Origin: Mesorhizobium sp.
GTDB taxonomy: Bacteria; Pseudomonadota; Alphaproteobacteria; Rhizobiales; Rhizobiaceae
NCBI RefSeq assembly: GCF_017306545.1
Contig: NZ_JAFKID010000006.1
Span: forward strand, 158,341-222,340
Length of the DNA stretch: 64,000 nt
Reading direction: 5' to 3'
Both the position numbers and the translations under genes were made by a program. Positions 1 to 64,000 of the stretch are shown here, piece after piece. The notes under the pieces are model-generated. The model did not search any database and had not been told where the DNA came from. It saw only the letters and a program-made list of their open reading frames with translations. Every line of letters starts with the position of its first letter. Within the stretch, counting starts at the first letter, position 1.

Positions 1-1
1 C

Positions 2-622
2 ATCGTCTGGGGTGGCTTGAGCAAGACCGTGGCGGCGATCGTGCTGTCACCCGCCACAGGCTTCGTGCTGGCGCTGGTGCTCATCCTCGTCGTGTCGTGG
101 ATTTTCGTGCGGCAGACGCCGTTCGCCGTCGACAGCACTTTTCGCGTCGCGCAGTTCTTTTCCGCCTCGCTCTACTCGCTCGGCCACGGTGGGAACGATG
201 CGCAGAAGACCATGGGCATCATCGCCGTGCTGCTCTATTCGCAGGGCATGCTGGGCGACACTTTCTATGTGCCGCTGTGGGTGGTGCTGACCTGTCAGTC
301 GGCGCTGGCGCTGGGCACCCTGCTCGGCGGCTGGCGCATCGTCCACACGATGGGCTCGAAGATCACCAGGCTCAACCCGATGCAGGGATTCTGCGCCGAG
401 ACCGGCGGCGCGCTCACGCTTTTCGGCGCCACCTGGCTCGGCATTCCCGTCTCCACCACCCACACAATCACCGGCGCCATCGTCGGGGTGGGGGCTGCGC
501 GCCGCGTCTCGGCCGTGCGCTGGGGCATTGCCGGCAACATCGTCATTGCCTGGATCGTCACCCTGCCGGCCACCGCCGCCATCGCGGCGCTGACCTACTG
601 GGCCTCGCATCTGGCCGGTTGA
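2..622 (+). CDS. PiT-family inorganic phosphate transporter, 3' part
   Basis: The reading frame is already open at base 2, so the start lies left of the window and only about 206 C-terminal residues are visible. The conserved PHO4/PiT signature with the GHGGND core (about bases 181-200) is present, followed by several hydrophobic membrane segments. The second PiT half-repeat, with STTHT in a hydrophobic context, lies near bases 451-470. The family moves phosphate (often as metal phosphate) across the inner membrane with protons or sodium. Whether a PhoU-like gene precedes it cannot be seen. The TTG at base 17 is an internal codon, not a start. Confidence 0.9.
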   Translation: MVWGGLSKTVAAIVLSPATGFVLALVLILVVSWIFVRQTPFAVDSTFRVAQFFSASLYSLGHGGNDAQKTMGIIAVLLYSQGMLGDTFYVPLWVVLTCQSALALGTLLGGWRIVHTMGSKITRLNPMQGFCAETGGALTLFGATWLGIPVSTTHTITGAIVGVGAARRVSAVRWGIAGNIVIAWIVTLPATAAIAALTYWASHLAG

Positions 623-726
623 CGGCGCGATCTGGCGCTTGCGTCCTCGCAAAAGCGGATTATGTGACTCCTGATTTCGTCATCTCGCCCGCCGGATCGG
701 CGATCCGGCCAGCCAAGGAATGATCC

Positions 727-1887
727 ATGACCGTCACCAAGGAAACCGTCATCGAAGGCCTGAAGACGGTCAACGGGCCGGACTTCACCGGCAACATCGT
801 CGACCTCGGCCTGGTGTCGGAAATCTTCATCGCCGATTCCAAGGTCTTTTTCTCGATCACCGTTCCGGCCGAGCGGGCACAGCAGATGGAGCCGCTGCGC
901 GCCGCCGCCGAGCGCGTCGTCAAGGCGATCCCAGGCGTTGCCGGCGCCGTTGTGGCGCTGACGGCCGAGAAGAAGGGAGGCGGCATGGAAAACGCGCCGC
1001 CGCGCCAGCCGCCGCGACCGGCGCCATCCCATGCCGGCCATGCTCCGCACGCGCCCGCTTCCCGCATCTCCGGCAAGCGCGGTGTGCCCGGCATCGAGGC
1101 GATCATCGCCGTTGCGTCCGGCAAGGGCGGCGTCGGCAAGTCCACCACCGCCGTCAACCTCGCGCTGGGGCTTGCGGCCAACGGCCTGAAAGTGGGCGTG
1201 CTCGATGCCGACATCTACGGCCCGTCCATGCCGCGCCTGCTCGGCATCAGGGGCCGGCCGGAGACGAAGGACGGCAAGATCCTGCAACCGATGCAGAATT
1301 TCGGCCTCAAGGTGATGTCGATGGGCTTCCTCGTCGATGAGGAGACGCCGATGATCTGGCGTGGCCCGATGGTGATCTCGGCGCTGACGCAGATGCTGCG
1401 CGAATGCGACTGGGGAGCGCTCGACGTGCTGGTGGTGGACATGCCGCCCGGCACCGGCGACGCCCAACTCACCATGGCTCAGCAGGTGCCGCTGGCCGGC
1501 GCCGTCATCGTCTCGACGCCGCAGGACCTCGCTTTGATCGACGCCCGCAAGGGTTTGAACATGTTCAAGAAGGTCGACGTGCCGCTGCTCGGCATCGTCG
1601 AGAACATGAGCTATTTCATCGCCCCCGATACCGGCAAGCGCTACGACATTTTCGGCCATGGCGGCGCCAGGAAGGAAGCCGAGCGGCTCGGCGTCACCTT
1701 CCTCGGCGAAGTGCCGCTGGAGATGGGCATCCGCGAAAGCTCCGACGACGGCAAGCCGGTTGTGGCCGCGAAGCCGGATGGAGCAGAGGCGAAAATCTAC
1801 CGCGGTATTGCTGCGAAGGTTTGGGAACGCTTGAGGGAGGAAAAGACGGCAGCCGAAAGCGCGACGCCGGCGATCGTGTTCGAGTAG
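727..1887 (+). CDS. apbC: Mrp/ApbC (NBP35-like) P-loop Fe-S carrier protein
   Basis: 386 residues. The N-terminal about 95 residues form a MIP18/DUF59-type domain, followed by a Pro-rich linker (about 90-115) and a SIMIBI-class ATPase. The deviant Walker A GKGGVGKS is at residues 132-139, and the later 'VVDMPPGTGD' segment is the Walker B/switch region. The family binds and transfers Fe-S clusters to apoproteins. In the ApbC/Nbp35 family a C-terminal CPxC motif holds the bridging cluster; here the matching place (about residues 299-303) reads APDTG with no cysteine, so the cluster-carrier role is uncertain. An AAGGA element lies just upstream of the ATG. The gene stands alone between the phosphate transporter and a repeat. 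Confidence 0.9.
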   Translation: MTVTKETVIEGLKTVNGPDFTGNIVDLGLVSEIFIADSKVFFSITVPAERAQQMEPLRAAAERVVKAIPGVAGAVVALTAEKKGGGMENAPPRQPPRPAPSHAGHAPHAPASRISGKRGVPGIEAIIAVASGKGGVGKSTTAVNLALGLAANGLKVGVLDADIYGPSMPRLLGIRGRPETKDGKILQPMQNFGLKVMSMGFLVDEETPMIWRGPMVISALTQMLRECDWGALDVLVVDMPPGTGDAQLTMAQQVPLAGAVIVSTPQDLALIDARKGLNMFKKVDVPLLGIVENMSYFIAPDTGKRYDIFGHGGARKEAERLGVTFLGEVPLEMGIRESSDDGKPVVAAKPDGAEAKIYRGIAAKVWERLREEKTAAESATPAIVFE

Positions 1888-1898
1888 CCTGGTTTCTT

Positions 1899-2030
1899 CC
1901 TTCTCCCCGTTCACGGGGAGAAGGTGCCCGAAGGGCGGATGAGGGGCGGAATAAACCTTCGCAAGTCGGCGCCGCCCCTCACCCGACCGCTTCGCGGCCA
2001 CCCTCTCCCCGTAAACGGGGCGAGGGAAGG
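1899..2030. repeat. Paired palindromic repeat (type A)
   Basis: The left end (1899-1924) is a perfect 11-bp stem, CCTTCTCCCCG with a TTCA loop. The right end holds CCCCGT-AA-ACGGGG and a GAGGGAAGG tail that mirrors the left end. Between them lie two GC-rich mirrored segments (GAGGGGC ... GCCCCTC). The unit sits between convergent apbC and the CoxG-like gene, so it may also act as a bidirectional terminator. Another, interrupted, copy of its ends is found at 6884-7112. Confidence 0.75.
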
Positions 2031-2031
2031 A

Positions 2032-2478
2032 TCAACCGCCCACCTTCTCCCCAAACGTCGAGAAAAACTGCCCCGCGAGCTTCTTCGAAGTCGAGGTGAT
2101 TAGCCGGCTGCCGAGCTGGGCGATCTTGCCGCCGACATCGGCCTTGGCGGCGTATTTCAGCATGGTGCCGTCGCCATCCTCGGTCAGCGTCACGTCGGCG
2201 CCGCCCTTGGCGAAACCGGCGATGCCGCCCTTGCCTTCGCCCTGGATGGTATAAGAATGCGGCGGTTTCAAATTCTTCAGCGTCACCTCGCCGTTGAAGG
2301 TCGCCTTGATCGGGCCGATCTTGAGCACGACGGTCGCGGCCATCTCGGTCGGCGACTTCATTTCCAGGCTCTGGCAGCCTGGAATGCATTCCTTCAAAAC
2401 CGCCGGGTCGTTCAGCGCCGCCCACACCTTGTCCACCGGTGCGGCAATGCGTTCCTCGCCTTCGATCACCAAAGCCAT
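2032..2478 (-). CDS. CoxG-like SRPBCC-domain protein
   Basis: 148 residues. The N-terminus (MALVIEGEERIAAP, VWAALNDP) and the CIPGC motif followed by SLE are typical of the carbon monoxide dehydrogenase subunit G (CoxG) family, a START/SRPBCC lipid-cavity fold. Classic CoxG anchors CO dehydrogenase to the membrane, but many homologues occur without coxMSL genes, as here, and their ligand is unknown. The frame stays open 42 codons further upstream, but GGGAGAGG stands 4-5 bases before the ATG at 2478 and the family alignment begins there, so the shorter start was chosen. Confidence 0.85.
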   Translation of the reverse strand: MALVIEGEERIAAPVDKVWAALNDPAVLKECIPGCQSLEMKSPTEMAATVVLKIGPIKATFNGEVTLKNLKPPHSYTIQGEGKGGIAGFAKGGADVTLTEDGDGTMLKYAAKADVGGKIAQLGSRLITSTSKKLAGQFFSTFGEKVGG

Positions 2479-2630
2479 TGACCTCTCCCATGCGAACGGC
2501 ACAGATTGCAGGCGTAGCCTAGCACCCGCCCTCTGTCCATCGCACCAAAGTCCGGGTGTGCGGCGCCTTGCCTCTTGCTTGCCGGAAGGCACTGTCCTAT
2601 CCATTTATCAGACAAATAAGGAATACCCCG

Positions 2631-4433
2631 ATGGCAGGCGCCCCGACCGCGAAAAAGCTCCGCTCGCAGGAGTGGTTCGACAACCCCGACAACCCCGGCA
2701 TGACCGCGCTCTATCTGGAGCGCTACCTGAATTTCGGCCTGACCCGCGAGGAACTGCAATCGGGCAAGCCGCTGATCGGCATCGCCCAGACCGGCTCGGA
2801 CCTGTCGCCCTGCAATCGCCACCACCTGGACCTTGCCAAGCGTATCCGCGCCGGCATCGAGGCGGCCGGCGGCGTGCCTTTCGAGTTCCCCTGCCATCCG
2901 ATCCAGGAAACCGGCAAGCGCCCGACCGCCTCGCTCGACCGCAACCTCGCCTATCTGTCGCTGGTCGAGGTGCTCTACGGCTATCCGCTCGACGGCGTGG
3001 TGCTGACCGTCGGCTGCGACAAGACCACGCCGGCGCTGCTGATGGCGGCCGCCACCGTCAATATCCCGGCGATCGCGCTCTCGGTCGGGCCAATGCTGAA
3101 CGGCTGGCACAAGGGCAAGCGCACCGGCTCCGGCACCATCGTATGGGAATCGCGCCAGCGCCTGTCGGCCGGCGAGATCGACTACGACGAATTCATGGAG
3201 ATCGTCGCCTCCTCCGCACCGTCCACCGGCTACTGCAACACCATGGGCACGGCCACCACCATGAACAGCCTCGCCGAAGCGCTCGGCATGCAGTTGCCCG
3301 GTTCCGCCGCCATCCCCGCACCCTATCGCGAGCGTGGCCAGATTTCCTACGAGACGGGAAAACGCATCGTCGAGATGGTGCGCGAGGACCTGAAGCCCTC
3401 CGACATCATGACGCGCGAAGCCTTCGAGAACGCTATCGTCGTCAATTCGGCCATCGGCGGCTCGACCAACGCCCCCATCCATTTGAACGCCATCGCCCGC
3501 CATCTCGGGGTAAAACTCGACAACGACGACTGGCAGGCGGTCGGCCACAAGATCCCGCTGCTGGTCAATTTGCAGCCGGCCGGCGAATATCTCGGCGAGG
3601 ACTACCACCATGCCGGCGGCGTGCCGGCGGTCGTCGCCGAACTGATGAAGGCCGGCCTGCTGCCGCATCCCGACGCCGTCACCGTCAACGGCAAGTCGAT
3701 GGGCGAGAACTGCGCCGCGGTCGAGAACATGAACCCGGACGTCATCCGCACCGTCGCCGACCCGCTGAAGAAGGAAGCCGGCTTCATCAACCTCAAGGGC
3801 AACCTGTTCGATTCGGCCATCATGAAGACCAGCGTCATCTCGGAGGAGTTCCGCGACCGCTACCTCATGAACCAGGCCGACCCCGACGCCTTCGAGGGCA
3901 AGGCCGCCGTCTTCGACGGGCCGGAGGATTATCACGCCCGCATCGACGATCCGGCGGAGAACATCGACGAGCACACCATCCTGTTCATGCGCGGCGCCGG
4001 GCCGGTCGGCTATCCGGGCGGCGCCGAGGTGGTGAACATGCAGCCGCCGGCCTATCTCATCAAGCGCGGCATCCATTCGCTGCCCTGCATCGGCGACGGC
4101 CGCCAGTCCGGCACGTCCGGCACGCCGTCGATCCTCAACGCCTCGCCCGAAGCCGCCGTCGGCGGCGGCCTGGCGCTGCTGAAGACCGGCGACCGCGTGC
4201 GCATCGACCTGAAGAAAGGCACTGCCGATATCCTCATTTCCGACGAGGAACTGGCCAAGCGCCGCGCCGTGCTGAACGGCAACGGCGGCTATCACTATCC
4301 GAAGCACCAGACGCCGTGGCAGGAAATCCAGCGCGCTATGGTCGACCAGTTCGACCAAGGCATGGTGCTGAAGCCGGCGGTGAAGTACCAGGACGTCGCG
4401 CATACGATGGGCACGCCGAGGGACAACCACTGA
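2631..4433 (+). CDS. IlvD/Edd-family sugar-acid dehydratase (xylonate/arabinonate type)
   Basis: 600 residues, the usual size of the pentonate branch of the IlvD/Edd family. Three conserved cysteines that hold the Fe-S cluster are visible: C61 (SPCNR), C129 (VGCDKTTPA) and C202 ([13 protein letters not shown]). The opening '[22 protein letters not shown]' region and the [11 protein letters not shown] and GDGRQSG blocks closely resemble Caulobacter D-xylonate dehydratase, so it likely dehydrates an aldonic acid to a 2-keto-3-deoxy acid. The exact sugar cannot be read from sequence. The ATG at 2631 follows an AT-rich leader with an AAGGA-like element. The frame is open 25 codons upstream but family similarity begins at MAGAP. 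The ChvE/AraD1 locus about 20 kb away is also aldose-related. Confidence 0.88.
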
Positions 4434-4519
4434 TGACCGGTGCTTCCCCTCCCCTTGAGGGCGTGAAGCGGCTCGCATAGCGGACGAAAGGCCGATTGCT
4501 TGGCTTTTCGAGCGTCGAA

Positions 4520-4600
4520 CGGTGAAAGGCCGGTTCGCCCTCGGGCGGATCAAAACGTCGGTGGACGTTTTGAAAGTTTTGAACGCCCGAAGGGCTGGGA
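4520..4600. repeat. Palindromic spacer element with perfect hairpin
   Basis: A perfect 9-bp stem CAAAACGTC / GACGTTTTG with a GGTG loop occupies 4551-4572. It is followed by a GCCCGAAGGGC self-complementary segment. No coding sequence is supported between 4434 and 5185; this stretch is filled by repeats. The hairpin could end transcription from the dehydratase gene, but there is no clean T-tract, so a mobile intergenic repeat is the better reading. Confidence 0.5.
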
Positions 4601-4630
4601 GCGATAGCGAAGGGCGGTAGCGCTGACTTC

Positions 4631-4782
4631 TCCCTCCCCCTTGAGGGGAGCGTGGCAGGCCGAAGGCCTGACGGGAGGGGTCACCTCCACCGCTCCGACG
4701 TAAAGAGGAAGTCGCGCGCTACGGTTGGCGACCTCTCCCGACCGGGCTTCGCCCGGCCACCCTCCCCTCAAGGGGGAGGGGG
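4631..4782. repeat. Inverted-repeat spacer element (type B)
   Basis: The two ends are inverted copies: CTCCCCCTTGAGGGGAG at the left end and CTCCCCTCAAGGGGGAG at the right end. The middle is not conserved with other copies. Related units lie at 6921-7058 and, diverged, at 48187-48306. The arrangement (two facing palindromes about 110 bp apart) is that of a REP-pair or non-autonomous element. Confidence 0.75.
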
Positions 4783-5019
4783 AAGTTGGCGCGCTCCATC
4801 CTCGCCACGCTGCCTTTCGGCCCGCTGGCTCGGTCGAGGCCCGGACTTGGGGGCTCATCACCCAGCAGCGTACCATTACGCTGCCAGCCCGGCACCGTCC
4901 CCCGCCACAAGCGCCCGGTTCGCGACCCGCGTTCCCGCACAGGAGATGGCGGGTAGTATGAGGCGGGCGGAAAGGGCGGGGCTAGATTTCGGAAGTTTTT
5001 CGCGGAAGGCATCTCGCCT

Positions 5020-5150
5020 CCGTCATCCCGGCCAAAGGAGCGGAGCGACTGCGAGCCGGAATCCAGTCCGTGACCTTGCCGCTATTCTGGTCCGATGTTC
5101 CGGAATGGATCCCGGGAGCCGATCCTCGCTTCGCTCCGTTCGGCTTCCGG
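5020..5150. repeat. Possible imperfect inverted-repeat element (type C)
   Basis: The stretch begins with CGTCATCCCGG and holds an imperfect inverted pair: CGGAGCGACTGCGAG (from 5041) and CTCGCTTCGCTCCG (ending near 5138). A GGAATCC/GGATCCCGGG pair lies nearby. This layout is common for dispersed intergenic repeats in Hyphomicrobiales. Only one copy is in this window, so copy number is not shown here. Confidence 0.4.
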
Positions 5151-5185
5151 GTCGACGAGGTGTTCTCACCGGATGCCGGCCGACC

Positions 5186-6874
5186 TCACCCCACCGCCAC
5201 TCCGAACATCTCCTTCGCCTGCGCCGCCGTATAATACCCCATCGCCACGTCGTGCCGCACTGCGTCCGGGTCGCGCTGGCGCGGGTCGCCGTAGCCGCCG
5301 CCGCCCGGCGTGCCGACGCGCACGCGGTCGCCGGCCTTCATCGAGATATCCTGTTCTTTCGATAGATGCGGCGGCACATGCGCCTCGCCGTCGCGGAACA
5401 CCGTCACTTCGTTGACCGCGCCGTCCGCGCCGCCGAGTGCGCCCTGCGGCCCGAAGCGGCCGTGATCCATGACGAAGGAGGCGCGGGCTTCCCCTCTGAG
5501 CAATTCCACCTCGTAGGCCAGCCCGAAGCCGCCGCGATATTTTCCCGCCCCGCCGGAGCCTTCGCGCAGCGCATAGTGGCGGTAAAGCACCGGAAACGCC
5601 TGTTCCATGATCTCGACCGGCGGCGACTTGGAGATGCCGATGGTCGAGCAGCCGTTGGAAAGCCCGTCCTCGGCCGCGTTGCCGCCATAGCCGCCGCCGG
5701 AAATCTGGTACATCACATAGTCGCGGCCGCGCGCCGGGTCGTGGCCGCCGAGCGCGAAATTGCCGCTGGAGCCGGCGGGTGCTGCCGTCACCTTCTCCGG
5801 CAGCGCCTGCACAAGCGCCGCGAACACCGCCTCGGCGATGCGCTGCGAGACTTCGGCAGCGCAGCCGGAAACCGGGCGCGGGTAGTGTGCATCGAGGAAG
5901 GTGCCTTCCGGCCGGTGCACGATGAGCGGTTCGAAAGCGCCGGCGTTGATCGGCACGTCGGGGAAGATGTGGCGCATGGCGAGGTAGACGGAGGACAGCG
6001 TGGTGGCAAGCACGCTGTTCATCGGCCCGGCGCAGGGATGGCTCGACTGCGAGAAATCGAAGGTCAGCGTCTCGCCTTCCTTCTCGACCAGCAGCGCGAT
6101 CGTCAGCGGATGATCCACCACGCCGTCAGAGTCGACGAAGGCTTTCGAGCGGTAGAGCCCGTCGGGGATGGCCGAGATTGCCGCGTGCATCTGCTCGGCG
6201 GCACGCCGGCGCAGCTCGGCAATCGCCTGCTCCACCGTTTCGTCTCCGTAACGATCCAGGATCTCATTGACCCGGTCCTGCCCGACCAGCAGGGCGGCCG
6301 CCTGCGCCTTGATGTCGCCGATACGCTGGTCGGCGACGCGGATGTTGGAGGCGATGATGGCGTGGATCTCAGGATCGAGCACGCCTTTCTTGAACAGCTT
6401 CACCGGCGGCAGGCGCAACCCTTCCTGCTCGACGGCGGTGGCGGAAGCGGAAAACCCTCCCGGCACCGCGCCGCCGATGTCGGGCCAGTGGCCGGTGTTG
6501 GAGAGCCAGCAGAAGATTTTTCCCCCGCGATAGAGCGGCATGACGAAGCGCACGTCCATCAGGTGCGTGCCGCCGAGATAGGGGTCGTTGACGATGTAGA
6601 TGTCGCCCGGCTCGGGCGGCAGGCAGCTTCCGTCGCGGATCATCTCGATGACGGTGCGGGTGGAATATTGCATGACGCCGACGAACACCGGCAGGCCCTG
6701 GTTGCCCTGCGCGATCAGCGAGCCGTCCTCGGCCGAATAGATGCCGTCCGAGCGGTCGTTGGCCTCGGCGATGACCGGCGAGAAGGCGGCGCGCGAAAAG
6801 GTCAGGTCCATCTCGTCGCAGGCCTGCTGGAGCGCGGCCTGGATGACGGAGAGGGTGATGGTGTCGAGGGTCAT
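5186..6874 (-). CDS. hyuB: Hydantoinase B/oxoprolinase-family subunit
   Basis: 562 residues, full length for HyuB (N-methylhydantoinase B) proteins. The family blocks are present: VNDPYLGGTHLMD, the GGAGKYRGGFG region and the C-terminal TPGGGGYGDP. With the HyuA-type gene just upstream it should form an ATP-dependent enzyme that hydrolyses or carboxylates a cyclic amide or ketone. No gamma subunit (AcxC-like) follows, so an acetone-carboxylase role is less likely here. The Shine-Dalgarno GGAGAAGGAAG directly before the ATG is the end of the upstream palindromic repeat. Confidence 0.88.
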   Translation of the reverse strand: MTLDTITLSVIQAALQQACDEMDLTFSRAAFSPVIAEANDRSDGIYSAEDGSLIAQGNQGLPVFVGVMQYSTRTVIEMIRDGSCLPPEPGDIYIVNDPYLGGTHLMDVRFVMPLYRGGKIFCWLSNTGHWPDIGGAVPGGFSASATAVEQEGLRLPPVKLFKKGVLDPEIHAIIASNIRVADQRIGDIKAQAAALLVGQDRVNEILDRYGDETVEQAIAELRRRAAEQMHAAISAIPDGLYRSKAFVDSDGVVDHPLTIALLVEKEGETLTFDFSQSSHPCAGPMNSVLATTLSSVYLAMRHIFPDVPINAGAFEPLIVHRPEGTFLDAHYPRPVSGCAAEVSQRIAEAVFAALVQALPEKVTAAPAGSSGNFALGGHDPARGRDYVMYQISGGGYGGNAAEDGLSNGCSTIGISKSPPVEIMEQAFPVLYRHYALREGSGGAGKYRGGFGLAYEVELLRGEARASFVMDHGRFGPQGALGGADGAVNEVTVFRDGEAHVPPHLSKEQDISMKAGDRVRVGTPGGGGYGDPRQRDPDAVRHDVAMGYYTAAQAKEMFGVAVG

Positions 6875-6883
6875 CTTCCTTCT

Positions 6884-7112
6884 CCCCGTTCAAGGCAGAG
6901 CTATCGCATATGGCGCTGTACCCCCACCCCTAACCCCTCCCCTCAAGGGGGAGGGGGACTTCGGGGCATTGCCACGACACGCCGACGCAGACAATTTTGA
7001 ACGAAACGGCGGCGTCGGCGTCTCCCTCCCCCTTGAGGGGAGGGGACAGGGGTGGGGGTTCCGGGCCAGCGAAAAGTTCATATGCAATGGCGCGGCCGTA
7101 AACGGGGCGAGG
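6884..7112. repeat. Nested repeats between hyuA and hyuB
   Basis: The outer ends, CCTTCTCCCCGTTCA on the left and CGTAAACGGGGCGAGG on the right, match the two ends of the type A repeat at 1899-2030. Between them lies a type B element whose arms (6921-6957 and 7022-7058) are near-perfect inverted copies of about 37 bp. The simplest reading is that a type B unit was inserted into a type A unit. It separates two genes that are normally adjacent. Confidence 0.75.
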
Positions 7113-7134
7113 AGTCCTGTTCCGCTCATCGCGC

Positions 7135-9201
7135 TCATCTCCCCACCTCGATGACGATGTTGCCGTCAGCGTCGCCGCGTGCCGCGTCGCCCGGCTCAAG
7201 CACCGTCGTGCAGTCCATCTGCTCGAGGATCGCCGGGCCTTCGATCACCGCGTCCAGCGGCAATTTCTCGCGCGCATAGACCGGTGTGTCGTGCCAGCGC
7301 CCGTCATACCAGACGGGGCGTACTTCCAGCCGCGCCTCGGAAAGCGTGCCGGCTCGCCCGGCCGGGTCGATGAGCCGGCTAAGGTCGAGCGCCGGGCGCA
7401 CGCCGGTGACCGAGGTGTTGAGGTTGACGAGGTTGGCGCGGATTTCCGGCAGTTCCACCTTGAAGCGGGCGAAATAGGCCTTTTCGAACAGCGCCTGCAA
7501 GGTGGCGCGGTCGATGGCGACCGAGGGCAGGGGGACGTTCACGATATGCGTCTGGCCGATGAACTGCATGTCGGCCGAATGACTGACGCGGATTTCCTGC
7601 GGCTGCACGGCCTCCTGCGCGATCAGCCCTCGGCCTTCCTCCACCTGGGCTGCGAGCACGGCGCGCACGCGCTCCTCGTCCAGCGCCGCGACCGGCTGGT
7701 TCAGCGTGTTGACGAAATCGTGCCGCAGGTCCGCCACCACGCAACCGAGCGCATTGGTGATGCCGGGGCGCGCCGGCACCAGCACGCGCGGCAGGCCGAG
7801 TTCACGGGCCAGCGCCGAAGCGTGCAGCGGGCCGGCGCCGCCGAAGGCGAACAGGGTGAAGTCGCGCGGATCGTGGCCGCGCGCCACCGACACCATGCGG
7901 ATGGCGCCGGCCATCTTCATGTTGCCGAGTTTCAGAACGGCACCCGCCGCCGCGACGCCGGAAAGGCCGGCGGCGCGGCCGATTTTCTCCTCGAAAACGG
8001 CGGTCACGCTCTCCACGCTGACGGGATTGTCGACCGAAAGCAGCTTCTTCGGCGCCAGCCGGCCGAGTGCGAGATTGGCGTCGGTGATGGTCGGCTCCGT
8101 GCCGCCGCGTCCGTAGCAGATCGGGCCGGGGGCGGCTCCGGCGCTCTGCGGCCCGACCTGGATCAGTCCGGCCGCGTCGACGCGGGCGATCGAGCCGCCG
8201 CCGGCGCCGACCGTGTGCACCGCCACCATCGGCACATGGATCGGCATGGCGTATTCGATCTCGATCTCGTTGGAGACGGCCGGCTCGGCGTTGCGGATCA
8301 GCGCCACGTCGGTCGAGGTACCGCCCATGTCGTAGGTGACGAGGTTCTCGAAGCCGGCGCGCTTGCCGGTATAGGCGGCGGCGATGACTCCGGAAGCCGG
8401 GCCGGACATCACCGTTTTGGCCGCCTCGCGGGTCACGAAGCGGGCCGAGATCATGCCGCCGTTGCCGTTCATCATCAGGAAGTCGCGGGCATAGCCCTGC
8501 ACCGCCAGTTCGGCGCGCAGCTTTGCCACATAGCGTTCGAGGATCGGCTGCACCGAGGCGTTGACGGCCGCCGTCACCCCGCGCTCGAATTCGCGTGCCT
8601 CCGAAAGCAGCGCGTGACCCATGGTGATGTGGCCGTTCGGCCAGAGTTCCGCGGCGATCTCTGCCGCGCGTCTTTCATGCTCTGGATTGGCGTAGCAATG
8701 CAGGAAGTGGATGACCAGCGACTCGCAGCCGGCATCCAGCAATTGCCGTACCGCCTTTCGCACGCCATCCTCGTCGAGCGGCACGCGCACCGCGCCTGAT
8801 GCTTCGATGCGCTCGGCGACCTCGATGCGCAGATTGCGCGCAATGACGGGGACGAACGTGCCGGTCATGCCGTAGGCCTGCGGGCGCGTGCGTCGACCGA
8901 GTTCGATCACATCGCGGAAACCGGCCGTGGTGATCATGCCGGTTTTCGCCAGCCGCCGCTCCAGCACCGCGTTGGTGGTGGTGGTGGTGCCGTGCACGAT
9001 GAGGTCGATGTCCTTCACCGGATAGCTGGTGGCTGCAAGGGCCGCGACCACACCGAAGGCCTGGTTATCGACGGTCGTCGGCGTCTTGGCGATCGAAACA
9101 CGGCCGGCAGCCTGATCGATGAGGATCAGGTCGGTGAAGGTGCCGCCGACATCGACGCCGGCGACGACGCTGCCCGAGTGAGCCGGAGCGTTCTCATCCA
9201 T
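7135..9201 (-). CDS. hyuA: Hydantoinase A/oxoprolinase-family subunit
   Basis: 688 residues, normal length for HyuA proteins. It carries the ASKHA-type nucleotide-binding motifs: GVDVGGTFTD at about residues 15-24, YDMGGTSTDVALI mid-protein, and FGGAGPLHA near residue 430. The partner HyuB follows on the same strand after a 260-base repeat-filled gap. The pair is expected to act together in the cytoplasm on a cyclic amide such as hydantoin or 5-oxoproline; the substrate is not readable. No strong Shine-Dalgarno precedes the ATG. It is transcribed away from the fpr gene. Confidence 0.88.
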   Translation of the reverse strand: MDENAPAHSGSVVAGVDVGGTFTDLILIDQAAGRVSIAKTPTTVDNQAFGVVAALAATSYPVKDIDLIVHGTTTTTNAVLERRLAKTGMITTAGFRDVIELGRRTRPQAYGMTGTFVPVIARNLRIEVAERIEASGAVRVPLDEDGVRKAVRQLLDAGCESLVIHFLHCYANPEHERRAAEIAAELWPNGHITMGHALLSEAREFERGVTAAVNASVQPILERYVAKLRAELAVQGYARDFLMMNGNGGMISARFVTREAAKTVMSGPASGVIAAAYTGKRAGFENLVTYDMGGTSTDVALIRNAEPAVSNEIEIEYAMPIHVPMVAVHTVGAGGGSIARVDAAGLIQVGPQSAGAAPGPICYGRGGTEPTITDANLALGRLAPKKLLSVDNPVSVESVTAVFEEKIGRAAGLSGVAAAGAVLKLGNMKMAGAIRMVSVARGHDPRDFTLFAFGGAGPLHASALARELGLPRVLVPARPGITNALGCVVADLRHDFVNTLNQPVAALDEERVRAVLAAQVEEGRGLIAQEAVQPQEIRVSHSADMQFIGQTHIVNVPLPSVAIDRATLQALFEKAYFARFKVELPEIRANLVNLNTSVTGVRPALDLSRLIDPAGRAGTLSEARLEVRPVWYDGRWHDTPVYAREKLPLDAVIEGPAILEQMDCTTVLEPGDAARGDADGNIVIEVGR

Positions 9202-9267
9202 GACCGAAACCTGACATCGCCGGACCGCGGATATGCGCCGGACCGGAACGGTTTTTCCCGCCCGATC

Positions 9268-9297
9268 TTGACACGAAAATCATTTGTATACTAATAA
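9268..9297 (+). promoter_or_regulatory. Candidate promoter with GntR-like operator
   Basis: TTGACA (9268-9273) and TAATAA (9292-9297) are separated by 18 bases and point toward the ferredoxin reductase gene. TTGTATACTA, overlapping the spacer, fits the TNGT-N2-ACNA half-palindrome known for GntR/FadR-type regulators. No GntR gene is in view, so the operator is tentative. The site is in the intergenic stretch between divergent hyuA and fpr and could serve either. Confidence 0.35.
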
Positions 9298-9410
9298 ATC
9301 TGCCATACAAGGGCCTGCCGCGCCAGCGCCGCCGCGACAGGCCGCCCGATTGACCGGTTCGGCGCGGCGCGCTATCGCCTCGCGACTTTGTTGCAGGAAG
9401 TTTTGCCCGC

Positions 9411-10229
9411 ATGACCTCCGCCCTTGCCTCCGACGAACGCGCGCCGCAGTTTCCGATTCCGGCCAACGTCTATGCCGAAAAGGTTGTGTCGGTGCGCCAT
9501 TACACCGACCGGCTGTTCTCCTTCCGCATCACGCGGCCGCAGTCGTTCCGCTTCCGCTCCGGCGAGTTCGTCATGATCGGCCTGCCGAATGCCGAGAAGC
9601 CGGTGTTCCGCGCCTATTCGGTGGCCAGCCCCGCCTGGGACGAGGAACTGGAGTTCTTCTCCATCAAGGTGCCGGACGGCCCGCTCACGCAGCACCTCCA
9701 GAAGATCCAGCCGGGCGACACCATCCTGATGCGCCAGAAGTCCACCGGCACGCTGGTGCTCGATGCGCTGACCCCGGCCAAGCGCGTCTTCATGATCTCG
9801 ACCGGCACCGGCATCGCCCCCTTCGCCTCGCTGCTGCGCGATCCCGACACCTACGAAAAGTTCGAACAGGTCTTTCTGACCCACACCTGCCGCGACAGGG
9901 CCGAGCTGGTCTATGGCCAGGAACTCGCGGCCTCGCTGAAGGACGATCCGCTGATCGGCGAACTGACCGAAGGCCGGTTCACGCTCTACAATTCCACCAC
10001 GCGCGAAGCGACCGATTGCATGGGCCGCATCACCGCGCTGATCGGTTCCGGAAAATTCTATTCGGACCTCGGCATCGAACCGCTCAATCCGGAAACCGAC
10101 CGGGTGATGATCTGCGGCTCGATGGACATGCTGAAGGACGTCAAGGAACTGGCGGAAAACCTCGGCTTCGTCGAGGGTTCATTGAGCGCCCCGGCCAGCT
10201 TCGTCGTCGAGCGCGCCTTCGTCGGCTGA
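9411..10229 (+). CDS. fpr: Ferredoxin--NADP(+) reductase
   Basis: 272 residues, typical of bacterial subclass-I FPR. The FAD-binding RAYS motif is at residues 67-70 and the NADP-binding TGTGIAPFAS at 131-140. The protein ends in AFVG, a tail like that of Rhodobacter and other alphaproteobacterial FPRs. It moves electrons between NADPH and ferredoxin or flavodoxin in the cytoplasm. It precedes the carrier-protein cluster on the same strand by 190 bases, so it could supply electrons to that pathway, but it is also a common stand-alone gene. Confidence 0.92.
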   Translation: MTSALASDERAPQFPIPANVYAEKVVSVRHYTDRLFSFRITRPQSFRFRSGEFVMIGLPNAEKPVFRAYSVASPAWDEELEFFSIKVPDGPLTQHLQKIQPGDTILMRQKSTGTLVLDALTPAKRVFMISTGTGIAPFASLLRDPDTYEKFEQVFLTHTCRDRAELVYGQELAASLKDDPLIGELTEGRFTLYNSTTREATDCMGRITALIGSGKFYSDLGIEPLNPETDRVMICGSMDMLKDVKELAENLGFVEGSLSAPASFVVERAFVG

Positions 10230-10421
10230 AATTTCTTGCAGCTTGCGACCATGAGCGGTGCAAGCGGCGCCGGCGTGCTCTTTGGCCCGATCGCTCGAAT
10301 TTTGCGCATCTCGAATACCGATCCTTAAGCCTGCCCGCAGCTTCCACGGATCGTTAACGCGCTGGTTGCCGTGTCCGTGCGACGGTTCCTCTCACAGAAC
10401 ATCACGACAAGGCAGGCAATC

Positions 10422-10667
10422 ATGATCGACCGCATCCGCACGCTATTGACCGGACATCCGATGATTCCGGTGGATTTTTCGGCGCTCAGCGACGACGCCA
10501 ATCTCTACGACGCGGGGCTGACTTCGTTCGCCTCCGTCCAGATGATGCTGGCGCTGGAGGAGGAATTCGACATCGAGTTCCCCGAGGCGATGTTGACGCG
10601 CCGCACCTTCGCCTCGCTCGCCAACATCGCCGACGCCGTTTCGCAGATCACACGCAAGGCGGCCTGA
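10422..10667 (+). CDS. Acyl/peptidyl carrier protein of the amino acid ligase cluster
   Basis: 81 residues. The phosphopantetheine attachment site is Ser35 in GLTSF, a variant of the usual GxDSL, followed by the acidic helix (LALEEEFDIEFPEAML) that partner enzymes recognise. The ATG at 10422 has AGGCAGG upstream; the frame is open 17 codons earlier but similarity begins at MIDRIR. Only two bases separate its stop from the next gene. In Bradyrhizobium such small carrier proteins are aminoacylated by the aaRS-like ligase encoded two genes downstream here, so this is the expected substrate. Confidence 0.88.
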   Translation: MIDRIRTLLTGHPMIPVDFSALSDDANLYDAGLTSFASVQMMLALEEEFDIEFPEAMLTRRTFASLANIADAVSQITRKAA

Positions 10668-10669
10668 TC

Positions 10670-11878
10670 ATGAACGTGCTCAGTAAGGTCGAAGCCGCCG
10701 CGCCTGCGGCTGCATTGGATTCGCCCGCGCAACGCATGCGCCGCGTAGCGGCGGTCGCCGCCGAACATGGCGACGCGGTGGATCGCGAAGGCCGTTTTCC
10801 GGCCGAGACGATCGCCGCGCTGAAGCGCGAGCGCCTGCTTGGGCTGGCCATCCCCGCCGAGTATGGCGGCGAGGGCCTCGGCACCGCCGCCGTCGCCGAC
10901 CTGATCGCGCAGCTCGCCCAGGCCTGCGGCTCGAGCGCCATGATCTACGCCATGCACCAGATCAAGACGTCGAGCTTCGTCATGCACGGCGTCGGCAGCG
11001 AGTGGCACCGTGCCTACATGCGCCGCATCGCCGCCGAGCAGCTTTTGATGGCCTCGGCCACGACGGAAGCCGGCATCGGCGGCAACCTGCGCAATTCCAT
11101 CTGCGCCATCGAGGTCGAGGACGGCCGCTTCAGGCTCGTCAAGGAAGCCATCGTCATTTCCTACGGCAACTATGCCGACGCCATCCTCGCCACCGCCCGG
11201 CGTGCGCCGGACGCGGCGAGTTCCGACCAGATCATGGTGGTGATTCCCAACGACGCCAACCGCACGATCGACCGCACCGTGGTGTGGGACACGCTCGGCA
11301 TGCGCGGCACCTGTTCCGACGGCTTCCACCTGGAAGCAGCGGGCGACGCGGCGCAGATCTTCCCGAAACCGTTCTCCGAGATCGCCGCGCAGTCGATGCT
11401 GGCATCGTCGCACATCTACTGGGCGGCGACCTGGTTCGGCATCGCCGCCGACGCCTTCAACCGCGCCCAGGCCTTCGTCAAGGCGGCGGCCCGCAAGCAG
11501 ACCGACGGCTCGCTGCCGCCGGGCGCGCTGCGGCTCGCCGAGGCGGCGGCGAAATTGCAGGAGATGAAGGGCCACCTGACGGCCGCCATCCACCGCTTCG
11601 ACACCGCCCTCGGTGATGATGACGCACTGTCTTCCATCGGCTTCGCCGCCGAGATCAATGCGTTGAAGATCGCCGCCAGCGAGAAGGCCGGCGAGGTGGT
11701 GCGCATCGCACTCCTGGTCAACGGCATCCTCGGCTACAAGAACGGCACACCTTTCAGCGTCGGCCGCCATCTGCGCGACACCGCTTCCGCGCCGGTCATG
11801 ATCTCCAACGACCGCATCCTTTCCAACACAGCGACCCTGCTCGTGATGAGCCGCTTCGACACCAGCCTGGGAGGCTGA
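10670..11878 (+). CDS. Acyl-CoA dehydrogenase homologue, probably acting on carrier-bound substrate
   Basis: 402 residues with the usual three-part acyl-CoA dehydrogenase layout: N-terminal helical part, a central beta domain with the flavin-contacting ATTEAGIGG region (about residues 127-135), and a C-terminal helical bundle ending in a GRHLRDTASAPVM block. The place between a carrier protein and a carrier-protein ligase suggests FAD-dependent oxidation of an aminoacyl or acyl group held on the carrier protein rather than free CoA; comparable dehydrogenases oxidise carrier-bound prolyl groups in antibiotic pathways. That role is inferred from context. The next gene starts after a 3-base gap. 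Confidence 0.8.
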   Translation: MNVLSKVEAAAPAAALDSPAQRMRRVAAVAAEHGDAVDREGRFPAETIAALKRERLLGLAIPAEYGGEGLGTAAVADLIAQLAQACGSSAMIYAMHQIKTSSFVMHGVGSEWHRAYMRRIAAEQLLMASATTEAGIGGNLRNSICAIEVEDGRFRLVKEAIVISYGNYADAILATARRAPDAASSDQIMVVIPNDANRTIDRTVVWDTLGMRGTCSDGFHLEAAGDAAQIFPKPFSEIAAQSMLASSHIYWAATWFGIAADAFNRAQAFVKAAARKQTDGSLPPGALRLAEAAAKLQEMKGHLTAAIHRFDTALGDDDALSSIGFAAEINALKIAASEKAGEVVRIALLVNGILGYKNGTPFSVGRHLRDTASAPVMISNDRILSNTATLLVMSRFDTSLGG

Positions 11879-11881
11879 CCC

Positions 11882-12805
11882 ATGGACGCCAAGACATTCG
11901 ATTCCAAAAGCTTGCTGGACAGCCTGTTCGACAACGGCATCCTGTTCGAGACGGGCGTGGACGGCCTCTACGGCCGCTCCGGCGCCTTCGAGGAGGTGAT
12001 CGAGCGCTTCGAAAAACTGGTCACGCGGCTCGGCGCGCCGGACAAGGCGACCCGCATCCACTTTCCGCCCGGCATGAGCCGCGCGACGCTGGAAAAGAGC
12101 GGCTACATGAAGTCCTTTCCGCAGCTTGCCGGCTGCGTGCATTCCTTCGTCGGCGGCGAGCGTGAGCACGCGCAACTTCTCAACATGATGGCGACCGGCG
12201 AGGACTGGACCGAGTTGCAGAAGGCGACGGACGTGACGCTGACGCCGGCCGCCTGCTATCCGCTCTACCCGACCGTCGCCGCGCGCGGCCCGGTGCCGGC
12301 GGACGGCGTGCTGTTCGAACTGTCTTCCTACTGCTTCCGCCACGAGCCGTCGCAAGACCCCGCCCGCATGCAGCTTTTCCGCATGCGCGAGTTCGTGCGC
12401 ATCGGCACCGCCGAACAGGTGCGCGCCTTCCGCGAAAGCTGGCTGACGCGCGGCAAGGCGATGATCGAACAGCTCGAACTGCCCTGCGAGGTCGATCTCG
12501 CCAACGATCCGTTCTTCGGTCGCGGCGGCAAGATGATGGCCAACAACCAGCGCGACCAGGGCCTGAAATTCGAGCTGCTGATCCCGGTGAACAGCCTGGA
12601 AAAGCCGACGGCCTGCCTCTCCTTCAACTACCATCAGGATCATTTCGGCCAGACCTGGGGCTTGCAGTTCGGCGATGGCGAATTGTGCCACTCCGCCTGC
12701 GTCGGCTTCGGGCTGGAGCGCGTGGCGTTGGCGCTGTTCCGCCACCATGGCCCGGATATCGAAGCCTGGCCGAAAAAGGTGCTCGCGGTCCTGTGGGGCG
12801 AGTGA
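11882..12805 (+). CDS. Amino acid--[acyl-carrier-protein] ligase (class II aaRS-like)
   Basis: 307 residues. It is the free-standing catalytic core of an archaeal-type seryl-tRNA synthetase without a tRNA-binding arm. Class II motif 2 is seen as FRHE (residues 152-155) with RMREF following, and motif 3 as GFGLER (275-280). C125, E170 and C273 match the Cys-Glu-Cys zinc site of this family. Characterised homologues from Bradyrhizobium activate glycine or alanine with ATP and load the phosphopantetheine arm of a carrier protein instead of tRNA. Its partner carrier protein is two genes upstream. Which amino acid is used cannot be decided by eye. Confidence 0.92.
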
Positions 12806-12807
12806 CG

Positions 12808-13806
12808 ATGAAAACCGCCATTGCCGGGCTCGATCCGGCAAGCTACCGGCCGCATCCGCTGCACGATGCCGAGCGCCGCTGGCCGCAGACCAACTGCTAT
12901 GTGGACCTTTTGGTCGAGGTCATGCACGCGACCGGACACGACCCGGTCGCGGCGTTGGGCTTCACGGTGACGCAGGACTTCGAGGGCGACCAGTTCACCT
13001 TCTTCAAGTTCCCGAGCGCCGATCTCCAGCGCCTCGCCGGCCTCGACATACAGGAACTGGCGATCTTCGACCGGTTGGAAGACCATGTCCTCGCCCAGAT
13101 CGGGCGCGGCCGCCTGCCGCTGGTGGAACTCGACGCGCATTTCCTGCCCGATACGAAGGGCATCACTTACCGCAGCGGCCATTCCAAGACGACGGTCGGC
13201 ATCAATGCGCTCGATCCCGAAGCGCGCCGCATGCACTATTTCCACAACGACGGCTATTTCGCGCTGGAAGGCGAGGACTATGACGGCCTGTTCGGCCCGT
13301 ACCGCGATGCATCGCCGGGCGGCATGCCGCTGTTTCCCTACGCCGAATTCGTCAAGTTCGGCGCGCCGGATGGCGAGGAGCCTGCCGCCGCCGCCCTTGA
13401 TCTCCTGCGCTCCCATCTGGCGCGGCGGCCGAAGCGCAATCCGCTCGCCGCCTATGCCGAAGCGTTCGAGGCTCATGCCCGTGCACTGGCCGGCCGCCAG
13501 CCCGACTATTTCCACACCTATGCCTTCAGCACGCTGCGGCAGGTCGGCGCCAATTTCGAGCTGCTCGCCAGCCACCTCGACTGGTTGCAGGCGAAGGCCC
13601 GCATGGATTTCGACGTGCCGGCGCGCGCCGCCGAGCGCATCGCCGACGGCGCCAAGGCCATCCAGTTCAAGCTGGCGCGAGCCATGGCAAGGCAGCGTTT
13701 CGACGGATTGGCCGAAAGCATCGCGCCGCTGGCCGAAGCCTACGACACGGTGATGGCGGCGCTGGAAGCGCGCCTTTCCGCCAGGACGGATACGAAGGCG
13801 GCCTGA
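12808..13806 (+). CDS. DUF1839 protein, possible BtrH-like aminoacyltransferase
   Basis: 332 residues of the DUF1839 family, whose function is not established. A conserved Cys (C30 in TNCYVD), His (H125 in SGHSKTTVG) and Asp (D136 in INALDPE) are spaced as in papain-like/C39-type folds. The intervening DFEGDQFTFFKFP and VELDAHFLPDT blocks recall the N-terminal domain of BtrH, which moves an amino acyl chain from a carrier protein to an aminoglycoside in butirosin synthesis. I infer it off-loads the aminoacyl group made by the upstream ligase. The ATG at 12808 lies two bases after the ligase stop; the frame is open upstream but overlaps the ligase gene. Confidence 0.8.
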   Translation: MKTAIAGLDPASYRPHPLHDAERRWPQTNCYVDLLVEVMHATGHDPVAALGFTVTQDFEGDQFTFFKFPSADLQRLAGLDIQELAIFDRLEDHVLAQIGRGRLPLVELDAHFLPDTKGITYRSGHSKTTVGINALDPEARRMHYFHNDGYFALEGEDYDGLFGPYRDASPGGMPLFPYAEFVKFGAPDGEEPAAAALDLLRSHLARRPKRNPLAAYAEAFEAHARALAGRQPDYFHTYAFSTLRQVGANFELLASHLDWLQAKARMDFDVPARAAERIADGAKAIQFKLARAMARQRFDGLAESIAPLAEAYDTVMAALEARLSARTDTKAA

Positions 13807-13824
13807 GCCGCCGAGGGGACCAGG

Positions 13825-16347
13825 ATGGACGCCACGGTGCCGGTCGCCGGCGCGGATCAGGTGCTGGACACGGGATGGTCGATGGCCGTCTCGGCGGCCG
13901 GCGCATGGCCGGCACCCGCCGCGATCGACCCGCGCGCCGAATGGCTGGCGGCCGAATGCCCCGGCACGGCGGCGGCCACGTTGGAGGGGCACGGCCGCTG
14001 GGACCGTACAGCACCGACGCCGCTGCACGACAAGGACGTCTGGTATCGCTGCCGGCTGCACGCGACAGGGCCGGTGCGCCTGGTTTTCGAGGGCCTGGCG
14101 ACCGTCGCCGAAATCTGGCTGGCCGACCGGCTCGTCGCAACCTGCACATCGATGTTCGAGCCCTGTGAGGTCGAGGCCGACCTTGCCGGCGGCGAACAGC
14201 TTGCCATCGCCTTCCGCAGCCTCGACAAACATCTGGAGACGTTGATCGGCCCGCGAGCCCGCTGGCGTCCGCGCATGATGGACGACCAGCGCCTCAGGCT
14301 GGTGCGCACCACCCTGATCGGCCACATGCCGGGTTGGTGCCCGCGCTTCGATGCGGTCGGTCCGTGGCGGCCGGTACGGTTGGTGCAGCAGGGGAAGGGG
14401 TTGCGCATCCTCGACAGGATGCTGCGGGCCGACCTCGACGGCACGACCGGCCGCCTTTCGGTCGCGCTCGACCTGTCCGTGCCGATCGATGCGGGCGAGG
14501 ATGCGACCGTTTCCTGCGCCGGCGCGACGGTACCTTTGCGTCGCGAAACGCCGACTCGCCTCGTTGCTGAACTGGAAATCCCCGGCATCCCGCCGTGGTG
14601 GCCGAACAGCCACGGCAAGCCGGTTCTGCATGGCGTCTCGGCCCGCATCGGTGCCGTGCGGCACGACCTCGGCCGCGTCGGTTTCCGCAGCATCGCCCTC
14701 GACCGTGGCGTGGACGGCCGCGATTTCCGGCTCATCGTCAACGGCGTGCCTGTCTTCTGCCGCGGCGCGGTGTGGACGCCGTCCGATCCGGTGACGCTTG
14801 CCGGAGACGAGGCCGCATTGGCGCACGACCTCGAATTGGCACGCGATGCCGGCGTCAACATGCTGCGCGTCGCCGGCACTTTCACTTACGAGTCCGATAC
14901 CTTCCACGCATTGTGCGACGAGCTCGGCATCCTCGTCTGGCAGGATCTGATGCTGGCCAATTTCGATTACCCGGCAAAGGACGAAGGCTGGTGCGCCGCG
15001 CTTGGACGCGAGGTCGCGGCGCTGCTCAGGCGGCTTGCGTCTTCGCCGTCTCTTGCCGTGCTGTGTGGCGGCAGCGAGATCGCCCAGCAGGCGACGATGC
15101 TCGGCTTGCCGGCCGGCATCGATGCGACGCCGTGGTTCGATCATGTCGTCCGCCCGGGGGCAGAGGCCCTGCGCCCCGATCTCGTTCTCGTGCCGTCCAC
15201 GCCTCACGGCGGCAGCCTGCCTTTCACCGCGTCGGGCGGGCCGACCCACTATTACGGCGTCGGCGCCTATTGCCGGCCGCTGGAGGATGCGCGTCGCGCC
15301 GAGGTGCGCTTCGCCTCCGAATGCCTGGCCTTTGCCAACGTGCCCGATCAGGCGACGCTCGACGCGCATCTGCCGGTGCCGCCGGTCCACGATCCGCGCT
15401 GGAAGGCCGGCGTGCCGCGCGACGCCGGCGCGTCGTGGGATTTCGAGGATATTCGCGAGCACTATCTGGAGACGCTGTTTGCGGTGGATACGCACCGCCT
15501 GCGCCGCGAGGACCCGGCACGCTATCTCGACCTGTCGCGTGCCGTCACCGCCGAGGTGGTCGAGCGCACCGTCGACGAATGGCGCCGCCCCGCCTCGCCG
15601 GCGGCCGGCGCATTGCTGCTGTTCTGGAAGGATTTGGCGGTCGGCGCCGGCTGGGGCGTCGTCGACGCGACCGGCCGGCCGAAATCGGTCTGGCACGCGC
15701 TGAAGCGCGCTTTCGCGCCGACGCGGCTGATCCTCTCCGACGAGGGCGTCAACGGGCTCGACCTGCATCTGCTCAATGACGGCCCGGCACCCTTGCGCGG
15801 CACGCTCTCCGTTTCCTGCCTGCGCGACGGCGCGGTCGCCGTGGTGAGCGGCAAGCGGACTGTGGAAGTGTCGCCGCACGGCGGCTTGACGCTTTCGGTC
15901 TTCGATCTGCTCGGCGCCTTCTTCGACGTTTCCTATGCCTATCGCTTCGGCCCCGCCGGCCACGAACTGACGGTGGCGCGCTTCGAGGCTGAGAGCGGCG
16001 CGGTGCTGGCCGAGGCTTTTCACACTCTGCCCGGCGTCATGACCGCGCGCCGCGATACCGGTCTGACCGCGCGGCTGGAGCGCGACGGCGAAGGCTGGCA
16101 GCTTGCGCTCGGCTGCCGGCGCGCCGCCTATCACGTCGACATTCGCGACGACCGTTTCCGGCCGCGGGACAACGGCTTCCACCTTGTTCCCGGCGGTGAG
16201 TGCATCGTGCGCCTCGTCGGCCCGGCGGATGCCGAGCCGATGGGGGTCGTGACCGCGCTCAATGCCGAAAGCGGCGCTGCCTATCGGCCGGCCGAGGTCG
16301 CTGCCGCCGGCGCGTCGGACAAGGCTGTTGCGGAGGTGGTGCCATGA
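13825..16347 (+). CDS. Glycoside hydrolase family 2 protein (beta-mannosidase-like)
   Basis: 840 residues. An N-terminal jelly-roll sugar-binding domain (about 1-170), an Ig-like domain, and a TIM barrel carrying two likely catalytic acids: E418 in CGGSE (the place of the NE acid/base) and E499 in FASEC (the place of the SEFG nucleophile). A C-terminal beta-rich part completes the GH2/beta-mannosidase plan. No signal peptide is seen, so it should be cytoplasmic. Its place 18 bases after DUF1839 and overlapping the next gene by 4 bases ties it to the carrier-protein cluster, which suggests the pathway product or precursor is a glycoside. Both motifs deviate from the canonical ones, so activity is uncertain. 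Confidence 0.8.
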
Positions 16348-18131
16348 GGCCGCTGGTCTTCGACGGAACGATCGGTTGGTTGCACGAGGCCGGCGGCCGG
16401 CGCGGCGTCGTCATCGCCGGTGCGCATGGCTTCGAGGATCTGTGCAGCCGCCGCTTTCTGATGCTGCTGGCCGGCCGCATGGCGGCTGAGGGCCTTCCCG
16501 TCCTGCAATTCGACTATCCGGGCTGCGGCGATGCCGCCGGCGATCATGCCGCGCCGCGACAGGTGGAAGCCTGGGTAAAAAGCATCGGCGCGGCGATCGA
16601 CAGGCTGAAGCGCGAGACGGGCGTGACGGATGTCGTCGTCGTCGGCTTCCGGCTCGGCGCGCTGCTGGCGCCGCTGGTTGCCGCCGGCCGCGACGACGTG
16701 GCCGGTCTCGCTCTCCTTGCCCCGCCGGCTTCCGGCAGGACCTATGTGCGCGAAATGACGGCGCTGTCGCGCATGATCGACGCGCCGCTGGCTGCCAGGG
16801 GCCCGGCCGAGCCGTTCGACGGAAGGCAGGTCGCAGGCTTTCGCCTGTCTTCCGAAACGCTCGCCGCACTTGCCGAGCTCGACTGGCAGCAGGCGCTGGC
16901 CGAGGCGGCCGCGCCGCATGTTCTGGTGCTGGCCAACGGCACGCCGCCGGAGATCGATTTTCCGCGCCGAAAGAACGGCGCCGGCCTGCCCGCGGTCACG
17001 GTGGCCGAATTCGAGGGCTACGCGCATCTGGCCCGCGATCCGACCGCCAACCGGATTCCGGAAGCGGCCCTCGACCTTGTGACCGGTTGGATCGGCCACC
17101 TGGCGGTGGAAGGCGGCGACCGCGCCGTTGCCTCCGCCTCGAGGGGGCCGCAGATGCTCGCCGGTCCCGGTTATCGCGAGGAGCCGGTGGTGATCGGCGG
17201 CGGCAGTGAAATCTGCGGCGTGCTGTGCCGTCCGGCGAAGCGGGGCGCATCCACTACGCCGGTCATCTTCCTGAATGCCGGTGCGGTGCCGCATGTCGGC
17301 TGGGCGCGCGGCACGGTCGAGGCGGCGCGGGCGCTTGCCGTCGAAGGCGTCGCCTCGCTGCGCATCGACCTGCCGGGCATCGGCCAGAGCGCGGCGCCGG
17401 CGGAAGAGCGGTTGTTCCTTTACGACGGCCGCACGCGCCGCGATGTCATCCGCGTCATCGACTGGATGGAAGAGGCAGGTTTTGCACAGGTCGGCGTGGT
17501 CGGCGCCTGTTCGGGCGCTTTTCAGGCCCTGCACGCCGCCCGCGCCGACCGCCGCGTGCGGCGGCTGATGATGATCAATCCGCTGTGTTTCGCCTGGAAC
17601 AGCTCCTATGCCCTGGAACTGGCCGTGTGGAAGACTTACGGAACGTCCAAGGTGACAATGCTCGAACCGGGCAAAGGGGACGGACTTCAGGGAGCCGTGC
17701 GGTCTTCCGCCTTCGGCGCGCTGCGCACAGGCCTGTCGAAGTTGGCGCGCCGGCCGGTCCGGCGGCTGCTGGAACTGATCAAGACCGCGCTCGCCGTTCC
17801 CGCCCGGCTTAGCGGGCGCACGCCGGTCGAACGCTGGATGCGCGGGCTGGGCAGCCGCGGCGTCAGGGTTTTGATGGTCACGTCGGAAGGCGACCTGAGC
17901 CTGGAGGAGATCGCCCGCCACTTCGGTCCGGATGGCGAGCGCCTCGGGGCGATCCGCGGCGTGTCGCGGTTGAGTATCGCCGCCGCCGATCATACGCTGA
18001 CGCCATGCCACGCCCGCCGTGCGCTGGTTGCCCCGCTGATCGAGTTCGGCCTGGAAGACGATTTTGCGGGCAAGGCCGGCATGCGGGCGGCGCCGCCGAC
18101 AGCGGCGAGGCCGGCGCTCGGAACGCCCTGA
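16344..18131 (+). CDS. Tandem alpha/beta-hydrolase-fold protein
   Basis: 595 residues in two alpha/beta hydrolase halves. Half one has its nucleophile elbow at residues 101-105 as GFRLG, with Arg in place of the nucleophile; half two has GACSG at 387-391, placing Cys389 at the nucleophile position. A late DHTLTP (about 552-557) may hold the catalytic His. The first half resembles exosortase-system-associated hydrolases, which also show a GxRLG elbow. The ATG at 16344 overlaps the GH2 stop (ATGA), so translation is coupled; the frame is open upstream inside GH2 but that part is out of family. Probably an esterase, thioesterase or acyltransferase for the cluster product. Confidence 0.78.
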
Positions 18132-18154
18132 CGGTCTCGCCCCGCACCGTCCGG

Positions 18155-19498
18155 TCAGGCCGGCAGGAAGGCGGTGCGGGTGCGCAGCCGCAGGATGGAC
18201 GCCAGGCTGAAGCCGCGCACCAGTAGGAAAACATGCAGTGCCGCCCACAGGCCGTAGTTGCCGAAGGCCGGCGCCAGCATGAACAGCGCGGCCGCAAAGG
18301 CGATGAACGAGAGCAGCATCATGTTGCGCATGTCGCGCGACCAGGTTGCGCCGATGAAGACGCCGTCCATTTCGAAGGCGAGCACGCCCGAGAGCGCGGT
18401 GAACGCCGCCCACGGCAGGTAGGTATCGGCCATCGCGCGGACGTCGGCGGCGGTGGTGATGATGCCGATCAGCCCGGCGCCGAAGGCGAGCAGGATGAGC
18501 GTGGCGGCGCCCGCCAGTCCGAAACCCCACAGCACCGTCAGCTTCACCGCCCGTCGGAACGATCCTTCGGCGCGCGCGCCGATGGCGCGTCCGGCCAGTT
18601 GCTCGGCGGCGGTGGCGAAACCGTCGAGGAAATAGCCGGCGACGAGGAAGAAGTTCATCAGCACGGCGTTGGCCGCCAGCGTCACCGTGCCGAACTGCGC
18701 GCCCTGGCGGGTGAACAGCGCGAAAGCCGCCAGAAGCGAGAAGGAACGGATCATGATGTCGCGGTTGAGCGACATCATCGCCTTGAAGGCCGAAAGGTCG
18801 AGGACGCGGCTGCGTGCCAGCGGCGGCGCGTTGCGGAAGCGGCGGGTGATGATGGTCAGGCCGAACAGCATGGCGACCGCCTCGCCGATCACCGTCGCCC
18901 AGGCGACGCCGACGACACCCCAGTCGAGTTCGAGCCCGAGCAGGATGCAGAGCGTGATGTTCATGCCGTTGAGGACGATTTGCAGGAGAAGGCCGAGATT
19001 GCCCTCGCCGCGCCCCAGCACGTAGCCGAGGATAGCGTAGTTGACGAGCGAGAAGGGGGCGCCGAGCATGCGGATGCGGATATAGGCGTCCATCGCCGCG
19101 CCGACGCGCGGCTCGCCGCCGATGAAAGCTTGCCCGCCCTTCGACACCAGCGGCGCCAGGAGCGCCAGCATAATGCCGGCGACGAGCGCCACCAGCACGG
19201 CGCGCCACAACACTGCCCGTTCTTCCAGCGTGTCGCCGCGCCCGAAGGCCTGCGCCACCAGACCGGTCGTGCCGGAGCGCAGGAAGTTGAAGGTTGTGAA
19301 CACCACGTCGAAGACGAGCGCGCCGGCGGCGAGCCCGCCGAGCAGCGCCGCGTCGCCGAACTGGCCGACGACGGCGGTATCGACGATGCCGAGCAGCGGC
19401 GTCGTCAGGTAGGCGAGCGTCATCGGCACCGCGATCGCCAGCACCGAGCGGTTGCTGACGGCGAAGGGCCGGGATGCGGATGCCTGGATCTGGTCCAC
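18155..19498 (-). CDS. MATE-family (DinF-like) efflux transporter
   Basis: 447 residues with about twelve hydrophobic segments in two homologous halves. The first helix region VPMTLAYLTTPLLGIVDTAVVGQ is the classic MATE/DinF opening. It should export small compounds by Na+ or H+ antiport. The start is a GTG at 19498 with AAGG six bases upstream; the open frame further upstream (to 19580) has no family similarity. It is convergent with, and only 23 bases from, the carrier-protein cluster, so it might export that product, but gene orientation gives no direct support. Confidence 0.9.
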   Translation of the reverse strand: MDQIQASASRPFAVSNRSVLAIAVPMTLAYLTTPLLGIVDTAVVGQFGDAALLGGLAAGALVFDVVFTTFNFLRSGTTGLVAQAFGRGDTLEERAVLWRAVLVALVAGIMLALLAPLVSKGGQAFIGGEPRVGAAMDAYIRIRMLGAPFSLVNYAILGYVLGRGEGNLGLLLQIVLNGMNITLCILLGLELDWGVVGVAWATVIGEAVAMLFGLTIITRRFRNAPPLARSRVLDLSAFKAMMSLNRDIMIRSFSLLAAFALFTRQGAQFGTVTLAANAVLMNFFLVAGYFLDGFATAAEQLAGRAIGARAEGSFRRAVKLTVLWGFGLAGAATLILLAFGAGLIGIITTAADVRAMADTYLPWAAFTALSGVLAFEMDGVFIGATWSRDMRNMMLLSFIAFAAALFMLAPAFGNYGLWAALHVFLLVRGFSLASILRLRTRTAFLPA

Positions 19499-19624
19499 GT
19501 GGTGCCTTGATATAGTTTGACCGGACGGCGGATGTGGCCCGCTTTCGGCCGGTCCGCAACTGTCGAAGCGGCAAGGCCAAGCGATTCCGGCCGCTGGCTT
19601 ACGGCGCGGCAGGGGGAGCCGCGA

Positions 19625-20116
19625 CTATTCGGCTTCGCTTTTGTAGGAATAGCGGAAGGTGCAGCGCGGCGCGCCGGCCATGATGGTCTGCTTGCGCTCC
19701 AGCCGGATATTGGGATCGTAGCCCTGGCAGAACGTGCCGTCGCGGTTGCACGACATCAGGTGGCCGACCTTGCCGAGCCCCATTTCGCGATAGGTTTCGG
19801 CGTAGCGGCAGCGCGTGACGTCGAAGTCGAAGGTGGTGTCGGAAGCCTCCAGCACCTCGATTTCCAGCGCGCCGTCGTGGGTCCACAGGTCGTAGAGCTT
19901 GATGAAGTCCGCCATGCTGGTGACGCCGCCGGGGGCGAGGGCGGCGAAATGTTTTCCCTCCGCCACGGCCGCCTTGCGGATCGCCGCGTCGAGGATCGCC
20001 TGCGCCTTCTCCTCGCCGACGGCCGCGACCATTTCGGCATAGATCGGCCCGATGACCTCGGCCTGGATGCGCCGCCTGGTCAGGGTCGGCAGCTCGCCGT
20101 CATGTGCCGCTGTCAT
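19625..20116 (-). CDS. L-2-amino-thiazoline-4-carboxylate hydrolase-like protein
   Basis: 163 residues. The sequence fits the ATC hydrolase family (small proteins with conserved Cys near the C-terminus, here C137, C143 and C156 by count, and a CRYAETYREMGL block). The founding enzymes open the ring of L-2-amino-thiazoline-4-carboxylate to S- or N-carbamoyl-cysteine in L-cysteine production, but most family members are uncharacterised. It stands alone, so its true substrate cannot be inferred from neighbours. Confidence 0.7.
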   Translation of the reverse strand: MTAAHDGELPTLTRRRIQAEVIGPIYAEMVAAVGEEKAQAILDAAIRKAAVAEGKHFAALAPGGVTSMADFIKLYDLWTHDGALEIEVLEASDTTFDFDVTRCRYAETYREMGLGKVGHLMSCNRDGTFCQGYDPNIRLERKQTIMAGAPRCTFRYSYKSEAE

Positions 20117-20196
20117 GGTGATGTCCTTTCGGGGCGATCATGGCGCGATCGCAGCCGCTTTTCCAGCTTTCGATGCAGGCGTCGGATTTTTTCGCC

Positions 20197-20460
20197 TTAC
20201 TTGCGGTAGCTGAGCAGGCGGATGACCAGGAAGGCGGGCACCACGATCGCCGCGCCGAGCAGGATATAGCTGGCGAAGCGGCCGAAAGCCTGGAAGCCCA
20301 TGTGCCACAGGTCGAGGAAGAAGCGCTCTATACCCTGGACGACGTCGAGCGGCGACCAGCCGAAAGCGTTCATCACCAGGCCGACGATGAAGGAAACGAC
20401 GAGCAGCTTGACGAGGATGCGCAGCGGCGAGTCGCCGAGAAAGCGGGTCAATGCGGACAT
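20197..20460 (-). CDS. Small DUF6460-type membrane protein
   Basis: 87 residues with two hydrophobic segments (about 17-33 and 62-82) around an amphipathic middle (ERFFLDLWHMGFQAFGRF). It matches the DUF6460 family of small inner-membrane proteins found in Hyphomicrobiales; function unknown. It ends in RLLSYRK, a positive tail that should face the cytoplasm. Confidence 0.75.
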   Translation of the reverse strand: MSALTRFLGDSPLRILVKLLVVSFIVGLVMNAFGWSPLDVVQGIERFFLDLWHMGFQAFGRFASYILLGAAIVVPAFLVIRLLSYRK

Positions 20461-20578
20461 GGACTGGCCGTTCCGTTGATCGGAGCGCTGAGATACGCGG
20501 TCGCGCCGGGCAGTTCAAGCATGCCGCGCCTCAAGGCAGTTGCAGGACCGGCGCCGGCCATGATAACGAAGCTGCCGC

Positions 20579-20652
20579 GCGGGTGTAGTTCAATGGTAGA
20601 ACGGCAGCTTCCCAAGCTGCATACGAGGGTTCGATTCCCTTCACCCGCTCCA
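20579..20652 (+). tRNA. tRNA-Gly(CCC)
   Basis: A 74-base cloverleaf with encoded CCA. The acceptor stem is GCGGGTG/CACCCGC, the anticodon stem GCAGC/GCTGC with loop TTCCCAA (anticodon CCC), and the T-arm GAGGG-TTCGATT-CCCTT. Discriminator base is T. It lies between the DUF6460 gene and the gbpR-like gene. Confidence 0.96.
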
Positions 20653-20668
20653 TCTTTCCTCCCGCCGT

Positions 20669-21649
20669 TCAACTCACTTCGCGCAGGATGAAGTCGTAGA
20701 GCATGCGCGCCGCCGGCGAGAGCACGCGGTTCCTGGCCGTGATCAGGCTGTAAGGCCTAACCTCTATGTCGAACTCGATCGGCACCACCTCGATGGCGCC
20801 GGCGAGCCCTTCCGGGTTCTGGATGAAGCGCGCCACCTGCACCGACACCGGCGCGATGGCCTCCGACTGCGCCACCATGACGAGGGTGAGCAGCAGCGAG
20901 GAGGTGTTGAGAATACGGTCCGGCAGCGGCACGTTGCGGTTGAGGAAGTTCGCTTCCATCGCCTGCCTGAGCGGCGAGCCGCCGGACTGGAACACCCAGT
21001 CGTAGCCGGCCGTCTCCGCCAGCGTGACTTCTCCTCCATGTGCCAGCGGATGGCCGCGCCGCACGATCAGGCAGGCCTTTTCCACGCCGATGACACGGCT
21101 GTCGAACAGGCGCGGATTGAGGTCGTCGGGGATGCGAGCGATGATGAAATCGTGGCGCGAGGCGATCAGTTCGCGCGCCAGCACGTTGGATGTTTCCACT
21201 TGCATGGTGATCTCGATGCGCGGGTGGAGCCGGCGGATCTCGCGGATCGCCGGCACCGCCAGTTCGATGGCCGGCGCGGTGACGGCGCCGAGGAACACCG
21301 ACCCTCCCCGTCCGGCCTTCAGTTCGGCGATCTCGCGGTCGGCCTCGCGCATTTCCAGCAGGATGGAGCGGGCGCGCCGCGCCAGCGCCTTGCCGTAGGG
21401 GGTCAGCGTGACGCCGCGCGGCAGGCGCTCGCACAACCGGGCGTTGAGAACGGCCTCCATCTCGGCAATCATGCGCGAGGCGGCTGGCTGCGAAATGTTC
21501 ATGACCTGGGCGGCGGCGCTCACCCTGCCATGGTCGTCCAGCGCTACGATCATGCGCATGTGGCGCAGGCTCAGGCCGCTGCGGAGCAGCGGCGCGGTCG
21601 CGTTTTCCGGATCATCGCCACCGGCCGGCTCGCGGGCGGAAACCATCAT
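20669..21649 (-). CDS. gbpR: LysR-family regulator, GbpR-like
   Basis: 326 residues. The winged helix-turn-helix is at about residues 27-86 (LSLRHMRMIVALDDHGRVSA, SQPAASRMIAEME), followed by a LysR substrate-binding domain. It is divergent from the chvE homologue, the same layout as Agrobacterium gbpR-chvE, where GbpR turns on chvE in response to galactose, arabinose or fucose. The ATG at 21649 is followed in-frame by a second ATG; a start at residue 2 is possible. It likely binds in the AT-rich 262-base intergenic stretch and also represses itself, as LysR proteins often do. Confidence 0.85.
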   Translation of the reverse strand: MMVSAREPAGGDDPENATAPLLRSGLSLRHMRMIVALDDHGRVSAAAQVMNISQPAASRMIAEMEAVLNARLCERLPRGVTLTPYGKALARRARSILLEMREADREIAELKAGRGGSVFLGAVTAPAIELAVPAIREIRRLHPRIEITMQVETSNVLARELIASRHDFIIARIPDDLNPRLFDSRVIGVEKACLIVRRGHPLAHGGEVTLAETAGYDWVFQSGGSPLRQAMEANFLNRNVPLPDRILNTSSLLLTLVMVAQSEAIAPVSVQVARFIQNPEGLAGAIEVVPIEFDIEVRPYSLITARNRVLSPAARMLYDFILREVS

Positions 21650-21675
21650 CGGACCTCAAATTTTAAGTTTAAATC

Positions 21676-21688
21676 GATATGACATATC
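21676..21688. promoter_or_regulatory. Candidate LysR operator upstream of chvE
   Basis: A perfect palindrome GATATG-A-CATATC lies 27 bases upstream of the gbpR start and about 225 bases before chvE. It contains ATATGACATAT, compatible with the T-N11-A core of LysR sites. It is the only strong palindrome in the divergent region and sits in an AT-rich block. It would fit GbpR autorepression with activation of chvE. Confidence 0.5.
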
Positions 21689-21911
21689 ATCAATGGTATA
21701 GCAATCGTCAAAGATCGCATTTGACAGTTATGGCAAAGGGCCACACCTTGCGCCTGCTCCGAGGCCACGCGCCCTGGCTGGACAGCGAACCGAGGAGCCG
21801 ATTGGGAGGATACCGGAGATCGATGGTTCGCGGCCGCGCCGGGTGCGCTGCCGCCCGGCCATGCGGACCGCGCTCCTCGCGGCGCAGCGCCCATCAACCA
21901 GGGAGAGAGAA

Positions 21912-22985
21912 GTGAAGATCATCAAAACGTTGGTCGCTGCGGCGGCCCTCGGCATTGCGGCCATGGCGGTTTCGGCCGCCCACGCGGCGGACAAGGGCCT
22001 CATCGGCGTGCTGATGCCGACCAAGACCTCGCAGCGCTGGATCAACGACGGCGACGCCGTCAAGAAGCAACTTGAGGAAAAGGGGTACACCGTCGACCTG
22101 CAATATGCGCAGGACGACATCCCCAACCAGCTCAGCCAGCTCGAGAACGAGATCACCAAGGGCCCGAAGGCGCTCATCATCGCCTCGATCGACGGCACCA
22201 CCATGTCGGACGCCTTGCAGAAGGCTAACGACGCCGGCGTCGTCGTGGTCGCCTACGACCGCCTCATCAAGAAGACGCCGAACGTCGACTACTACACCAC
22301 CTTCGACAATTTCGGCGTCGGCGTCATCCAGGCCAACTCGCTGGTCAAGGGCCTCAAGGAGCGCTTCCCCAACGCCAAGCCGTGGAACGTCGAGCTGTTC
22401 GGCGGTTCGCCGGACGACAACAACGCCTTCTTCTTCTACAACGGCGCCATGAGCGTGCTCCAGCCGCTCATCGACGACGGCTCGATCAAGATCAAGTCGG
22501 GCCAGACGGGCATGGACAAGGTCGGTACGCTGCGCTGGCTGGCCGCCACCGCCCAGGCGCGCATGGACAACCTGCTCTCCGCCAACTACTCGGACGGCAG
22601 CCGCGTCCACGGCGTGCTGTCGCCCTATGACGGCCTGTCGCGCGGCATCACCGCCTCACTGCGCGCCGTCGGCTACGGCACGGACGCCCAGCCGTGGCCG
22701 ATCGTCACCGGCCAGGACGCCGAGACCGCTTCGGTCAAGCTGATCATCTCGGGCGAGCAGTATTCGACCGTCTTCAAGGACACGCGCGAACTGGCCAAGG
22801 CGACCGTCGAGCTGGTCGACACCGTGCTGTCGGGCAAGAAGCCCGAGGGCCTGGACGAGAAGACCTACAACAACGACGTCAAGGTCGTTCCCTCGATCCT
22901 GCTCACCCCGGTCGAGGTCGACAAGTCGAACTACGAGAAACTGGTGGTCGACTCCGGCTACATCAAGGCCGACGAACTGAAGTAA
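21912..22985 (+). CDS. chvE: Periplasmic aldose-binding protein ChvE
   Basis: 357 residues. A signal peptide ends near AHA-ADKG (about residue 25). The mature protein is a type I periplasmic binding fold with the [13 protein letters not shown] opening seen in ChvE and the [13 protein letters not shown] and [12 protein letters not shown] ligand regions. ChvE binds aldoses such as galactose, glucose and arabinose and delivers them to the GguAB importer; in Agrobacterium it also signals through VirA. Translation starts at a GTG with GGGAGAGAGA six bases upstream; no suitable ATG exists. An intrinsic terminator directly follows the stop, so it is probably made in excess over the membrane genes. 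Confidence 0.92.
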
Positions 22986-22999
22986 CGGCTTGCGCCAAC

Positions 23000-23028
23000 G
23001 GGGTTCCGCGTCGAGCGGAACCCCTTTT
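23000..23028 (+). terminator. Intrinsic terminator/attenuator after chvE
   Basis: A perfect 10-bp stem GGGGTTCCGC / GCGGAACCCC with GTCGA loop (23000-23024) is followed by TTTT (23025-23028). It lies 15 bases after the chvE stop and before gguA. Partial read-through here would give high ChvE and lower GguA/GguB, the usual ratio for binding-protein importers. Confidence 0.8.
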
Positions 23029-23059
23029 CGCCGGCGGGCGCCGGCGCTATCGTTTCGGA

Positions 23060-23157
23060 CGGATCGCCGTGCGTCCTCCGACGCACAGGGACGATCCGGA
23101 ACTCTGGTCGAGCATCGGAACGCTCCGAAAACCGCATTCCATTTTCGACCCGATGCT
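23060..23157. other. Structured intergenic element before gguA
   Basis: Two hairpins in a row. The first pairs CGGATCG (23060-23066) with CGATCCG (23092-23098) and inside it GTGCGTC with GACGCAC around a CTCC loop (23069-23086). The second pairs AGCATCGG (23111-23118) with CCGATGCT (23150-23157). The gguA ribosome site AGGAGGT starts four bases later. It could be a diverged copy of a dispersed rhizobial intergenic element, or an mRNA-stability or translation-control structure. Confidence 0.5.
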
Positions 23158-23172
23158 TGCAGGAGGTGCCCA

Positions 23173-24705
23173 ATGGCCTCGACCATTCTGGAAATGCGCG
23201 GCATCACCAAGACCTTCCCCGGCGTGAAAGCGCTGTCGAACGTCACCTTGAGCGTCGAGGAAGGCGAGATCCACGCCATCGTCGGCGAGAACGGCGCCGG
23301 CAAGTCCACCCTGATGAAAGTGCTGTCGGGCGTCTATCCGACCGGCACCTACGACGGCACCATCGTCTTTCGCGGCCAGGAGTGCCAGTTCGCCGGCATT
23401 CATGACAGCGAGCGGCTGGGCATCGTCATCATCCACCAGGAACTGGCGCTGGTGCCGATGCTGTCGATCGCCGAAAACATCTTCCTCGGCAACGAGCACG
23501 CCAGCTACGGCATCATCGACTGGAACGCCAACGAGACGCGCACGCGCGCGCTGTTGAAGAAGGTCGGCCTCGACGAAGACCCCAAGACCCTCATCACCAA
23601 CATCGGCGTCGGCAAGCAGCAGCTTGTCGAGATCGCCAAGGCGCTGTCGAAGGAAGTCAAGCTCCTGATCCTCGACGAGCCGACGGCGAGCCTTTCGGAG
23701 AAGGACAGCCAGGCGCTGCTCGACCTCCTGCTGGAGTTCAAGCGGCAGGGCATGACCTCGATCCTCATTTCCCACAAGCTCAACGAAGTCAGCCGCGTCG
23801 CCGACCACGTCACCGTCATCCGCGACGGCCAGACCATCGAGACGATGGAACGCAAGGACGTTTCCGAAGACCGCATCATCACCTCGATGGTCGGCCGCTC
23901 GCTCGACGACCGCTATCCGCCGCGCGAGCCGAAGATCGGCGAGGTGGTGCTTCAGGTGAAGGACTGGTCGGTCTACCACCCGATCCACGCCGAGCGGCAG
24001 GTCATCAAGGGCATCGACCTTACCGTCCGCAAGGGCGAGGTGGTCGGCATCGCCGGCCTGATGGGCGCCGGCCGCACCGAATTCGCCATGAGCCTGTTCG
24101 GCCGCTCCTGGGGCCGCCGCATCACCGGCAGCGTGACGCTCGACGGCAAGCCGGTCGATGTCTCGACCGTCGGCAAGGCGGTGGAGCAGGGCATCGCCTA
24201 CGTCACCGAGGACCGCAAGACCTACGGTCTCAACCTGATCGACCACATCAAGCACAACGTCTCGGCCGCCAACATGAAGGGCGTGTCGAAGCGCGGCGTC
24301 ATCGACGACCTGCGCGAGCTTTCCGTCGCCAACGAATATCGCGCCAAGACCAACATCCGCGCCCCGAGCGTCTACCAGCTCACCGGCAACCTCTCCGGCG
24401 GCAACCAGCAGAAGGTGGTGCTGTCGAAATGGCTGTTCGCCGATCCTGAGGTGCTGATCCTGGACGAGCCGACGCGCGGCATCGATGTCGGCGCCAAATA
24501 CGAGATTTATACGATCATCGCGCGCCTTGCCGCCGAGGGCAGGGCTGTGCTGGTGATTTCCTCGGAAATGCCGGAGCTTCTGGGCATCACCGACCGCATC
24601 TATGTCATGAACGAGGGGCGCATCGTCGGCGAGATGGCAACCGCCGACGCCAGTCAGGAAAAGATCATGCGCGCCATCGTCAGGGGAGAAGGGAAGGCAG
24701 CATGA
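23173..24705 (+). CDS. gguA: Sugar ABC importer ATPase GguA
   Basis: 510 residues with two nucleotide-binding domains in tandem, the plan of MglA/XylG/GguA ATPases. Walker A of domain one is GENGAGKST (residues 38-46). Domain two has the reduced [10 protein letters not shown] loop in place of a full Walker A but keeps the LSGGNQQKV signature, as usual in this group. The ATG at 23173 has AGGAGGT five bases upstream. The open frame further upstream covers the hairpin region and is not coding. It powers uptake of sugars captured by ChvE and overlaps gguB by 4 bases. Confidence 0.93.
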
Positions 24706-25994
24706 GCACCGAGACGAGCCCGGTACCGCAAAGCGGCGTCGCCGACGACGGGCAGCAGCGCCCGCGCATCGCCGTTTCGGCGCTGGCCACCAACCTGCGC
24801 GAGTACGGGCTGGTGCTGGCGCTCATCATCATCATGCTGTTCTTCCAGTTCACCACCGACGGCACGCTGTTCAAGCCGCTGAACCTGTCGAACCTGGTGC
24901 AGCAGAACTCCTTCATCATCGTCATGGCGCTCGGCATGCTGCTGGTCATCGTCGCCGGCCATATCGACCTGTCGGTCGGCTCGGTCGCCGGCTTCATCGG
25001 CGCGCTGGGCGCCAACATGATGGTGACGTGGCAGCTCGGCCTGTTGAGCAATCCGCTCGTCGCCTCGATCGTGTGCCTGATCGTCGGCGCCGCGATCGGT
25101 GCCGCGCAAGGCTACTGGATCGCCTACCACCGCATTCCGAGCTTCATCGTGACGCTGGGCGGCATGCTGATCTTCCGCGGTCTGTGCCAGGCCATGCTTG
25201 GCGGCGGCCTGTCCGTCGGCCCGCTGCCGGCCGACTTCAAGGAGCTTTCGTCCGGCTTCATCCCCGAGGTGCTGGGCGTGTGGACGCTGGTTCCGCCGAC
25301 GGTCAACGCCGCCGGCAAGACGATCTTCGGCAGCGGCGTCCAGTTGCAGATGACGTCGGTGGTGCTGGGCCTCATCGGCGTCGCCGCCTACGCCTGGTTC
25401 GGCCTGTCGGCGCGGCGCACGCGCGAGCGTCACGGCTACGAGGCCGAGCCGTTCGCCCTGTTCGCCGTCAAGACGATCGTCATCAGCCTGCTGACGCTGT
25501 TCCTGGTCTACCAGTTCGCGATCTACAAGGGCCTGCCGATCGTGCTCGTCGTCATGGGCCTTCTGATCGGCCTGTTCGTCTTCGTCACCAAGCGCATGGT
25601 CATAGGCCGGCGCGTCTATGCGCTCGGCGGCAACGCCAAGGCGGCGCAGCTTTCCGGCATCAAGACGGAGCGGTTGACCCTCTACGTCTTCATCAACATG
25701 GGCGTCCTGTCGGCGCTCGGTGGCCTGATCATCGCCGCCCGTCTCGGCCAGGCGGTGCCGGCCGCCGGCCTGGGGTCGGAACTCGACGTCATCGCCGCCG
25801 TCTTCATCGGCGGCGCCTCGGCCATGGGCGGTGTCGGCCAGGTCATCGCCACGGTGGTCGGCGGCTTCATCATGGGCGTCATGAACAACGGCATGTCGAT
25901 CATGGGCGTCAACGTCGATTGGCAGCAGGTGGTCAAGGGCCTGGTGCTGCTCGGTGCCGTCGTCTTCGACGTCTACAACAAGAACAAGTCTTAG
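24702..25994 (+). CDS. gguB: Sugar ABC importer permease GguB
   Basis: 430 residues with about ten or more hydrophobic segments of the RbsC/XylH/MmsB permease family. Family blocks [31 protein letters not shown] (EAA-like coupling loop for the ATPase) and [14 protein letters not shown] are present. The ATG overlaps the gguA stop (ATGA), so the two are translationally coupled. It forms the channel for ChvE-delivered aldoses. Confidence 0.93.
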
Positions 25995-26204
25995 GCCGTT
26001 TCCGGCGGCTTCGCGCCGGGACATACGGCAGAACGAAAAGAGAGGGCGGTTCGGCAGGGTCCATTAAGATCGGAACCGCTCAAGCCGGCGACGGGCCGGA
26101 TGGAAAATCTTGATCCGCAAGGACGGTCGCGGCGTGGGCAGGCGCCGCGCGAGGAACGGTTTGTGCCGGCGCCGGCCGTCGGCCGCTGATACAGGAGGTA
26201 GACG

Positions 26205-27194
26205 ATGCTGATTTCACAGATGCTCGGCGAGGACGACACGATCCGCGTGGTGGCGCGCAACGGAGCGAGGGCGCGCGTGGTCAACGGCGCGCGCAGCGTC
26301 TATGCGCTCGCCATGGAGGCCGCGCGCACCGGCGTCGGCCTTGCCGCGCTGATCGAGCGCAAGGGCGGCGGCGAAACGGTGGACCTGGAAGCGGCCTACC
26401 GCAAGGGCCTGATGCTGTCGCCGATCAACCATCCCGACCCGGCGCACCTGCATCTGACCGGCACCGGGCTCACCCATCTGGGTTCCGCCTCGACACGCGA
26501 TTCCATGCACAAGAAGCTGGAGGGTGGCGACGAACAGCTCACCGATTCCATGAAGATGTTCCGCATGGGGCTGGAGGGCGGCAAGCCGGCGGCCGGCACG
26601 GTCGGCGTGCAGCCGGAATGGTTCTACAAGGGCAACGGCACCATGGTGGTGGCGCCGGGCGCGCCGCTCGTTTCGCCGTCCTTCGCCGAGGACGGCGGCG
26701 AGGAACCGGAGGTCGCCGGCATTTATGTGATCGGCGACGACCGCCAGCCCTTCCGCGTCGGCTTCGCGCTCTCCAACGAGTTTTCCGACCATGTGACGGA
26801 GCGGGTGAATTATCTGTGGCTCGCCCATTCCAAGCTGCGCAACGCCTCCTTCGGGCCGGAGATCCTGGTCGGCGACCTGCCGGCCGACATCGGCGGCACT
26901 TCGCGCATCCTGCGCGGCGGCCGGACGCTGTGGGAGAAGCCGTTCGTTTCGGGCGAGGCGAACATGTCGCACACCGTCGCCAATCTGGAACATCATCATT
27001 TCAAGTATGCGGTGTTCCGTCAGCCGGGAGACGTTCACGTGCACATGTTCGGCACCGCCACGCTCTCCTTCGCCGACGGCGTGCGCACTGAGGCCGGCGA
27101 CGTGTTCGAGATCGGCGCCGACGATTTCGGCCTGCCGCTGCGCAACGCGCTGGAGGTCGAGAAGCCGGAAGCGGTGACGGTGACGGCGCTGTAG
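26205..27194 (+). CDS. gguC: AraD1/GguC family FAH-fold hydratase-like protein
   Basis: 329 residues. It matches the AraD1 (GguC) family: an N-terminal part with ISQMLGED, a central GTGLTHLGSASTRDSMH block and a C-terminal FAH-like metal site region (GVQPEWFYKG; EVAGIYVIGDDRQPFRVGF). Homologues act as L-2-keto-3-deoxyarabonate dehydratases or related hydratases in non-phosphorylative pentose use. It comes 210 bases after gguB on the same strand with AGGAGG upstream of the ATG. The gap contains no other gene. It fits with the IlvD/Edd dehydratase at 2631-4433 as a later step of the same kind of pathway. Confidence 0.85.
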   Translation: MLISQMLGEDDTIRVVARNGARARVVNGARSVYALAMEAARTGVGLAALIERKGGGETVDLEAAYRKGLMLSPINHPDPAHLHLTGTGLTHLGSASTRDSMHKKLEGGDEQLTDSMKMFRMGLEGGKPAAGTVGVQPEWFYKGNGTMVVAPGAPLVSPSFAEDGGEEPEVAGIYVIGDDRQPFRVGFALSNEFSDHVTERVNYLWLAHSKLRNASFGPEILVGDLPADIGGTSRILRGGRTLWEKPFVSGEANMSHTVANLEHHHFKYAVFRQPGDVHVHMFGTATLSFADGVRTEAGDVFEIGADDFGLPLRNALEVEKPEAVTVTAL

Positions 27195-27208
27195 AGGAAA
27201 CCTATCCC

Positions 27209-27970
27209 TCAATAAATGTCGAAGTCGAAATACTTCGTCTCGATCGCCTTGTAGGTGCCGTCCTTGAGGATGGCGGCGAGCGCCGCGTCGAGGCGGTCGC
27301 GCAGCGCGGTGTCGTCGAGGCGCACGGCAATGCCGGCCTCGGTGCCGGAGGCGGGAATGTCGCCCGCCATGCGGCAGCAGCCGGCGCCGTCCTTCTTCAG
27401 CCATTCGGCGAGGAAGATCTTGTCCGACACCACCGCGTCGAGCCGGCCGTTGGCGAGGTCGGCCGTCGCCTCCTCGTAGCTCGGATAGGCGCGGATGTCG
27501 GCGCCGGCCTGCCGGTAGGCCTTGTCGACGAAATCGAAGATGACGCTCGCCGCCTGCACGCCCACCGTTTTTCCCGCGAGCGCCGCCGCGTCCGTCGTCT
27601 TCAGGGCGCTGTCCTTCGGCACGGCGATCGCCAGCGGCGTTGCGTAATATTTGTGCGTGAACGCCACCTGGCTCCTGCGCTCCTCCGTGATGGTCATGGA
27701 GGCGATGACGGCGTCGAATTTCTGCGCCTGAAGGCCGGGGATCAACCCGTCCCAGTCCTGCGCGACGATCTCGCATTCCGCCTTCATGTGCGCACACAGC
27801 GCGTTTGCGATGTCGATGTCGAAGCCGACCAGCTTGCCGTCGGCGGCGATGCTGTTGAACGGCGGGTAGGCGCCTTCCGTGGCGATCCGCAGATGTTCGG
27901 CCGCCTGCGCGGCACCGGAACCGCCGACCACGAACAGCGCGGCGAAACACGCCGCGATCTTTGAAGACAT
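27209..27970 (-). CDS. Amino-acid ABC transporter periplasmic binding protein (orphan)
   Basis: 253 residues. A signal peptide ends near AAQA-AEHL (about residue 24). The mature protein is the polar amino-acid binding fold (SBP_bac_3): LRIATEGAYPPFN, GFDIDIANALC and DAVIASMTITEERR are typical of lysine/arginine/ornithine or histidine binding proteins. No permease or ATPase lies next to it, so it must share an importer encoded elsewhere. It is convergent with araD1. Confidence 0.88.
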   Translation of the reverse strand: MSSKIAACFAALFVVGGSGAAQAAEHLRIATEGAYPPFNSIAADGKLVGFDIDIANALCAHMKAECEIVAQDWDGLIPGLQAQKFDAVIASMTITEERRSQVAFTHKYYATPLAIAVPKDSALKTTDAAALAGKTVGVQAASVIFDFVDKAYRQAGADIRAYPSYEEATADLANGRLDAVVSDKIFLAEWLKKDGAGCCRMAGDIPASGTEAGIAVRLDDTALRDRLDAALAAILKDGTYKAIETKYFDFDIY

Positions 27971-28032
27971 GGGTGTCGTGTCCTGAGAGAAGTCAGTCCG
28001 GGCGCTTTATCCGATATCCGTTGCCGGCTCTT

Positions 28033-29130
28033 TCATGGCTCCGGCGGGCGAAAGTGCTTGGACAGTTTCAGGCCCTGCGCCTGGTAGTTGGAGCCGAGGT
28101 CGGTGCCGTAAAGCGCCTTCGGCCGTTCCAGCATGTGCTCGTAGACGAGGCGGCCGACGATCTGGCCGTGCTCGAGGATGAACGGCACTTCGTGGCTGCG
28201 CACTTCCAGCACCGCGCGGCTGCCGGTGCCGCCGGCGGCGGAGTGGCCGAAACCGGGATCGAAGAAGCCGGCATAGTGGACGCGGAACTCGCCGACCAGC
28301 GGGTCGAACGGCGTCATCTCGGCGGCGAACAGCGGCGGCACATGCACCGCCTCGCGGCTGACGAGGATGTAGAACTCGTCCGGGTCGAGCACCAGTTCGC
28401 CGGCCTTGTTGCGGGTGAGCGGTTCCCAGAAGTCCATGATGTCATGGGCGGCGCGCCGGTCCACGTCCACAAGCCCCGTATGATGCTTGCCGCGATAGCC
28501 GACCAGCCCCTTCGCGTCGCCGGCAAGGTCGATGGAGAGCGCGATGCCGCCGCCCGAAATGTCCGGCGGCTCGGTCGCTACCAGAGTCTGTGCCTTGTGC
28601 AGTGCCAGCACCTCGTCCTCCGACAGCACCGCATGGCCGGTGCGGAAGCGGATCTGCGACAGGCGCGAGCCGGCGCGCACGACGATCGGAAACGTCCGCG
28701 GGCTGACTTCGAGATAGAGCGGGCCGCGGTAGCCGGCGGCGATCTTGTCGAACTCGGGACCGTGGTCGGTCATGACGCGGGTGAAGATGTCGAGCCGGCC
28801 GGTCGAGCTTTTCGGGTTGGCCGAGGCTGAGACATGGTCGGGCAGGGCAAGGCTTTCCATCAACGGCACGATGTAGACACAGCCCGTTTCCAGCACGGCG
28901 CCCTCGGTGAGGTCTATCTCGTGCAGCTTCAGCCGTTCCAGCTTCGCCTCGACCGTGCTGTTGGGGCCGGGCAGGAAGGACGCGCGGGCGCGATAGGCTT
29001 TGGCGCCGAGCCTGAGGTCCAGGCTGGCCGGTTGGATCTGGTCGGCGTCGAGCGGCCGGGGTGCGGCGAGCGCGCCGGAGGAAAACAGCGCCGCTATGTC
29101 CTGATCGGGAAGTATGCCGGTTTGCCGCAA
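28033..29130 (-). CDS. dcd: 2'-deoxycytidine 5'-triphosphate deaminase, double-length form
   Basis: 365 residues, nearly twice the E. coli Dcd. The N-terminal half has IQPASLDLRLG, the substrate loop ANPKSSTGRLD and GPLYLEVSPRTF. The C-terminal half repeats the dUTPase fold (HYAGFFDPGFGHS; EVRSHEVPFILEHGQ). This fused form is common in alphaproteobacteria. It converts dCTP to dUTP for thymidylate synthesis. It is divergent from the riboswitch-controlled metZ. Confidence 0.9.
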   Translation of the reverse strand: MRQTGILPDQDIAALFSSGALAAPRPLDADQIQPASLDLRLGAKAYRARASFLPGPNSTVEAKLERLKLHEIDLTEGAVLETGCVYIVPLMESLALPDHVSASANPKSSTGRLDIFTRVMTDHGPEFDKIAAGYRGPLYLEVSPRTFPIVVRAGSRLSQIRFRTGHAVLSEDEVLALHKAQTLVATEPPDISGGGIALSIDLAGDAKGLVGYRGKHHTGLVDVDRRAAHDIMDFWEPLTRNKAGELVLDPDEFYILVSREAVHVPPLFAAEMTPFDPLVGEFRVHYAGFFDPGFGHSAAGGTGSRAVLEVRSHEVPFILEHGQIVGRLVYEHMLERPKALYGTDLGSNYQAQGLKLSKHFRPPEP

Positions 29131-29215
29131 GGAGCCGCTCCAAGCCTGTCTGGCATAAAGCTCTTAATCGAGCCATCGATTGACGCAAGCGCGGGCCGGG
29201 TCTAAAGGGGCTTTA

Positions 29216-29270
29216 TCCCGTGGTGATTTGCCGGTCGGCTTGCAGCCACGTTAAACAAGTCGCTAAAGGA
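29216..29270 (+). promoter_or_regulatory. SAM-II riboswitch
   Basis: The sequence fits the alphaproteobacterial SAM-II (metA element) consensus. P1 pairs CGTGG (29219-29223) with CCACG (29246-29250), with the TGATTTG loop, the CGGCTTGCAG segment, and the conserved GTTAAA-N-AAGTCGCTAAAGG 3' part that forms the pseudoknot. It sits about 85 bases before metZ and should lower metZ expression when S-adenosylmethionine is plentiful. Confidence 0.9.
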
Positions 29271-29291
29271 CCGTCGGCAAAAGCCCATGGC

Positions 29292-29322
29292 ACCGGTTGC
29301 GACTTTCGCGGCCGGTTTTTTT
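29292..29322 (+). terminator. Intrinsic terminator, likely riboswitch expression platform
   Basis: ACCGGTTGCG pairs with CGCGGCCGGT (two G-U wobbles) around a short loop and is followed by seven T residues (29316-29322). It lies 22 bases after the SAM-II aptamer and 33 bases before the metZ ATG, the right place for SAM-controlled premature termination. Confidence 0.75.
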
Positions 29323-29354
29323 GTGTCGGTGCCGATTTTGGCTGGTGAAGGACC

Positions 29355-30542
29355 ATGACAGACAAGAAGCGCAACTGGAAGCCCGCAACCCAACTCGTGC
29401 ACGAAGGCACGCTGCGATCCGGCTTCGGCGAAATGTCCGAGGCGATCTTCCTGACCCAAGGCTACCACTACGCCACCGCCGAGCAGGCGGAGGCCCGCTT
29501 CAAGGGCGAGGAGCCCGGTTTCATCTATTCGCGCTACGCAAACCCGACGGTCGACATGTTCGAAAAGCGCATGTGTGCGCTGGAGGGTGCGGAGGATGCG
29601 CGCGCCACGGCGTCGGGCATGGCGGCGGTGGCGGCGGCGGTTCTGTGCGGGCTGAAGGCAGGCGACCACATTGTCGCGGCGCGCGCCCTGTTCGGCTCCT
29701 GCCGCTGGGTGGTCGAGACGCTGGCGCCGCGCTACGGCATCGAATGCAGCATCGTCGACGGCACGAACATCGCCAACTGGGAAAAGGCCGTAAGGAAGAA
29801 CACGAAGCTGTTCTTTCTCGAAAGCCCGACCAACCCGACGCTGGAGGTGGCCGATATCGCCGCCGTCGCCAAGCTCGCCAATTCGATCGGCGCCAGGCTT
29901 GTGGTCGATAACGTCTTCGCCACGCCGCTGTTCCAGAAGCCGCTGGAACTCGGGGCCCATGTCGTCGTCTATTCGGCTACCAAGCACATAGACGGGCAGG
30001 GGCGTTGTCTCGGCGGTATCGTGCTGTCCGACAAGAAGTGGATCGACGAGAACCTGCACGACTATTTCCGCCACACCGGCCCCAGCCTGTCGCCCTTCAA
30101 CGCCTGGACGCTGCTGAAGGGGCTGGAAACCCTGCCGATCCGCGTGCGGCAGCAGACGGAGTCGGCCGGAAAGATCGCCGACGTGCTTGCCGATCATGCC
30201 AAGATCGCGCGCGTCATCTATCCCGGCCGTGCCGACCACCCGCAGGCCGACATCGTGAAGAAGCAGATGAAGGGCGGCTCGACGCTGATCTGCCTCGACG
30301 TCAAGGGCGGCAAGGCTGCCGCCTTCGCCTTCCAGAACGCGCTGGAGATCGTCCTCATCACCAACAATCTGGGCGACGCCAAGAGCCTGATCACCCATCC
30401 GGCGACGACCACGCACAAGAACCTCACCGACGCGGCGCGCGCCGAACTCGGCATCGGGCCGGGCACGCTGAGACTCTCCATCGGGCTGGAAGACACCGAC
30501 GACCTGATCGAAGATATCGCCCAGGCGCTCGACCGGGCCTGA
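29355..30542 (+). CDS. metZ: O-succinylhomoserine sulfhydrylase
   Basis: 395 residues of the Cys/Met-metabolism PLP family. The PLP-binding lysine is K210 in YSATKHIDGQGR; SRYANPTVDMFE and the C-terminal THPATTTHKNL are family signatures, and the length fits MetZ. It makes homocysteine from O-succinylhomoserine and sulfide. GAAGGA lies six bases before the ATG. It is preceded by a SAM-II riboswitch and terminator, so it is repressed by S-adenosylmethionine. Its stop is only four bases from that of the convergent yjbR-like gene. Confidence 0.95.
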   Translation: MTDKKRNWKPATQLVHEGTLRSGFGEMSEAIFLTQGYHYATAEQAEARFKGEEPGFIYSRYANPTVDMFEKRMCALEGAEDARATASGMAAVAAAVLCGLKAGDHIVAARALFGSCRWVVETLAPRYGIECSIVDGTNIANWEKAVRKNTKLFFLESPTNPTLEVADIAAVAKLANSIGARLVVDNVFATPLFQKPLELGAHVVVYSATKHIDGQGRCLGGIVLSDKKWIDENLHDYFRHTGPSLSPFNAWTLLKGLETLPIRVRQQTESAGKIADVLADHAKIARVIYPGRADHPQADIVKKQMKGGSTLICLDVKGGKAAAFAFQNALEIVLITNNLGDAKSLITHPATTTHKNLTDAARAELGIGPGTLRLSIGLEDTDDLIEDIAQALDRA

Positions 30543-30545
30543 CCG

Positions 30546-30869
30546 TCAAGGCAGGGATTTCGGCGCCACGTTGCGCCACGCCATCTGCATGGCGTGGCCG
30601 AGCGTCGCCGCATCGATCTTGTCCAGCGTCACCAGCGTCCAGCCTTTCAGGCCCCACGCGCCGGCGACCGGCGCGAACAGGCCTGCCGCCGTCTCCCCGA
30701 GCAGTCGCTGCTGGTCCGGCGTCAGCTTCAGCACGGCGCGGCTGTCCTTGTCGCGCCATGTGGCGAAAATCTTGCCGTGCACGCGGAAATCGGTGACGTC
30801 GAAATGGCCGCTTTGCTCGGCGTCGGGCAGGCCGAGCGCCGTGGCGCGGAAGGCCTCTGCGCTGACCAT
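30546..30869 (-). CDS. MmcQ/YjbR-family protein
   Basis: 107 residues with the CyaY-like double-wing fold signature of YjbR proteins ([42 protein letters not shown]). The role is unclear; DNA binding has been suggested. The ATG at 30869 is chosen because GGAGG lies five bases upstream; two ATGs further upstream in frame lack a ribosome site. Confidence 0.85.
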
Positions 30870-31006
30870 GCGTTCCTCCGCGTTTCCCATGCGTTGCCGG
30901 GCGTGCAACAAGCGGCCCGCCGGCCGGCGGAAGCCATGCTTATTACCATATTGACCCCGGTTTTGCCGGGTTCACAATACTCGCCGTCAGAGTTGGAGGC
31001 GAAGCC

Positions 31007-31399
31007 ATGTACCGCGCCGTCACCCGCGATATCGAGGTCGAGGTGGAGCCGTTCTACCTGGAGGAACGGTCCGAGCCTGCCGAGCGCCGCTATGTCTGGG
31101 GCTACCGCATCACCATCGAGAACCGGTCCGACGAGGCGGTGCAGCTTCTGTCGCGCTACTGGCACATCACCGACGGCGCAGGCCGGGTCGAGGAGGTGCG
31201 CGGGCCGGGCGTCGTCGGCGAGCAGCCGGAACTCGATCCCGGCGACAGCTTCCAGTACACGTCCGGTTGTCCGCTTTCGACGCCGTCCGGCATCATGGTT
31301 GGCCGCTACACCATGCGCAATGCGCAGGGCGAGATGTTCGACGTCGCCGTGCCCGCCTTCTCGCTCGACCTGCCGGGCACGATGCGCACCGTCAACTGA
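31007..31399 (+). CDS. apaG: ApaG (DUF525) protein
   Basis: 130 residues, the full length of ApaG. The fibronectin-III-like beta fold is recognised by [36 protein letters not shown] and [16 protein letters not shown]. It has been linked to Co2+/Mg2+ homeostasis in enterics, but its molecular role is not known. GGAGG lies a few bases before the ATG. It ends 21 bases from the convergent efflux gene. Confidence 0.93.
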
Positions 31400-31420
31400 C
31401 GTGCCGTGAACGGGTGGCGC

Positions 31421-33028
31421 TCAGTGCCCGCCGCCTCCGCCGCTTGCCGAGGCCGGCGGCTTGCGGATCAGCATGGAAAACACCGCCAGCGAGCCGAACA
31501 GCAACGTGATCAGGTAGAACACGTCAACGAAGGACATGACGGCCGCTTGCTGGTGCGCCATGCCTGAAAGCCTTGCGACCGCGGCGGTGGCTGCATCCAT
31601 GCCGCCATGCGCCTGGAAATTGCGCGTCAGGTTCTCGACCTGCGTCATCGCCTCGGCGCTGCCCCATTCGATGTGCTCGGCCAACCGCTCGTAGTGGAAG
31701 ACGTTGCGGTTGACGAGCACCGTGTTGATAAGCGCCAGCCCGACGGCGCCGCCGAGGTTACGGGTCAGGTTGAACAGGCCGGACGCATTCTTCAGCCGCT
31801 CCGGCGGTAGCGTCCCGAGCGCGATGTTGCTGATGGGAACCATGCACAGCATGATTGAGGCGCCGCGCAGGATCTGCGGCACGAAGATCTCCCAGAAATC
31901 CCAGTCGGCGGTGAGATGGGTCATCTGCCACGTGCCGGCGGCAAAGCCGACGAAGCCGATCATCATCATCACCCGCGGGTCCATCTTGCGCGACAGGATG
32001 CCCGACACCGGCGCCATGACGAACATGGCCAGGCCCGAGACGAACAGCGCGTCGCCGATCATCATGGAATCGTAGCCGCGCACCCGGCCGAGATAGATCG
32101 GATAGAGATAGGTCAGGCCGTAAAGCCCGATGCCGATGACGAAGGAGAACAGCGAGCCGAAGGCGAAGTTGACGTTGGTGAAGGCTTTCAGGTCGACGAT
32201 GGGTTCCTCGGCGGTGAAGACGCGCCAGAAGAACAGCGCAGCACCCGTCGTCGCCACGGCGGCGCAGACGAACACCGCCTGGTCTTGCAGCCAGTCGTGG
32301 TTGGGGCCTTCCTCCAGCACGTATTCGAGCCCGCCGAGGAACCCGGCCATGCCGAGCAGGCCCCACCAGTCGAATTTCCTGAACAGAGCGAGGTTGGGCT
32401 TGTCGAAGTCGATCAGCGACCAGGCGGCGCTGGCCACCAGTATGCCCGGCACGACGTTGATGAGGAACAGCCAGTGCCAGGAAAAGGCGTGGCTGATGTA
32501 GCCGCCGACCGTCGGCCCGATGGTCGGCGCGATCGTCGCCACAAGGCCGATCATCGGCGTGATTACGGCACGCTTCGAAGCGGGGAAGATGGTGAAGGCG
32601 GCCGCGAACACGGAAGGGATCATACCGCCGCCGATAAAGCCCTGGATGGCGCGGTAGACGATCATCTGGTCGATGTTGGTGGCGGTGGCCGCCATCGCGC
32701 TCGCCGCCGTGAAGCCGGCGGCGGAAATGGTGAAAAGCACCCTTGTCGACAGCATCCTCGACAGGAAGCCCGACAGCGGGATCATGATGACCTCGGCGAT
32801 CAGGTAGGCGGTCTGAACCCAGGGGATCTCATCTGCACTGGCCGAAAGACCGGCCTGGATCTCCGTCAGCGAGGCCGAGACGATCTGGATGTCGAGGATC
32901 GCCATGAACATGCCGAAGACCATGGCGAGGAAGGCGACGACGCGGCGCGTCTCCATCTGGTCCGCCGGCTGCGCCATGGCCGGCGCGATTGCCGGCAGGC
33001 GCCCGGCGGTGATGGATGCGGTTGTCAT
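31421..33028 (-). CDS. emrB: DHA2-family (EmrB-like) MFS drug efflux permease
   Basis: 535 residues with about fourteen membrane segments. The first helices carry FGMFMAILDIQIVSASLTEIQ and the WVQTAYLIAEV block of the DHA2 14-helix group; motif C-like APTIGPTVGGYI follows. It exports hydrophobic compounds by proton antiport through the HlyD-type partner encoded 39 bases upstream. The C-terminus is Gly-rich with a His end. Confidence 0.92.
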   Translation of the reverse strand: MTTASITAGRLPAIAPAMAQPADQMETRRVVAFLAMVFGMFMAILDIQIVSASLTEIQAGLSASADEIPWVQTAYLIAEVIMIPLSGFLSRMLSTRVLFTISAAGFTAASAMAATATNIDQMIVYRAIQGFIGGGMIPSVFAAAFTIFPASKRAVITPMIGLVATIAPTIGPTVGGYISHAFSWHWLFLINVVPGILVASAAWSLIDFDKPNLALFRKFDWWGLLGMAGFLGGLEYVLEEGPNHDWLQDQAVFVCAAVATTGAALFFWRVFTAEEPIVDLKAFTNVNFAFGSLFSFVIGIGLYGLTYLYPIYLGRVRGYDSMMIGDALFVSGLAMFVMAPVSGILSRKMDPRVMMMIGFVGFAAGTWQMTHLTADWDFWEIFVPQILRGASIMLCMVPISNIALGTLPPERLKNASGLFNLTRNLGGAVGLALINTVLVNRNVFHYERLAEHIEWGSAEAMTQVENLTRNFQAHGGMDAATAAVARLSGMAHQQAAVMSFVDVFYLITLLFGSLAVFSMLIRKPPASASGGGGGH

Positions 33029-33067
33029 GACGCGCTCCGATCCTGTTGCGGCTTGACCCGGTCCGGA

Positions 33068-34243
33068 TCAGCGGGTCGCTGCGCCCGGCGCCGTGCGGCT
33101 GTCGGCGGCGACCACGACCGAGAGGCCGGCACGCAGCCGTCCCTTCGCCAGCACCTCGGCCGGCACGTCGATGCGCACCGGCACGCGCTGCACCACCTTG
33201 GTGAAGTTGCCGGTGGCGTTTTCCGGCGGCAGCAGCGAGAACACCGCCCCCGACGCCGGCGCCAGCGAGGACACTTCGCCCTCGAAGTCGTGGCCGTCCA
33301 TGGCGTCGACCGACACCCGCACCGTTTCGCCCGGCGTCAGGCCGGCAAGCTGCGTCTCCTTGAAGTTGGCGACGATGTAGAGCTTGTCCATCGGCACGAC
33401 GACGGCGAGCTTCTGGCCGGGATTGACGAGATCGCCCTGCTCGACGGACAGGTTGCCGATCACGCCGTCATAGGGCGCCTTGAGCACGGTAAAGGAGAGG
33501 TCGCGCTCGGCCTTTTGCTTGGTGAGCTGGAGCGTTGCCAGCGTGCTGGCGGCCTCGGCGCGTTGCGCCTTCAGCACGCCGATATTGGCGGTGGCGGCGG
33601 CGATCTGCGCGTCGGCGCCGGCAAGGGCGGCGTTGGCTTGCTCGACCGCCGTCTGCGCGTCGTCGAGCTGCGCCTGCGTGGCGACATGGGTCTTCAGAAG
33701 CTGGCTGGTCCGATCGACCACGCGCGCGGCGTTGTCGGCGGCGGCCTTGGCGGCCGTCTTCTGCGCCTCGGCCTGCTGGAGAGACGCCTGGGCGGCCGTG
33801 ACCTGCGCGTCGATGCGCTCCAGCGTCTTGCCCTGCGTGGCGATCTGCGCGTCCGCCTGGTCTACGGCGATGCGATAGTCGCCGTCGTCCACCACCACCA
33901 GCGGGTCGCCGGCCTTGACGTGCTGGTTCTCGGTCACTTTCACCGCGCTGACATAGCCGGTGATCTTGGGCGACACGAACGCCATGTCGGCCTTCACATA
34001 GGCATCGTCGGTCGAGACGAGGAAGCGGCCGTCGGTCCAGTAGTCGTAGCCGTACCAGCCGGCGCCGGCGAGCAGCGCGAGGCCGATGACGGGCAGGAGG
34101 AACGAGCGCGCCGAGCGCTTCTTTTTGACGGGTGTCGCGTCTGCTTCAGCAGGGGGCTGCGGCTCGATCGGCGCTTCGATGACGGGCGCCTTTGCGTTTG
34201 GAAAAGGACGGACTTCAGCTACAGTGCTTGCGGTGGAGGACAT
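33068..34243 (-). CDS. emrA: HlyD/EmrA-type membrane fusion protein
   Basis: 391 residues. A Pro/Lys-rich cytoplasmic N-terminus is followed by one membrane helix (FLLPVIGLALLAGAGWYGY, about 47-65), a lipoyl half (YVKADMAFVSPKITGYV), a long Ala/Gln-rich coiled coil (about 130-235) and a beta-barrel domain. It links the inner-membrane pump to an outer-membrane channel. The ATG at 34243 has GAGAG upstream. A longer frame to 34315 would run through the TetR operator region and is rejected. Confidence 0.9.
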   Translation of the reverse strand: MSSTASTVAEVRPFPNAKAPVIEAPIEPQPPAEADATPVKKKRSARSFLLPVIGLALLAGAGWYGYDYWTDGRFLVSTDDAYVKADMAFVSPKITGYVSAVKVTENQHVKAGDPLVVVDDGDYRIAVDQADAQIATQGKTLERIDAQVTAAQASLQQAEAQKTAAKAAADNAARVVDRTSQLLKTHVATQAQLDDAQTAVEQANAALAGADAQIAAATANIGVLKAQRAEAASTLATLQLTKQKAERDLSFTVLKAPYDGVIGNLSVEQGDLVNPGQKLAVVVPMDKLYIVANFKETQLAGLTPGETVRVSVDAMDGHDFEGEVSSLAPASGAVFSLLPPENATGNFTKVVQRVPVRIDVPAEVLAKGRLRAGLSVVVAADSRTAPGAATR

Positions 34244-34266
34244 GGGGCTCTCGCTGAAAATAGACT

Positions 34267-34280
34267 GAACCGTTCGGTTC
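34267..34280. promoter_or_regulatory. TetR operator, site 1
   Basis: Perfect palindrome GAACCG-TT-CGGTTC, 24 bases upstream of emrA. It shares the GAACCG-N2-(C/T)GGTTC core with the second site 57 bases away, which marks it as a likely operator of the divergent TetR protein. Confidence 0.7.
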
Positions 34281-34320
34281 GGCGTTGACTTAACGTCAGC
34301 CGAGTTCCATATCAAGAGAG

Positions 34321-34340
34321 ATCGAACCGATTGGTTCGAT
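34321..34340. promoter_or_regulatory. TetR operator, site 2
   Basis: Perfect palindrome ATCGAACC-GATT-GGTTCGAT, 17 bases upstream of the TetR gene start. Same core as site 1. Its place over the TetR leader suggests autorepression. Confidence 0.7.
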
Positions 34341-34357
34341 TATTTCGGGATTTCGCG

Positions 34358-35104
34358 ATGACTGCTGACAGCGGCAAGGACCATACTGACAAAACGCCGA
34401 AGGATCGCGCCGGCGGGCCCGCCTCGGAGTGGCCTGGCCGTGGCCGTCCGCCGGCAGGCCACGATCCGGCCAAGCGCAAGCAGATTATCGAGGGCGCCCG
34501 CCGCGTCTTCATGAACATGGGTTTCGACGCCGCCTCGATGAACGACATCACCCGCGAGGCCGGCGTCTCCAAGGGCACCATCTATGTCTATTTCGCCAAC
34601 AAGGAGGAACTGTTCGAGGCGCTGATCGAAGAAGAGCGCGGCAGCATCTTCAAGAACCTGTACGAGTCGCTGGAGCAGGGCGGCGACCTGCGTGAGACGC
34701 TGGTGCGTTTCGGCATCGGCCTGTCGGTGAAGATCACCTCCGCCAAGGTGGTGCTCGCCCAGCGCACGGTGATCGGCGCCTCCGAGCGCATTCCCGAACT
34801 CGGCCGCCGCTTCTATGAACGCGGCCCCAAGCGCGGCCACGAGCGCTTCATGCAGTTCCTGCAAGGCGCCGTCGAGCAGGGTCTGCTCGATATTGCGGAT
34901 ATCGATCTCGCCGCCTATCAGTTCACCGAACTGGCGCTGGCCGGCTTCTTCCGCCAGTGCATGTTCGCCTACCGCACCGAGACGCCGAAGCCGGCCGAAA
35001 TCGAATATGTCGCGCGCTCGGCCGCGGACGTGTTTTTGAAGGCCTACGGCACCGAAAGGCTGCGCGAGAGCGAAAAGGCGGTCGGCAAGCCCGGCCGGAT
35101 CTGA
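34358..35104 (+). CDS. TetR-family repressor of the EmrAB pump
   Basis: 248 residues. A 40-residue charged and Gly/Pro-rich leader precedes the TetR helix-turn-helix (RKQIIEGARRVFMNMGFDAASMNDITREAGVSKGTIYVYFANKEELF split over about residues 42-88). The C-terminal ligand domain resembles the AcrR_C type. It is divergent from emrAB with two matching palindromes in the gap, so it most likely represses the pump until an inducer binds. The first in-frame codon upstream (34331) lies inside operator 2, so the ATG at 34358 is preferred, although its ribosome site is weak. Confidence 0.87.
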   Translation: MTADSGKDHTDKTPKDRAGGPASEWPGRGRPPAGHDPAKRKQIIEGARRVFMNMGFDAASMNDITREAGVSKGTIYVYFANKEELFEALIEEERGSIFKNLYESLEQGGDLRETLVRFGIGLSVKITSAKVVLAQRTVIGASERIPELGRRFYERGPKRGHERFMQFLQGAVEQGLLDIADIDLAAYQFTELALAGFFRQCMFAYRTETPKPAEIEYVARSAADVFLKAYGTERLRESEKAVGKPGRI

Positions 35105-35135
35105 CGACCGAAGCGGATCGCCGTTTCCCAAAGAG

Positions 35136-35801
35136 CTACTGGTTGACCACCGTCACGATCGCTTCCCGCAGGTCCTCCAGCCCGCCGCCCTTTTCGGACG
35201 AGGTCCCCAGCACCGCCGGAAAAGCCGCCGGACGCTTCCTGATCTTTTCCAACGTTTCGTCGATCAGCCTGGGCACGCCTGCGGCCTTGATCTTGTCGGT
35301 CTTGGTCAGCACGATCTGGTAGGAGACGGCGGCCTTGTCGAGCAGCGACAGGACGTCCTCGTCGTTTGTCTTGATGCCGTGGCGGGCGTCGATCAGCACA
35401 TAGACGCGCTTCAGCGTCGAGCGTCCGCGCAGGTAGTCGAACACCAGCTTCGTCCAGCGGTCGACCTGGTCCTTCGGCGCCTGCGCGTAGCCGTAGCCCG
35501 GCATGTCGACCAGCGCCATCGGCGGCAGGTCGGCGCCTTCGCCGGAATAGCCGTCGGGGACGAAATAGTTGAGTTCCTGCGTGCGGCCGGGCGTGTTGGA
35601 GGTGCGGGCCAGACCCTTCTGCCCGGTCAGCGCGTTGATGAGCGAGGATTTGCCGACATTGGAGCGGCCGGCGAAGGCGATCTCGGGCGGGCCTTCCGGC
35701 GGCAGGAAGGTCATCGCCGGCACGCCGCGAATGAAGATCCACGGCCGCTCGAAAACCGCGGGAAGGATGGCTGTCGGTCCGGTCATGGCGGATTTGTCCA
35801 T
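35136..35801 (-). CDS. engB: Ribosome-biogenesis GTPase EngB (YihA/YsxC)
   Basis: About 221 residues. GTPase motifs are clear: G1 [10 protein letters not shown]3 DMPGYGYA and G4 TKTDK. EngB helps assemble the large ribosomal subunit. The start is uncertain: ATG codons at 35822, 35801 and 35786 are all in frame with weak ribosome sites. A start at 35876 is unlikely since it would lie beyond the intrinsic terminator at 35844-35870. It follows yidC on the same strand. Confidence 0.9.
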
Positions 35802-35843
35802 GGTCTGTGCGTTGCCGAGCATAGTGGCGCGGAGCCGAAAGGC

Positions 35844-35870
35844 AAAAGGCCCCGGAACCGTCCGGGGCCT
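35844..35870 (-). terminator. Intrinsic terminator between yidC and engB
   Basis: On the minus strand GGCCCCGGA and TCCGGGGCC form a 9-bp stem (35848-35869) with a 4-base loop, followed by TTTT (35847-35844). It sits 23 bases after the yidC stop. engB would then need its own promoter or read-through. Confidence 0.7.
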
Positions 35871-35892
35871 CTGCATGAAGGGGCGCGGCCGG

Positions 35893-37707
35893 CTATTTCG
35901 CCGGCGACGGTTTCTTGCGAAACAGGTTCGCCAGATTGTCCCACAGTTCGATCTTGACGCCCTGGCGCTTCATGATGATGCCCTGCTGGGTGATCGAGAG
36001 CGTGTTGTTCCAGGCCCAGTAGATGACCAGGCCGGCCGGGAACGAGCCCATCATGAAGGTGAAGACCACCGGCATCCAGTTGAAGATCATCGCTTGCGTC
36101 GGGTCCGGCGGCGCCGGGTTCATGCGCATCTGGAGGAACATGGTGAAGCCCATGATGACGGCCCACACGCCGAGATGCGGCAGGAAGGCCGGCGGCGCGA
36201 AGGGCAGCAGCCCGAACAGATTGAACACCGAGGTCGGGTCGGGGGCCGCGAGGTCGTGGATCCAGCCGAAGAACGGCGCGTGCCGCATCTCGATAGTGAT
36301 GTAGAGCACCTTGTAGAGCGCGAAGAAGACCGGGATCTGCAACGCCACCGGCCAGCAGCCGGCGATCGGATTGATCTTCTCGGTCTTGTACAGCTCCATC
36401 ATGGCCTTCTGCTGGGCCATCTTGTCGTCCGCGTATTTCTCGCGGATCTCGACCATCTTCGGCTGCACCTTCTTCATGTTCGCCATCGACTTGTAGGACT
36501 TGTTGGCGAGCGGGAAGAACGCCGCCTTGACCAGAACCGTGGTGGCGATGATGGCGAGGCCGAAATTGCCGAAGAACTTGTAGAGCGTGTCGATCAGCCA
36601 GAACATCGGCTTGGTGATGAAATAGAACCAGCCCCAGTCGATCAGAAGGTCGAACTGGCGGATGTGGTGGTCCTTCTCGTAGGCGTTGACCGTGGAGACT
36701 TCCTTGGCGCCGGCGAAGACCAGCGTCTGCAAGGTGGTCGACTGGCCGGGCGCCAGCGCGATCTGGTCAGACAGATAGTCGGACTGGTAGCGCGTGCGGC
36801 CGTCGTCGAAGAAGCCGTAGCGCGGCTGGAAGGGCTGCTTTTCCGAGGGCACCAGCGCCACCGCCCAATATTTGTCGGTGATGCCGAGCCAGCCGTCGCT
36901 GGACTTGCCGGGCGTGACCTGCTTGTCCTTCTCGATCTTGGCGTATTTGATCTCTTCCAAGCCTTCCGAACCGGTGACGCCGATCAGGCCTTCGTGCAGC
37001 ACGTAGGTGCTGCGGTCGTCGGGCTTCTCGTAGCGCGTCACGCGGCCGTAGTTGGCAAGCGAAACCGGGGCGCTTCCGGTATTCGTCACCGTGTCGTCGA
37101 CCGTGAACATATATTCCTGGTCGACCGAGACGGTGCGCTTGAAGGTCAGCCCCTTGTCGTTGGTGTAGGTCAGCGTCACCGGCGTCGTCGGCGTCAGCGT
37201 CGAATTGCCGTCGACGGTCCACACTGTGTCAGGACCCGGCAGCTTACCGGCGTCGGGCGAACCGGAAAAACCGATCTCGGCGAAATAGCCGTCCTTCAGC
37301 GCCGACGGGTTGAGGAGCACGATCGCCGGCGAATCCTTGTCGACGGTCTCGGTGTAGTGCTTGAGCCTGAGGTCGTCGAGGCGCGCGCCGGTGAGATTGA
37401 TCGACCCTTCCAGGCTCGGCGTATCGATCTTGACGCGGCCGGTCGCCGCCAGCGCCTGGTCGCGTCCGATCGCAGCCGCAGCGCTGTCGACGCCGGGAGC
37501 GTTCGGAATGGCAGCACCTGGCTGCGCCGGCGTCGCGGTGTTGGGTGCAGCGCCTTCGGCGGTCTTCTTGTCCTGGTCCCGCGCCGCCTCGATCTTGGTG
37601 GTCTCGCGCTGCTTTTCGATGCGCGGGTTCATGTAGAACACCTGCCACAAGGTCAGGATCAGCACCGACAGCGCGATGGTGATGAAGAAGTTGCGGTTGT
37701 TTTCCAT
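35893..37707 (-). CDS. yidC: Membrane protein insertase YidC
   Basis: 604 residues. The N-terminal signal-anchor ([18 protein letters not shown]) is followed by the large periplasmic beta domain of Gram-negative YidC (about 55-360) and the five-helix C-terminal insertase core, with the [20 protein letters not shown] cytoplasmic hairpin and the [10 protein letters not shown] block. It inserts and folds inner-membrane proteins with or without SecYEG. It lies in the conserved rpmH-rnpA-yidC-engB order, 20 bases after rnpA. Confidence 0.96.
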
Positions 37708-37727
37708 CGAGAACCCTGGTCCCTGAC

Positions 37728-38057
37728 CTATTGTCCGCGCATCCTGCGGGAAAGCTCGGCCTTGAGTTGGCCGAACGGGGCGGCGAGCGCCTCGATCCGG
37801 CCGACGATCACATAGTCATTGCCGGGCGCCATGTCAGCGGCGGCATGGGTACGCACTGCTTCCTTCAGCCGGCGCCTGACGCGGTTGCGCACCGCCGCAT
37901 TGCCGACCTTGGTGGTGACGGTGTAGCCGACGCGCGGCGGCCCGTCGTCGCCCCGGTCCAGCACCTCCATGAGGAAAAGCCGCCCGCGGCGCTTTTCACC
38001 GCGCCGGACGGCCAGAAACTGCGCACGCTTCAGGAGCCGCTCGGGGCCGGAGCCCAT
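37728..38057 (-). CDS. rnpA: Ribonuclease P protein component
   Basis: 109 residues. The conserved RNR motif is present in [16 protein letters not shown], after the [12 protein letters not shown] opening and [12 protein letters not shown]. It binds the RNase P RNA in tRNA 5' maturation. The ATG at 38057 lies 35 bases after the rpmH stop; the frame is open further upstream but overlaps rpmH in another frame. Confidence 0.95.
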
Positions 38058-38092
38058 AGGCTTGCCGCGGGCGGGCAAGAGATCGCTGCCGA

Positions 38093-38227
38093 TCAGGCGC
38101 TGAGCCGCTTGCGGCCACGATTGCGGCGGGCGGCGACGACGCCGCGGCCGCCCTTGGTGGCCATGCGGGCGCGGAAACCGTGCCGGCGCTTGCGGACGAG
38201 CTTGGAGGGTTGGTAGGTACGCTTCAT
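38093..38227 (-). CDS. rpmH: Large ribosomal subunit protein bL34
   Basis: 44 residues: [18 protein letters not shown], then the [23 protein letters not shown] tail split after residue 18, a standard bL34. A longer in-frame reading upstream is not similar to anything. It is the first gene of the rpmH-rnpA-yidC cluster; its promoter should lie in the 257 bases shared with the divergent histidine kinase gene. Confidence 0.97.
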
Positions 38228-38484
38228 TTGTTTTAATACCGCGGAGTGCGGCCCTTCTTGGTTCTGCCACGTCTGTAACAGGAGCTTTGCCCGGCCTGTC
38301 CAAGTATTTGGCGCGTCGCAAAACGCGCCGGGATGGCTGGCCCGAGCGTGTGCGGGCTTATAGGGAGACAGGGGGCGGAAGTCAATCGCGCGGCAACCGT
38401 CGTATCGGCCGGTTCGGGAGGAAATTGGCAAAAGCGTCGCGATCACCTATTTTTGAAGAGAAAGTGCATCCGGTTCGGACACGC

Positions 38485-39972
38485 ATGACCGACGAACCCT
38501 CAGCCGGCCGGCCGGCCGACCCATCCATTGCCGCCGCTCATGTCGTGCCGCTGGCGCGCGGCCTGTCGGCCAAATTGCTCCTGCTCACCGTCGTTTTCGT
38601 GCTCCTGGCCGAAGTGCTGATCTTCCTGCCTTCGGTGGCCGGCTTCCGTATGGCTTGGCTGAAGGAACGGCTGGGCACCGCCGCTGCCGTCTCCATCGTG
38701 CTGGTGCAGGGCGATCCGCAAAGCCTGTCGCGCAGCGCCCAGGACGACGTGCTTGCCGCCATGGGCGCTAAGGCGATCGCCGTGCGTGACGGCGGCATAT
38801 CGCGCCTGCTGGCGGTGGCCGAGATGCCGCCGCGCGTCGACGAGCATATCGACGTGGCGACGACCGGCTTTGTCGAGGAGATGGTGGGCGCGCTCGACAC
38901 GCTGGTCTTCGGTGGCGACCGGATGCTGCGCGTCTATGGGCCGGTGGGCGAAAGCGACAAGGAGTTCGAGCTCATCATGCCCGACCGCAGGCTGCGCGAG
39001 GCGATGCTCGCCTATTCGCGCACCGTGGCCTTCGTCTCGCTGCTGATCTCGCTGTTCACCGCCATGCTGGTCTATGCGGCGATCGACCGCATCATGATCC
39101 GGCCGATCCGCGGCATGACCCGTTCCATGCTTGCCTTTTCGCAGGCGCCCGACGACCCTGCCCGCATCATCCGCCCGGCCGCCCGCGCCGACGAGATCGG
39201 CGTGGCCGAGCGGGAATTGTCGACGATGCAGGAGCGGCTGCACAAAATGCTGGCCGAGCAGAAGCATCTGGCCGACCTCGGCCTCGCCGTTTCCAAGATC
39301 AACCACGACATGCGCAACATCCTGGCTTCGGCGCAACTGATGTCGGACCGTCTGCGCCAGGTGAAGGACCCGACTGTACAGGCTTTCGCACCGAAGCTTT
39401 TGCGTACGTTGGACCGCGCCGTCGCCTATTCGGAAGGCGTGCTCGCCTATGGCCGCACGCAGGAGCCCGCGCCTGCGCGCCGGCGCCTCAGGTTGCAGCG
39501 GTTGGTCGAGGAGGTGCACGGCCTGCTCGACATCGGCGAAGGCATCGAGTTCGTCAATGCCGTCGAGCCGGGCTTCGAGGTCGATGCCGATGCCGACCAG
39601 CTCTTCCGCCTGCTCACCAATCTGTCGCGCAACGCCGTGCAGGCGATGGCCGGCGACACCGAAAGCGCCATGGTGCGGCGCCTCACCATTTCGGCAGAGC
39701 GCGCCGGCAGCGTCAGCCGTATCCTCGTCGCCGACACTGGTCCGGGCCTGCCGCAGAAGGCGCGGGAGAACTTGTTCGCGGCCTTCCGCGGCTCCGCCCG
39801 CAGCGGCGGCACCGGGCTCGGCCTCGCCATCGCGCAGGAACTGGCCCGCGCCCATGGCGGCGGCGTCGACCTGGTGGAAAGCATCGGCGGCCGCACCGTC
39901 TTCGCCGTCACCATCCCCGACCAGCCGGCAAGGCTGGAGACGGCACGCGGACCCTTGCGCCGCCCGGCGTGA
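38485..39972 (+). CDS. Orphan membrane sensor histidine kinase
   Basis: 495 residues. Two membrane helices (about 31-52 and 175-196) flank a periplasmic sensor segment; a HAMP-like linker (RPIRGMTRSMLAF) follows. The phospho-acceptor box reads KINHDMRNILASAQL, and the ATPase has N-box NLSRNAVQAM, G1 ADTGPGLP and G2 GGTGLGLAIAQEL. No response regulator gene is adjacent, so partner and signal are unknown. The ATG at 38485 lacks a clear ribosome site; an in-frame GTG at 38464 follows a GAAGAGA element but is spaced too tightly. Confidence 0.85.
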   Translation: MTDEPSAGRPADPSIAAAHVVPLARGLSAKLLLLTVVFVLLAEVLIFLPSVAGFRMAWLKERLGTAAAVSIVLVQGDPQSLSRSAQDDVLAAMGAKAIAVRDGGISRLLAVAEMPPRVDEHIDVATTGFVEEMVGALDTLVFGGDRMLRVYGPVGESDKEFELIMPDRRLREAMLAYSRTVAFVSLLISLFTAMLVYAAIDRIMIRPIRGMTRSMLAFSQAPDDPARIIRPAARADEIGVAERELSTMQERLHKMLAEQKHLADLGLAVSKINHDMRNILASAQLMSDRLRQVKDPTVQAFAPKLLRTLDRAVAYSEGVLAYGRTQEPAPARRRLRLQRLVEEVHGLLDIGEGIEFVNAVEPGFEVDADADQLFRLLTNLSRNAVQAMAGDTESAMVRRLTISAERAGSVSRILVADTGPGLPQKARENLFAAFRGSARSGGTGLGLAIAQELARAHGGGVDLVESIGGRTVFAVTIPDQPARLETARGPLRRPA

Positions 39973-40421
39973 CGCCGGTTTACGCTACGCCGTTACGAAT
40001 CGGCGCCGCCTTCGCCCGGCGCCGGATTGCCGAAGCGGCGCACCGCTCTGAAGAGCCCGGCACCCCTTGGTGGTTTCTTTCGAACGGACTCGTTGAATCT
40101 GCTCTATTTCCCGGATTTGGCCGGTTTTCCAGGCACAAATCGTTTCACGCCCTTGCTGGAAATGCTCCAAATACGGCGGCGGTCCCGAGGGAAACGCTTC
40201 CGGCGCGCTACGGCCATCGCTTGGTCCGGCAGATGACCGCCGACGCGCCTGAAACACGGCAGCGCGCCGGACGTCGGCGGCGTTGGCGGGGTCTTGGTGG
40301 ATCGCAGCAAATCTTTTGCGGCATCGTCTTGCATTTCGCGAGGCGAGCCGCTAGGTAGCACGTCAATTCGCGGCCGGTCTTCCGACCGGCCCGGTTCCGG
40401 TGTGTCGACGACACGCGGCGC
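39973..40421 (+). other. Non-coding stretch before tRNA-Arg
   Basis: About 450 bases with no supported gene. Short frames here lack ribosome sites and recognisable domains, and one minus-strand frame only reads the antisense of the tRNA. Composition is patchy, with an AT-richer block at 40070-40180. The tRNA-Arg promoter should lie near its right end. I see no repeat or hairpin of note. Confidence 0.5.
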
Positions 40422-40498
40422 GCGCCCGTAGCTCAGCTGGATAGAGCACCAGACTACGAATCTGGGGGTCAGGAGTTCGAATCTCTTCGGGCGCGCCA
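40422..40498 (+). tRNA. tRNA-Arg(ACG)
   Basis: A 77-base cloverleaf with encoded CCA: acceptor GCGCCCG/CGGGCGC, D-arm GCTC...GAGC, anticodon stem CCAGA/TCTGG with loop CTACGAA (anticodon ACG), T-arm AGGAG-TTCGAAT-CTCTT. Discriminator G. An IS3-type element begins 100 bases downstream. Confidence 0.96.
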
Positions 40499-40657
40499 TA
40501 CTGTTTTCACCAGTCGCTAAAGAACCTAAGACCTTGAATGGTAAGGTCAAATTTGCGGTCCTAAACTCTGATTTTCGCATGTAGCATAGGCGCTCCGCTG
40601 AATAGTCCCTAGATTTGTGGACGCCTTCTTCCCTAATTTTGAGGCAAGGAGGCCACG

Positions 40658-40930
40658 ATGAGGTCTGGCAATTTCAGCGACGATTTCAAGCGTGACGCGG
40701 TCGCGCAAATCACCGAGCGGGGCTATCGCGTCGCAGAGGTTTCGAAGCGGCTCGGGGTCAGTCAGCACTCGCTTTACGCATGGCGGAGAAAGTTCTCGAA
40801 GCCATCCGTTTCAACCGATGACGATCAGGCCGCAGAGATCCGCCGTCTGAAGAATGAACTGGCTCGCGTTACCGAGGAGCGCGACATCTTAAAAAAAGCC
40901 ACCGCGTATTTCGCCAAGGATGCAAGGTGA
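40658..40930 (+). CDS. IS3-family transposase OrfA
   Basis: 90 residues, intact. Helix-turn-helix SDDFKRDAVAQITERGY ... VAEVSKRLGVSQHSLYAWRRKF (residues 6-46) is followed by a leucine-zipper-like coil (about 57-84, RRLKNELARVTEERDILKKA) ending in AYFAKDA, the classic OrfA pattern. AAGGAGG lies six bases before the ATG. Its stop overlaps the orfB start region, where IS3 elements normally frameshift to make OrfAB. Confidence 0.9.
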   Translation: MRSGNFSDDFKRDAVAQITERGYRVAEVSKRLGVSQHSLYAWRRKFSKPSVSTDDDQAAEIRRLKNELARVTEERDILKKATAYFAKDAR

Positions 40931-41570
40931 GATACGCGTTCGTTGCCGAGCATCGCCAGCAGTTCAAGGTGCGGGTGATGTGCCGCTGCCGGCGCATCGG
41001 GCCCAGTGGGTTCTACGCCTGGCTGAAGAGCCCGTTGAGCAGACGGGCTCGGGAAGACGCACGTCAGATCGACCTGATCAGAAGGCCTGGAAGGAGAGCG
41101 GCAGGGTCTATGGCTATCGCAAGTTGCACGACGATCTGCTGGATCAGGGAGAGACCAGTTGCGTCAATCGCATCGCTCGTCTCGCAAAGCTGGCCGGGAT
41201 CAAGGCGCAGATCGGCTACAAGCGCCGGCCCGGTTCCTATCGCGGCAAGCCGTCAGTCGTGGTCGACAACACCCTGGCTCGACAGTTCGATGTCGATGCG
41301 CCGGACAAGGCGTGGGTGACAGACATCACCCATGTATCGCCTGCCGGGCAATGGATGAGCCGGCGCGGAAACTGCCATGACAACGCCGTGGCCGAGAGCT
41401 TCTTCAATCTCCTCAAGCGGGAGAGGATACGGCGCAGGACCTACCGGACACGCGAGGAGGCAAGGCAGGACGTGTTCGACTACATCGAGATGTTCTACAA
41501 CCCCAAGCGCAAGCACGTCAGGAACGGGATGCTGTCACCCGTCGACTTTGAACGGCAGCAGAAAATGTAA
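40927..41570 (+). pseudogene. IS3-family transposase OrfB, frameshifted and internally deleted
   Basis: The frame opening at 40927 runs RYAFVAEHRQQFKVRVMCR to about base 41085, where a one-base loss shifts reading: continuation (KAWKESGRVYGYRKLHDDL) is in the next frame. The integrase core then jumps from WVTDITHV directly to WMSRRGNCHDNAVAESFF (about 41330-41360). In intact relatives some 70 residues, including the second catalytic Asp, lie between. The DDE site is thus incomplete. The C-terminus to 41570 is normal. Confidence 0.88.
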
Positions 41571-41613
41571 CCCGAGGGCGTCCATGAAACTCGGGGCTAT
41601 TCATCTGATACGC

Positions 41614-42411
41614 TCAATCCCGGGTCATGAATTCGAAGAATTGCAGGAACAGTTCCCGCTCGGTGGTGATATCGAGCTTTTCGTAGATGCGACGGCGGTG
41701 GTTCTTCGTTGTGCCCACCGTGATGCCGAGCCGCTCGGCGATCGCGGCGGTGGGATGGCCGGCAAGGACGAGTTGCACCAGTTCGCGCTCGCGCTGGCTG
41801 AGTTCAGGCCATAGTTCGTCCGGGATGCTCGGCTTGCGCGGCGAGGCGGCCGGACCACTCGGCGCCGAAGTACGCAGGAAGTCCGGCGCGCGCGCCTTGA
41901 TGTCGAGCGCATGGAGGGCGGAAAAGACCGGCAGACGCTCATCAAGCAGAGCAATCTCGCGCTCCCTGAACGGCTTTTCCGAACGGTCCAGGAAAATGCC
42001 CAGACACCAATCGCCGCCGTCGGCGAACAGAATGCCGACTTCGTCGACGATCCGCGACTGAGCCAGGAAGCCGGCTATGTACTGGCCGCGCTTGACCTCG
42101 TCGTCGGCCAGTCGCTTCAACGGCACGATGCCCAGCCGCCGTTCGCGCTGCCACGAGGCGTAGAACGGATCGAAGACATAGTAGCTGGCGAGATAGTGGC
42201 TCACCATCTCGTCCGAGAAGCCGCGATGCTTGACGAATTCAGGTGTCTTCGTCGCCGAATAGCGGGTGACGGTGACGAGGTCATGCGCGATGTCGACGCC
42301 GATCAGGTCGATCAGGCGGTCGACATGCTCGTCCGTGCCGATGGCCGCGATGGCGCGCGCCAGCGGTTCCCAGATCGTATCCCCTCGCATGATGTCTTTT
42401 GGCTGGTTCAT
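41614..42411 (-). CDS. LuxR-type regulator next to the acetone-carboxylase-type operon
   Basis: 265 residues. The C-terminal LuxR helix-turn-helix is clear (LSQRERELVQLVLAGHPTAAIAERLGITVGTTKNHRRRIYEKL, split over about residues 202-245). The N-terminal about 170 residues are a sensor region (YYVFDPFYASWQRE; GILFADGGDWCLGIF) resembling those of LuxR-family regulators of small-molecule use rather than a clear autoinducer domain. It is divergent from the carboxylase operon, 94 bases away, and so is its likely regulator. Classical acetone carboxylase operons use a sigma-54 activator, so this is a different control type. Confidence 0.83.
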   Translation of the reverse strand: MNQPKDIMRGDTIWEPLARAIAAIGTDEHVDRLIDLIGVDIAHDLVTVTRYSATKTPEFVKHRGFSDEMVSHYLASYYVFDPFYASWQRERRLGIVPLKRLADDEVKRGQYIAGFLAQSRIVDEVGILFADGGDWCLGIFLDRSEKPFREREIALLDERLPVFSALHALDIKARAPDFLRTSAPSGPAASPRKPSIPDELWPELSQRERELVQLVLAGHPTAAIAERLGITVGTTKNHRRRIYEKLDITTERELFLQFFEFMTRD

Positions 42412-42505
42412 CGCCGACCGTCATTGTGCCTTTCGGCATATGGCGCGATCCCGTCGGGAGAATCTAGCCTGTCGGCAACACTGACCCAATGTACGGGACG
42501 CCATC

Positions 42506-44662
42506 GTGGACCAGATCACCACCCAGCCCCCTGAAACCCAGCCTATCGTCATCGGCATCGATGCCGGCGGCACAATGACCGACACCATCCTCGTCGACCA
42601 GGACGGGCACTTCAAGATCGGCAAGTCGGCGACGACGCCGAAGGACGAGGCGGAGGGTTTCCTTGCCTCGGCCGAGGATGCGGCGGACGCCTGGGGTATC
42701 TCGCTGGAGGCGCTGTTCTCCGGCGTCAACGTGGTGCTCTATTCCGGCACCGGCATGCTGAACACGCTGCTGTCGCGTACGGGGCGAAAGCTCGGCCTCA
42801 TCACCACCAAGGGCCTGGAGGACATGATCCTGATGGGTCGCGGCTTGCAGGCCTGGGCCGACTATTCCTATGCCGACCGGCTGCATGCGGTGACGCATCA
42901 TCATCCCGATCCGCTGGTGCCGCGCCGCCGCACGCATGGCGTGACCGAGCGCATCGACCAGTTCGGCGACGTCATCCTGCCGCTCTACGAACACGAGGTG
43001 CGCGAGGCAGCCAGGAAGCTGATTGACGACCATGTCGATGCTATCTGCATCATGACCATCTTCTCCCACGTCAATCCGGTGCACGAGAAACGCATCGCCG
43101 AGATCTGCCGTGAGGAGATCGGCAAGGCCGGGGCCGAGATCGGAGTCTACACCTCGCACGAAGTCCGGCCCGTCATCCGCGAGCAGTCGCGGCTGAATTC
43201 GGTGCTGATCGAGGCCTACGCCACCTCGCGCGGCCGCAAGCAGCTCAAGGGCATCGAGGACGTCTCGAAGAAATACGGCTTCAAATACGGCGTGCAGACG
43301 CTGCTCTCCTTCGGCGGCCTCACCTCGATCAACCATCCGCGCCTGCACGAGACGATGATCTCCGGCCCGATCGGCGGCATCCTGGGCGCGGCCTATGTCG
43401 GCAAGCTGATCGGTAACGATTCGCTGATCTGCTCGGACATGGGCGGCACTTCCTTCGACATGGGTGTCATCACGCGGGGCCAGACGCGCATCGAGAACGA
43501 GCCGCTGATGGACCGTTTCAAGCTCAACGTGCCGACGCTGCATCTCGACACAATCGGCGCCGGCGCCGGCATGATCCTGAAGGTGGACCCGCTGACCAAG
43601 AAAGTGTCGCTTGGCCCGGAAAGCGCCGGCTCCGACCCCGGCCCGATCTGCTTCGCCAAGGGCGGTACCGAACCCACCATTGCCGATTGTGATGCCATCC
43701 TCGGCCGCTTGAACCCGCATTACTTCCTCGGCGGCAAGGTCGTTTTGGAAGTCGAGAAAGCGCGAAAAGCCTTCAAGAAGAAGTGCGCCGACGTGCTCGG
43801 CGTCGGTGTCGAGGAGGCGGCCGAAGGCATGATCGACATGCTGGAGGCGGACGCCAACAACGCGCTGCGCCGGGTGATCTCCGGGCAGGGCATCCATCCG
43901 TCCGAATTCACGCTGCTGTCCTATGGCGGCTCGGGCCCGCTGCATCTGGCCGGCTGCTCGAGGGGCATCGGTTTCAAAGATATCATTACCTTCCAGTTCG
44001 CCGCTGCCTTCTCGGCCTTCGGCTGCACGACGGCGGACTTCATGCGTCGCCATTCCGTCTCGACGCAGATCGACATCGGCGCGCGTGCGACCGATGCCGA
44101 GCTGGAGGCTTTCGGCGAGCGCGTGACTGCGGTGTGGGACGATCTGACCAAGGCGGCTGTCGACGAGATGCTGGCCGATGGCCATGCGCGCGACAAGATC
44201 GCCACCACGCCATTCCTGATGATGCGCTACACCGGCCAGCTCGAGGACGTCGAGGTGATGGCGCCGCTGTCGGCGGTCAAGTCGGCGGACGACATGCGCA
44301 AGGTCATCGAGGAATTCGAATCCGTCTACGCCAAGGTCAACCACCGTGTCTCGCGCTACGGCGAGGCCGGCTTCTCGATCACCGAGCTCGGGCTGATCGC
44401 CACCGCCGACAAGGTCAAGCCCGTGCTGGTCAGGCGGCCGCTGGGCAAGGCCGATCCGTCGCCGGCTCACAAGGGCGTGCGTGAAGCTTATATCGGCGGC
44501 CGCTGGCACAAGGCCAACCTCTACGAGATGGACTGGCTCCAGCCCGGCCACGAGGTCGTCGGCCCGGCGATCATCGAGCACCCGGCGACCACGCTGGTCG
44601 TTCATCCCGGCGACCGCGTCTGGGTCGATGAGTGGACCCTGCTGCATTACTCCCATGCTTGA
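42506..44662 (+). CDS. acxA: Acetone-carboxylase-type beta subunit (HyuA-like)
   Basis: 718 residues, the size of AcxA from Xanthobacter. The ATPase opening reads IGIDAGGTMTDTILVD (residues 12-27), later CSDMGGTSFDMGV and SYGGSGPLHLAG. In acetone carboxylase this subunit phosphorylates acetone and bicarbonate using ATP. Start is a GTG at 42506 with only a weak GGGACG upstream. The alpha subunit gene begins at or near its stop, and a gamma subunit follows, which separates this locus from the plain hydantoinase pair at 5.2-9.2 kb. The true ketone could be larger than acetone. Confidence 0.87.
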   Translation: MDQITTQPPETQPIVIGIDAGGTMTDTILVDQDGHFKIGKSATTPKDEAEGFLASAEDAADAWGISLEALFSGVNVVLYSGTGMLNTLLSRTGRKLGLITTKGLEDMILMGRGLQAWADYSYADRLHAVTHHHPDPLVPRRRTHGVTERIDQFGDVILPLYEHEVREAARKLIDDHVDAICIMTIFSHVNPVHEKRIAEICREEIGKAGAEIGVYTSHEVRPVIREQSRLNSVLIEAYATSRGRKQLKGIEDVSKKYGFKYGVQTLLSFGGLTSINHPRLHETMISGPIGGILGAAYVGKLIGNDSLICSDMGGTSFDMGVITRGQTRIENEPLMDRFKLNVPTLHLDTIGAGAGMILKVDPLTKKVSLGPESAGSDPGPICFAKGGTEPTIADCDAILGRLNPHYFLGGKVVLEVEKARKAFKKKCADVLGVGVEEAAEGMIDMLEADANNALRRVISGQGIHPSEFTLLSYGGSGPLHLAGCSRGIGFKDIITFQFAAAFSAFGCTTADFMRRHSVSTQIDIGARATDAELEAFGERVTAVWDDLTKAAVDEMLADGHARDKIATTPFLMMRYTGQLEDVEVMAPLSAVKSADDMRKVIEEFESVYAKVNHRVSRYGEAGFSITELGLIATADKVKPVLVRRPLGKADPSPAHKGVREAYIGGRWHKANLYEMDWLQPGHEVVGPAIIEHPATTLVVHPGDRVWVDEWTLLHYSHA

Positions 44663-44675
44663 GAAGGCGAGACCC

Positions 44676-46871
44676 ATGCTCGACAAACCCGCCTCCGCGC
44701 TTCGCATCCGTGAACGCCTGCTCGAATCCGAGCGGCTGATGGAAGAAACCGGCTGCTACGACGGCATTACCGAACTGAAGCTCCGCAACCAGGACCCGCT
44801 GAAGTTCGAGACGCTGCATACCAAGCTCAGGGCTTATTGCGTGTCGGCGCGCGAAATGGCGCGGCGCATCTCCGCTTCGCCCGGCGTGCGCGAGGTCGGC
44901 GAGATGGTGGTGGCGATCTATACGCCCGAGGGCGACGCCATCGCGCTCTCCAACGGCATCATGGTGCATGTCCACACCATGAGCCGCTTCATCAAGTGGA
45001 TGATCCGCGAAGGCTACGAGGAGAATCCCGGCATCCGCGACGGCGACATCTTCGCCAACAACGACGCCTTCATCGGCACCGTTCAGGTGCCGGACGTGAT
45101 GGACGTGGTGCCGATCTTCCACAGCGGGAAACTGGTCGGCTGGGCCGGCGCCGTCTGTCACGAGCTGGAGGCCGGCGGCATCACGCCGGGCGGTGACGTG
45201 GCGCTCGCCCAGGAGCGCTTCACCGAGGGCCTGTTCGTCTGCGCGGAAAAGGTCGGCGTGGACGACGAACTGCGCCGCGACTACGTCATCCGCTGCGAGC
45301 GAAATCTGCGCATGCCGATCTACTGGGTCCTGGACGAGAAGGCCAAGGTCGCCTCGTGCATCGACATGCGCGAGAGCGTCAAGGCGCTGATCGACGAGAT
45401 CGGTCTCGACAGCTGGATGCAGATTTCCAAGGAGTTCATCGAGGAAGGGCGGCGCGCCCAGCTCGCCCGCACGCGCCAACTCACCGTGCCCGGCATCTAT
45501 CGCGGTCACACCTTCTACGGCCACGTCACCGCCGGCAAGCCGGGCTACCAGCCGCTCGGCGATCCCGACTGGCTCTACAACATGCCGATTGAGATGGAGA
45601 TCACCACCGACGGCAAGATCGTCATGGACTTCGAGGGCACCCAGCCCTGGGGCTACCATTCGATGAACTGTACGCCGGCCGGCATGGACGGCGGCATGTT
45701 CGTGACGCTGACCCAGCACATGAACTTCGAGGGGCTGGTAAACGACGGCGCCTGGATGGCCACCGAGCTGAAGCTGCCCGCCGGCACCTGGACCAACCCG
45801 GACAACGAGATGGTGGCGACGGCGACCTCCTGGGCGCTTCTTTTGCCGGCTTACGGTGTCTTCCAGAGGTTGCTATCGCGTTCCTTCATCGCCCGAGGCT
45901 TCGTCGAGGAAGCCTTCGTCGGCCAGGTCAACTCGCCGATGATCGAGATGGGCGGCACCAGCCAGTACGGCACGCCGTTCGGCATGGCGCATTTCGAATG
46001 CGCCGCCGCCGGCTCCGGCGCACTCGCCATCAAGGACGGGCTCGACACAGCCTATGTCGGCTGGAACCCGGAATCCGACATGGGCAATATCGAGATATGG
46101 GAACAGAACATGCCGATGCTCTACATCGGCCGCTCGATCGTTCCCAATTCCGGCGGTGCCGGCAAGTATCGCGGCGGCTGCTCCTTCCTGTCGACCTGGC
46201 TGATCAGCAAGACCGACCATCTGCGCCTCGTCACCTCCGAGCATTCGTCGCGCGTGTTCGACAATGGCGGCCTGTGCGGAGGCTACCCGGCGCCGACCTG
46301 CCAGAAGCACCGGGCGGTGCGCGATTCCAACATCTTCGAACTGGCCGGCAAGGGCGAGCCGCTGCCGCACCACACCGGCACCAATCCGCATCGTTCGGAA
46401 CTGGAAATCCGGCTCGAAGGCGAGCAGGTGACGGTGGAAGGGCCCTACATCACCGCGCCCCACAAGACAGGCGACGTCTTCACCCACTCCTACAATGGCG
46501 GCGGCGGCTATGGCGACGTGCTGGAGCGCGACCCGGTCAAGACGGCCTGGGACGTCGAGAATGGCTTCCTCACTCCGGAAGCGGCGGAAGGCGTCTTCGG
46601 CATCGTCCTCGACGAGGACGCGGAAGGCTTTCCGGTCGCCAATCTCGAAGCCACCAAGCGCCATCGCGCCGAGATGCGGGCTGCCCGGCTGGCGCGGGCG
46701 AAGCCGGTGTCGGACTGGATCGCATCCGAGCGCGAGCGGGTCAGGGCGGCCGACTTCGCGCCCGAGGTGAAGAAGATGTACGCCAGCGCGATCAGGCTGT
46801 CGCCGCGCTTCACCAGGGACTTTTCCGATTTCTGGGGCGTCGACGGCAAGGCCGCCTTCGGCGTGGAGTGA
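44676..46871 (+). CDS. acxB: Acetone-carboxylase-type alpha subunit (HyuB-like)
   Basis: 731 residues. HyuB-family blocks are present: DIFANNDAFIGTVQVPDVM, GGITPGGDVALAQERFTEG, SGGAGKYRGG and YNGGGGYGDVLERDP. In acetone carboxylase this subunit carries the metal site where acetone and CO2 are joined to acetoacetate. The ATG at 44676 has GAGAAGG about ten bases upstream. An alternative ATG at 44655 overlaps the acxA end. It is 45-odd residues shorter than Xanthobacter AcxB. Confidence 0.87.
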   Translation: MLDKPASALRIRERLLESERLMEETGCYDGITELKLRNQDPLKFETLHTKLRAYCVSAREMARRISASPGVREVGEMVVAIYTPEGDAIALSNGIMVHVHTMSRFIKWMIREGYEENPGIRDGDIFANNDAFIGTVQVPDVMDVVPIFHSGKLVGWAGAVCHELEAGGITPGGDVALAQERFTEGLFVCAEKVGVDDELRRDYVIRCERNLRMPIYWVLDEKAKVASCIDMRESVKALIDEIGLDSWMQISKEFIEEGRRAQLARTRQLTVPGIYRGHTFYGHVTAGKPGYQPLGDPDWLYNMPIEMEITTDGKIVMDFEGTQPWGYHSMNCTPAGMDGGMFVTLTQHMNFEGLVNDGAWMATELKLPAGTWTNPDNEMVATATSWALLLPAYGVFQRLLSRSFIARGFVEEAFVGQVNSPMIEMGGTSQYGTPFGMAHFECAAAGSGALAIKDGLDTAYVGWNPESDMGNIEIWEQNMPMLYIGRSIVPNSGGAGKYRGGCSFLSTWLISKTDHLRLVTSEHSSRVFDNGGLCGGYPAPTCQKHRAVRDSNIFELAGKGEPLPHHTGTNPHRSELEIRLEGEQVTVEGPYITAPHKTGDVFTHSYNGGGGYGDVLERDPVKTAWDVENGFLTPEAAEGVFGIVLDEDAEGFPVANLEATKRHRAEMRAARLARAKPVSDWIASERERVRAADFAPEVKKMYASAIRLSPRFTRDFSDFWGVDGKAAFGVE

Positions 46872-46875
46872 GACA

Positions 46876-47364
46876 ATGAGCAGCTACAGCAAGGAAGTCA
46901 TCGCCGATCTCGTCGCCGGCACGCTGCCCTGGCCGCAGACGCGGCGCATCATGAGCGCCTACAAGGACGACGACCGCTTCTTCAAATACGTCGCCGTGCT
47001 CCAGGACAGGGTCGGCTGGCAGGACAGGATTCTGCTACCGGTGTCGGATCACCTGTTCATCTGCGAGAGCGCCGAGGGGCGAGTGACGAAATGCGAATGC
47101 GGCCATTCCTTCGGCGACTATCGCAAGAACTGGAAACTGGCCGCCTCGATCGTCGTGCGCGACAGCGAGGAGGCGCTGCGCGAGATTTATCCCAACAGCG
47201 ATCTTCCCGATCCCGAATGGATGGAGATTCGCGAATTCATCTGCCCCGAATGCGGCACGCTGCACGAGGTCGAGGCGGCTGCACCCGGCTATCCGATCGT
47301 GCACGATTTCGAGCCGGACCTCGAAGGCTTCTATCGTGACTGGCTCGGGCAGCCGCTGGGCTGA
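46876..47364 (+). CDS. acxC: Acetone-carboxylase-type gamma subunit
   Basis: 162 residues, near the 168 of Xanthobacter AcxC. A zinc-ribbon-like set of cysteines is seen: C73-E-C75 with H77, and C123-x2-C126. This small subunit is the marker of true acetone carboxylases among hydantoinase-like enzymes. The ATG is four bases after the acxB stop, with GGAGTGAG upstream. Confidence 0.88.
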   Translation: MSSYSKEVIADLVAGTLPWPQTRRIMSAYKDDDRFFKYVAVLQDRVGWQDRILLPVSDHLFICESAEGRVTKCECGHSFGDYRKNWKLAASIVVRDSEEALREIYPNSDLPDPEWMEIREFICPECGTLHEVEAAAPGYPIVHDFEPDLEGFYRDWLGQPLG

Positions 47365-47404
47365 AAATCCGAGGCCTGAAACCAAAGGAGGGTGACGCCG
47401 GAAA

Positions 47405-48172
47405 ATGGGTCGGGTTCAAGGCAAGGTTGCGCTCGTCACCGGGGCCGGTCTGGGCCTCGGCCGGGCGACGTCGCTGCTTCTGGCAAAGGAGGGAGCGAAA
47501 CTCGTCGTCACCGACATCGACGAAAAGCTGGCCGCACAGACCGCCGCGGCGATCGGAGAGGCCGCAGGCGAGGTGCTATCCTTGCGCCATGACGTCTCCG
47601 ACCCGGACGAATGGTCGTCGGTCATGGCGGCGGTCGAGAAAAAATTCGGCCGGCTCGACGTGCTGGTCAACAATGCCGGCATCGCCATCGCCAAGACCAT
47701 CGAGGATACCACGCTGGCGGAATGGCGGCGCACCATGGCGGTCAATCTCGACGGTGTGTTCCTCGGCTGTCAGGCCGGCATCGGGCTGATGAAGAAGACC
47801 GGCGGTTCCATCGTCAATCTGTCGTCGATCGACGGCATCATCGGCGAGGCCGATCTTGCCGCCTATTGCGCTTCCAAGGGCGGCGTGCGCACGCTGACCA
47901 AGGCGGTCGCCGTGCATTGCGCGGAACAGAAATACGGCATCCGCTGCAATTCCATCCATCCGGGCTATGTCTGGACGCCGCAGACCGAGAACTATCTGCG
48001 CGACCTCGGCCGGCTGGAGGAGGAGCGGGCCAAGGCCTTGTCCCGCCACCCCATCGGCTTCCTCGGCGAGCCGAGCGACATCGCCTATATGGTCCTCTAC
48101 CTCGCCTCCGACGAATCCAAATTCGTTACCGGCGCCGAGATGGTGGTGGATGGAGGCTATCTTGCGGTGTGA
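47405..48172 (+). CDS. Short-chain dehydrogenase/reductase
   Basis: 255 residues. Classical SDR: NAD(P) motif TGAGLGLG (12-19), NNAG (89-92), catalytic S140/S141, Y154 and K158 (YCASK), and the C-terminal TGAEMVVDGG. An acidic residue (D37 in VTDID) at the end of strand two favours NAD+. It lies 40 bases after the gamma subunit, so it may oxidise a secondary alcohol to the ketone that the carboxylase uses, or act on the beta-keto acid formed. Confidence 0.88.
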   Translation: MGRVQGKVALVTGAGLGLGRATSLLLAKEGAKLVVTDIDEKLAAQTAAAIGEAAGEVLSLRHDVSDPDEWSSVMAAVEKKFGRLDVLVNNAGIAIAKTIEDTTLAEWRRTMAVNLDGVFLGCQAGIGLMKKTGGSIVNLSSIDGIIGEADLAAYCASKGGVRTLTKAVAVHCAEQKYGIRCNSIHPGYVWTPQTENYLRDLGRLEEERAKALSRHPIGFLGEPSDIAYMVLYLASDESKFVTGAEMVVDGGYLAV

Positions 48173-48186
48173 GGCGTCTTTTATCC

Positions 48187-48306
48187 CCGCCCCAAACCCC
48201 TCTCCGCAAGGGGGTGGAGGACTTTGTGGTGGCGTTCGCCCGCGGTGGCGGATTGCTGTGTCGGTGTTCCCCTCCCCCTTTCGAGGAAGGGTTAGGGGTG
48301 AGGGTA
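48187..48306. repeat. Diverged type B inverted-repeat element
   Basis: The two ends mirror each other: CCCCAAACCCCTCTCCGCAA on the left, and a right end with CCCCTCCCCC and GGGTTAGGGGTGAGG. It sits between the two SDR genes and interrupts what is otherwise a tight gene run. More diverged than the copies at 4.7 and 7 kb. Confidence 0.6.
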
Positions 48307-48337
48307 CAATACCGCCGCACGTTGGAGGAACCTGCCC

Positions 48338-49165
48338 ATGACATCTCTCTCCGGTCGTAGCGCTGTTGTCACCGGCGGCTTTTCCGGCATGGGTTTCGCC
48401 ATTGCCACGGCGCTGGCCAAGGCGGGCGCCAATGTCGCAGTCGGCTCGTATGTGGCGCCGCCGGATGCGGCGCGCAACGACGCCGCCTATTATCCAGGTG
48501 CCGATGAGATCGAGCGCGTGCGCGCCGCCCTGGCGGCCCACGGCACGAAAACCCATGCCGCGCATCTCGACGTCCGAAACAGCGAATTGACGAACCGTTT
48601 TTTCGAGGAGGCCGAAGCTGCCATCGGCCCTTCCGACATCCTCGTCAATGCCGCCGGCACGACGGCCGAACAGCCGGTCGTCGGTCACTCCGACGCGCTG
48701 TGGGACAAGATCGTCGATACCAATCTGACCGGCGCCTTCCGGGCCACCCGTGCCGCGCTGCCGGGCATGATCGCGCGCAGATGGGGCCGTATCGTCAACA
48801 TCGGCTCGACGGCGGCGACCGTCGGCTGGAAGGACAATCCCGCCTACTGCGCCTCCAAGGCCGGGCTTCTGGGGTTCACGCGCTGCGTCGCGCTGGAAGG
48901 CGCGCCGCATGGCGTCACCTGCGTGATGATCAGCCCGACCTGGGTGGAAACGGAGCTGATGCGCCGTAACGTAGCGCAGGTGGTCGAGCGCGAGGGCAGG
49001 GGCCGCAGCGCCAAGGACCTGATGGACGAGTTCCGCAAGGCCAATCCTCAAGGGCGCATGATGCAACCCGAGGAGATCGCCGCACTCGCCGTCTTCCTGT
49101 GCTCGGATCTCGCGAAAGGCATCACCATGGAGAACATCCGGATCACCGGCGGCGCGCTCTGGTAG
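48338..49165 (+). CDS. Short-chain dehydrogenase/reductase
   Basis: 275 residues. TGGFSGMG (12-19) nucleotide motif, NAAG (104-107), catalytic S157, Y170 and K174 (YCASK). It has an insertion after strand two (YVAPPDAARNDAAYYPGADE, about 38-57) not found in FabG-like SDRs, and a C-terminus ITGGALW. GGAGG lies nine bases before the ATG. It follows the first SDR gene across the repeat and precedes the transporter genes; substrate unknown. Confidence 0.86.
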   Translation: MTSLSGRSAVVTGGFSGMGFAIATALAKAGANVAVGSYVAPPDAARNDAAYYPGADEIERVRAALAAHGTKTHAAHLDVRNSELTNRFFEEAEAAIGPSDILVNAAGTTAEQPVVGHSDALWDKIVDTNLTGAFRATRAALPGMIARRWGRIVNIGSTAATVGWKDNPAYCASKAGLLGFTRCVALEGAPHGVTCVMISPTWVETELMRRNVAQVVEREGRGRSAKDLMDEFRKANPQGRMMQPEEIAALAVFLCSDLAKGITMENIRITGGALW

Positions 49166-49252
49166 AGCACCGGCGCATAGGATCCGCCTTCTGGGAGGGA
49201 GGCTGGACCGGCGGCAACGTCGACGAGAAAGGCCAACGAAAGGGGAAGTGTC

Positions 49253-50188
49253 ATGCTGAAATCGACCATGCTTCAATCCGCCGGCCTCGCGCTGGCAATC
49301 CTCGCCGGCGTCCTGCCGGCCGGCGCTGCCGATCTCGGCGCCAAGGACGAGCCGATCAGGCTCGCCATGCTGGAATGGACCGGCGCGCACATCTCCACCC
49401 ATATCGCCGGGCAGCTGTTGCAGAAACTCGGCTACAAGGTGGAATACGTCACGGCCGGCAACTTCCCGCAATTCTCCGGCCTTGCCGACGGCACGCTGTC
49501 GGCTTCGGTGGAAATCTGGCTCAACAATGTCGGCGACATCTTCCCGAAGGTGCTGGCCGAGAAGAAGATCGAGGACATCGGCAAGCTCGGCCTCGAAACC
49601 AAGGAAGGCTGGATCTATCCAAAATTCATGGAGCAGGTTTGCCCCGGCCTGCCCGACTGGACGGCGCTGGAAAAGCCCGAATGCGTGCAGGCGCTGTCGA
49701 CGCCGGAGACGGCGCCCAACGGCCGCTTCCTCGACTATCCGGCCGATTGGGGCTCGCGCGCCGCGACCATCATCGCCGACAACAACATGCCCTATACCGC
49801 CGTGCCGTCCGGCTCGGAGGGGGCGCTGGTGGCTGAACTGGAAGCGTCGGAAGCCGCCAAGACGCCGCTTCTCATGATGTTCTGGGGGCCGCACTATGCG
49901 CTGGCCGAGAACGACGTCGGCTGGGTGAAAATGCCTCCCTGCAAGGACGAGAGCAACGAGCATTGCATCCGGCCGCCGGACGTCGACAAGATCGTCTGGT
50001 CGGGCTTCGGCCAGAAGTGGCCGGCCGCTTATGAATTCCTCAAGCAGCTTCAGGTCAACGCCACCGACCAGCAGAAGATGATGCTTGCCGTCGACAAGAA
50101 AGGGCAGGACCTCGATACTGTCGTGAAGGCGTGGGTCGAAGCCAACGAGGCGGTCTGGAAGCCCTGGATCGACGCGGCGAAGGAATAG
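49253..50188 (+). CDS. Glycine-betaine/proline-type ABC binding protein
   Basis: 311 residues. A signal peptide ends near GAA-DLGA (about 24). The mature protein is an OpuAC/ProX-type fold (IRLAMLEWTGAHISTH; AGNFPQFSGLADGTLSASVEIWLNN) with several Trp residues of the kind that cage quaternary ammonium groups. It should feed the ATPase and permease encoded just downstream. In a catabolic cluster its ligand may be a carbon source (betaine, carnitine or a relative) instead of an osmoprotectant. Confidence 0.87.
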   Translation: MLKSTMLQSAGLALAILAGVLPAGAADLGAKDEPIRLAMLEWTGAHISTHIAGQLLQKLGYKVEYVTAGNFPQFSGLADGTLSASVEIWLNNVGDIFPKVLAEKKIEDIGKLGLETKEGWIYPKFMEQVCPGLPDWTALEKPECVQALSTPETAPNGRFLDYPADWGSRAATIIADNNMPYTAVPSGSEGALVAELEASEAAKTPLLMMFWGPHYALAENDVGWVKMPPCKDESNEHCIRPPDVDKIVWSGFGQKWPAAYEFLKQLQVNATDQQKMMLAVDKKGQDLDTVVKAWVEANEAVWKPWIDAAKE

Positions 50189-50193
50189 CAATC

Positions 50194-51252
50194 ATGGCTG
50201 ATATGGCGCCGGCCAAGCTTTCCTGCCGCAATGTGTGGAAAGTATTCGGCCGGCGTCCCGGCTACTATTTCGATTCGCGCGGCTACGTTATCGATCCCAA
50301 TGTGCTGGCCGAACGGCTGCGGGCGGAGGCCCATCTGCCCGCCGTCGTCGATGCCAGCTTTGATGTCATGGCTGGCGAGATCTTCGTTATCATGGGGCTT
50401 TCCGGGTCTGGCAAGTCGACCCTGGTGCGCTGCCTGTCGCGGCTGGTCGAACCCAGCGCCGGCGAGATCCTGCTCGACGGGCGCGATCTGCTCAAGGTGT
50501 CGGCCAAGGAACTCATCGAACTGCGCCGTCATGCCATGGGCATGGTGTTCCAGAACTTCGGTCTGCTGCCGCATCTCGACGTGCTGGGCAATGTGGCCTT
50601 TCCGCTGAAGATTCAGGGCAAGCCGGCTAGAGAACGAGAAACACGAGCCCGCGAGATGATCGCGCTGGTCGGTCTGGAAGGCCGCGAGACATCCTATCCA
50701 CACCAGCTTTCCGGCGGCCAGCAGCAGCGGGTCGGCATCGCCCGCTCGCTGGCGGTCGGGCCGGAACTGTGGTTCCTCGACGAGCCGTTCTCGGCACTAG
50801 ACCCGCTGATCCGCCGGCAAATGCAGGACGAGTTCCTGCGTCTGCAGAAGATGCTGAAGAAGACCATCGTCTTCATTACCCATGACATCGCCGAGGCGTT
50901 TCGGCTGGCCGACCGGCTGGCGATCATGCGCGCCGGCAGGATCGTGCAGATCGGCCGCCCGGCCGACATCGTGCTCAACCCGGCCGACGACTACGTCGCC
51001 GAATTCACCGAGGACGTGCCGCTGCTCAGCGTCATCAGGGCGGGCGATTTGGCCAGCACGAGCAAGGAGACGATGCCGCTGGCTGCGCCGGTGCGTCGCG
51101 ACGCCTGCCTCGAGGAGCTGGTGCCGCGGCTGGCGGCTGGCGAGAAGGTCTTTCCGCTCGAGGGCGATCCGTCCATGCCCGCGTCGGTCCTCTTTGCTGC
51201 GGATATACTGGCCGCGCTCGAGCGGGACAGCGCCCGCCGCGTCCGCTCGTGA
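50194..51252 (+). CDS. Glycine-betaine/proline-type ABC ATPase
   Basis: 352 residues. ProV/OpuAA-like N-terminal extension (VWKVFGRRPGYYF) before the ATPase; Walker A GLSGSGKS (68-75), LSGGQQQRV signature, and LDEPFSALDP Walker B. The C-terminal about 70 residues are a degenerate CBS-like regulatory part, shorter than the two-CBS tail of osmotically gated ProV. The frame opens earlier inside the binding-protein gene; ATG 50194 with AAGGA upstream is preferred. Confidence 0.88.
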   Translation: MADMAPAKLSCRNVWKVFGRRPGYYFDSRGYVIDPNVLAERLRAEAHLPAVVDASFDVMAGEIFVIMGLSGSGKSTLVRCLSRLVEPSAGEILLDGRDLLKVSAKELIELRRHAMGMVFQNFGLLPHLDVLGNVAFPLKIQGKPARERETRAREMIALVGLEGRETSYPHQLSGGQQQRVGIARSLAVGPELWFLDEPFSALDPLIRRQMQDEFLRLQKMLKKTIVFITHDIAEAFRLADRLAIMRAGRIVQIGRPADIVLNPADDYVAEFTEDVPLLSVIRAGDLASTSKETMPLAAPVRRDACLEELVPRLAAGEKVFPLEGDPSMPASVLFAADILAALERDSARRVRS

Positions 51253-53333
51253 CGAACGCCGCCGCAGCCATCCGGCCCGCATGGCGCAGCCGCGTCGATC
51301 TCGGTCTGCTGGCCTGGTGCGGTGCCATTGCGGTCGCGCTGCTGTGCCTGGCGCTGAAAACGCGATTGCCGTGGCTTGTGACCTTTCCAAAGGATTGGAC
51401 CCTGCCGATCGCAGCCGGCATCAATGCTATCAGCGATGCAGTCGTGCCGCTGGTCCAACCGACGTTCCGCGCTTTCTCCGCCCTGCTCGACTGGCCCATG
51501 CGCGCCATCAGGGCAAGGTTGGTGTGGTTGCCCTGGCCGGCCGTCATGCTGGCGGTGGCCGCGCTTGCCTTCAAGGCGGGCGGCATGAGGCTGGCGGTGT
51601 TCGGCGTGCTGGCGCTGGCCTACATGCTCGTCGCGGGTTACTGGCCGCAAAGCATGAGCACGCTCTCTCTGGTAATTCTGGCCGTGCCGATCTCGACTGC
51701 CGTGGGCTTCGGCCTCGGGGTGCAGGGCTACAGGCACAACCGCGTCAAGCCGGCACTCACCGCCTTGCTCGACCTGATGCAGACCGTGCCGGCCTTCGCT
51801 TATCTCATCCCGCTGCTTCTGTTGTTCGGTTTCGGCCCGGTGGTCGGGCTGATCGCCAGCGCCATCTTCGCCACGCCGCCGATGGTGCGCAACACCATGC
51901 TGGGGCTGGAGCGAGTGCCGGAGGCGATCCGCGAGGCCGGGCTGATGAGCGGCTGCACCGGCCGCCAGCAGTTCTGGCGCGTCGAAATCCCGACGGCGCA
52001 GCCGCAGATCCTCGTCGGTTTCAACCAGACCACCATGGCCGCACTCTCCATGGTCATTGTCGCCGCCATCATCGGCGGTTTCGAGGATATTGGCTGGGAA
52101 GTGCTGTCGTCGATGCGCAAGGCCGAGTTCGGCCAGAGCATCCTGTCGGGGCTGGTGATCGCGCTGCTGGCCATCCTCATCGACCGCATTACGCTGGGCT
52201 TCGCCAGGGGCGGCAACGACAGCCCGGCACGCCGGCTGACGGGTCGCCGGCTGCTTGTGGTGCTGGCGCTCTCTGTCTTTCTCGCGGTGGCGCTGCGGCT
52301 CTTCCTGCCGGAAGGCGCCTTGCTGCCGGGATCGGGCCTGCGCGGTCAGGCCGGCTTCGTCAACCAATGGCTGCTCGGTGTCGTGCGCGACTATGGCTGG
52401 CTCTTCGACGGCATCCGCAACGGCGTTCTCTATAGCCTTCTCCTGCCGCTGCGGATCGGCATCGCCGGTGCCGCCACACCGGCCATCTGGGGCTTTTCCT
52501 GGACGCCGGCGCTGGGCCTCGCCTATACCGCCGCCTTCCTCGCCGGGGCGCTATGGCTCGCGGGGCGATTCGGCTGGCGCTGGGGTGTGGCGCTGCTGGT
52601 GACGGGGCTTTTCCTCTATGCCGGCTTCGTCGGCTTCCCGTGGCCGGCCTTCGTCCTTTTTGCCGGACTGCTGGCCTATCGGGTGTCGGGCGCGGGCCTT
52701 GCGCTCTTCGCCGTCGCCGGCTTCCTCCTCATCATGTTGGCCGGCCTTGCGACGCCGCTCGCCATGTCGCTCTATCTGTGCGGGCTCGCCGTCGTCCTGT
52801 GTGTGCTGATCGGCGGCGCGCTCGGCGTCTGGGCGGCACATAGCGACACCGTTTCGCATATCCTGCGGCCGATCTGCGACGCCTTGCAAACCATGCCGCA
52901 ATTCGTCTTCCTCATCCCGGCGCTGATGTTTTTCAAAGTCGGCGAGTTCACTGCGCTCATCGCCATCATGCTCTACGCCATCGTGCCGCCGATCCGCTAT
53001 GTCGAACATGGCTTGAGGCATGTTCGCGCCGACGTCGTCGAGGCGGTAGAGCAGATGGGCGCGACCCCGACGCAGACGCTCCTCAACGCAAAGCTGCCGC
53101 TGGCGCTGCCGGTAGTGATGCTGGGCATCAACCAGACGATCATGGCGGCGCTGTCGATGCTGGCCATCGCAGCCCTCGTCGGCACGCGCGAGCTCGGCCA
53201 GCAGGTCTACGTGGCGCTCGGAAAGGCCGATGCCGGCATGGGCCTCGTTGCTGGCTTGTCGATCGCCTTCCTCGCCATCCTCGCCGACCGTTTGGCGCAA
53301 GCATGGGTGAAACGTCGCGAAGTGGTTGCGTAA
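51249..53333 (+). CDS. Fused double permease of the betaine-type ABC importer
   Basis: 694 residues, about twice a normal ProW. Two BPD_transp_1 domains are in tandem: the first near residues 120-320 (DLMQTVPAFAYLIPLLLLFGFGP, with the coupling loop near EAIREAGLMSG) and the second near 490-690 (CDALQTMPQFVFLIPALMFFKVG; EAVEQMGATPTQ). So one chain supplies both halves of the channel. It begins with GTG, overlapping the ATPase stop by 4 bases (GTGA). Confidence 0.9.
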   Translation: MTNAAAAIRPAWRSRVDLGLLAWCGAIAVALLCLALKTRLPWLVTFPKDWTLPIAAGINAISDAVVPLVQPTFRAFSALLDWPMRAIRARLVWLPWPAVMLAVAALAFKAGGMRLAVFGVLALAYMLVAGYWPQSMSTLSLVILAVPISTAVGFGLGVQGYRHNRVKPALTALLDLMQTVPAFAYLIPLLLLFGFGPVVGLIASAIFATPPMVRNTMLGLERVPEAIREAGLMSGCTGRQQFWRVEIPTAQPQILVGFNQTTMAALSMVIVAAIIGGFEDIGWEVLSSMRKAEFGQSILSGLVIALLAILIDRITLGFARGGNDSPARRLTGRRLLVVLALSVFLAVALRLFLPEGALLPGSGLRGQAGFVNQWLLGVVRDYGWLFDGIRNGVLYSLLLPLRIGIAGAATPAIWGFSWTPALGLAYTAAFLAGALWLAGRFGWRWGVALLVTGLFLYAGFVGFPWPAFVLFAGLLAYRVSGAGLALFAVAGFLLIMLAGLATPLAMSLYLCGLAVVLCVLIGGALGVWAAHSDTVSHILRPICDALQTMPQFVFLIPALMFFKVGEFTALIAIMLYAIVPPIRYVEHGLRHVRADVVEAVEQMGATPTQTLLNAKLPLALPVVMLGINQTIMAALSMLAIAALVGTRELGQQVYVALGKADAGMGLVAGLSIAFLAILADRLAQAWVKRREVVA

Positions 53334-53566
53334 TCCCGCCTCGATCGCCCCGACAACATGCTCACGAAGATCGTTCGAAATGGGAGCCGCCATCTGATGC
53401 TGGCCTCCGATCCAGCCAGCATCTTGAATCACAAAAAGGGCGCGTCCGTCGAACGGACGGCGATAAGTGCTCGTCCACCGCTCAGCAAGGCGGTGGCGAG
53501 GCGGGGCGAGCCAGCGTTGCCACGGCCGGTCTGTCCATTTGTGGGTGCCTATTCCGCTCCGCATGT
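53334..53566. other. Spacer between convergent transporter operons
   Basis: About 230 bases with no supported gene. Short frames here lack domains. It separates two unrelated ABC importers and may be a join between gene blocks. Confidence 0.45.
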
Positions 53567-53593
53567 AAAAAACGCCCCGGCACTGCCGGGGCG
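53567..53593 (-). terminator. Intrinsic terminator of the amino-acid ABC operon
   Basis: CGCCCCGGC and GCCGGGGCG form a strong stem at 53573-53593 and on the minus strand are followed by six T residues (53572-53567). It lies 23 bases after the binding-protein stop at 53617. Confidence 0.85.
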
Positions 53594-53616
53594 CTTGATT
53601 GATCGAAGCCGGACGA

Positions 53617-54417
53617 TCAGGGCACTTCGTCTACGGACGCCGGCAGTTCTGGCAGGGCGCCACCCAGCCATGTCTTGTAGAGCTTGGAGAGGCTGCCATC
53701 GGCCAGCGTCTGGGCAATCACCTCGTTGAGGCGGTCACGCAGGGCCGGGCTGTCCTTGCTGACCCCCACGCCGGCATAGGTGCTGGCCATGACAAACTTG
53801 ATTTCCAGGTTGCGATCCGGGTTCTGCTCGGCGATGGCGCGGGCGATGAGCTCGCCGGTCGGCACCATGTCCACCTGGCCGGTGGCCAGGGCGGTGGCGG
53901 TGGTCGCGTCGTCATCGAAGCGCATAATATTGGTGCCGGCCGGCGCGGCCTTGGTGACTAGCGGGTCCATCATCGTACCGCGCGTCACGCCGACTCGGTA
54001 AGCACCGATATCGTCGGCGGTGGTGGTCTTGATGTCCTTGGGCGCCAGCATCACCGTTCGGAACACCAGATAGGGGCGGGTGAAGTCGATCGCCTTGCGG
54101 CGTTCCGGAGTGATACCGATCGTGGCGACCACTGCGTCGACCCGGTTGGATAGCAGGTAGGGAACGCGGTTAGCGCCGGTTAGCACCACCAGTTCCACGT
54201 TGACGCCGAGCCGCTCGGCCAGCAACTTGGCCACATCGATATCGTAGCCGATCGGTTCGTTGTTGTCGCCGATGGCGCTATAGGGCGGCACGTCGTTCTG
54301 CACGCCGATGATGATTTTGTTGCGGGCTATAACTTCATCGAGGTCGGCGGCTGAACTGGGTGTGGCCAGGCCGGCAAATACGGCGAGCAGTCCCAATACG
54401 GCAAAAGTCTTGAACAT
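53617..54417 (-). CDS. Polar-amino-acid-type ABC binding protein
   Basis: 266 residues. A signal peptide ends near SSA-ADLD (about 23). SBP_bac_3 fold: IIIGVQNDVPPYSAIGDNNE, GYDIDVAKLLAERLG, VDAVVATIGITPERRKAIDFT. It is the last gene of a four-gene minus-strand importer operon. The ATG at 54417 has GGGAG upstream; the longer open frame overlaps the ATPase gene. Position next to a beta-keto-acid cleavage operon suggests a catabolic ligand, maybe an amino or quaternary-amine acid. Confidence 0.88.
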   Translation of the reverse strand: MFKTFAVLGLLAVFAGLATPSSAADLDEVIARNKIIIGVQNDVPPYSAIGDNNEPIGYDIDVAKLLAERLGVNVELVVLTGANRVPYLLSNRVDAVVATIGITPERRKAIDFTRPYLVFRTVMLAPKDIKTTTADDIGAYRVGVTRGTMMDPLVTKAAPAGTNIMRFDDDATTATALATGQVDMVPTGELIARAIAEQNPDRNLEIKFVMASTYAGVGVSKDSPALRDRLNEVIAQTLADGSLSKLYKTWLGGALPELPASVDEVP

Positions 54418-54457
54418 GGCGGGTCTCCCTTCAGTTATGGCTGTGATTGTCTTCAGG

Positions 54458-55189
54458 TCAGGCAATGACCGAGGCGAGGAACCGCTGTAGTTCCGGCGTC
54501 TGCGGATTGCCGATGACGTCTTGGGCCGGACCGATTTCATGGACGCGGCCTTCATGCATGAAGGCAACGCGGCTGGCGGCCTTGCGGGCAAAGGCGATTT
54601 CGTGTGTCACAAGGACCATCGTCAGCCCTTCGCTCGCCAGGTCGCCGAGCACTTTGAGCACTTCGCCGACCAGTTCGGGGTCGAGCGCCGCCGTCACTTC
54701 GTCGAGCAGCAGGATTTCGGGACGCACCGCCAAGGCGCGGGCAATGGCGACGCGCTGCTGCTGGCCGCCGGATAGGTCGCGCGGATAGGCATCGTGCTTG
54801 TCCGAGAGGCCGACGCGGCCCAGCATTTCATGGGCGATGTCGAGGCTAGCCTTCCGTTCCAGCTTGCCGACGATGCGCGGGGCCAGCGCCACATTGTCCT
54901 GGGCGCTCATATGAGGGAACAGGTTGTAGCTCTGGAACACCATGGCAACGCGCTTGCGCAACTGGCGCAGCGCGCGCTTGTCATAAGTGACGGCCCGGCC
55001 ATCGATCCGCAGCGCGCCGCCATTGATCTGTTCGAGCCCGTTAAGGCAGCGCAGCAACGTGCTCTTGCCCGAGCCGCTGCGGCCGATAACGGCCAGCACT
55101 TCGCCTGCCTCGACCGACAGCGAGACATCCTTGATGACCTGATGGGCTCCGTAGGATTTGGAAAGGTGGTCGATTTCGATCAGTGACAT
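54458..55189 (-). CDS. Polar-amino-acid ABC ATPase
   Basis: 243 residues, HisP/GlnQ type. Walker A GRSGSGKST, the MVFQSYNLFPHMSA Q-loop region, LSGGQQQRVAIARAL signature and LLDEVTAALDPE Walker B (with Val in place of the usual Pro-Thr). It energises the two permeases encoded immediately upstream. Confidence 0.92.
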   Translation of the reverse strand: MSLIEIDHLSKSYGAHQVIKDVSLSVEAGEVLAVIGRSGSGKSTLLRCLNGLEQINGGALRIDGRAVTYDKRALRQLRKRVAMVFQSYNLFPHMSAQDNVALAPRIVGKLERKASLDIAHEMLGRVGLSDKHDAYPRDLSGGQQQRVAIARALAVRPEILLLDEVTAALDPELVGEVLKVLGDLASEGLTMVLVTHEIAFARKAASRVAFMHEGRVHEIGPAQDVIGNPQTPELQRFLASVIA

Positions 55190-55198
55190 CGCGACTCG

Positions 55199-55840
55199 CT
55201 AGAGTTTGACCTGTTCAATGCGCTTGCTGAGGAATGACAGCGGCAGGTTGATCGCCAGGTAGATCAGAGCCACCAGACCGAAAACCGTGAAGCTGTCGAA
55301 AGTGGAGCCGTTGACCACCTGGCCGGCGCGCATCAGTTCGACATAGCCCACCATGGAGGCAACGGAGGTGCCCTTGACCAGTTGCACGATGAAGCCGATT
55401 GTGGCCGGCATCGAAAGGCGGATGGCCTGCGGCAGGATGGCGTAGCGCAGCCGTTCGAGGGCGGTGAAGCCCAAAGCGTCGGCCGCTTCCCATTGCTGGG
55501 CCGGAATGGCCTGGATGGCGCCACGCCAGATTTCGCCGAGAAAGGCCCCGGCAAACAGCGACAAGCCAATCGAGCAGGCCATGAGCGGGGAGACGTTCAG
55601 GCCGCCGCCAGCGATGCCGAAATAGATCATGAAGATCACCACGACCAGTGGCACGCCCTGGAAGATGCGCACCAACGAGCCGGCAGCGACGCGCAAGATG
55701 GCGTTGGGTGATTGGCGCAGGATAGCGAGCACCAGCCCCAATATGGAGCCGAAGAACAGCGCGATCGCGGTCAACAGGATGGTCCAGCCGGCACCGGCGA
55801 GGATGAACCAGACGTGGTTGAGGGTAAATTCTCGGATCAC
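55199..55840 (-). CDS. Polar-amino-acid ABC permease 2
   Basis: 213 residues, HisM-type with about five membrane segments and the coupling loop EAADALGFTALERLRYAILPQA. Translation starts at a GTG at 55840 with AGGAGGGG eight bases upstream and a GTGA overlap with the first permease gene. The open frame upstream lies inside that gene and is not real. Confidence 0.88.
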   Translation of the reverse strand: MIREFTLNHVWFILAGAGWTILLTAIALFFGSILGLVLAILRQSPNAILRVAAGSLVRIFQGVPLVVVIFMIYFGIAGGGLNVSPLMACSIGLSLFAGAFLGEIWRGAIQAIPAQQWEAADALGFTALERLRYAILPQAIRLSMPATIGFIVQLVKGTSVASMVGYVELMRAGQVVNGSTFDSFTVFGLVALIYLAINLPLSFLSKRIEQVKL

Positions 55841-56520
55841 AGGATACCCCTCCTTGCCAAATCGACCTTGGCCCAGTCGCCGGTGACGGCGCGGGTCAGC
55901 AGGGCGAACATGCCGGCGAATGCCGCCGAGATCGTGAAGTAGATCAGCGCGATGGCCACATAGACCTCGAACGGGCGGAAGCTGCTCGATGCCAGGTTGC
56001 TCGCCTCGTAGGTCAGTTCGGGAATGGCGATGGCCGAGAGCAGGCTGGTATTGAGCATGATGATGATGAACTGCCCGCTCAGCGCCGGCAGCGTGGCACG
56101 TAGCATCGGCCGTGCGATGACATAGCGGAACATCTGGAGGGCCGAAAAGCTCATCGACTCGCCCGCTTCGATCAGGCCGCGCGGCACGCCCATCAGCCCC
56201 GAGCGCAGGATCTCCACCGTATAGGCCAGCGAGTTGAAGGTCACGATGATGACCGCGGCGACGACCGGGCTCATGCTGAAGCCCAGCTTGGCCAGGCCGA
56301 AATAGAGAAAGAAGGCCTGCACCAGGAAGGGTGTGTTGCGGACGATCTCGACAAAGACCGCGGTGGGTCGCGAGATCGCACTGCCGTAGGCCAGGCGCCC
56401 GACGATCAGCAGCATGGCGAACGCCAGCCCTGCGGCATAGCCCGCCACCGCATAGAGGATCGTCTTGAGCGCTCCGCTGAGGAGCAAGGGCAAACCGGCC
56501 CATACCGCTTCGAAATGCAC
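55837..56520 (-). CDS. Polar-amino-acid ABC permease 1
   Basis: 227 residues, HisQ/GlnP type. Family blocks VFVEIVRNTPFLVQAFFLYFG and the coupling loop EAGESMSFSALQMFRYVI are clear. The start is a GTG at 56520 with GGGGGAGG about eight bases upstream; the frame runs open to 56958 through the divergent SDR remnant but without similarity. First gene of the importer operon. Confidence 0.87.
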   Translation of the reverse strand: MHFEAVWAGLPLLLSGALKTILYAVAGYAAGLAFAMLLIVGRLAYGSAISRPTAVFVEIVRNTPFLVQAFFLYFGLAKLGFSMSPVVAAVIIVTFNSLAYTVEILRSGLMGVPRGLIEAGESMSFSALQMFRYVIARPMLRATLPALSGQFIIIMLNTSLLSAIAIPELTYEASNLASSSFRPFEVYVAIALIYFTISAAFAGMFALLTRAVTGDWAKVDLARRGIL

Positions 56521-56556
56521 GCGCCGGCCTCCCCCGCTTCGTGTTGCAATACTCTC

Positions 56557-56580
56557 CTTGACTAAACCGGCATCGTCAAG
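56557..56580. promoter_or_regulatory. Inverted repeat in the divergent importer/BKACE promoter region
   Basis: CTTGAC (56557-56562) and GTCAAG (56575-56580) face each other across 12 bases in the 96-base gap between the importer operon and the SDR-BKACE operon. It may bind the TetR protein encoded at the end of the latter operon. It is short, so chance is possible. Confidence 0.35.
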
Positions 56581-56616
56581 CAAAAAGATTACAGATGAAA
56601 TGTTTAAGGTAGAGTC

Positions 56617-57323
56617 ATGCAGAACGAACTTACCCCCGGATATTACGTGGTGACGGCGGGAGGCTCGGGGATCGGGCTCGCCGTCGCCCAAGAAATTGCA
56701 GCGCGCGGCGGCACGCCGGTGGTCGTCGATCCCGCTCTGGACGCAGATCAATTGCCCGGCGACTGGCTCGCTTATGCTGCGGATGCGGCCGATTCGGCGG
56801 TACTTGCCGGCATTGCGGCAGATATGGTGGCGAGCGCCCGCCCGGTCCTTGGCCTGATCAATAATGCCGGTATTGCGGGGCCGACCGCCTTGCCCGAAGA
56901 AACGACGCTGGCCGACTGGGCACGCGTCGTTCGGCTCAACGCTTCCCGTTGCGCTCATCCTATGTGGCGACCAAGGCGGCGCTCGAGGCGCTATCGGGCA
57001 CCATGGCCATGGAACTGGGGCCCTGGGGCATTCGCTGCAATGTCGTCTTGCCCGGCGTCGTGGCGGGCGACCGGGTCGAGGCCATCATTGCCAGCCAGGC
57101 CGCACATCGCGGCATGGAACTCGAAGCCGCTCGGCGGGAATTCACCAGCCGCACTTCGATGAAAACCATGGTCGAGGGCGCCGACATTGCCGAAGCCATA
57201 TGTTTCCTGCTGTCGGAGCGCGCCCGTTTCGTCAGCGGCCAGCAGCTCGGCGTCTGCGGCAATTTCGAAGGCTATTCCAGCGAAATGATCACCCACCTGT
57301 CCAAGGAGGCCGTCCGTGCTTAA
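56617..57323 (+). pseudogene. Broken SDR-family dehydrogenase
   Basis: The first 108 codons read a good SDR N-terminus: VTAGGSGIG cofactor loop, INNAG near residue 82, and DWARVVRLN. At about 56940 the reading moves to another frame and resumes at RFPLRSSYVATKAALEALSG, the active-site Tyr-Lys helix, running well to the stop at 57323. About 30 residues between, with the catalytic Ser strand, are missing. So a small deletion plus frameshift has inactivated the gene. It is the first gene of the BKACE operon; an intact enzyme would have oxidised a beta-hydroxy acid to the beta-keto acid that BKACE cleaves. Confidence 0.85.
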
Positions 57324-58233
57324 CTTCAACAAGGCCATCATCACCTGCGCGGTGACCGGTTCGGTCCACACCCCGACCATGTCGCCCTATCTGCCGATCT
57401 CGCCGGACGAGATTGCCGAAGCCGCCATCGGCGCGGCCGAGGCCGGCGCAGCGGTGGTGCATCTGCATGCCCGCCTGCCCGATGGTCGCCCCACCGCCGA
57501 CCCGGCCGTGTTCGAGCAGTTCGTGCCCCGCATTCGCGAGGCCACCAATGCCGTCATCAATATTTCCACCGGCGGCGCGCCGGGCATGACCATGGATGAG
57601 CGGCTGGCCGCCGCCCGGGCGCTGCGCCCGGAACTGGTCTCGCTCAATATGGGCTCGATCAATTTCGGCTTCCACCAGATGGCGACGCGCTACAGCGAGT
57701 GGAAGCACGATTGGGAGAAGGAATTCCTGCTCTCGTCGCGCGAGAAATATTCGGTCAATTCCTTCGCCGTGCTCGAATCCATCGTGGGCGAGCTGGGCGC
57801 CAATGGCACGTCATTCGAATTCGAATGCTACGACATCGGCCACCTCTACAATCTCAAATATCTGGAGGATATCGGCGTCGCCAAGGGCCCGTTCATGATC
57901 CAGTTCATCTTCGGCTTCATGGGCGGCATCGGCGTGCATCCCAGCCATCTCGAGCATTTCTACGAGACGGCCGAGCGCCTGTTCGGCGACCGCTACTACA
58001 TGTCGGTTCTGGCCGCCGGGAAGCAGCAGATGCGCTTCGGCGTCATGTCGGCCAGCCGTGGCGGCGGCGTGCGGGTGGGGCTCGAGGATTCGCTCTATAT
58101 CGCGCCGCGCCAACTGGCCAGGACCAATGCCGAGCAGGTCACGCTGATTCGCGAAGTGCTCGAAAAACTGCATATTCCGGTCGCCACGCCGGACGAGGCG
58201 CGCGCCGCTTTGGCTTTGCGCGGGCGGGCATAG
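57316..58233 (+). CDS. Beta-keto acid cleavage enzyme (BKACE, DUF849)
   Basis: 305 residues. The zinc ligands of the family are visible: H49 and H51 in VHLHAR, and E257 in VRVGLEDS. These enzymes condense a beta-keto acid with acetyl-CoA and release acetoacetate and a new CoA ester; known substrates include 3-keto-5-aminohexanoate and dehydrocarnitine. The GTG start at 57316 has AAGGAGG seven bases upstream and overlaps the SDR remnant by 8 bases. The following thioesterase would free the acid, as in carnitine breakdown, but no carnitine dehydrogenase gene is in view, so the substrate is open. Confidence 0.9.
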   Translation: MLNFNKAIITCAVTGSVHTPTMSPYLPISPDEIAEAAIGAAEAGAAVVHLHARLPDGRPTADPAVFEQFVPRIREATNAVINISTGGAPGMTMDERLAAARALRPELVSLNMGSINFGFHQMATRYSEWKHDWEKEFLLSSREKYSVNSFAVLESIVGELGANGTSFEFECYDIGHLYNLKYLEDIGVAKGPFMIQFIFGFMGGIGVHPSHLEHFYETAERLFGDRYYMSVLAAGKQQMRFGVMSASRGGGVRVGLEDSLYIAPRQLARTNAEQVTLIREVLEKLHIPVATPDEARAALALRGRA

Positions 58234-58622
58234 TGAGCGCCCCCGAAGGCCGGACCTGGATCGGCGAAGCGCGCCTGCGCTTCGCCGATCTCGATGGCCT
58301 GGGCCATGTCAACAGCCTGAGCCTGGCGGCACTGGCCGAGGATGGGCGCATGCGCATCATTCTCGACATGCCGATGACCCCGCTCAGCGAGTTCATGCTG
58401 GTGTCGTTCAGCATGCAATATCTGGCGCCGGCCGGTATCGAGCACGATGTCACGGTGACCACGGCGCTGACGCGGATAGGCCGGTCGAGCTTTACCCTGT
58501 CGCACACGCTCGAACAGGCAAACACTTGCCTTGCGCGAGCCGAGTCTGTTGTGGTCCATGTGGATAAAAAGGCCCGCAAGAGCCTGCCACTGAGCGAGGA
58601 GCAGTTGCAATTTCTACAGTGA
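58233..58622 (+). CDS. Hot-dog-fold acyl-CoA thioesterase
   Basis: 129 residues of the 4HBT/YbgC-like type: RLRFADLDGLGHVNS holds the conserved Asp and Gly-His-Val-Asn pattern; SFSMQYLAPAGIEHDV and FTLSHTL follow. It should hydrolyse the CoA ester made by the BKACE, much as CdhB releases glycine betaine from betainyl-CoA. The GTG start overlaps the BKACE stop, and its own stop overlaps the TetR start, so the three genes are translationally coupled. Confidence 0.85.
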   Translation: MSAPEGRTWIGEARLRFADLDGLGHVNSLSLAALAEDGRMRIILDMPMTPLSEFMLVSFSMQYLAPAGIEHDVTVTTALTRIGRSSFTLSHTLEQANTCLARAESVVVHVDKKARKSLPLSEEQLQFLQ

Positions 58623-59284
58623 CCAGGGGACAAGCCGGGGCCGAGCCGGCGCGCAAGCGCGCCAGCCAGGCCCGCAGCCTGATGACCAAGCAGGCGCTGA
58701 TCACCGCCACGATCGAGTGCCTGTGGGAACGCGGCTATGCTGGGGCGACCATTGCGGAGATTTCGCATAAGGCCGATGTCACACATGGCGCGCATCTGCA
58801 CCATTTCGGAACACGCGAGGAGCTTATCGCGGCAGCGGTCGATGCCTTGTTCCAGCGGATGATCGGTGAATTCGAGCTGCGCTTTTCTAAGCTGCCCAGC
58901 AATATCGAGGCGCGCACCGAAGCGGCGCTGGATCATTTCCGCGACCTGGCCATCGGCCGGCTGTTCGGCGTTGTCGGCGAACTGCTGAACGCGGCTCGCA
59001 CCAATGAGGGCATGGCCTCGCAGATGCGCCGCTACGGGGCATCCCAGCGCATGCAGCAGCGGCAGATGTATATCAAGATATTCGGGGCCGCTGCCGTTGA
59101 CGATCCCGAGGTCTTCTATTGGCTCGACACTACCTTCGCCGTCTATCTGCGCGGGCTTTCCGTGCTACAGGCAACTCGCACGCCCAAGGAAATCGAGGAG
59201 CATTGGCAGCGCTGGAAGGAATTCGTCCTGCCCCAGATCACCGCCCGCCTAACTCTAATCGGCGCGGATAGCTATGTGCGATAG
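58619..59284 (+). CDS. TetR-family regulator of the BKACE locus
   Basis: 221 residues. After a basic leader (QAGAEPARKRASQARS) the TetR helix-turn-helix is at about residues 25-70 (ALITATIECLWERGYAGATIAEISHKADVTHGAHLHHFGTREELI, split). The GTG start overlaps the thioesterase stop by 4 bases. An internal ATG at residue 22 is possible. It probably controls the divergent importer and catabolic operons. Confidence 0.87.
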   Translation: MTRGQAGAEPARKRASQARSLMTKQALITATIECLWERGYAGATIAEISHKADVTHGAHLHHFGTREELIAAAVDALFQRMIGEFELRFSKLPSNIEARTEAALDHFRDLAIGRLFGVVGELLNAARTNEGMASQMRRYGASQRMQQRQMYIKIFGAAAVDDPEVFYWLDTTFAVYLRGLSVLQATRTPKEIEEHWQRWKEFVLPQITARLTLIGADSYVR

Positions 59285-59776
59285 GAAATATTCCGCGAAC
59301 GCCACCGCGTGAGGTGTAGAGCGACAAAGGGCTACGGTGAGTAGCTTGTGCCCTTGATTTCCGTCGGGAGCCGGCGCTGCTTGCCGCAGTGACCTGCCCC
59401 ATAAGGTGGTCTGGTTTCGATCTTGCTGCATGACGGCTTTTCGGCCATAGCCTGAGCAGGTGGCGACGCCGGTCCGTATGGCGTTACAGGCCAGATGATG
59501 ACCTTGGCCTCGGCCATACCGGGAAGCGAGTCGGCCGAACGAACCGCTTCGCCCGCCGATTTGCCGTGCGACAGCAGAACATCGACCGAGTGTCGCTTCG
59601 AGACGATCTCTTTCGGCTTCAGCCAGCGGACATTTTCCCGTTGAGCGGGAAAGTCGTTGCGCAAAAGCTGCGCTTATCCTTCCCCGCACCTTTCGTATCC
59701 TCATTCCCACGTCGTGATGCTGCGGCGGCCGATGGAGCCAAGGGCAGGCCGCAGGGAACCGGAGCGAGGAGAAATC
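59285..59776. other. Gene-free stretch with an insertion-sequence remnant
   Basis: About 490 bases without an intact gene. The part 59530-59619 holds an IS3 orfA fragment, listed separately. The rest (59285-59530) has no recognisable domain. A GCGAGGAGA ribosome site closes the stretch before the dioxygenase gene. Confidence 0.5.
59530..59619 (-). pseudogene. Remnant of an IS3-family orfA
   Basis: Read on the minus strand, 30 residues KPKEIVSKRHSVDVLLSHG then KSAGEAVRSAD match the start of the helix-turn-helix OrfA of another IS3 subgroup (pattern KPEEIV-K---VDVL-S-G---AEA-RS). The similarity stops abruptly before the second helix, and no orfB is left. It differs from the orfA at 40658, so it is a separate insertion event. 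Confidence 0.6.
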
Positions 59777-60670
59777 ATGGACACGAAACATGTCGTGGAG
59801 TTGCGCGAGAACGGCTACGCCGTCATCCGCGGCTTCCTCAACAAGCAGGAGGTCGCAGATCTGCGCCGCGAGAGCGAGCGGGTCTACGCCGAAGGGCTGA
59901 AGCACCGGGCGACCTATCGCGACAGGAATCTGTATTTCGAGGTGATCAATGATCCCGGCAACCATAAACGCGCGGTTCCCCAGGCGCACTGGTTCTCCTG
60001 GATAAATCCGTCGTTCGAGGCGCATCGCCGCAGCCAGAAGGTGTTCGAGGTTCTGGCGCCTCTCCTCGGGCCGGATATCAAGCAGATCGCCAATCAGCTT
60101 CACTGGAAGGCGCCGGGCGGCAAATACACCTATTACCGGATGCACCAGGACGTGCGGTTCCGTTCACGGCCCGAACTGTTCGCCAATCTCGACCGCTACT
60201 CACTCAACACCGGCTTGGCCCTCAATCGACAGGACGCCTCGAACGGCGCGCTCAAGGTTGTGCCCGGACATCACAGGCGCGGCTATCTCGGTCTGTCCGA
60301 GGACGGCGGCATCATGGTCGGCAACGTCGAGCAAGGATCTGAACTCAAGGCGGTCGGGGTCGATCCGTCGGAAGTCGTCCAGCTCGAAATGGAGCCGGGG
60401 GACTTGGCTTTGTGGACGCTTTACACCATCCACGGCTCCGGCCCGAACGTCTCGACCGAGCCGCGCATCCTGCTCATCGACAACTACGTGCGGGCCGAAG
60501 ATTCGCCGGAACGCGGGGAGTGGGCCTTCCGCGACGGTCGGCCCGTGCCGCTCGGCGCCGAGCCGGAAATCTGCAAGTACGAACAGCTGAGGGAAAACCC
60601 GGGGCCGTTCTACGTCGACGAAACGTGGACGGACGAGGCCACCGGCGGCAGGCAGGCGGCAAACGGATAG
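59777..60670 (+). CDS. Phytanoyl-CoA dioxygenase (PhyH)-family protein
   Basis: 297 residues. Fe(II)/2-oxoglutarate dioxygenase fold with the iron ligands H123 and D125 (MHQDVRF) and H219 (YTIHGSGPN), and R230 (EPRILLIDN) to bind 2-oxoglutarate. The family hydroxylates many small molecules, including amino acids, ectoine and secondary metabolites; substrate unknown here. The ATG at 59777 has GCGAGGAGA upstream. It is convergent with a LysR gene and has no operon partner. Confidence 0.87.
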   Translation: MDTKHVVELRENGYAVIRGFLNKQEVADLRRESERVYAEGLKHRATYRDRNLYFEVINDPGNHKRAVPQAHWFSWINPSFEAHRRSQKVFEVLAPLLGPDIKQIANQLHWKAPGGKYTYYRMHQDVRFRSRPELFANLDRYSLNTGLALNRQDASNGALKVVPGHHRRGYLGLSEDGGIMVGNVEQGSELKAVGVDPSEVVQLEMEPGDLALWTLYTIHGSGPNVSTEPRILLIDNYVRAEDSPERGEWAFRDGRPVPLGAEPEICKYEQLRENPGPFYVDETWTDEATGGRQAANG

Positions 60671-60743
60671 CAGCGGCGGATGCGTCTTGCGGCGCATCCG
60701 CTCCCCGTCCTGACCGGGAGGAAAGTTTCGACGTTCAGGCGTT

Positions 60744-61640
60744 TCAATCGAGGTCGGAAGAGAGTTCGAGCATGAGGAAATCGACGAACGAACGCACCTT
60801 CGCGGCGACGTAGGTTCGGTGCGGGTAGAGCGCATAGATCGGACTGGACGCCGGCTGGAAGGCCTCAAGCAGGGGCTTGAGCCGGCCGTCTGCTATCGCC
60901 TGTCCGACCAGCAGGCTCGGCAGGTTTCCGATTCCGAAGCCGGACATCGTCATCTGGTAGGCGGCTTCGACGCTGTTGGTCGCCACCCGTCCCTTAACCG
61001 GTACCGAGAACCTTCCGTCTGGCCCAAGAAAAGGCCAGGTCCCCAACCGCTTGGCGAAGTTCGACAGCACGCAGGAATGGTCTGCCAGCTCGCGCGGATG
61101 CGTCGGCATGCCCCGCCGCTCCAGGTAGGCCGGCGTGGCGCAAACATAATTGCGCACTGTGCCCAGTTGCCTCGCGACGATCTCGGAATCGCTCTGGGCC
61201 TCGAAGCGTATCGCCACGTCGTATCCTTCCTCGACGATGCCCACCACGTAGCGCGAGGTCAGGTTGAACTCGATGGATACGAGGGGATTCTGCTCGAGGA
61301 AACGCGGGATCAGGCGGGTGATGCGGGTGTAGGCAAGCACGTTGGAGCAGGAGACGCGCAGCAGGCCGCGCGTGCCGCGGTCGAGCCGCCGGGTCGAATC
61401 CTGCAGTTCCTCGATCTCGCCGAGCAGGACGCGCACGCGCTCGGCATAGTCGCGCCCGGCCTCGGTGGGGCTGAGGCGGCGCGTCGTGCGGTTGAGCAGG
61501 CGCACGCCCAGATCGTCCTCCAGGTCCTTGATGATGCGGCTGACCGCCGTCGTCGACATGTTCAGCTCGCGTGCCGCGGCCGTCAGGCTGCCGAACAGGC
61601 AGACGCGGTCGTAGACCTTCATCGCCGCAAACAGGTTCAC
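60744..61640 (-). CDS. LysR-family regulator
   Basis: 298 residues. N-terminal helix-turn-helix ([36 protein letters not shown] split over about residues 7-42) and a LysR substrate domain of the CrgA-like PBP2 type ([24 protein letters not shown]). The GTG at 61640 has GGGAGG six bases upstream; ATG at 61622 is the alternative. It is divergent from the solute-binding protein gene and likely controls it. Confidence 0.88.
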
Positions 61641-61743
61641 TCGCGCGCCCTCCCGCCGGTTCCCCGCAGCGGCATGGCTTGGCGAGGCCGTTCCGTCCAA
61701 TGTCCACTATCATCGAACAAAAACCAACAGAGGGAGAGAACGA

Positions 61744-63372
61744 ATGACACCTAGACTTCATCCGGCCGTCGAGATGTACGCGCGCGAGGCGCGGGAAGGA
61801 CGTATGAACAGGCGCGAATTTCTCGCCACCGTCAGCGCGCTCGGTGCCACGACGGCGACGGCCTACGGGCTGCTGGGCCTGGCCGCACCAGCCGCGTCCG
61901 CCGAGGAACCCAGGAAAGGCGGCATCGTGCGGGTGTCGATGCAGGTCATGGCGCTCGACGACCCACGCCTGTTCAGCGTCTCGCAGATGGGCAACATCGC
62001 CATGCAGTTCATCGAGCCGCTGGTCCGCTGGAAGCCCGATTTCACATTCAAGCCCATGCTGCTGGAGAGCTGGGACGTCAGTGAGGATGCGACCGAATAC
62101 ACGCTCCATGTCCGCAAAGGCGTGAAATGGTCGAACGGCGACGAATTCGACGCGCGCGACGTCGTCTTCAACATAAACCGCTGGTGCGAGAAGGATGTCG
62201 CCGGCAACTCGATGGCGGGACGGATGACCTCGTTGATCGATCCCGACACCAAGAAGGCGCGAAAGGGAGCGATCGAGGCACCTGACGCGCACACGGTCGT
62301 GCTCAAGCTGTCGCGGCCCGACATCACGATCATTCCTGCCATGACCGACTATCCGGCGCTCGTCGTCCATCGCGATTTCGACGTTTCCAAGGGCACGCTG
62401 GCGAAAAATCCGGTCGGCACCGGCCCCTTCGAACTCACCGCCCACGAGGTCGGCAGCCGCGCTTCGGCACGCAAGCGGCCGGACGGTTCGTGGTGGGGCG
62501 GAACCGTGCATCTCGACGGCATCGACTGGATCGACTACGGCACCGAAACCGCCCCGACGCTCGCCGCGATGGAGTCCGGCGAGATCGATCTCACGGCCCA
62601 GACCCAATCCTACGACGTGGGCGCGCTCGACAAGATGGGCAAGAAGAAGTCGGAGATCGTGACGGCGGCGACGGTGGTGCTGCGCACCAATGTCAATGTC
62701 AAGCCGTATGACGACAAGCGCGTACGCAATGCCATTCAACTCGCCATCGATAACGAGGCCGTCATGAAGCTCGGCATCGATGGGCAGGGCGAGGTGGCAC
62801 AGAACCACCACGTCGGGCCGATGCATCCCGAATATGCCGAGCTGCCGCCGATCAGGCGTGACGTTACCAGGGCGAAGGCGCTGCTGGAGGAAGCCGGTCA
62901 ACTCGACCACGAGTTCGACATCATTTCCGTCGAGGCCGACTACCGCAAGGAAAGTTCCGACGCAGCGGCCCAGCAGATGCGCGACGCCGGGTTCAAGGTA
63001 AAACGCACGGTGATGCCGGAAAGCGCATTCTGGACCGACTGGACCAAGCATCCTCTGGCCACCACGAATTGGAACGCCCGCCCGCTCGGCATCCAGACCT
63101 ATACGCTCGCCTATCAGACCGGCTCGGCCTGGAACGAGACCGGCTTCTCGGACCCCGACTTCGACGCCAACATTCAGAAGGCCAATTCCATCGCCGACGC
63201 CGACAAGCGGCGCGCGGTGATGAAGGAACTCGAAGAGGCGCTTCAGGGCTCCGGCATCATCGTCCAGCCCTATTGGCGCAAGCTGTTCTGCCACATGAGC
63301 CCAAAGCTGATGGGTTACCAGATGCACCAGGCTTACGAGCAGGATTTCACCGGAGCCTGGCTTGCGGCCTGA
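61744..63372 (+). CDS. Tat-exported SBP_bac_5 solute-binding protein
   Basis: 542 residues. The twin-arginine signal NRREFL (residues 22-27) is followed by a hydrophobic stretch and AASA-EEP cleavage region near 52. The body is the dipeptide/oligopeptide binding fold ([48 protein letters not shown]). Start choice: ATG 61744 with GGGAGAGAA upstream, or ATG 61804 right at the Tat motif. Permease and ATPase genes do not follow, so it works with an importer encoded elsewhere or has lost its partners. Confidence 0.88.
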
Positions 63373-63745
63373 AGAAGCCACCTGTCTGGTCCTAGGCTTG
63401 ACGGGGCTTCTGTCTTTCGGGCGAAGGGGCGCTATGGGTCATTCTTCGGACCCATGCCGCCGCTTCAGCATAATCAAGAGAGCCTAAGCCCCTGATCAAG
63501 CGCCAGGGGTTCAATAGCAAGACGGCCGCAAAGTAGCGGGTGCAGACCCAACTCTTCGCCGCCTTATCGTCTCCGGCAGCGGCTGCTGACCCTGCTGGAG
63601 CCCATGCCGCTCTAAGCGAGACGCTCGACTGCGACGGCTGCGACGGCAACGACATGACGCTGGAATTGATCGGTCGCTGACGACCGTATCGAGCGAAGGG
63701 ACTAACGGGCGACCGATGGGAGACAGCCGCGGCGAACGTCCTGCC
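63373..63745. other. Unexplained gene-free stretch
   Basis: About 370 bases between the binding-protein gene and the converging endonuclease-like gene, where importer permeases might be expected. A minus-strand frame of 87 codons (63392-63655) is open but has no domain I recognise and no clear ribosome site. I see no strong terminator. It may be remnant sequence. Confidence 0.4.
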
Positions 63746-64000
63746 TTACGCCGCCTCGCGTTCGGATCCGGCGGATGTCAGGCGCGCGGATGCGAGGCTG
63801 ACATATGCCTTGATCGGCAGGTGATCGGACGCCACACGAGCCAGCGGCGTGTCATGGGCCATGATCGGCGAGAGGATGTTCCCGCGGTTTGCGATCATGC
63901 GATCGAGGGCCAGGAGGGGCAATCGGGAGGGGAAACTGGGAACCGCAGCCGGCAGCGGACCGAACGCGGCGTCGAATGTTTTGAGGGCGGAGCGATCGTT
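63746..64000 (-). CDS. Endonuclease/exonuclease/phosphatase-family protein, C-terminal part
   Basis: 85 codons reading in from the right edge; the start is outside the window. It has the C-terminal EEP signature: FPSRLPLLALDRM followed by DTPLARVASDHLPI, where the SDH triad includes the catalytic His. The family cleaves phosphodiester or phosphomonoester bonds in DNA, lipids or inositol phosphates. Stop codon TAA at 63746-63748. Confidence 0.75.
   Translation of the reverse strand, partial: NDRSALKTFDAAFGPLPAAVPSFPSRLPLLALDRMIANRGNILSPIMAHDTPLARVASDHLPIKAYVSLASARLTSAGSEREAA

Follow-up and report, generated by a model that had tools for sequence, protein, structure and literature searches.

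Previously, amino acid:carrier protein (CP) ligases have reportedly been described by Mocibob et al. in 2010 and 2013 (PDB 4h2w, 3mey). Characterised members of the ligase family load glycine or alanine, with glycine as the substrate of the Bradyrhizobium enzyme, and to our knowledge no product of such systems is known. The work of Mocibob et al. is cited in PMC9437257, in the available part of that article. A 2010 note, as far as its accessible text goes, described for Agrobacterium Atu2571-Atu2574 a linked redox enzyme, the uncharacterised protein Atu2574, liposaccharide genes and a glycosidase; it predicted that an amino acid becomes ligated to an amino sugar on the cell surface (PMC2922099).

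Among transferases, CcbD of celesticetin biosynthesis couples CP-bound proline to a thiooctose at the sugar's amine, by way of a cysteine thioester, accepts many acyl groups and contacts its CP through Arg312, Arg316, Gln319, Arg323 and Arg324, according to the accessible part of PMC12945683; it has also been solved with its PCP domain. Likewise from partial texts, CtaG is a proposed acyl transferase of closthioamide biosynthesis (PMC6772006), and BtrH is an ACP:aminoglycoside acyltransferase (PMC10318531).

The present study concerns six genes in a 64,000-nucleotide stretch of Mesorhizobium sp. DNA (the window). We propose, with a probability of roughly 0.55, that they form a cytoplasmic, NRPS-independent route placing a modified small amino acid on an amino sugar. 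The core idea was already predicted in the accessible text of 2010 (PMC2922099) and was not found in print beyond that year in the openly licensed literature searched, where Atu2571-2576, Bll0957 or PRK07080 yielded nothing further of use. What is new here is the fold evidence for DUF1839, the missing catalytic base, the co-occurrence counts, and the controlled gene context.

The cassette and its conservation

The window operon consists of six ORFs, all on the + strand (10422-18131):

10422..10667, + strand: stand-alone aminoacyl CP, 81 aa (PF00550, NF005480)
10670..11878, + strand: acyl-CoA dehydrogenase (ACAD)-fold flavoenzyme without the canonical catalytic Glu (Pfam ACAD domains)
11882..12805, + strand: amino acid:[carrier protein] ligase, 307 aa (NF005479)
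12808..13806, + strand: DUF1839, papain-fold protein (PF08893)
13825..16347, + strand: GH2 beta-mannosidase-like glycosidase (PF22666)
16341..18131, + strand: tandem alpha/beta-hydrolase (TIGR03101 and TIGR03100, both below cut-off)

A first-pass annotation of the window had given the same six genes, and the ORFs lie where it had placed them. The CP stop (10667) is followed by the ACAD ATG (10670), the ACAD stop (11878) by the ligase ATG (11882), the ligase stop (12805) by the DUF1839 ATG (12808), and the DUF1839 stop (13806) by the GH2 ATG (13825); the hydrolase ATG (16341) precedes the GH2 stop (16347), so that these two overlap. Third-position G+C backs the coding nature of the first five ORFs, and codon-position G+C of 0.74/0.55/0.82 supports coding for the hydrolase read from ATG 16341 (a longer GTG-start form also exists). 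By eye, none of the six proteins has a signal-like N terminus, and GH2 has no signal peptide; thus, they look cytoplasmic. A convergent MATE transporter gene (TIGR00797 above cut-off) adjoins the cassette, and hydantoinase and sugar-uptake genes flank this copy. An FNR-like gene (9411-10229) was considered as a fixed reductase partner, but none of the 35 relatives fetched gave a match to it.

The pairing of an amino acid:CP ligase with its carrier, as first annotated, was borne out by curated families. The ligase belongs to NF005479 'amino acid--[acyl-carrier-protein] ligase' (495.1 bits; cut-off 357), and the CP scored 97.2 bits against NF005480 (cut-off 72), also matching PF00550. Over residues 12-304, the ligase aligns with 4h2w (339 bits) and 3mey (Bll0957; 324 bits). 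It has a seryl-tRNA-synthetase-like catalytic core with the tRNA-binding domain absent, its SerRS profile match covering only positions 311-502 of 518. Residues C125, E170 and C273, which we take to be zinc ligands, are conserved at the 95% level among 41 sequences and aligned with Bll0957. The predicted phosphopantetheine site of the CP is Ser35 in DAGLTSF, kept in 36/36 aligned sequences. Its nearest solved relatives are Atu2571 (2jq4) and the CP of 4h2w (67.4 bits each); the CP of 4h2s gave 28.5 bits only. We rejected a D-alanylation carrier (DltC, 31.6 bits; cut-off 68), an ordinary fatty-acid ACP (scores below cut-offs) and NRPS membership, as there was no A, C or TE domain among the Pfam/NCBIfam families of the six proteins. 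Another locus (L076) encodes a ligase of Bll0957's own type (710 bits), and neither DUF1839 nor GH2 had a match within its 20 kb.

Five of the genes, CP-ACAD-ligase-DUF1839-GH2, make up a cassette that is conserved and collinear. DUF1839 is present in 49 of the 297 genomes of the order; the ligase lies within 1.5 kb of it in all 49, and GH2 within 4 kb in 48, with the lone exception at a contig end. Thus, the families do co-occur elsewhere, the absence of which the first-pass annotation had regarded as fatal to its proposal. Gene order is kept in each of the 35 fetched DUF1839 loci of the order, of which 32 belong to the set of 49 above and three are additional ones from the genus. It is likewise kept in 74 of the 80 named loci taken from a genome contig collection, a tally that leaves out loci shorter than 5 kb (L160-L170). 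The remaining six comprise four cut by the locus end and two split cassettes, where ligase and CP sit together about 30 kb off on the same contig. Given this recurrence, the gene arrangement is not chance. A distant family within the same phylum (f109) has the cassette too. Strong matches to the window GH2 are confined to DUF1839 genomes, the other GH2 matches listed reaching at most 143 bits. The hydrolase is a frequent but looser companion; a homologue is found in 23/35 order loci, and a tally of 87 loci found the hydrolase in 64, its position and strand differing between loci.

Proposed route and destination of the amino acid

In the proposed route, the ligase would activate a small amino acid and load it onto the CP phosphopantetheine, as shown for its relatives. 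Next, while tethered to the carrier as a thioester, the aminoacyl group would be altered by the ACAD-fold flavoenzyme; this would be an oxidation or N-hydroxylation of the amine and not a classical alpha,beta-dehydrogenation. Judged by its fold, invariant Cys and gene context, DUF1839 would take the aminoacyl group on Cys30 and pass it to an amino-sugar amine in the manner of CcbD. Finally, GH2 and the Cys-type hydrolase might trim, edit or hand on the glycan/acyl conjugate. A more specific version is possible, and we offer it tentatively. The system would be widespread among Proteobacteria: the ligase, derived from a tRNA synthetase, would charge the CP with glycine or alanine, the base-less ACAD-fold flavoenzyme would N-hydroxylate the amine on the carrier or oxidise it, and the papain-fold enzyme, its catalytic histidine displaced, would attach the result to an amino sugar of an exopolysaccharide precursor. 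Polysaccharides would then carry a chemically new class of substituent whose making needs neither NRPS nor CoA nor tRNA.

Gene context in the relatives suggests that the destination is usually an exopolysaccharide or another surface glycan, and it supports the sugar-linked acceptor that had been suggested from the window. In family f109, exopolysaccharide genes flank the cassette or a second DUF1839 copy. Eight exopolysaccharide queries, drawn from three f109 loci (where their matches are no test), found homologues near 12 of the 35 order loci, leaving 23 without, and near 0 of 40 control regions; the loci are related, and such context tests do not count independent events. The controls were placed at coordinates that are round numbers, in 20 of the 35 case genomes with two apiece; they span 800,000 bases in total, compared with 685,567 for the case loci. 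Furthermore, at least 8 of the 349 GT4 matches in the order lay within 10 kb of the cassette against 1.4 expected (near matches read by eye among the matches listed). Bac_transf occurred near the DUF1839 cassette in only 4/36 genomes, all of one genus, and is thus a poor genome-wide neighbour marker. Neighbour-gene clusters of GT4-, Wzx-, GNVR- and GT2-like kinds were annotated for 10 representatives, without a control of their own. At the window copy, no glycosyltransferase was present among the scanned genes next to the cassette, and no exopolysaccharide homologue was adjacent.

Alternatively, the product could be a diffusible small molecule, namely an aminoacyl amino-sugar or amine conjugate of lincosamide- or mycothiol-like kind, released or activated by GH2 and the hydrolase and exported, for example, by the MATE transporter. 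The cytoplasmic look of the six proteins, the MATE gene next door and a window copy free of an adjacent glycosyltransferase are consistent with this, as are the service of CcbD in an antibiotic pathway (PMC12945683) and of CtaG in closthioamide biosynthesis (PMC6772006), both as given in partial texts. However, the cassette sits amid exopolysaccharide genes in f109, the case loci exceed the controls in exopolysaccharide homologues (12/35 vs 0/40), and none of the 35 fetched relatives has a match to the MATE gene next to its cassette. We keep a diffusible product as a serious but minority possibility, and a surface-polysaccharide substituent looks likelier than a natural product. If true, the surface-glycan route would account for a cassette that many Rhizobiales share with the distant family f109, and would tie it to exopolysaccharides.

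Enzymes predicted to act on the carrier-bound amino acid

The ACAD homologue matched the N- and C-terminal Pfam domains above cut-off and the middle domain below it. The best folds for its AF2 model (pLDDT 89.9) were ACADs, along with the monooxygenases KijD3, DszC and TdsC, the ACAD folds matching as well as or better than the monooxygenase folds. In 30/30 sequences (alignment A2, with 29 of 40 relatives), Ile378 replaces the Glu of the MCAD position; in the alignment, it pairs with the Glu that 8i4p has in its sequence IYEGT. His248 is likewise invariant, and no acidic residue directly precedes it in any of the 30, at what is presumably the IVD catalytic-base position. Classical acyl-CoA dehydrogenase catalysis was rejected since Glu is absent at both positions, and for the same reason the -2 Da dehydrogenation expected by the first-pass annotation is doubtful and found no support. 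A further point against dehydrogenation is that glycine, on which the Bradyrhizobium ligase acts, lacks a beta carbon. The homologue probably alters the carrier-bound amino acid via amine oxidation or N-hydroxylation, which fits better than a -2 Da step.

For this step alone, and compatibly with the rest of the route, the enzyme might instead carry out genuine alpha,beta-dehydrogenation from a base at another site (e.g., His248), producing a dehydroaminoacyl-carrier (-2 Da). A base can move, because 7p98, the top sequence match, also has Thr in place of the usual Glu; the invariance of His248 and the scores of the ACAD folds agree with such a shift. Yet Ile378 occupies the MCAD-like position, the IVD-like position beside His248 has no acid, and the glycine of the Bradyrhizobium relative offers no beta carbon. 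The accessible text of the 2010 note, moreover, predicted monooxygenation (PMC2922099). On balance, a relocated base seems rather unlikely.

DUF1839 (411 bits to PF08893) gave an AF2 model of pLDDT 92.5 and pTM 0.91. Foldseek matched this model to AziU2-U3 (the best match), CtaG and CcbD with E values of 1e-8 to 2e-5. These matches run full length (319-372 alignment columns), with TM 0.52-0.67, rmsd 5.2-7.5 Å and 12-16% identity. All 18 matches at E ≤ 0.001 were chains of these three proteins, and generic papain-like enzymes followed at E 0.012 or worse. The sequence profile searched against the PDB gave six chance-level matches (best E 0.17), none to CcbD, CtaG or AziU2-U3, and BtrH_N (PF14399) matched 0/31 DUF1839 members at E ≤ 10, a search in which HMMER filters drop most weak matches. 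In 31/31 sequences (alignment A1, with 30 relatives of 34 extracted), C30, H125, T128, T129, H146, K283, Q286 and R291 are invariant. Cys30 opens the first helix (H30-41 in the model), as in CcbD/CtaG/BtrH-like transferases. The accessible part of PMC10318531 reports the DUF1839 triad as C(T/S)H with a displaced histidine; the invariant T128/T129 and H146 may correspond, judged by sequence. The spacing of K283/Q286/R291 resembles that of R316/Q319/R324 in CcbD at the sequence level. From the full-length fold match and the invariant Cys30, DUF1839 is most likely an acyl (amide) transferase of the CcbD/CtaG kind, which depends on the carrier protein and delivers the aminoacyl group to an amine. 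The match to CcbD and CtaG thereby supports the mover role assigned to it in the first reading.

AziU2-U3 forms an aziridine, not an amide, and acts in a carrier-protein pathway. DUF1839 could accordingly depend on the carrier and be no amide synthase, catalysing some other reaction there as AziU2-U3 does, or freeing the oxidised amino acid as a thioesterase. That AziU2-U3 is the best fold match would suit this, as would the swapped histidine and Thr/Ser positions reported in the accessible part of PMC10318531. However, amide-forming CcbD and the proposed acyl transferase CtaG match comparably and at full length, and a non-amide reaction leaves the near-absolute glycosidase linkage and the polysaccharide context unexplained; we consider it improbable.

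GH2 carries the N-terminal domain PF22666 and best matches beta-mannosidase 5n6u in the PDB (E 8e-37). Its predicted acid/base Glu418 and nucleophile Glu499, assigned by motif resemblance and alignment to 5n6u, are kept in 36/36 aligned sequences. The hydrolase fuses two alpha/beta-hydrolase halves, the first without a nucleophile (GFRLG) and the second with Cys390 (GACSG) and His551, both in 24/24 aligned sequences. That the two enzymes trim the product, as first annotated, is still a guess. Their being catabolic neighbours co-transcribed by chance is very unlikely, and for GH2 disfavoured: the hydrolase does vary in position and strand (64/87 loci), and hydantoinase and sugar-uptake genes do flank the window copy, but strong GH2 matches occur only in DUF1839 genomes and are adjacent in 48/49, the exception at a contig end.

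The evidence narrows the role of the ligase family to a concrete assay combining aminoacyl-carrier, amino sugar and purified DUF1839. If the amino-sugar route is true, a purpose is found for an enzyme family of long-standing obscure role, and DUF1839 becomes an added enzyme family with acyl-transfer potential.

Comparison with known systems

The ligase and CP of the window belong to the same families as those of Agrobacterium Atu2571-Atu2574 and the ligases 4h2w and 3mey; the 2010 note on the former was a brief prediction, to which the present fold evidence is added. Like the ACAD homologue, RedW and the prolyl-ACP dehydrogenase 4irn place an ACAD fold on an aminoacyl carrier protein. The matches are weak (RedW, 28.9 bits, cut-off 650; 4irn, 49.3 bits with a profile), and in contrast to both, the window protein lacks the canonical Glu.

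Exosortase-A hydrolase systems also sit with polysaccharide genes. The window hydrolase resembles exosortase-A-associated hydrolases 1 and 2, but its scores are about half of the curated cut-offs or less (TIGR03100, 84.3 bits, cut-off 168.45; TIGR03101, 89 bits, cut-off 202.75), and the two halves are fused here. Membership in either family was rejected on these scores.

CtaG (closthioamide) and AziU2-U3 (azinomycin) have the fold in common with DUF1839 and both belong to pathways that use carrier proteins, and BtrH (butirosin) would be related in function, although DUF1839 gives no BtrH_N match; for all three, acyl groups and acceptors differ. The lincosamide synthetase CcbD/LmbD (celesticetin, lincomycin) shares the full-length fold, a carrier-bound amino acid, a catalytic Cys and a likely amine or amino-sugar acceptor, here predicted. 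In contrast, the triad is Cys-His-Glu in CcbD and, as reported, C(T/S)H in DUF1839. An NRPS A-domain charges the carrier of CcbD, whereas an aaRS-like ligase would charge that of DUF1839, and the two show no detected sequence similarity.

Gene composition and conservation of the cassette

The six open reading frames that the first-pass annotation placed at 10422-18131 are present as described. The carrier protein, the ligase and DUF1839 exceeded curated cut-offs in the profile search, and the flavoenzyme (an acyl-CoA dehydrogenase homologue, ACAD) and the GH2 glycosidase were assigned through Pfam and PDB relatives. The following genes lie around the window copy.

5186-9201, minus strand: hydantoinase A/B pair, divergent, upstream of the carrier protein
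End 192 bases upstream of the cassette: ferredoxin-NADP-reductase-like gene
Flank: MATE transporter gene, convergent to the cassette
Flank: LysR regulator gene
21843-25994: ChvE-GguA-GguB multiple-monosaccharide ABC importer, all above curated cut-offs

In the 35 relatives fetched from the order, the hydantoinase, reductase and MATE genes found no match next to the cassette, and the remaining flank genes gave scattered weak matches only. Hydantoinase A/B homologues (33-37% identity) also stand divergently beside a split-off carrier protein and ligase at L220:11259-15154 and L221:11797-15692; this proximity, there and in the window, may be either chance or a functional partnership.

DUF1839 occurred in 49 of 297 genomes surveyed in the order, and a ligase over the cut-off in 64. 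That the families keep company in other genomes, as had been anticipated, was borne out: 49/49 genomes have the ligase no more than 1.5 kb from DUF1839, and in 48/49 GH2 also matches strongly within 4 kb; in the sole miss (G307), the contig ends ~330 bases from DUF1839. Among the order genomes surveyed, GH2 never matched strongly where DUF1839 was absent. Carrier protein, ACAD, ligase, DUF1839 and GH2 follow each other in this order and on the same strand in every one of the 35 loci with DUF1839 that were retrieved within the order (32 of the 49 positive genomes plus three from the genus), and 80 of 87 further loci keep the gene order (74/80 in one subset and 6/7 in the other). Of the six exceptions in the 80-locus subset, four run into the end of the locus; L128 and L135 are split cassettes, in which ACAD, DUF1839, GH2 and hydrolase stay together and ligase and carrier protein are paired ~30 kb off on the same contig. 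The hydrolase is found in 64/87 further loci, on varying strand and side. In the phylum survey, 16/398 genomes carried DUF1839; f109, a family outside the order, had four positive genomes, two of them with a second copy. At G005:C1:3144178-3145103 and G221:C1:2515620-2516545, DUF1839 is read in two overlapping frames with a break near profile position 210-230, reflecting either a sequencing error or a frameshift.

Ligase phylogeny and the proposed redox step

A ligase tree of 41 rows groups the window copy and two Mesorhizobium relatives with f16, f27 and f50 loci (support 99/100). Two further copies from the genus, L040 and L074, join members of their own family and two f41 loci in a separate group of weaker support (80/80). 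This pattern suggests horizontal transfer; DUF1839 is carried by 4/13 genomes of the genus.

Of the 64 genomes with a ligase, 15 have no DUF1839. The five such loci fetched (L075-L079) represent a second type of ligase locus and occupy one side of a branch with support 100/100; all retain ACAD beside the ligase, their carrier protein is diverged and encoded on the other strand, and neither DUF1839 nor GH2 found a match there. The L076 ligase is of the Bradyrhizobium Bll0957 type (710 bits to 3mey). Read by eye, several of these loci also encode SDR-like and acyl-CoA-synthetase-like proteins close by. In the available text of one report, bll0957 and the neighbouring acyl-CoA dehydrogenase gene bll0958 share a fold change of 3.0 in a Bradyrhizobium phaR mutant (PMC10888616).

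The annotation had proposed a -2 dehydrogenation for the flavoenzyme, which is now disfavoured. The profile segment RDvlsaplmisnDRi, aligned to RDAKITQIYEGTNQI of the Tfu_1647 dehydrogenase (8i4p), places Ile378 on the catalytic Glu, and this Ile is invariant in 30/30 sequences. The position directly before the invariant His248, the other known catalytic-base position, holds no acidic residue in the 30 aligned sequences. Structure matches to the flavoenzyme model included monooxygenases (KijD3, DszC, TdsC) as well as dehydrogenases, with E-values in a similar range; dehydrogenases ranked at the very top. Glycine is a substrate of a ligase relative. The missing Glu, the lack of an acid before His248, the fold matches and glycine as a relative's substrate together favour oxidation at nitrogen or the alpha carbon over -2 alpha,beta-dehydrogenation. 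An alpha,beta-dehydrogenase with a relocated base is unlikely, and it would be compatible with the main reading, in which a modified amino acid would pass to a surface amino sugar.

Both predicted catalytic glutamates of GH2 are kept in 36/36 sequences. The first half of the hydrolase has Arg or Gly at the expected nucleophile position (24/24), and the second half has invariant Cys and His (24 sequences); the predicted Cys nucleophile would suit thioester acyl transfer.

Polysaccharide genes around related cassettes

Within f109, Bac_transf and PAP2 lie upstream of the cassette and ManC and Wzc downstream in L171; L174 has GT4, Wzy and Wza, L175 has Bac_transf and a VpsR-like regulator, and a homology search found a Bac_transf homologue in L172. 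In L173, a second DUF1839 copy (91-1299) sits beside two Wzc, GT4 and GT2. Another second copy was seen among exopolysaccharide genes in L171 (~11777-12685, minus strand). No ligase accompanies either copy within its locus stretch, and in these two genomes the extra copy may supply another acceptor.

A search with eight exopolysaccharide proteins taken from L171, L173 and L174 gave matches in 12/35 order loci (four of them from one genus) versus 0/40 control regions, which came from 20 of these genomes (Fisher P 3e-5, the loci being related), and also in 1/5 DUF1839-less ligase loci. At least 8 of 349 GT4 matches lay within 10 kb of DUF1839, versus 1.4 expected, in 6/20 genomes, four of them of the single family f41. 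Upstream of the cassette in f41 loci (L047, L050, L053, L056, L066, L067), a zinc-type alcohol-dehydrogenase-like protein (by eye), a 6-pyruvoyl-tetrahydropterin-synthase family protein, GT4 and a methyltransferase recur. Since the window copy has no exopolysaccharide-type neighbour, it is the relatives' gene context that points to a polysaccharide destination.

DUF1839 and carrier-protein acyltransferases

The core hypothesis is not new, as the accessible part of a 2010 paper shows: a note added in proof described this gene neighbourhood, predicting that the uncharacterised protein Atu2574 links to an amino sugar of the cell surface through an amide bond that it forms, and that the redox enzyme performs monooxygenation (PMC2922099). 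A 2022 review, in its available text, still called the role unknown (PMC9437257). As far as our search of open-licence papers reaches, the structural, active-site and controlled-context evidence is new.

DUF1839 has been placed in the papain-like clan, according to the available part of PMC10318531. Its AlphaFold2 model (pLDDT 92.5, pTM 0.91) gave 18 Foldseek matches in the PDB at E<=0.001, every one AziU2-U3, CtaG or CcbD; generic papain-like proteins came next, at E>=0.012. The alignments span the full protein (319-372 columns, TM 0.52-0.67, 12-16% identity), with an rmsd of 5.2-7.5 A, which is too high for a close superposition and indicates a common fold whose parts are shifted. The modelled fold match thus exceeds the published clan-level assignment. 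Invariant residues in the 31-sequence alignment include W25, P26, T28, N29, C30, D33, H125, K127, T128, T129, H146, K283, Q286 and R291. CcbD, as described in the accessible text of PMC12945683, takes carrier-bound proline onto a Cys and hands it to a thiooctose amine; the spacing along the sequence of K283, Q286 and R291 equals that of its carrier-contacting R316, Q319 and R324. A profile search against the PDB and a comparison with Pfam BtrH_N found no sequence-level link of DUF1839 to CcbD, CtaG, AziU2-U3 or BtrH_N, and the histidine is reported as displaced in DUF1839, unlike in CcbD. For these two reasons we do not claim DUF1839 as a BtrH_N member; judged by its modelled fold, it probably works like CcbD.
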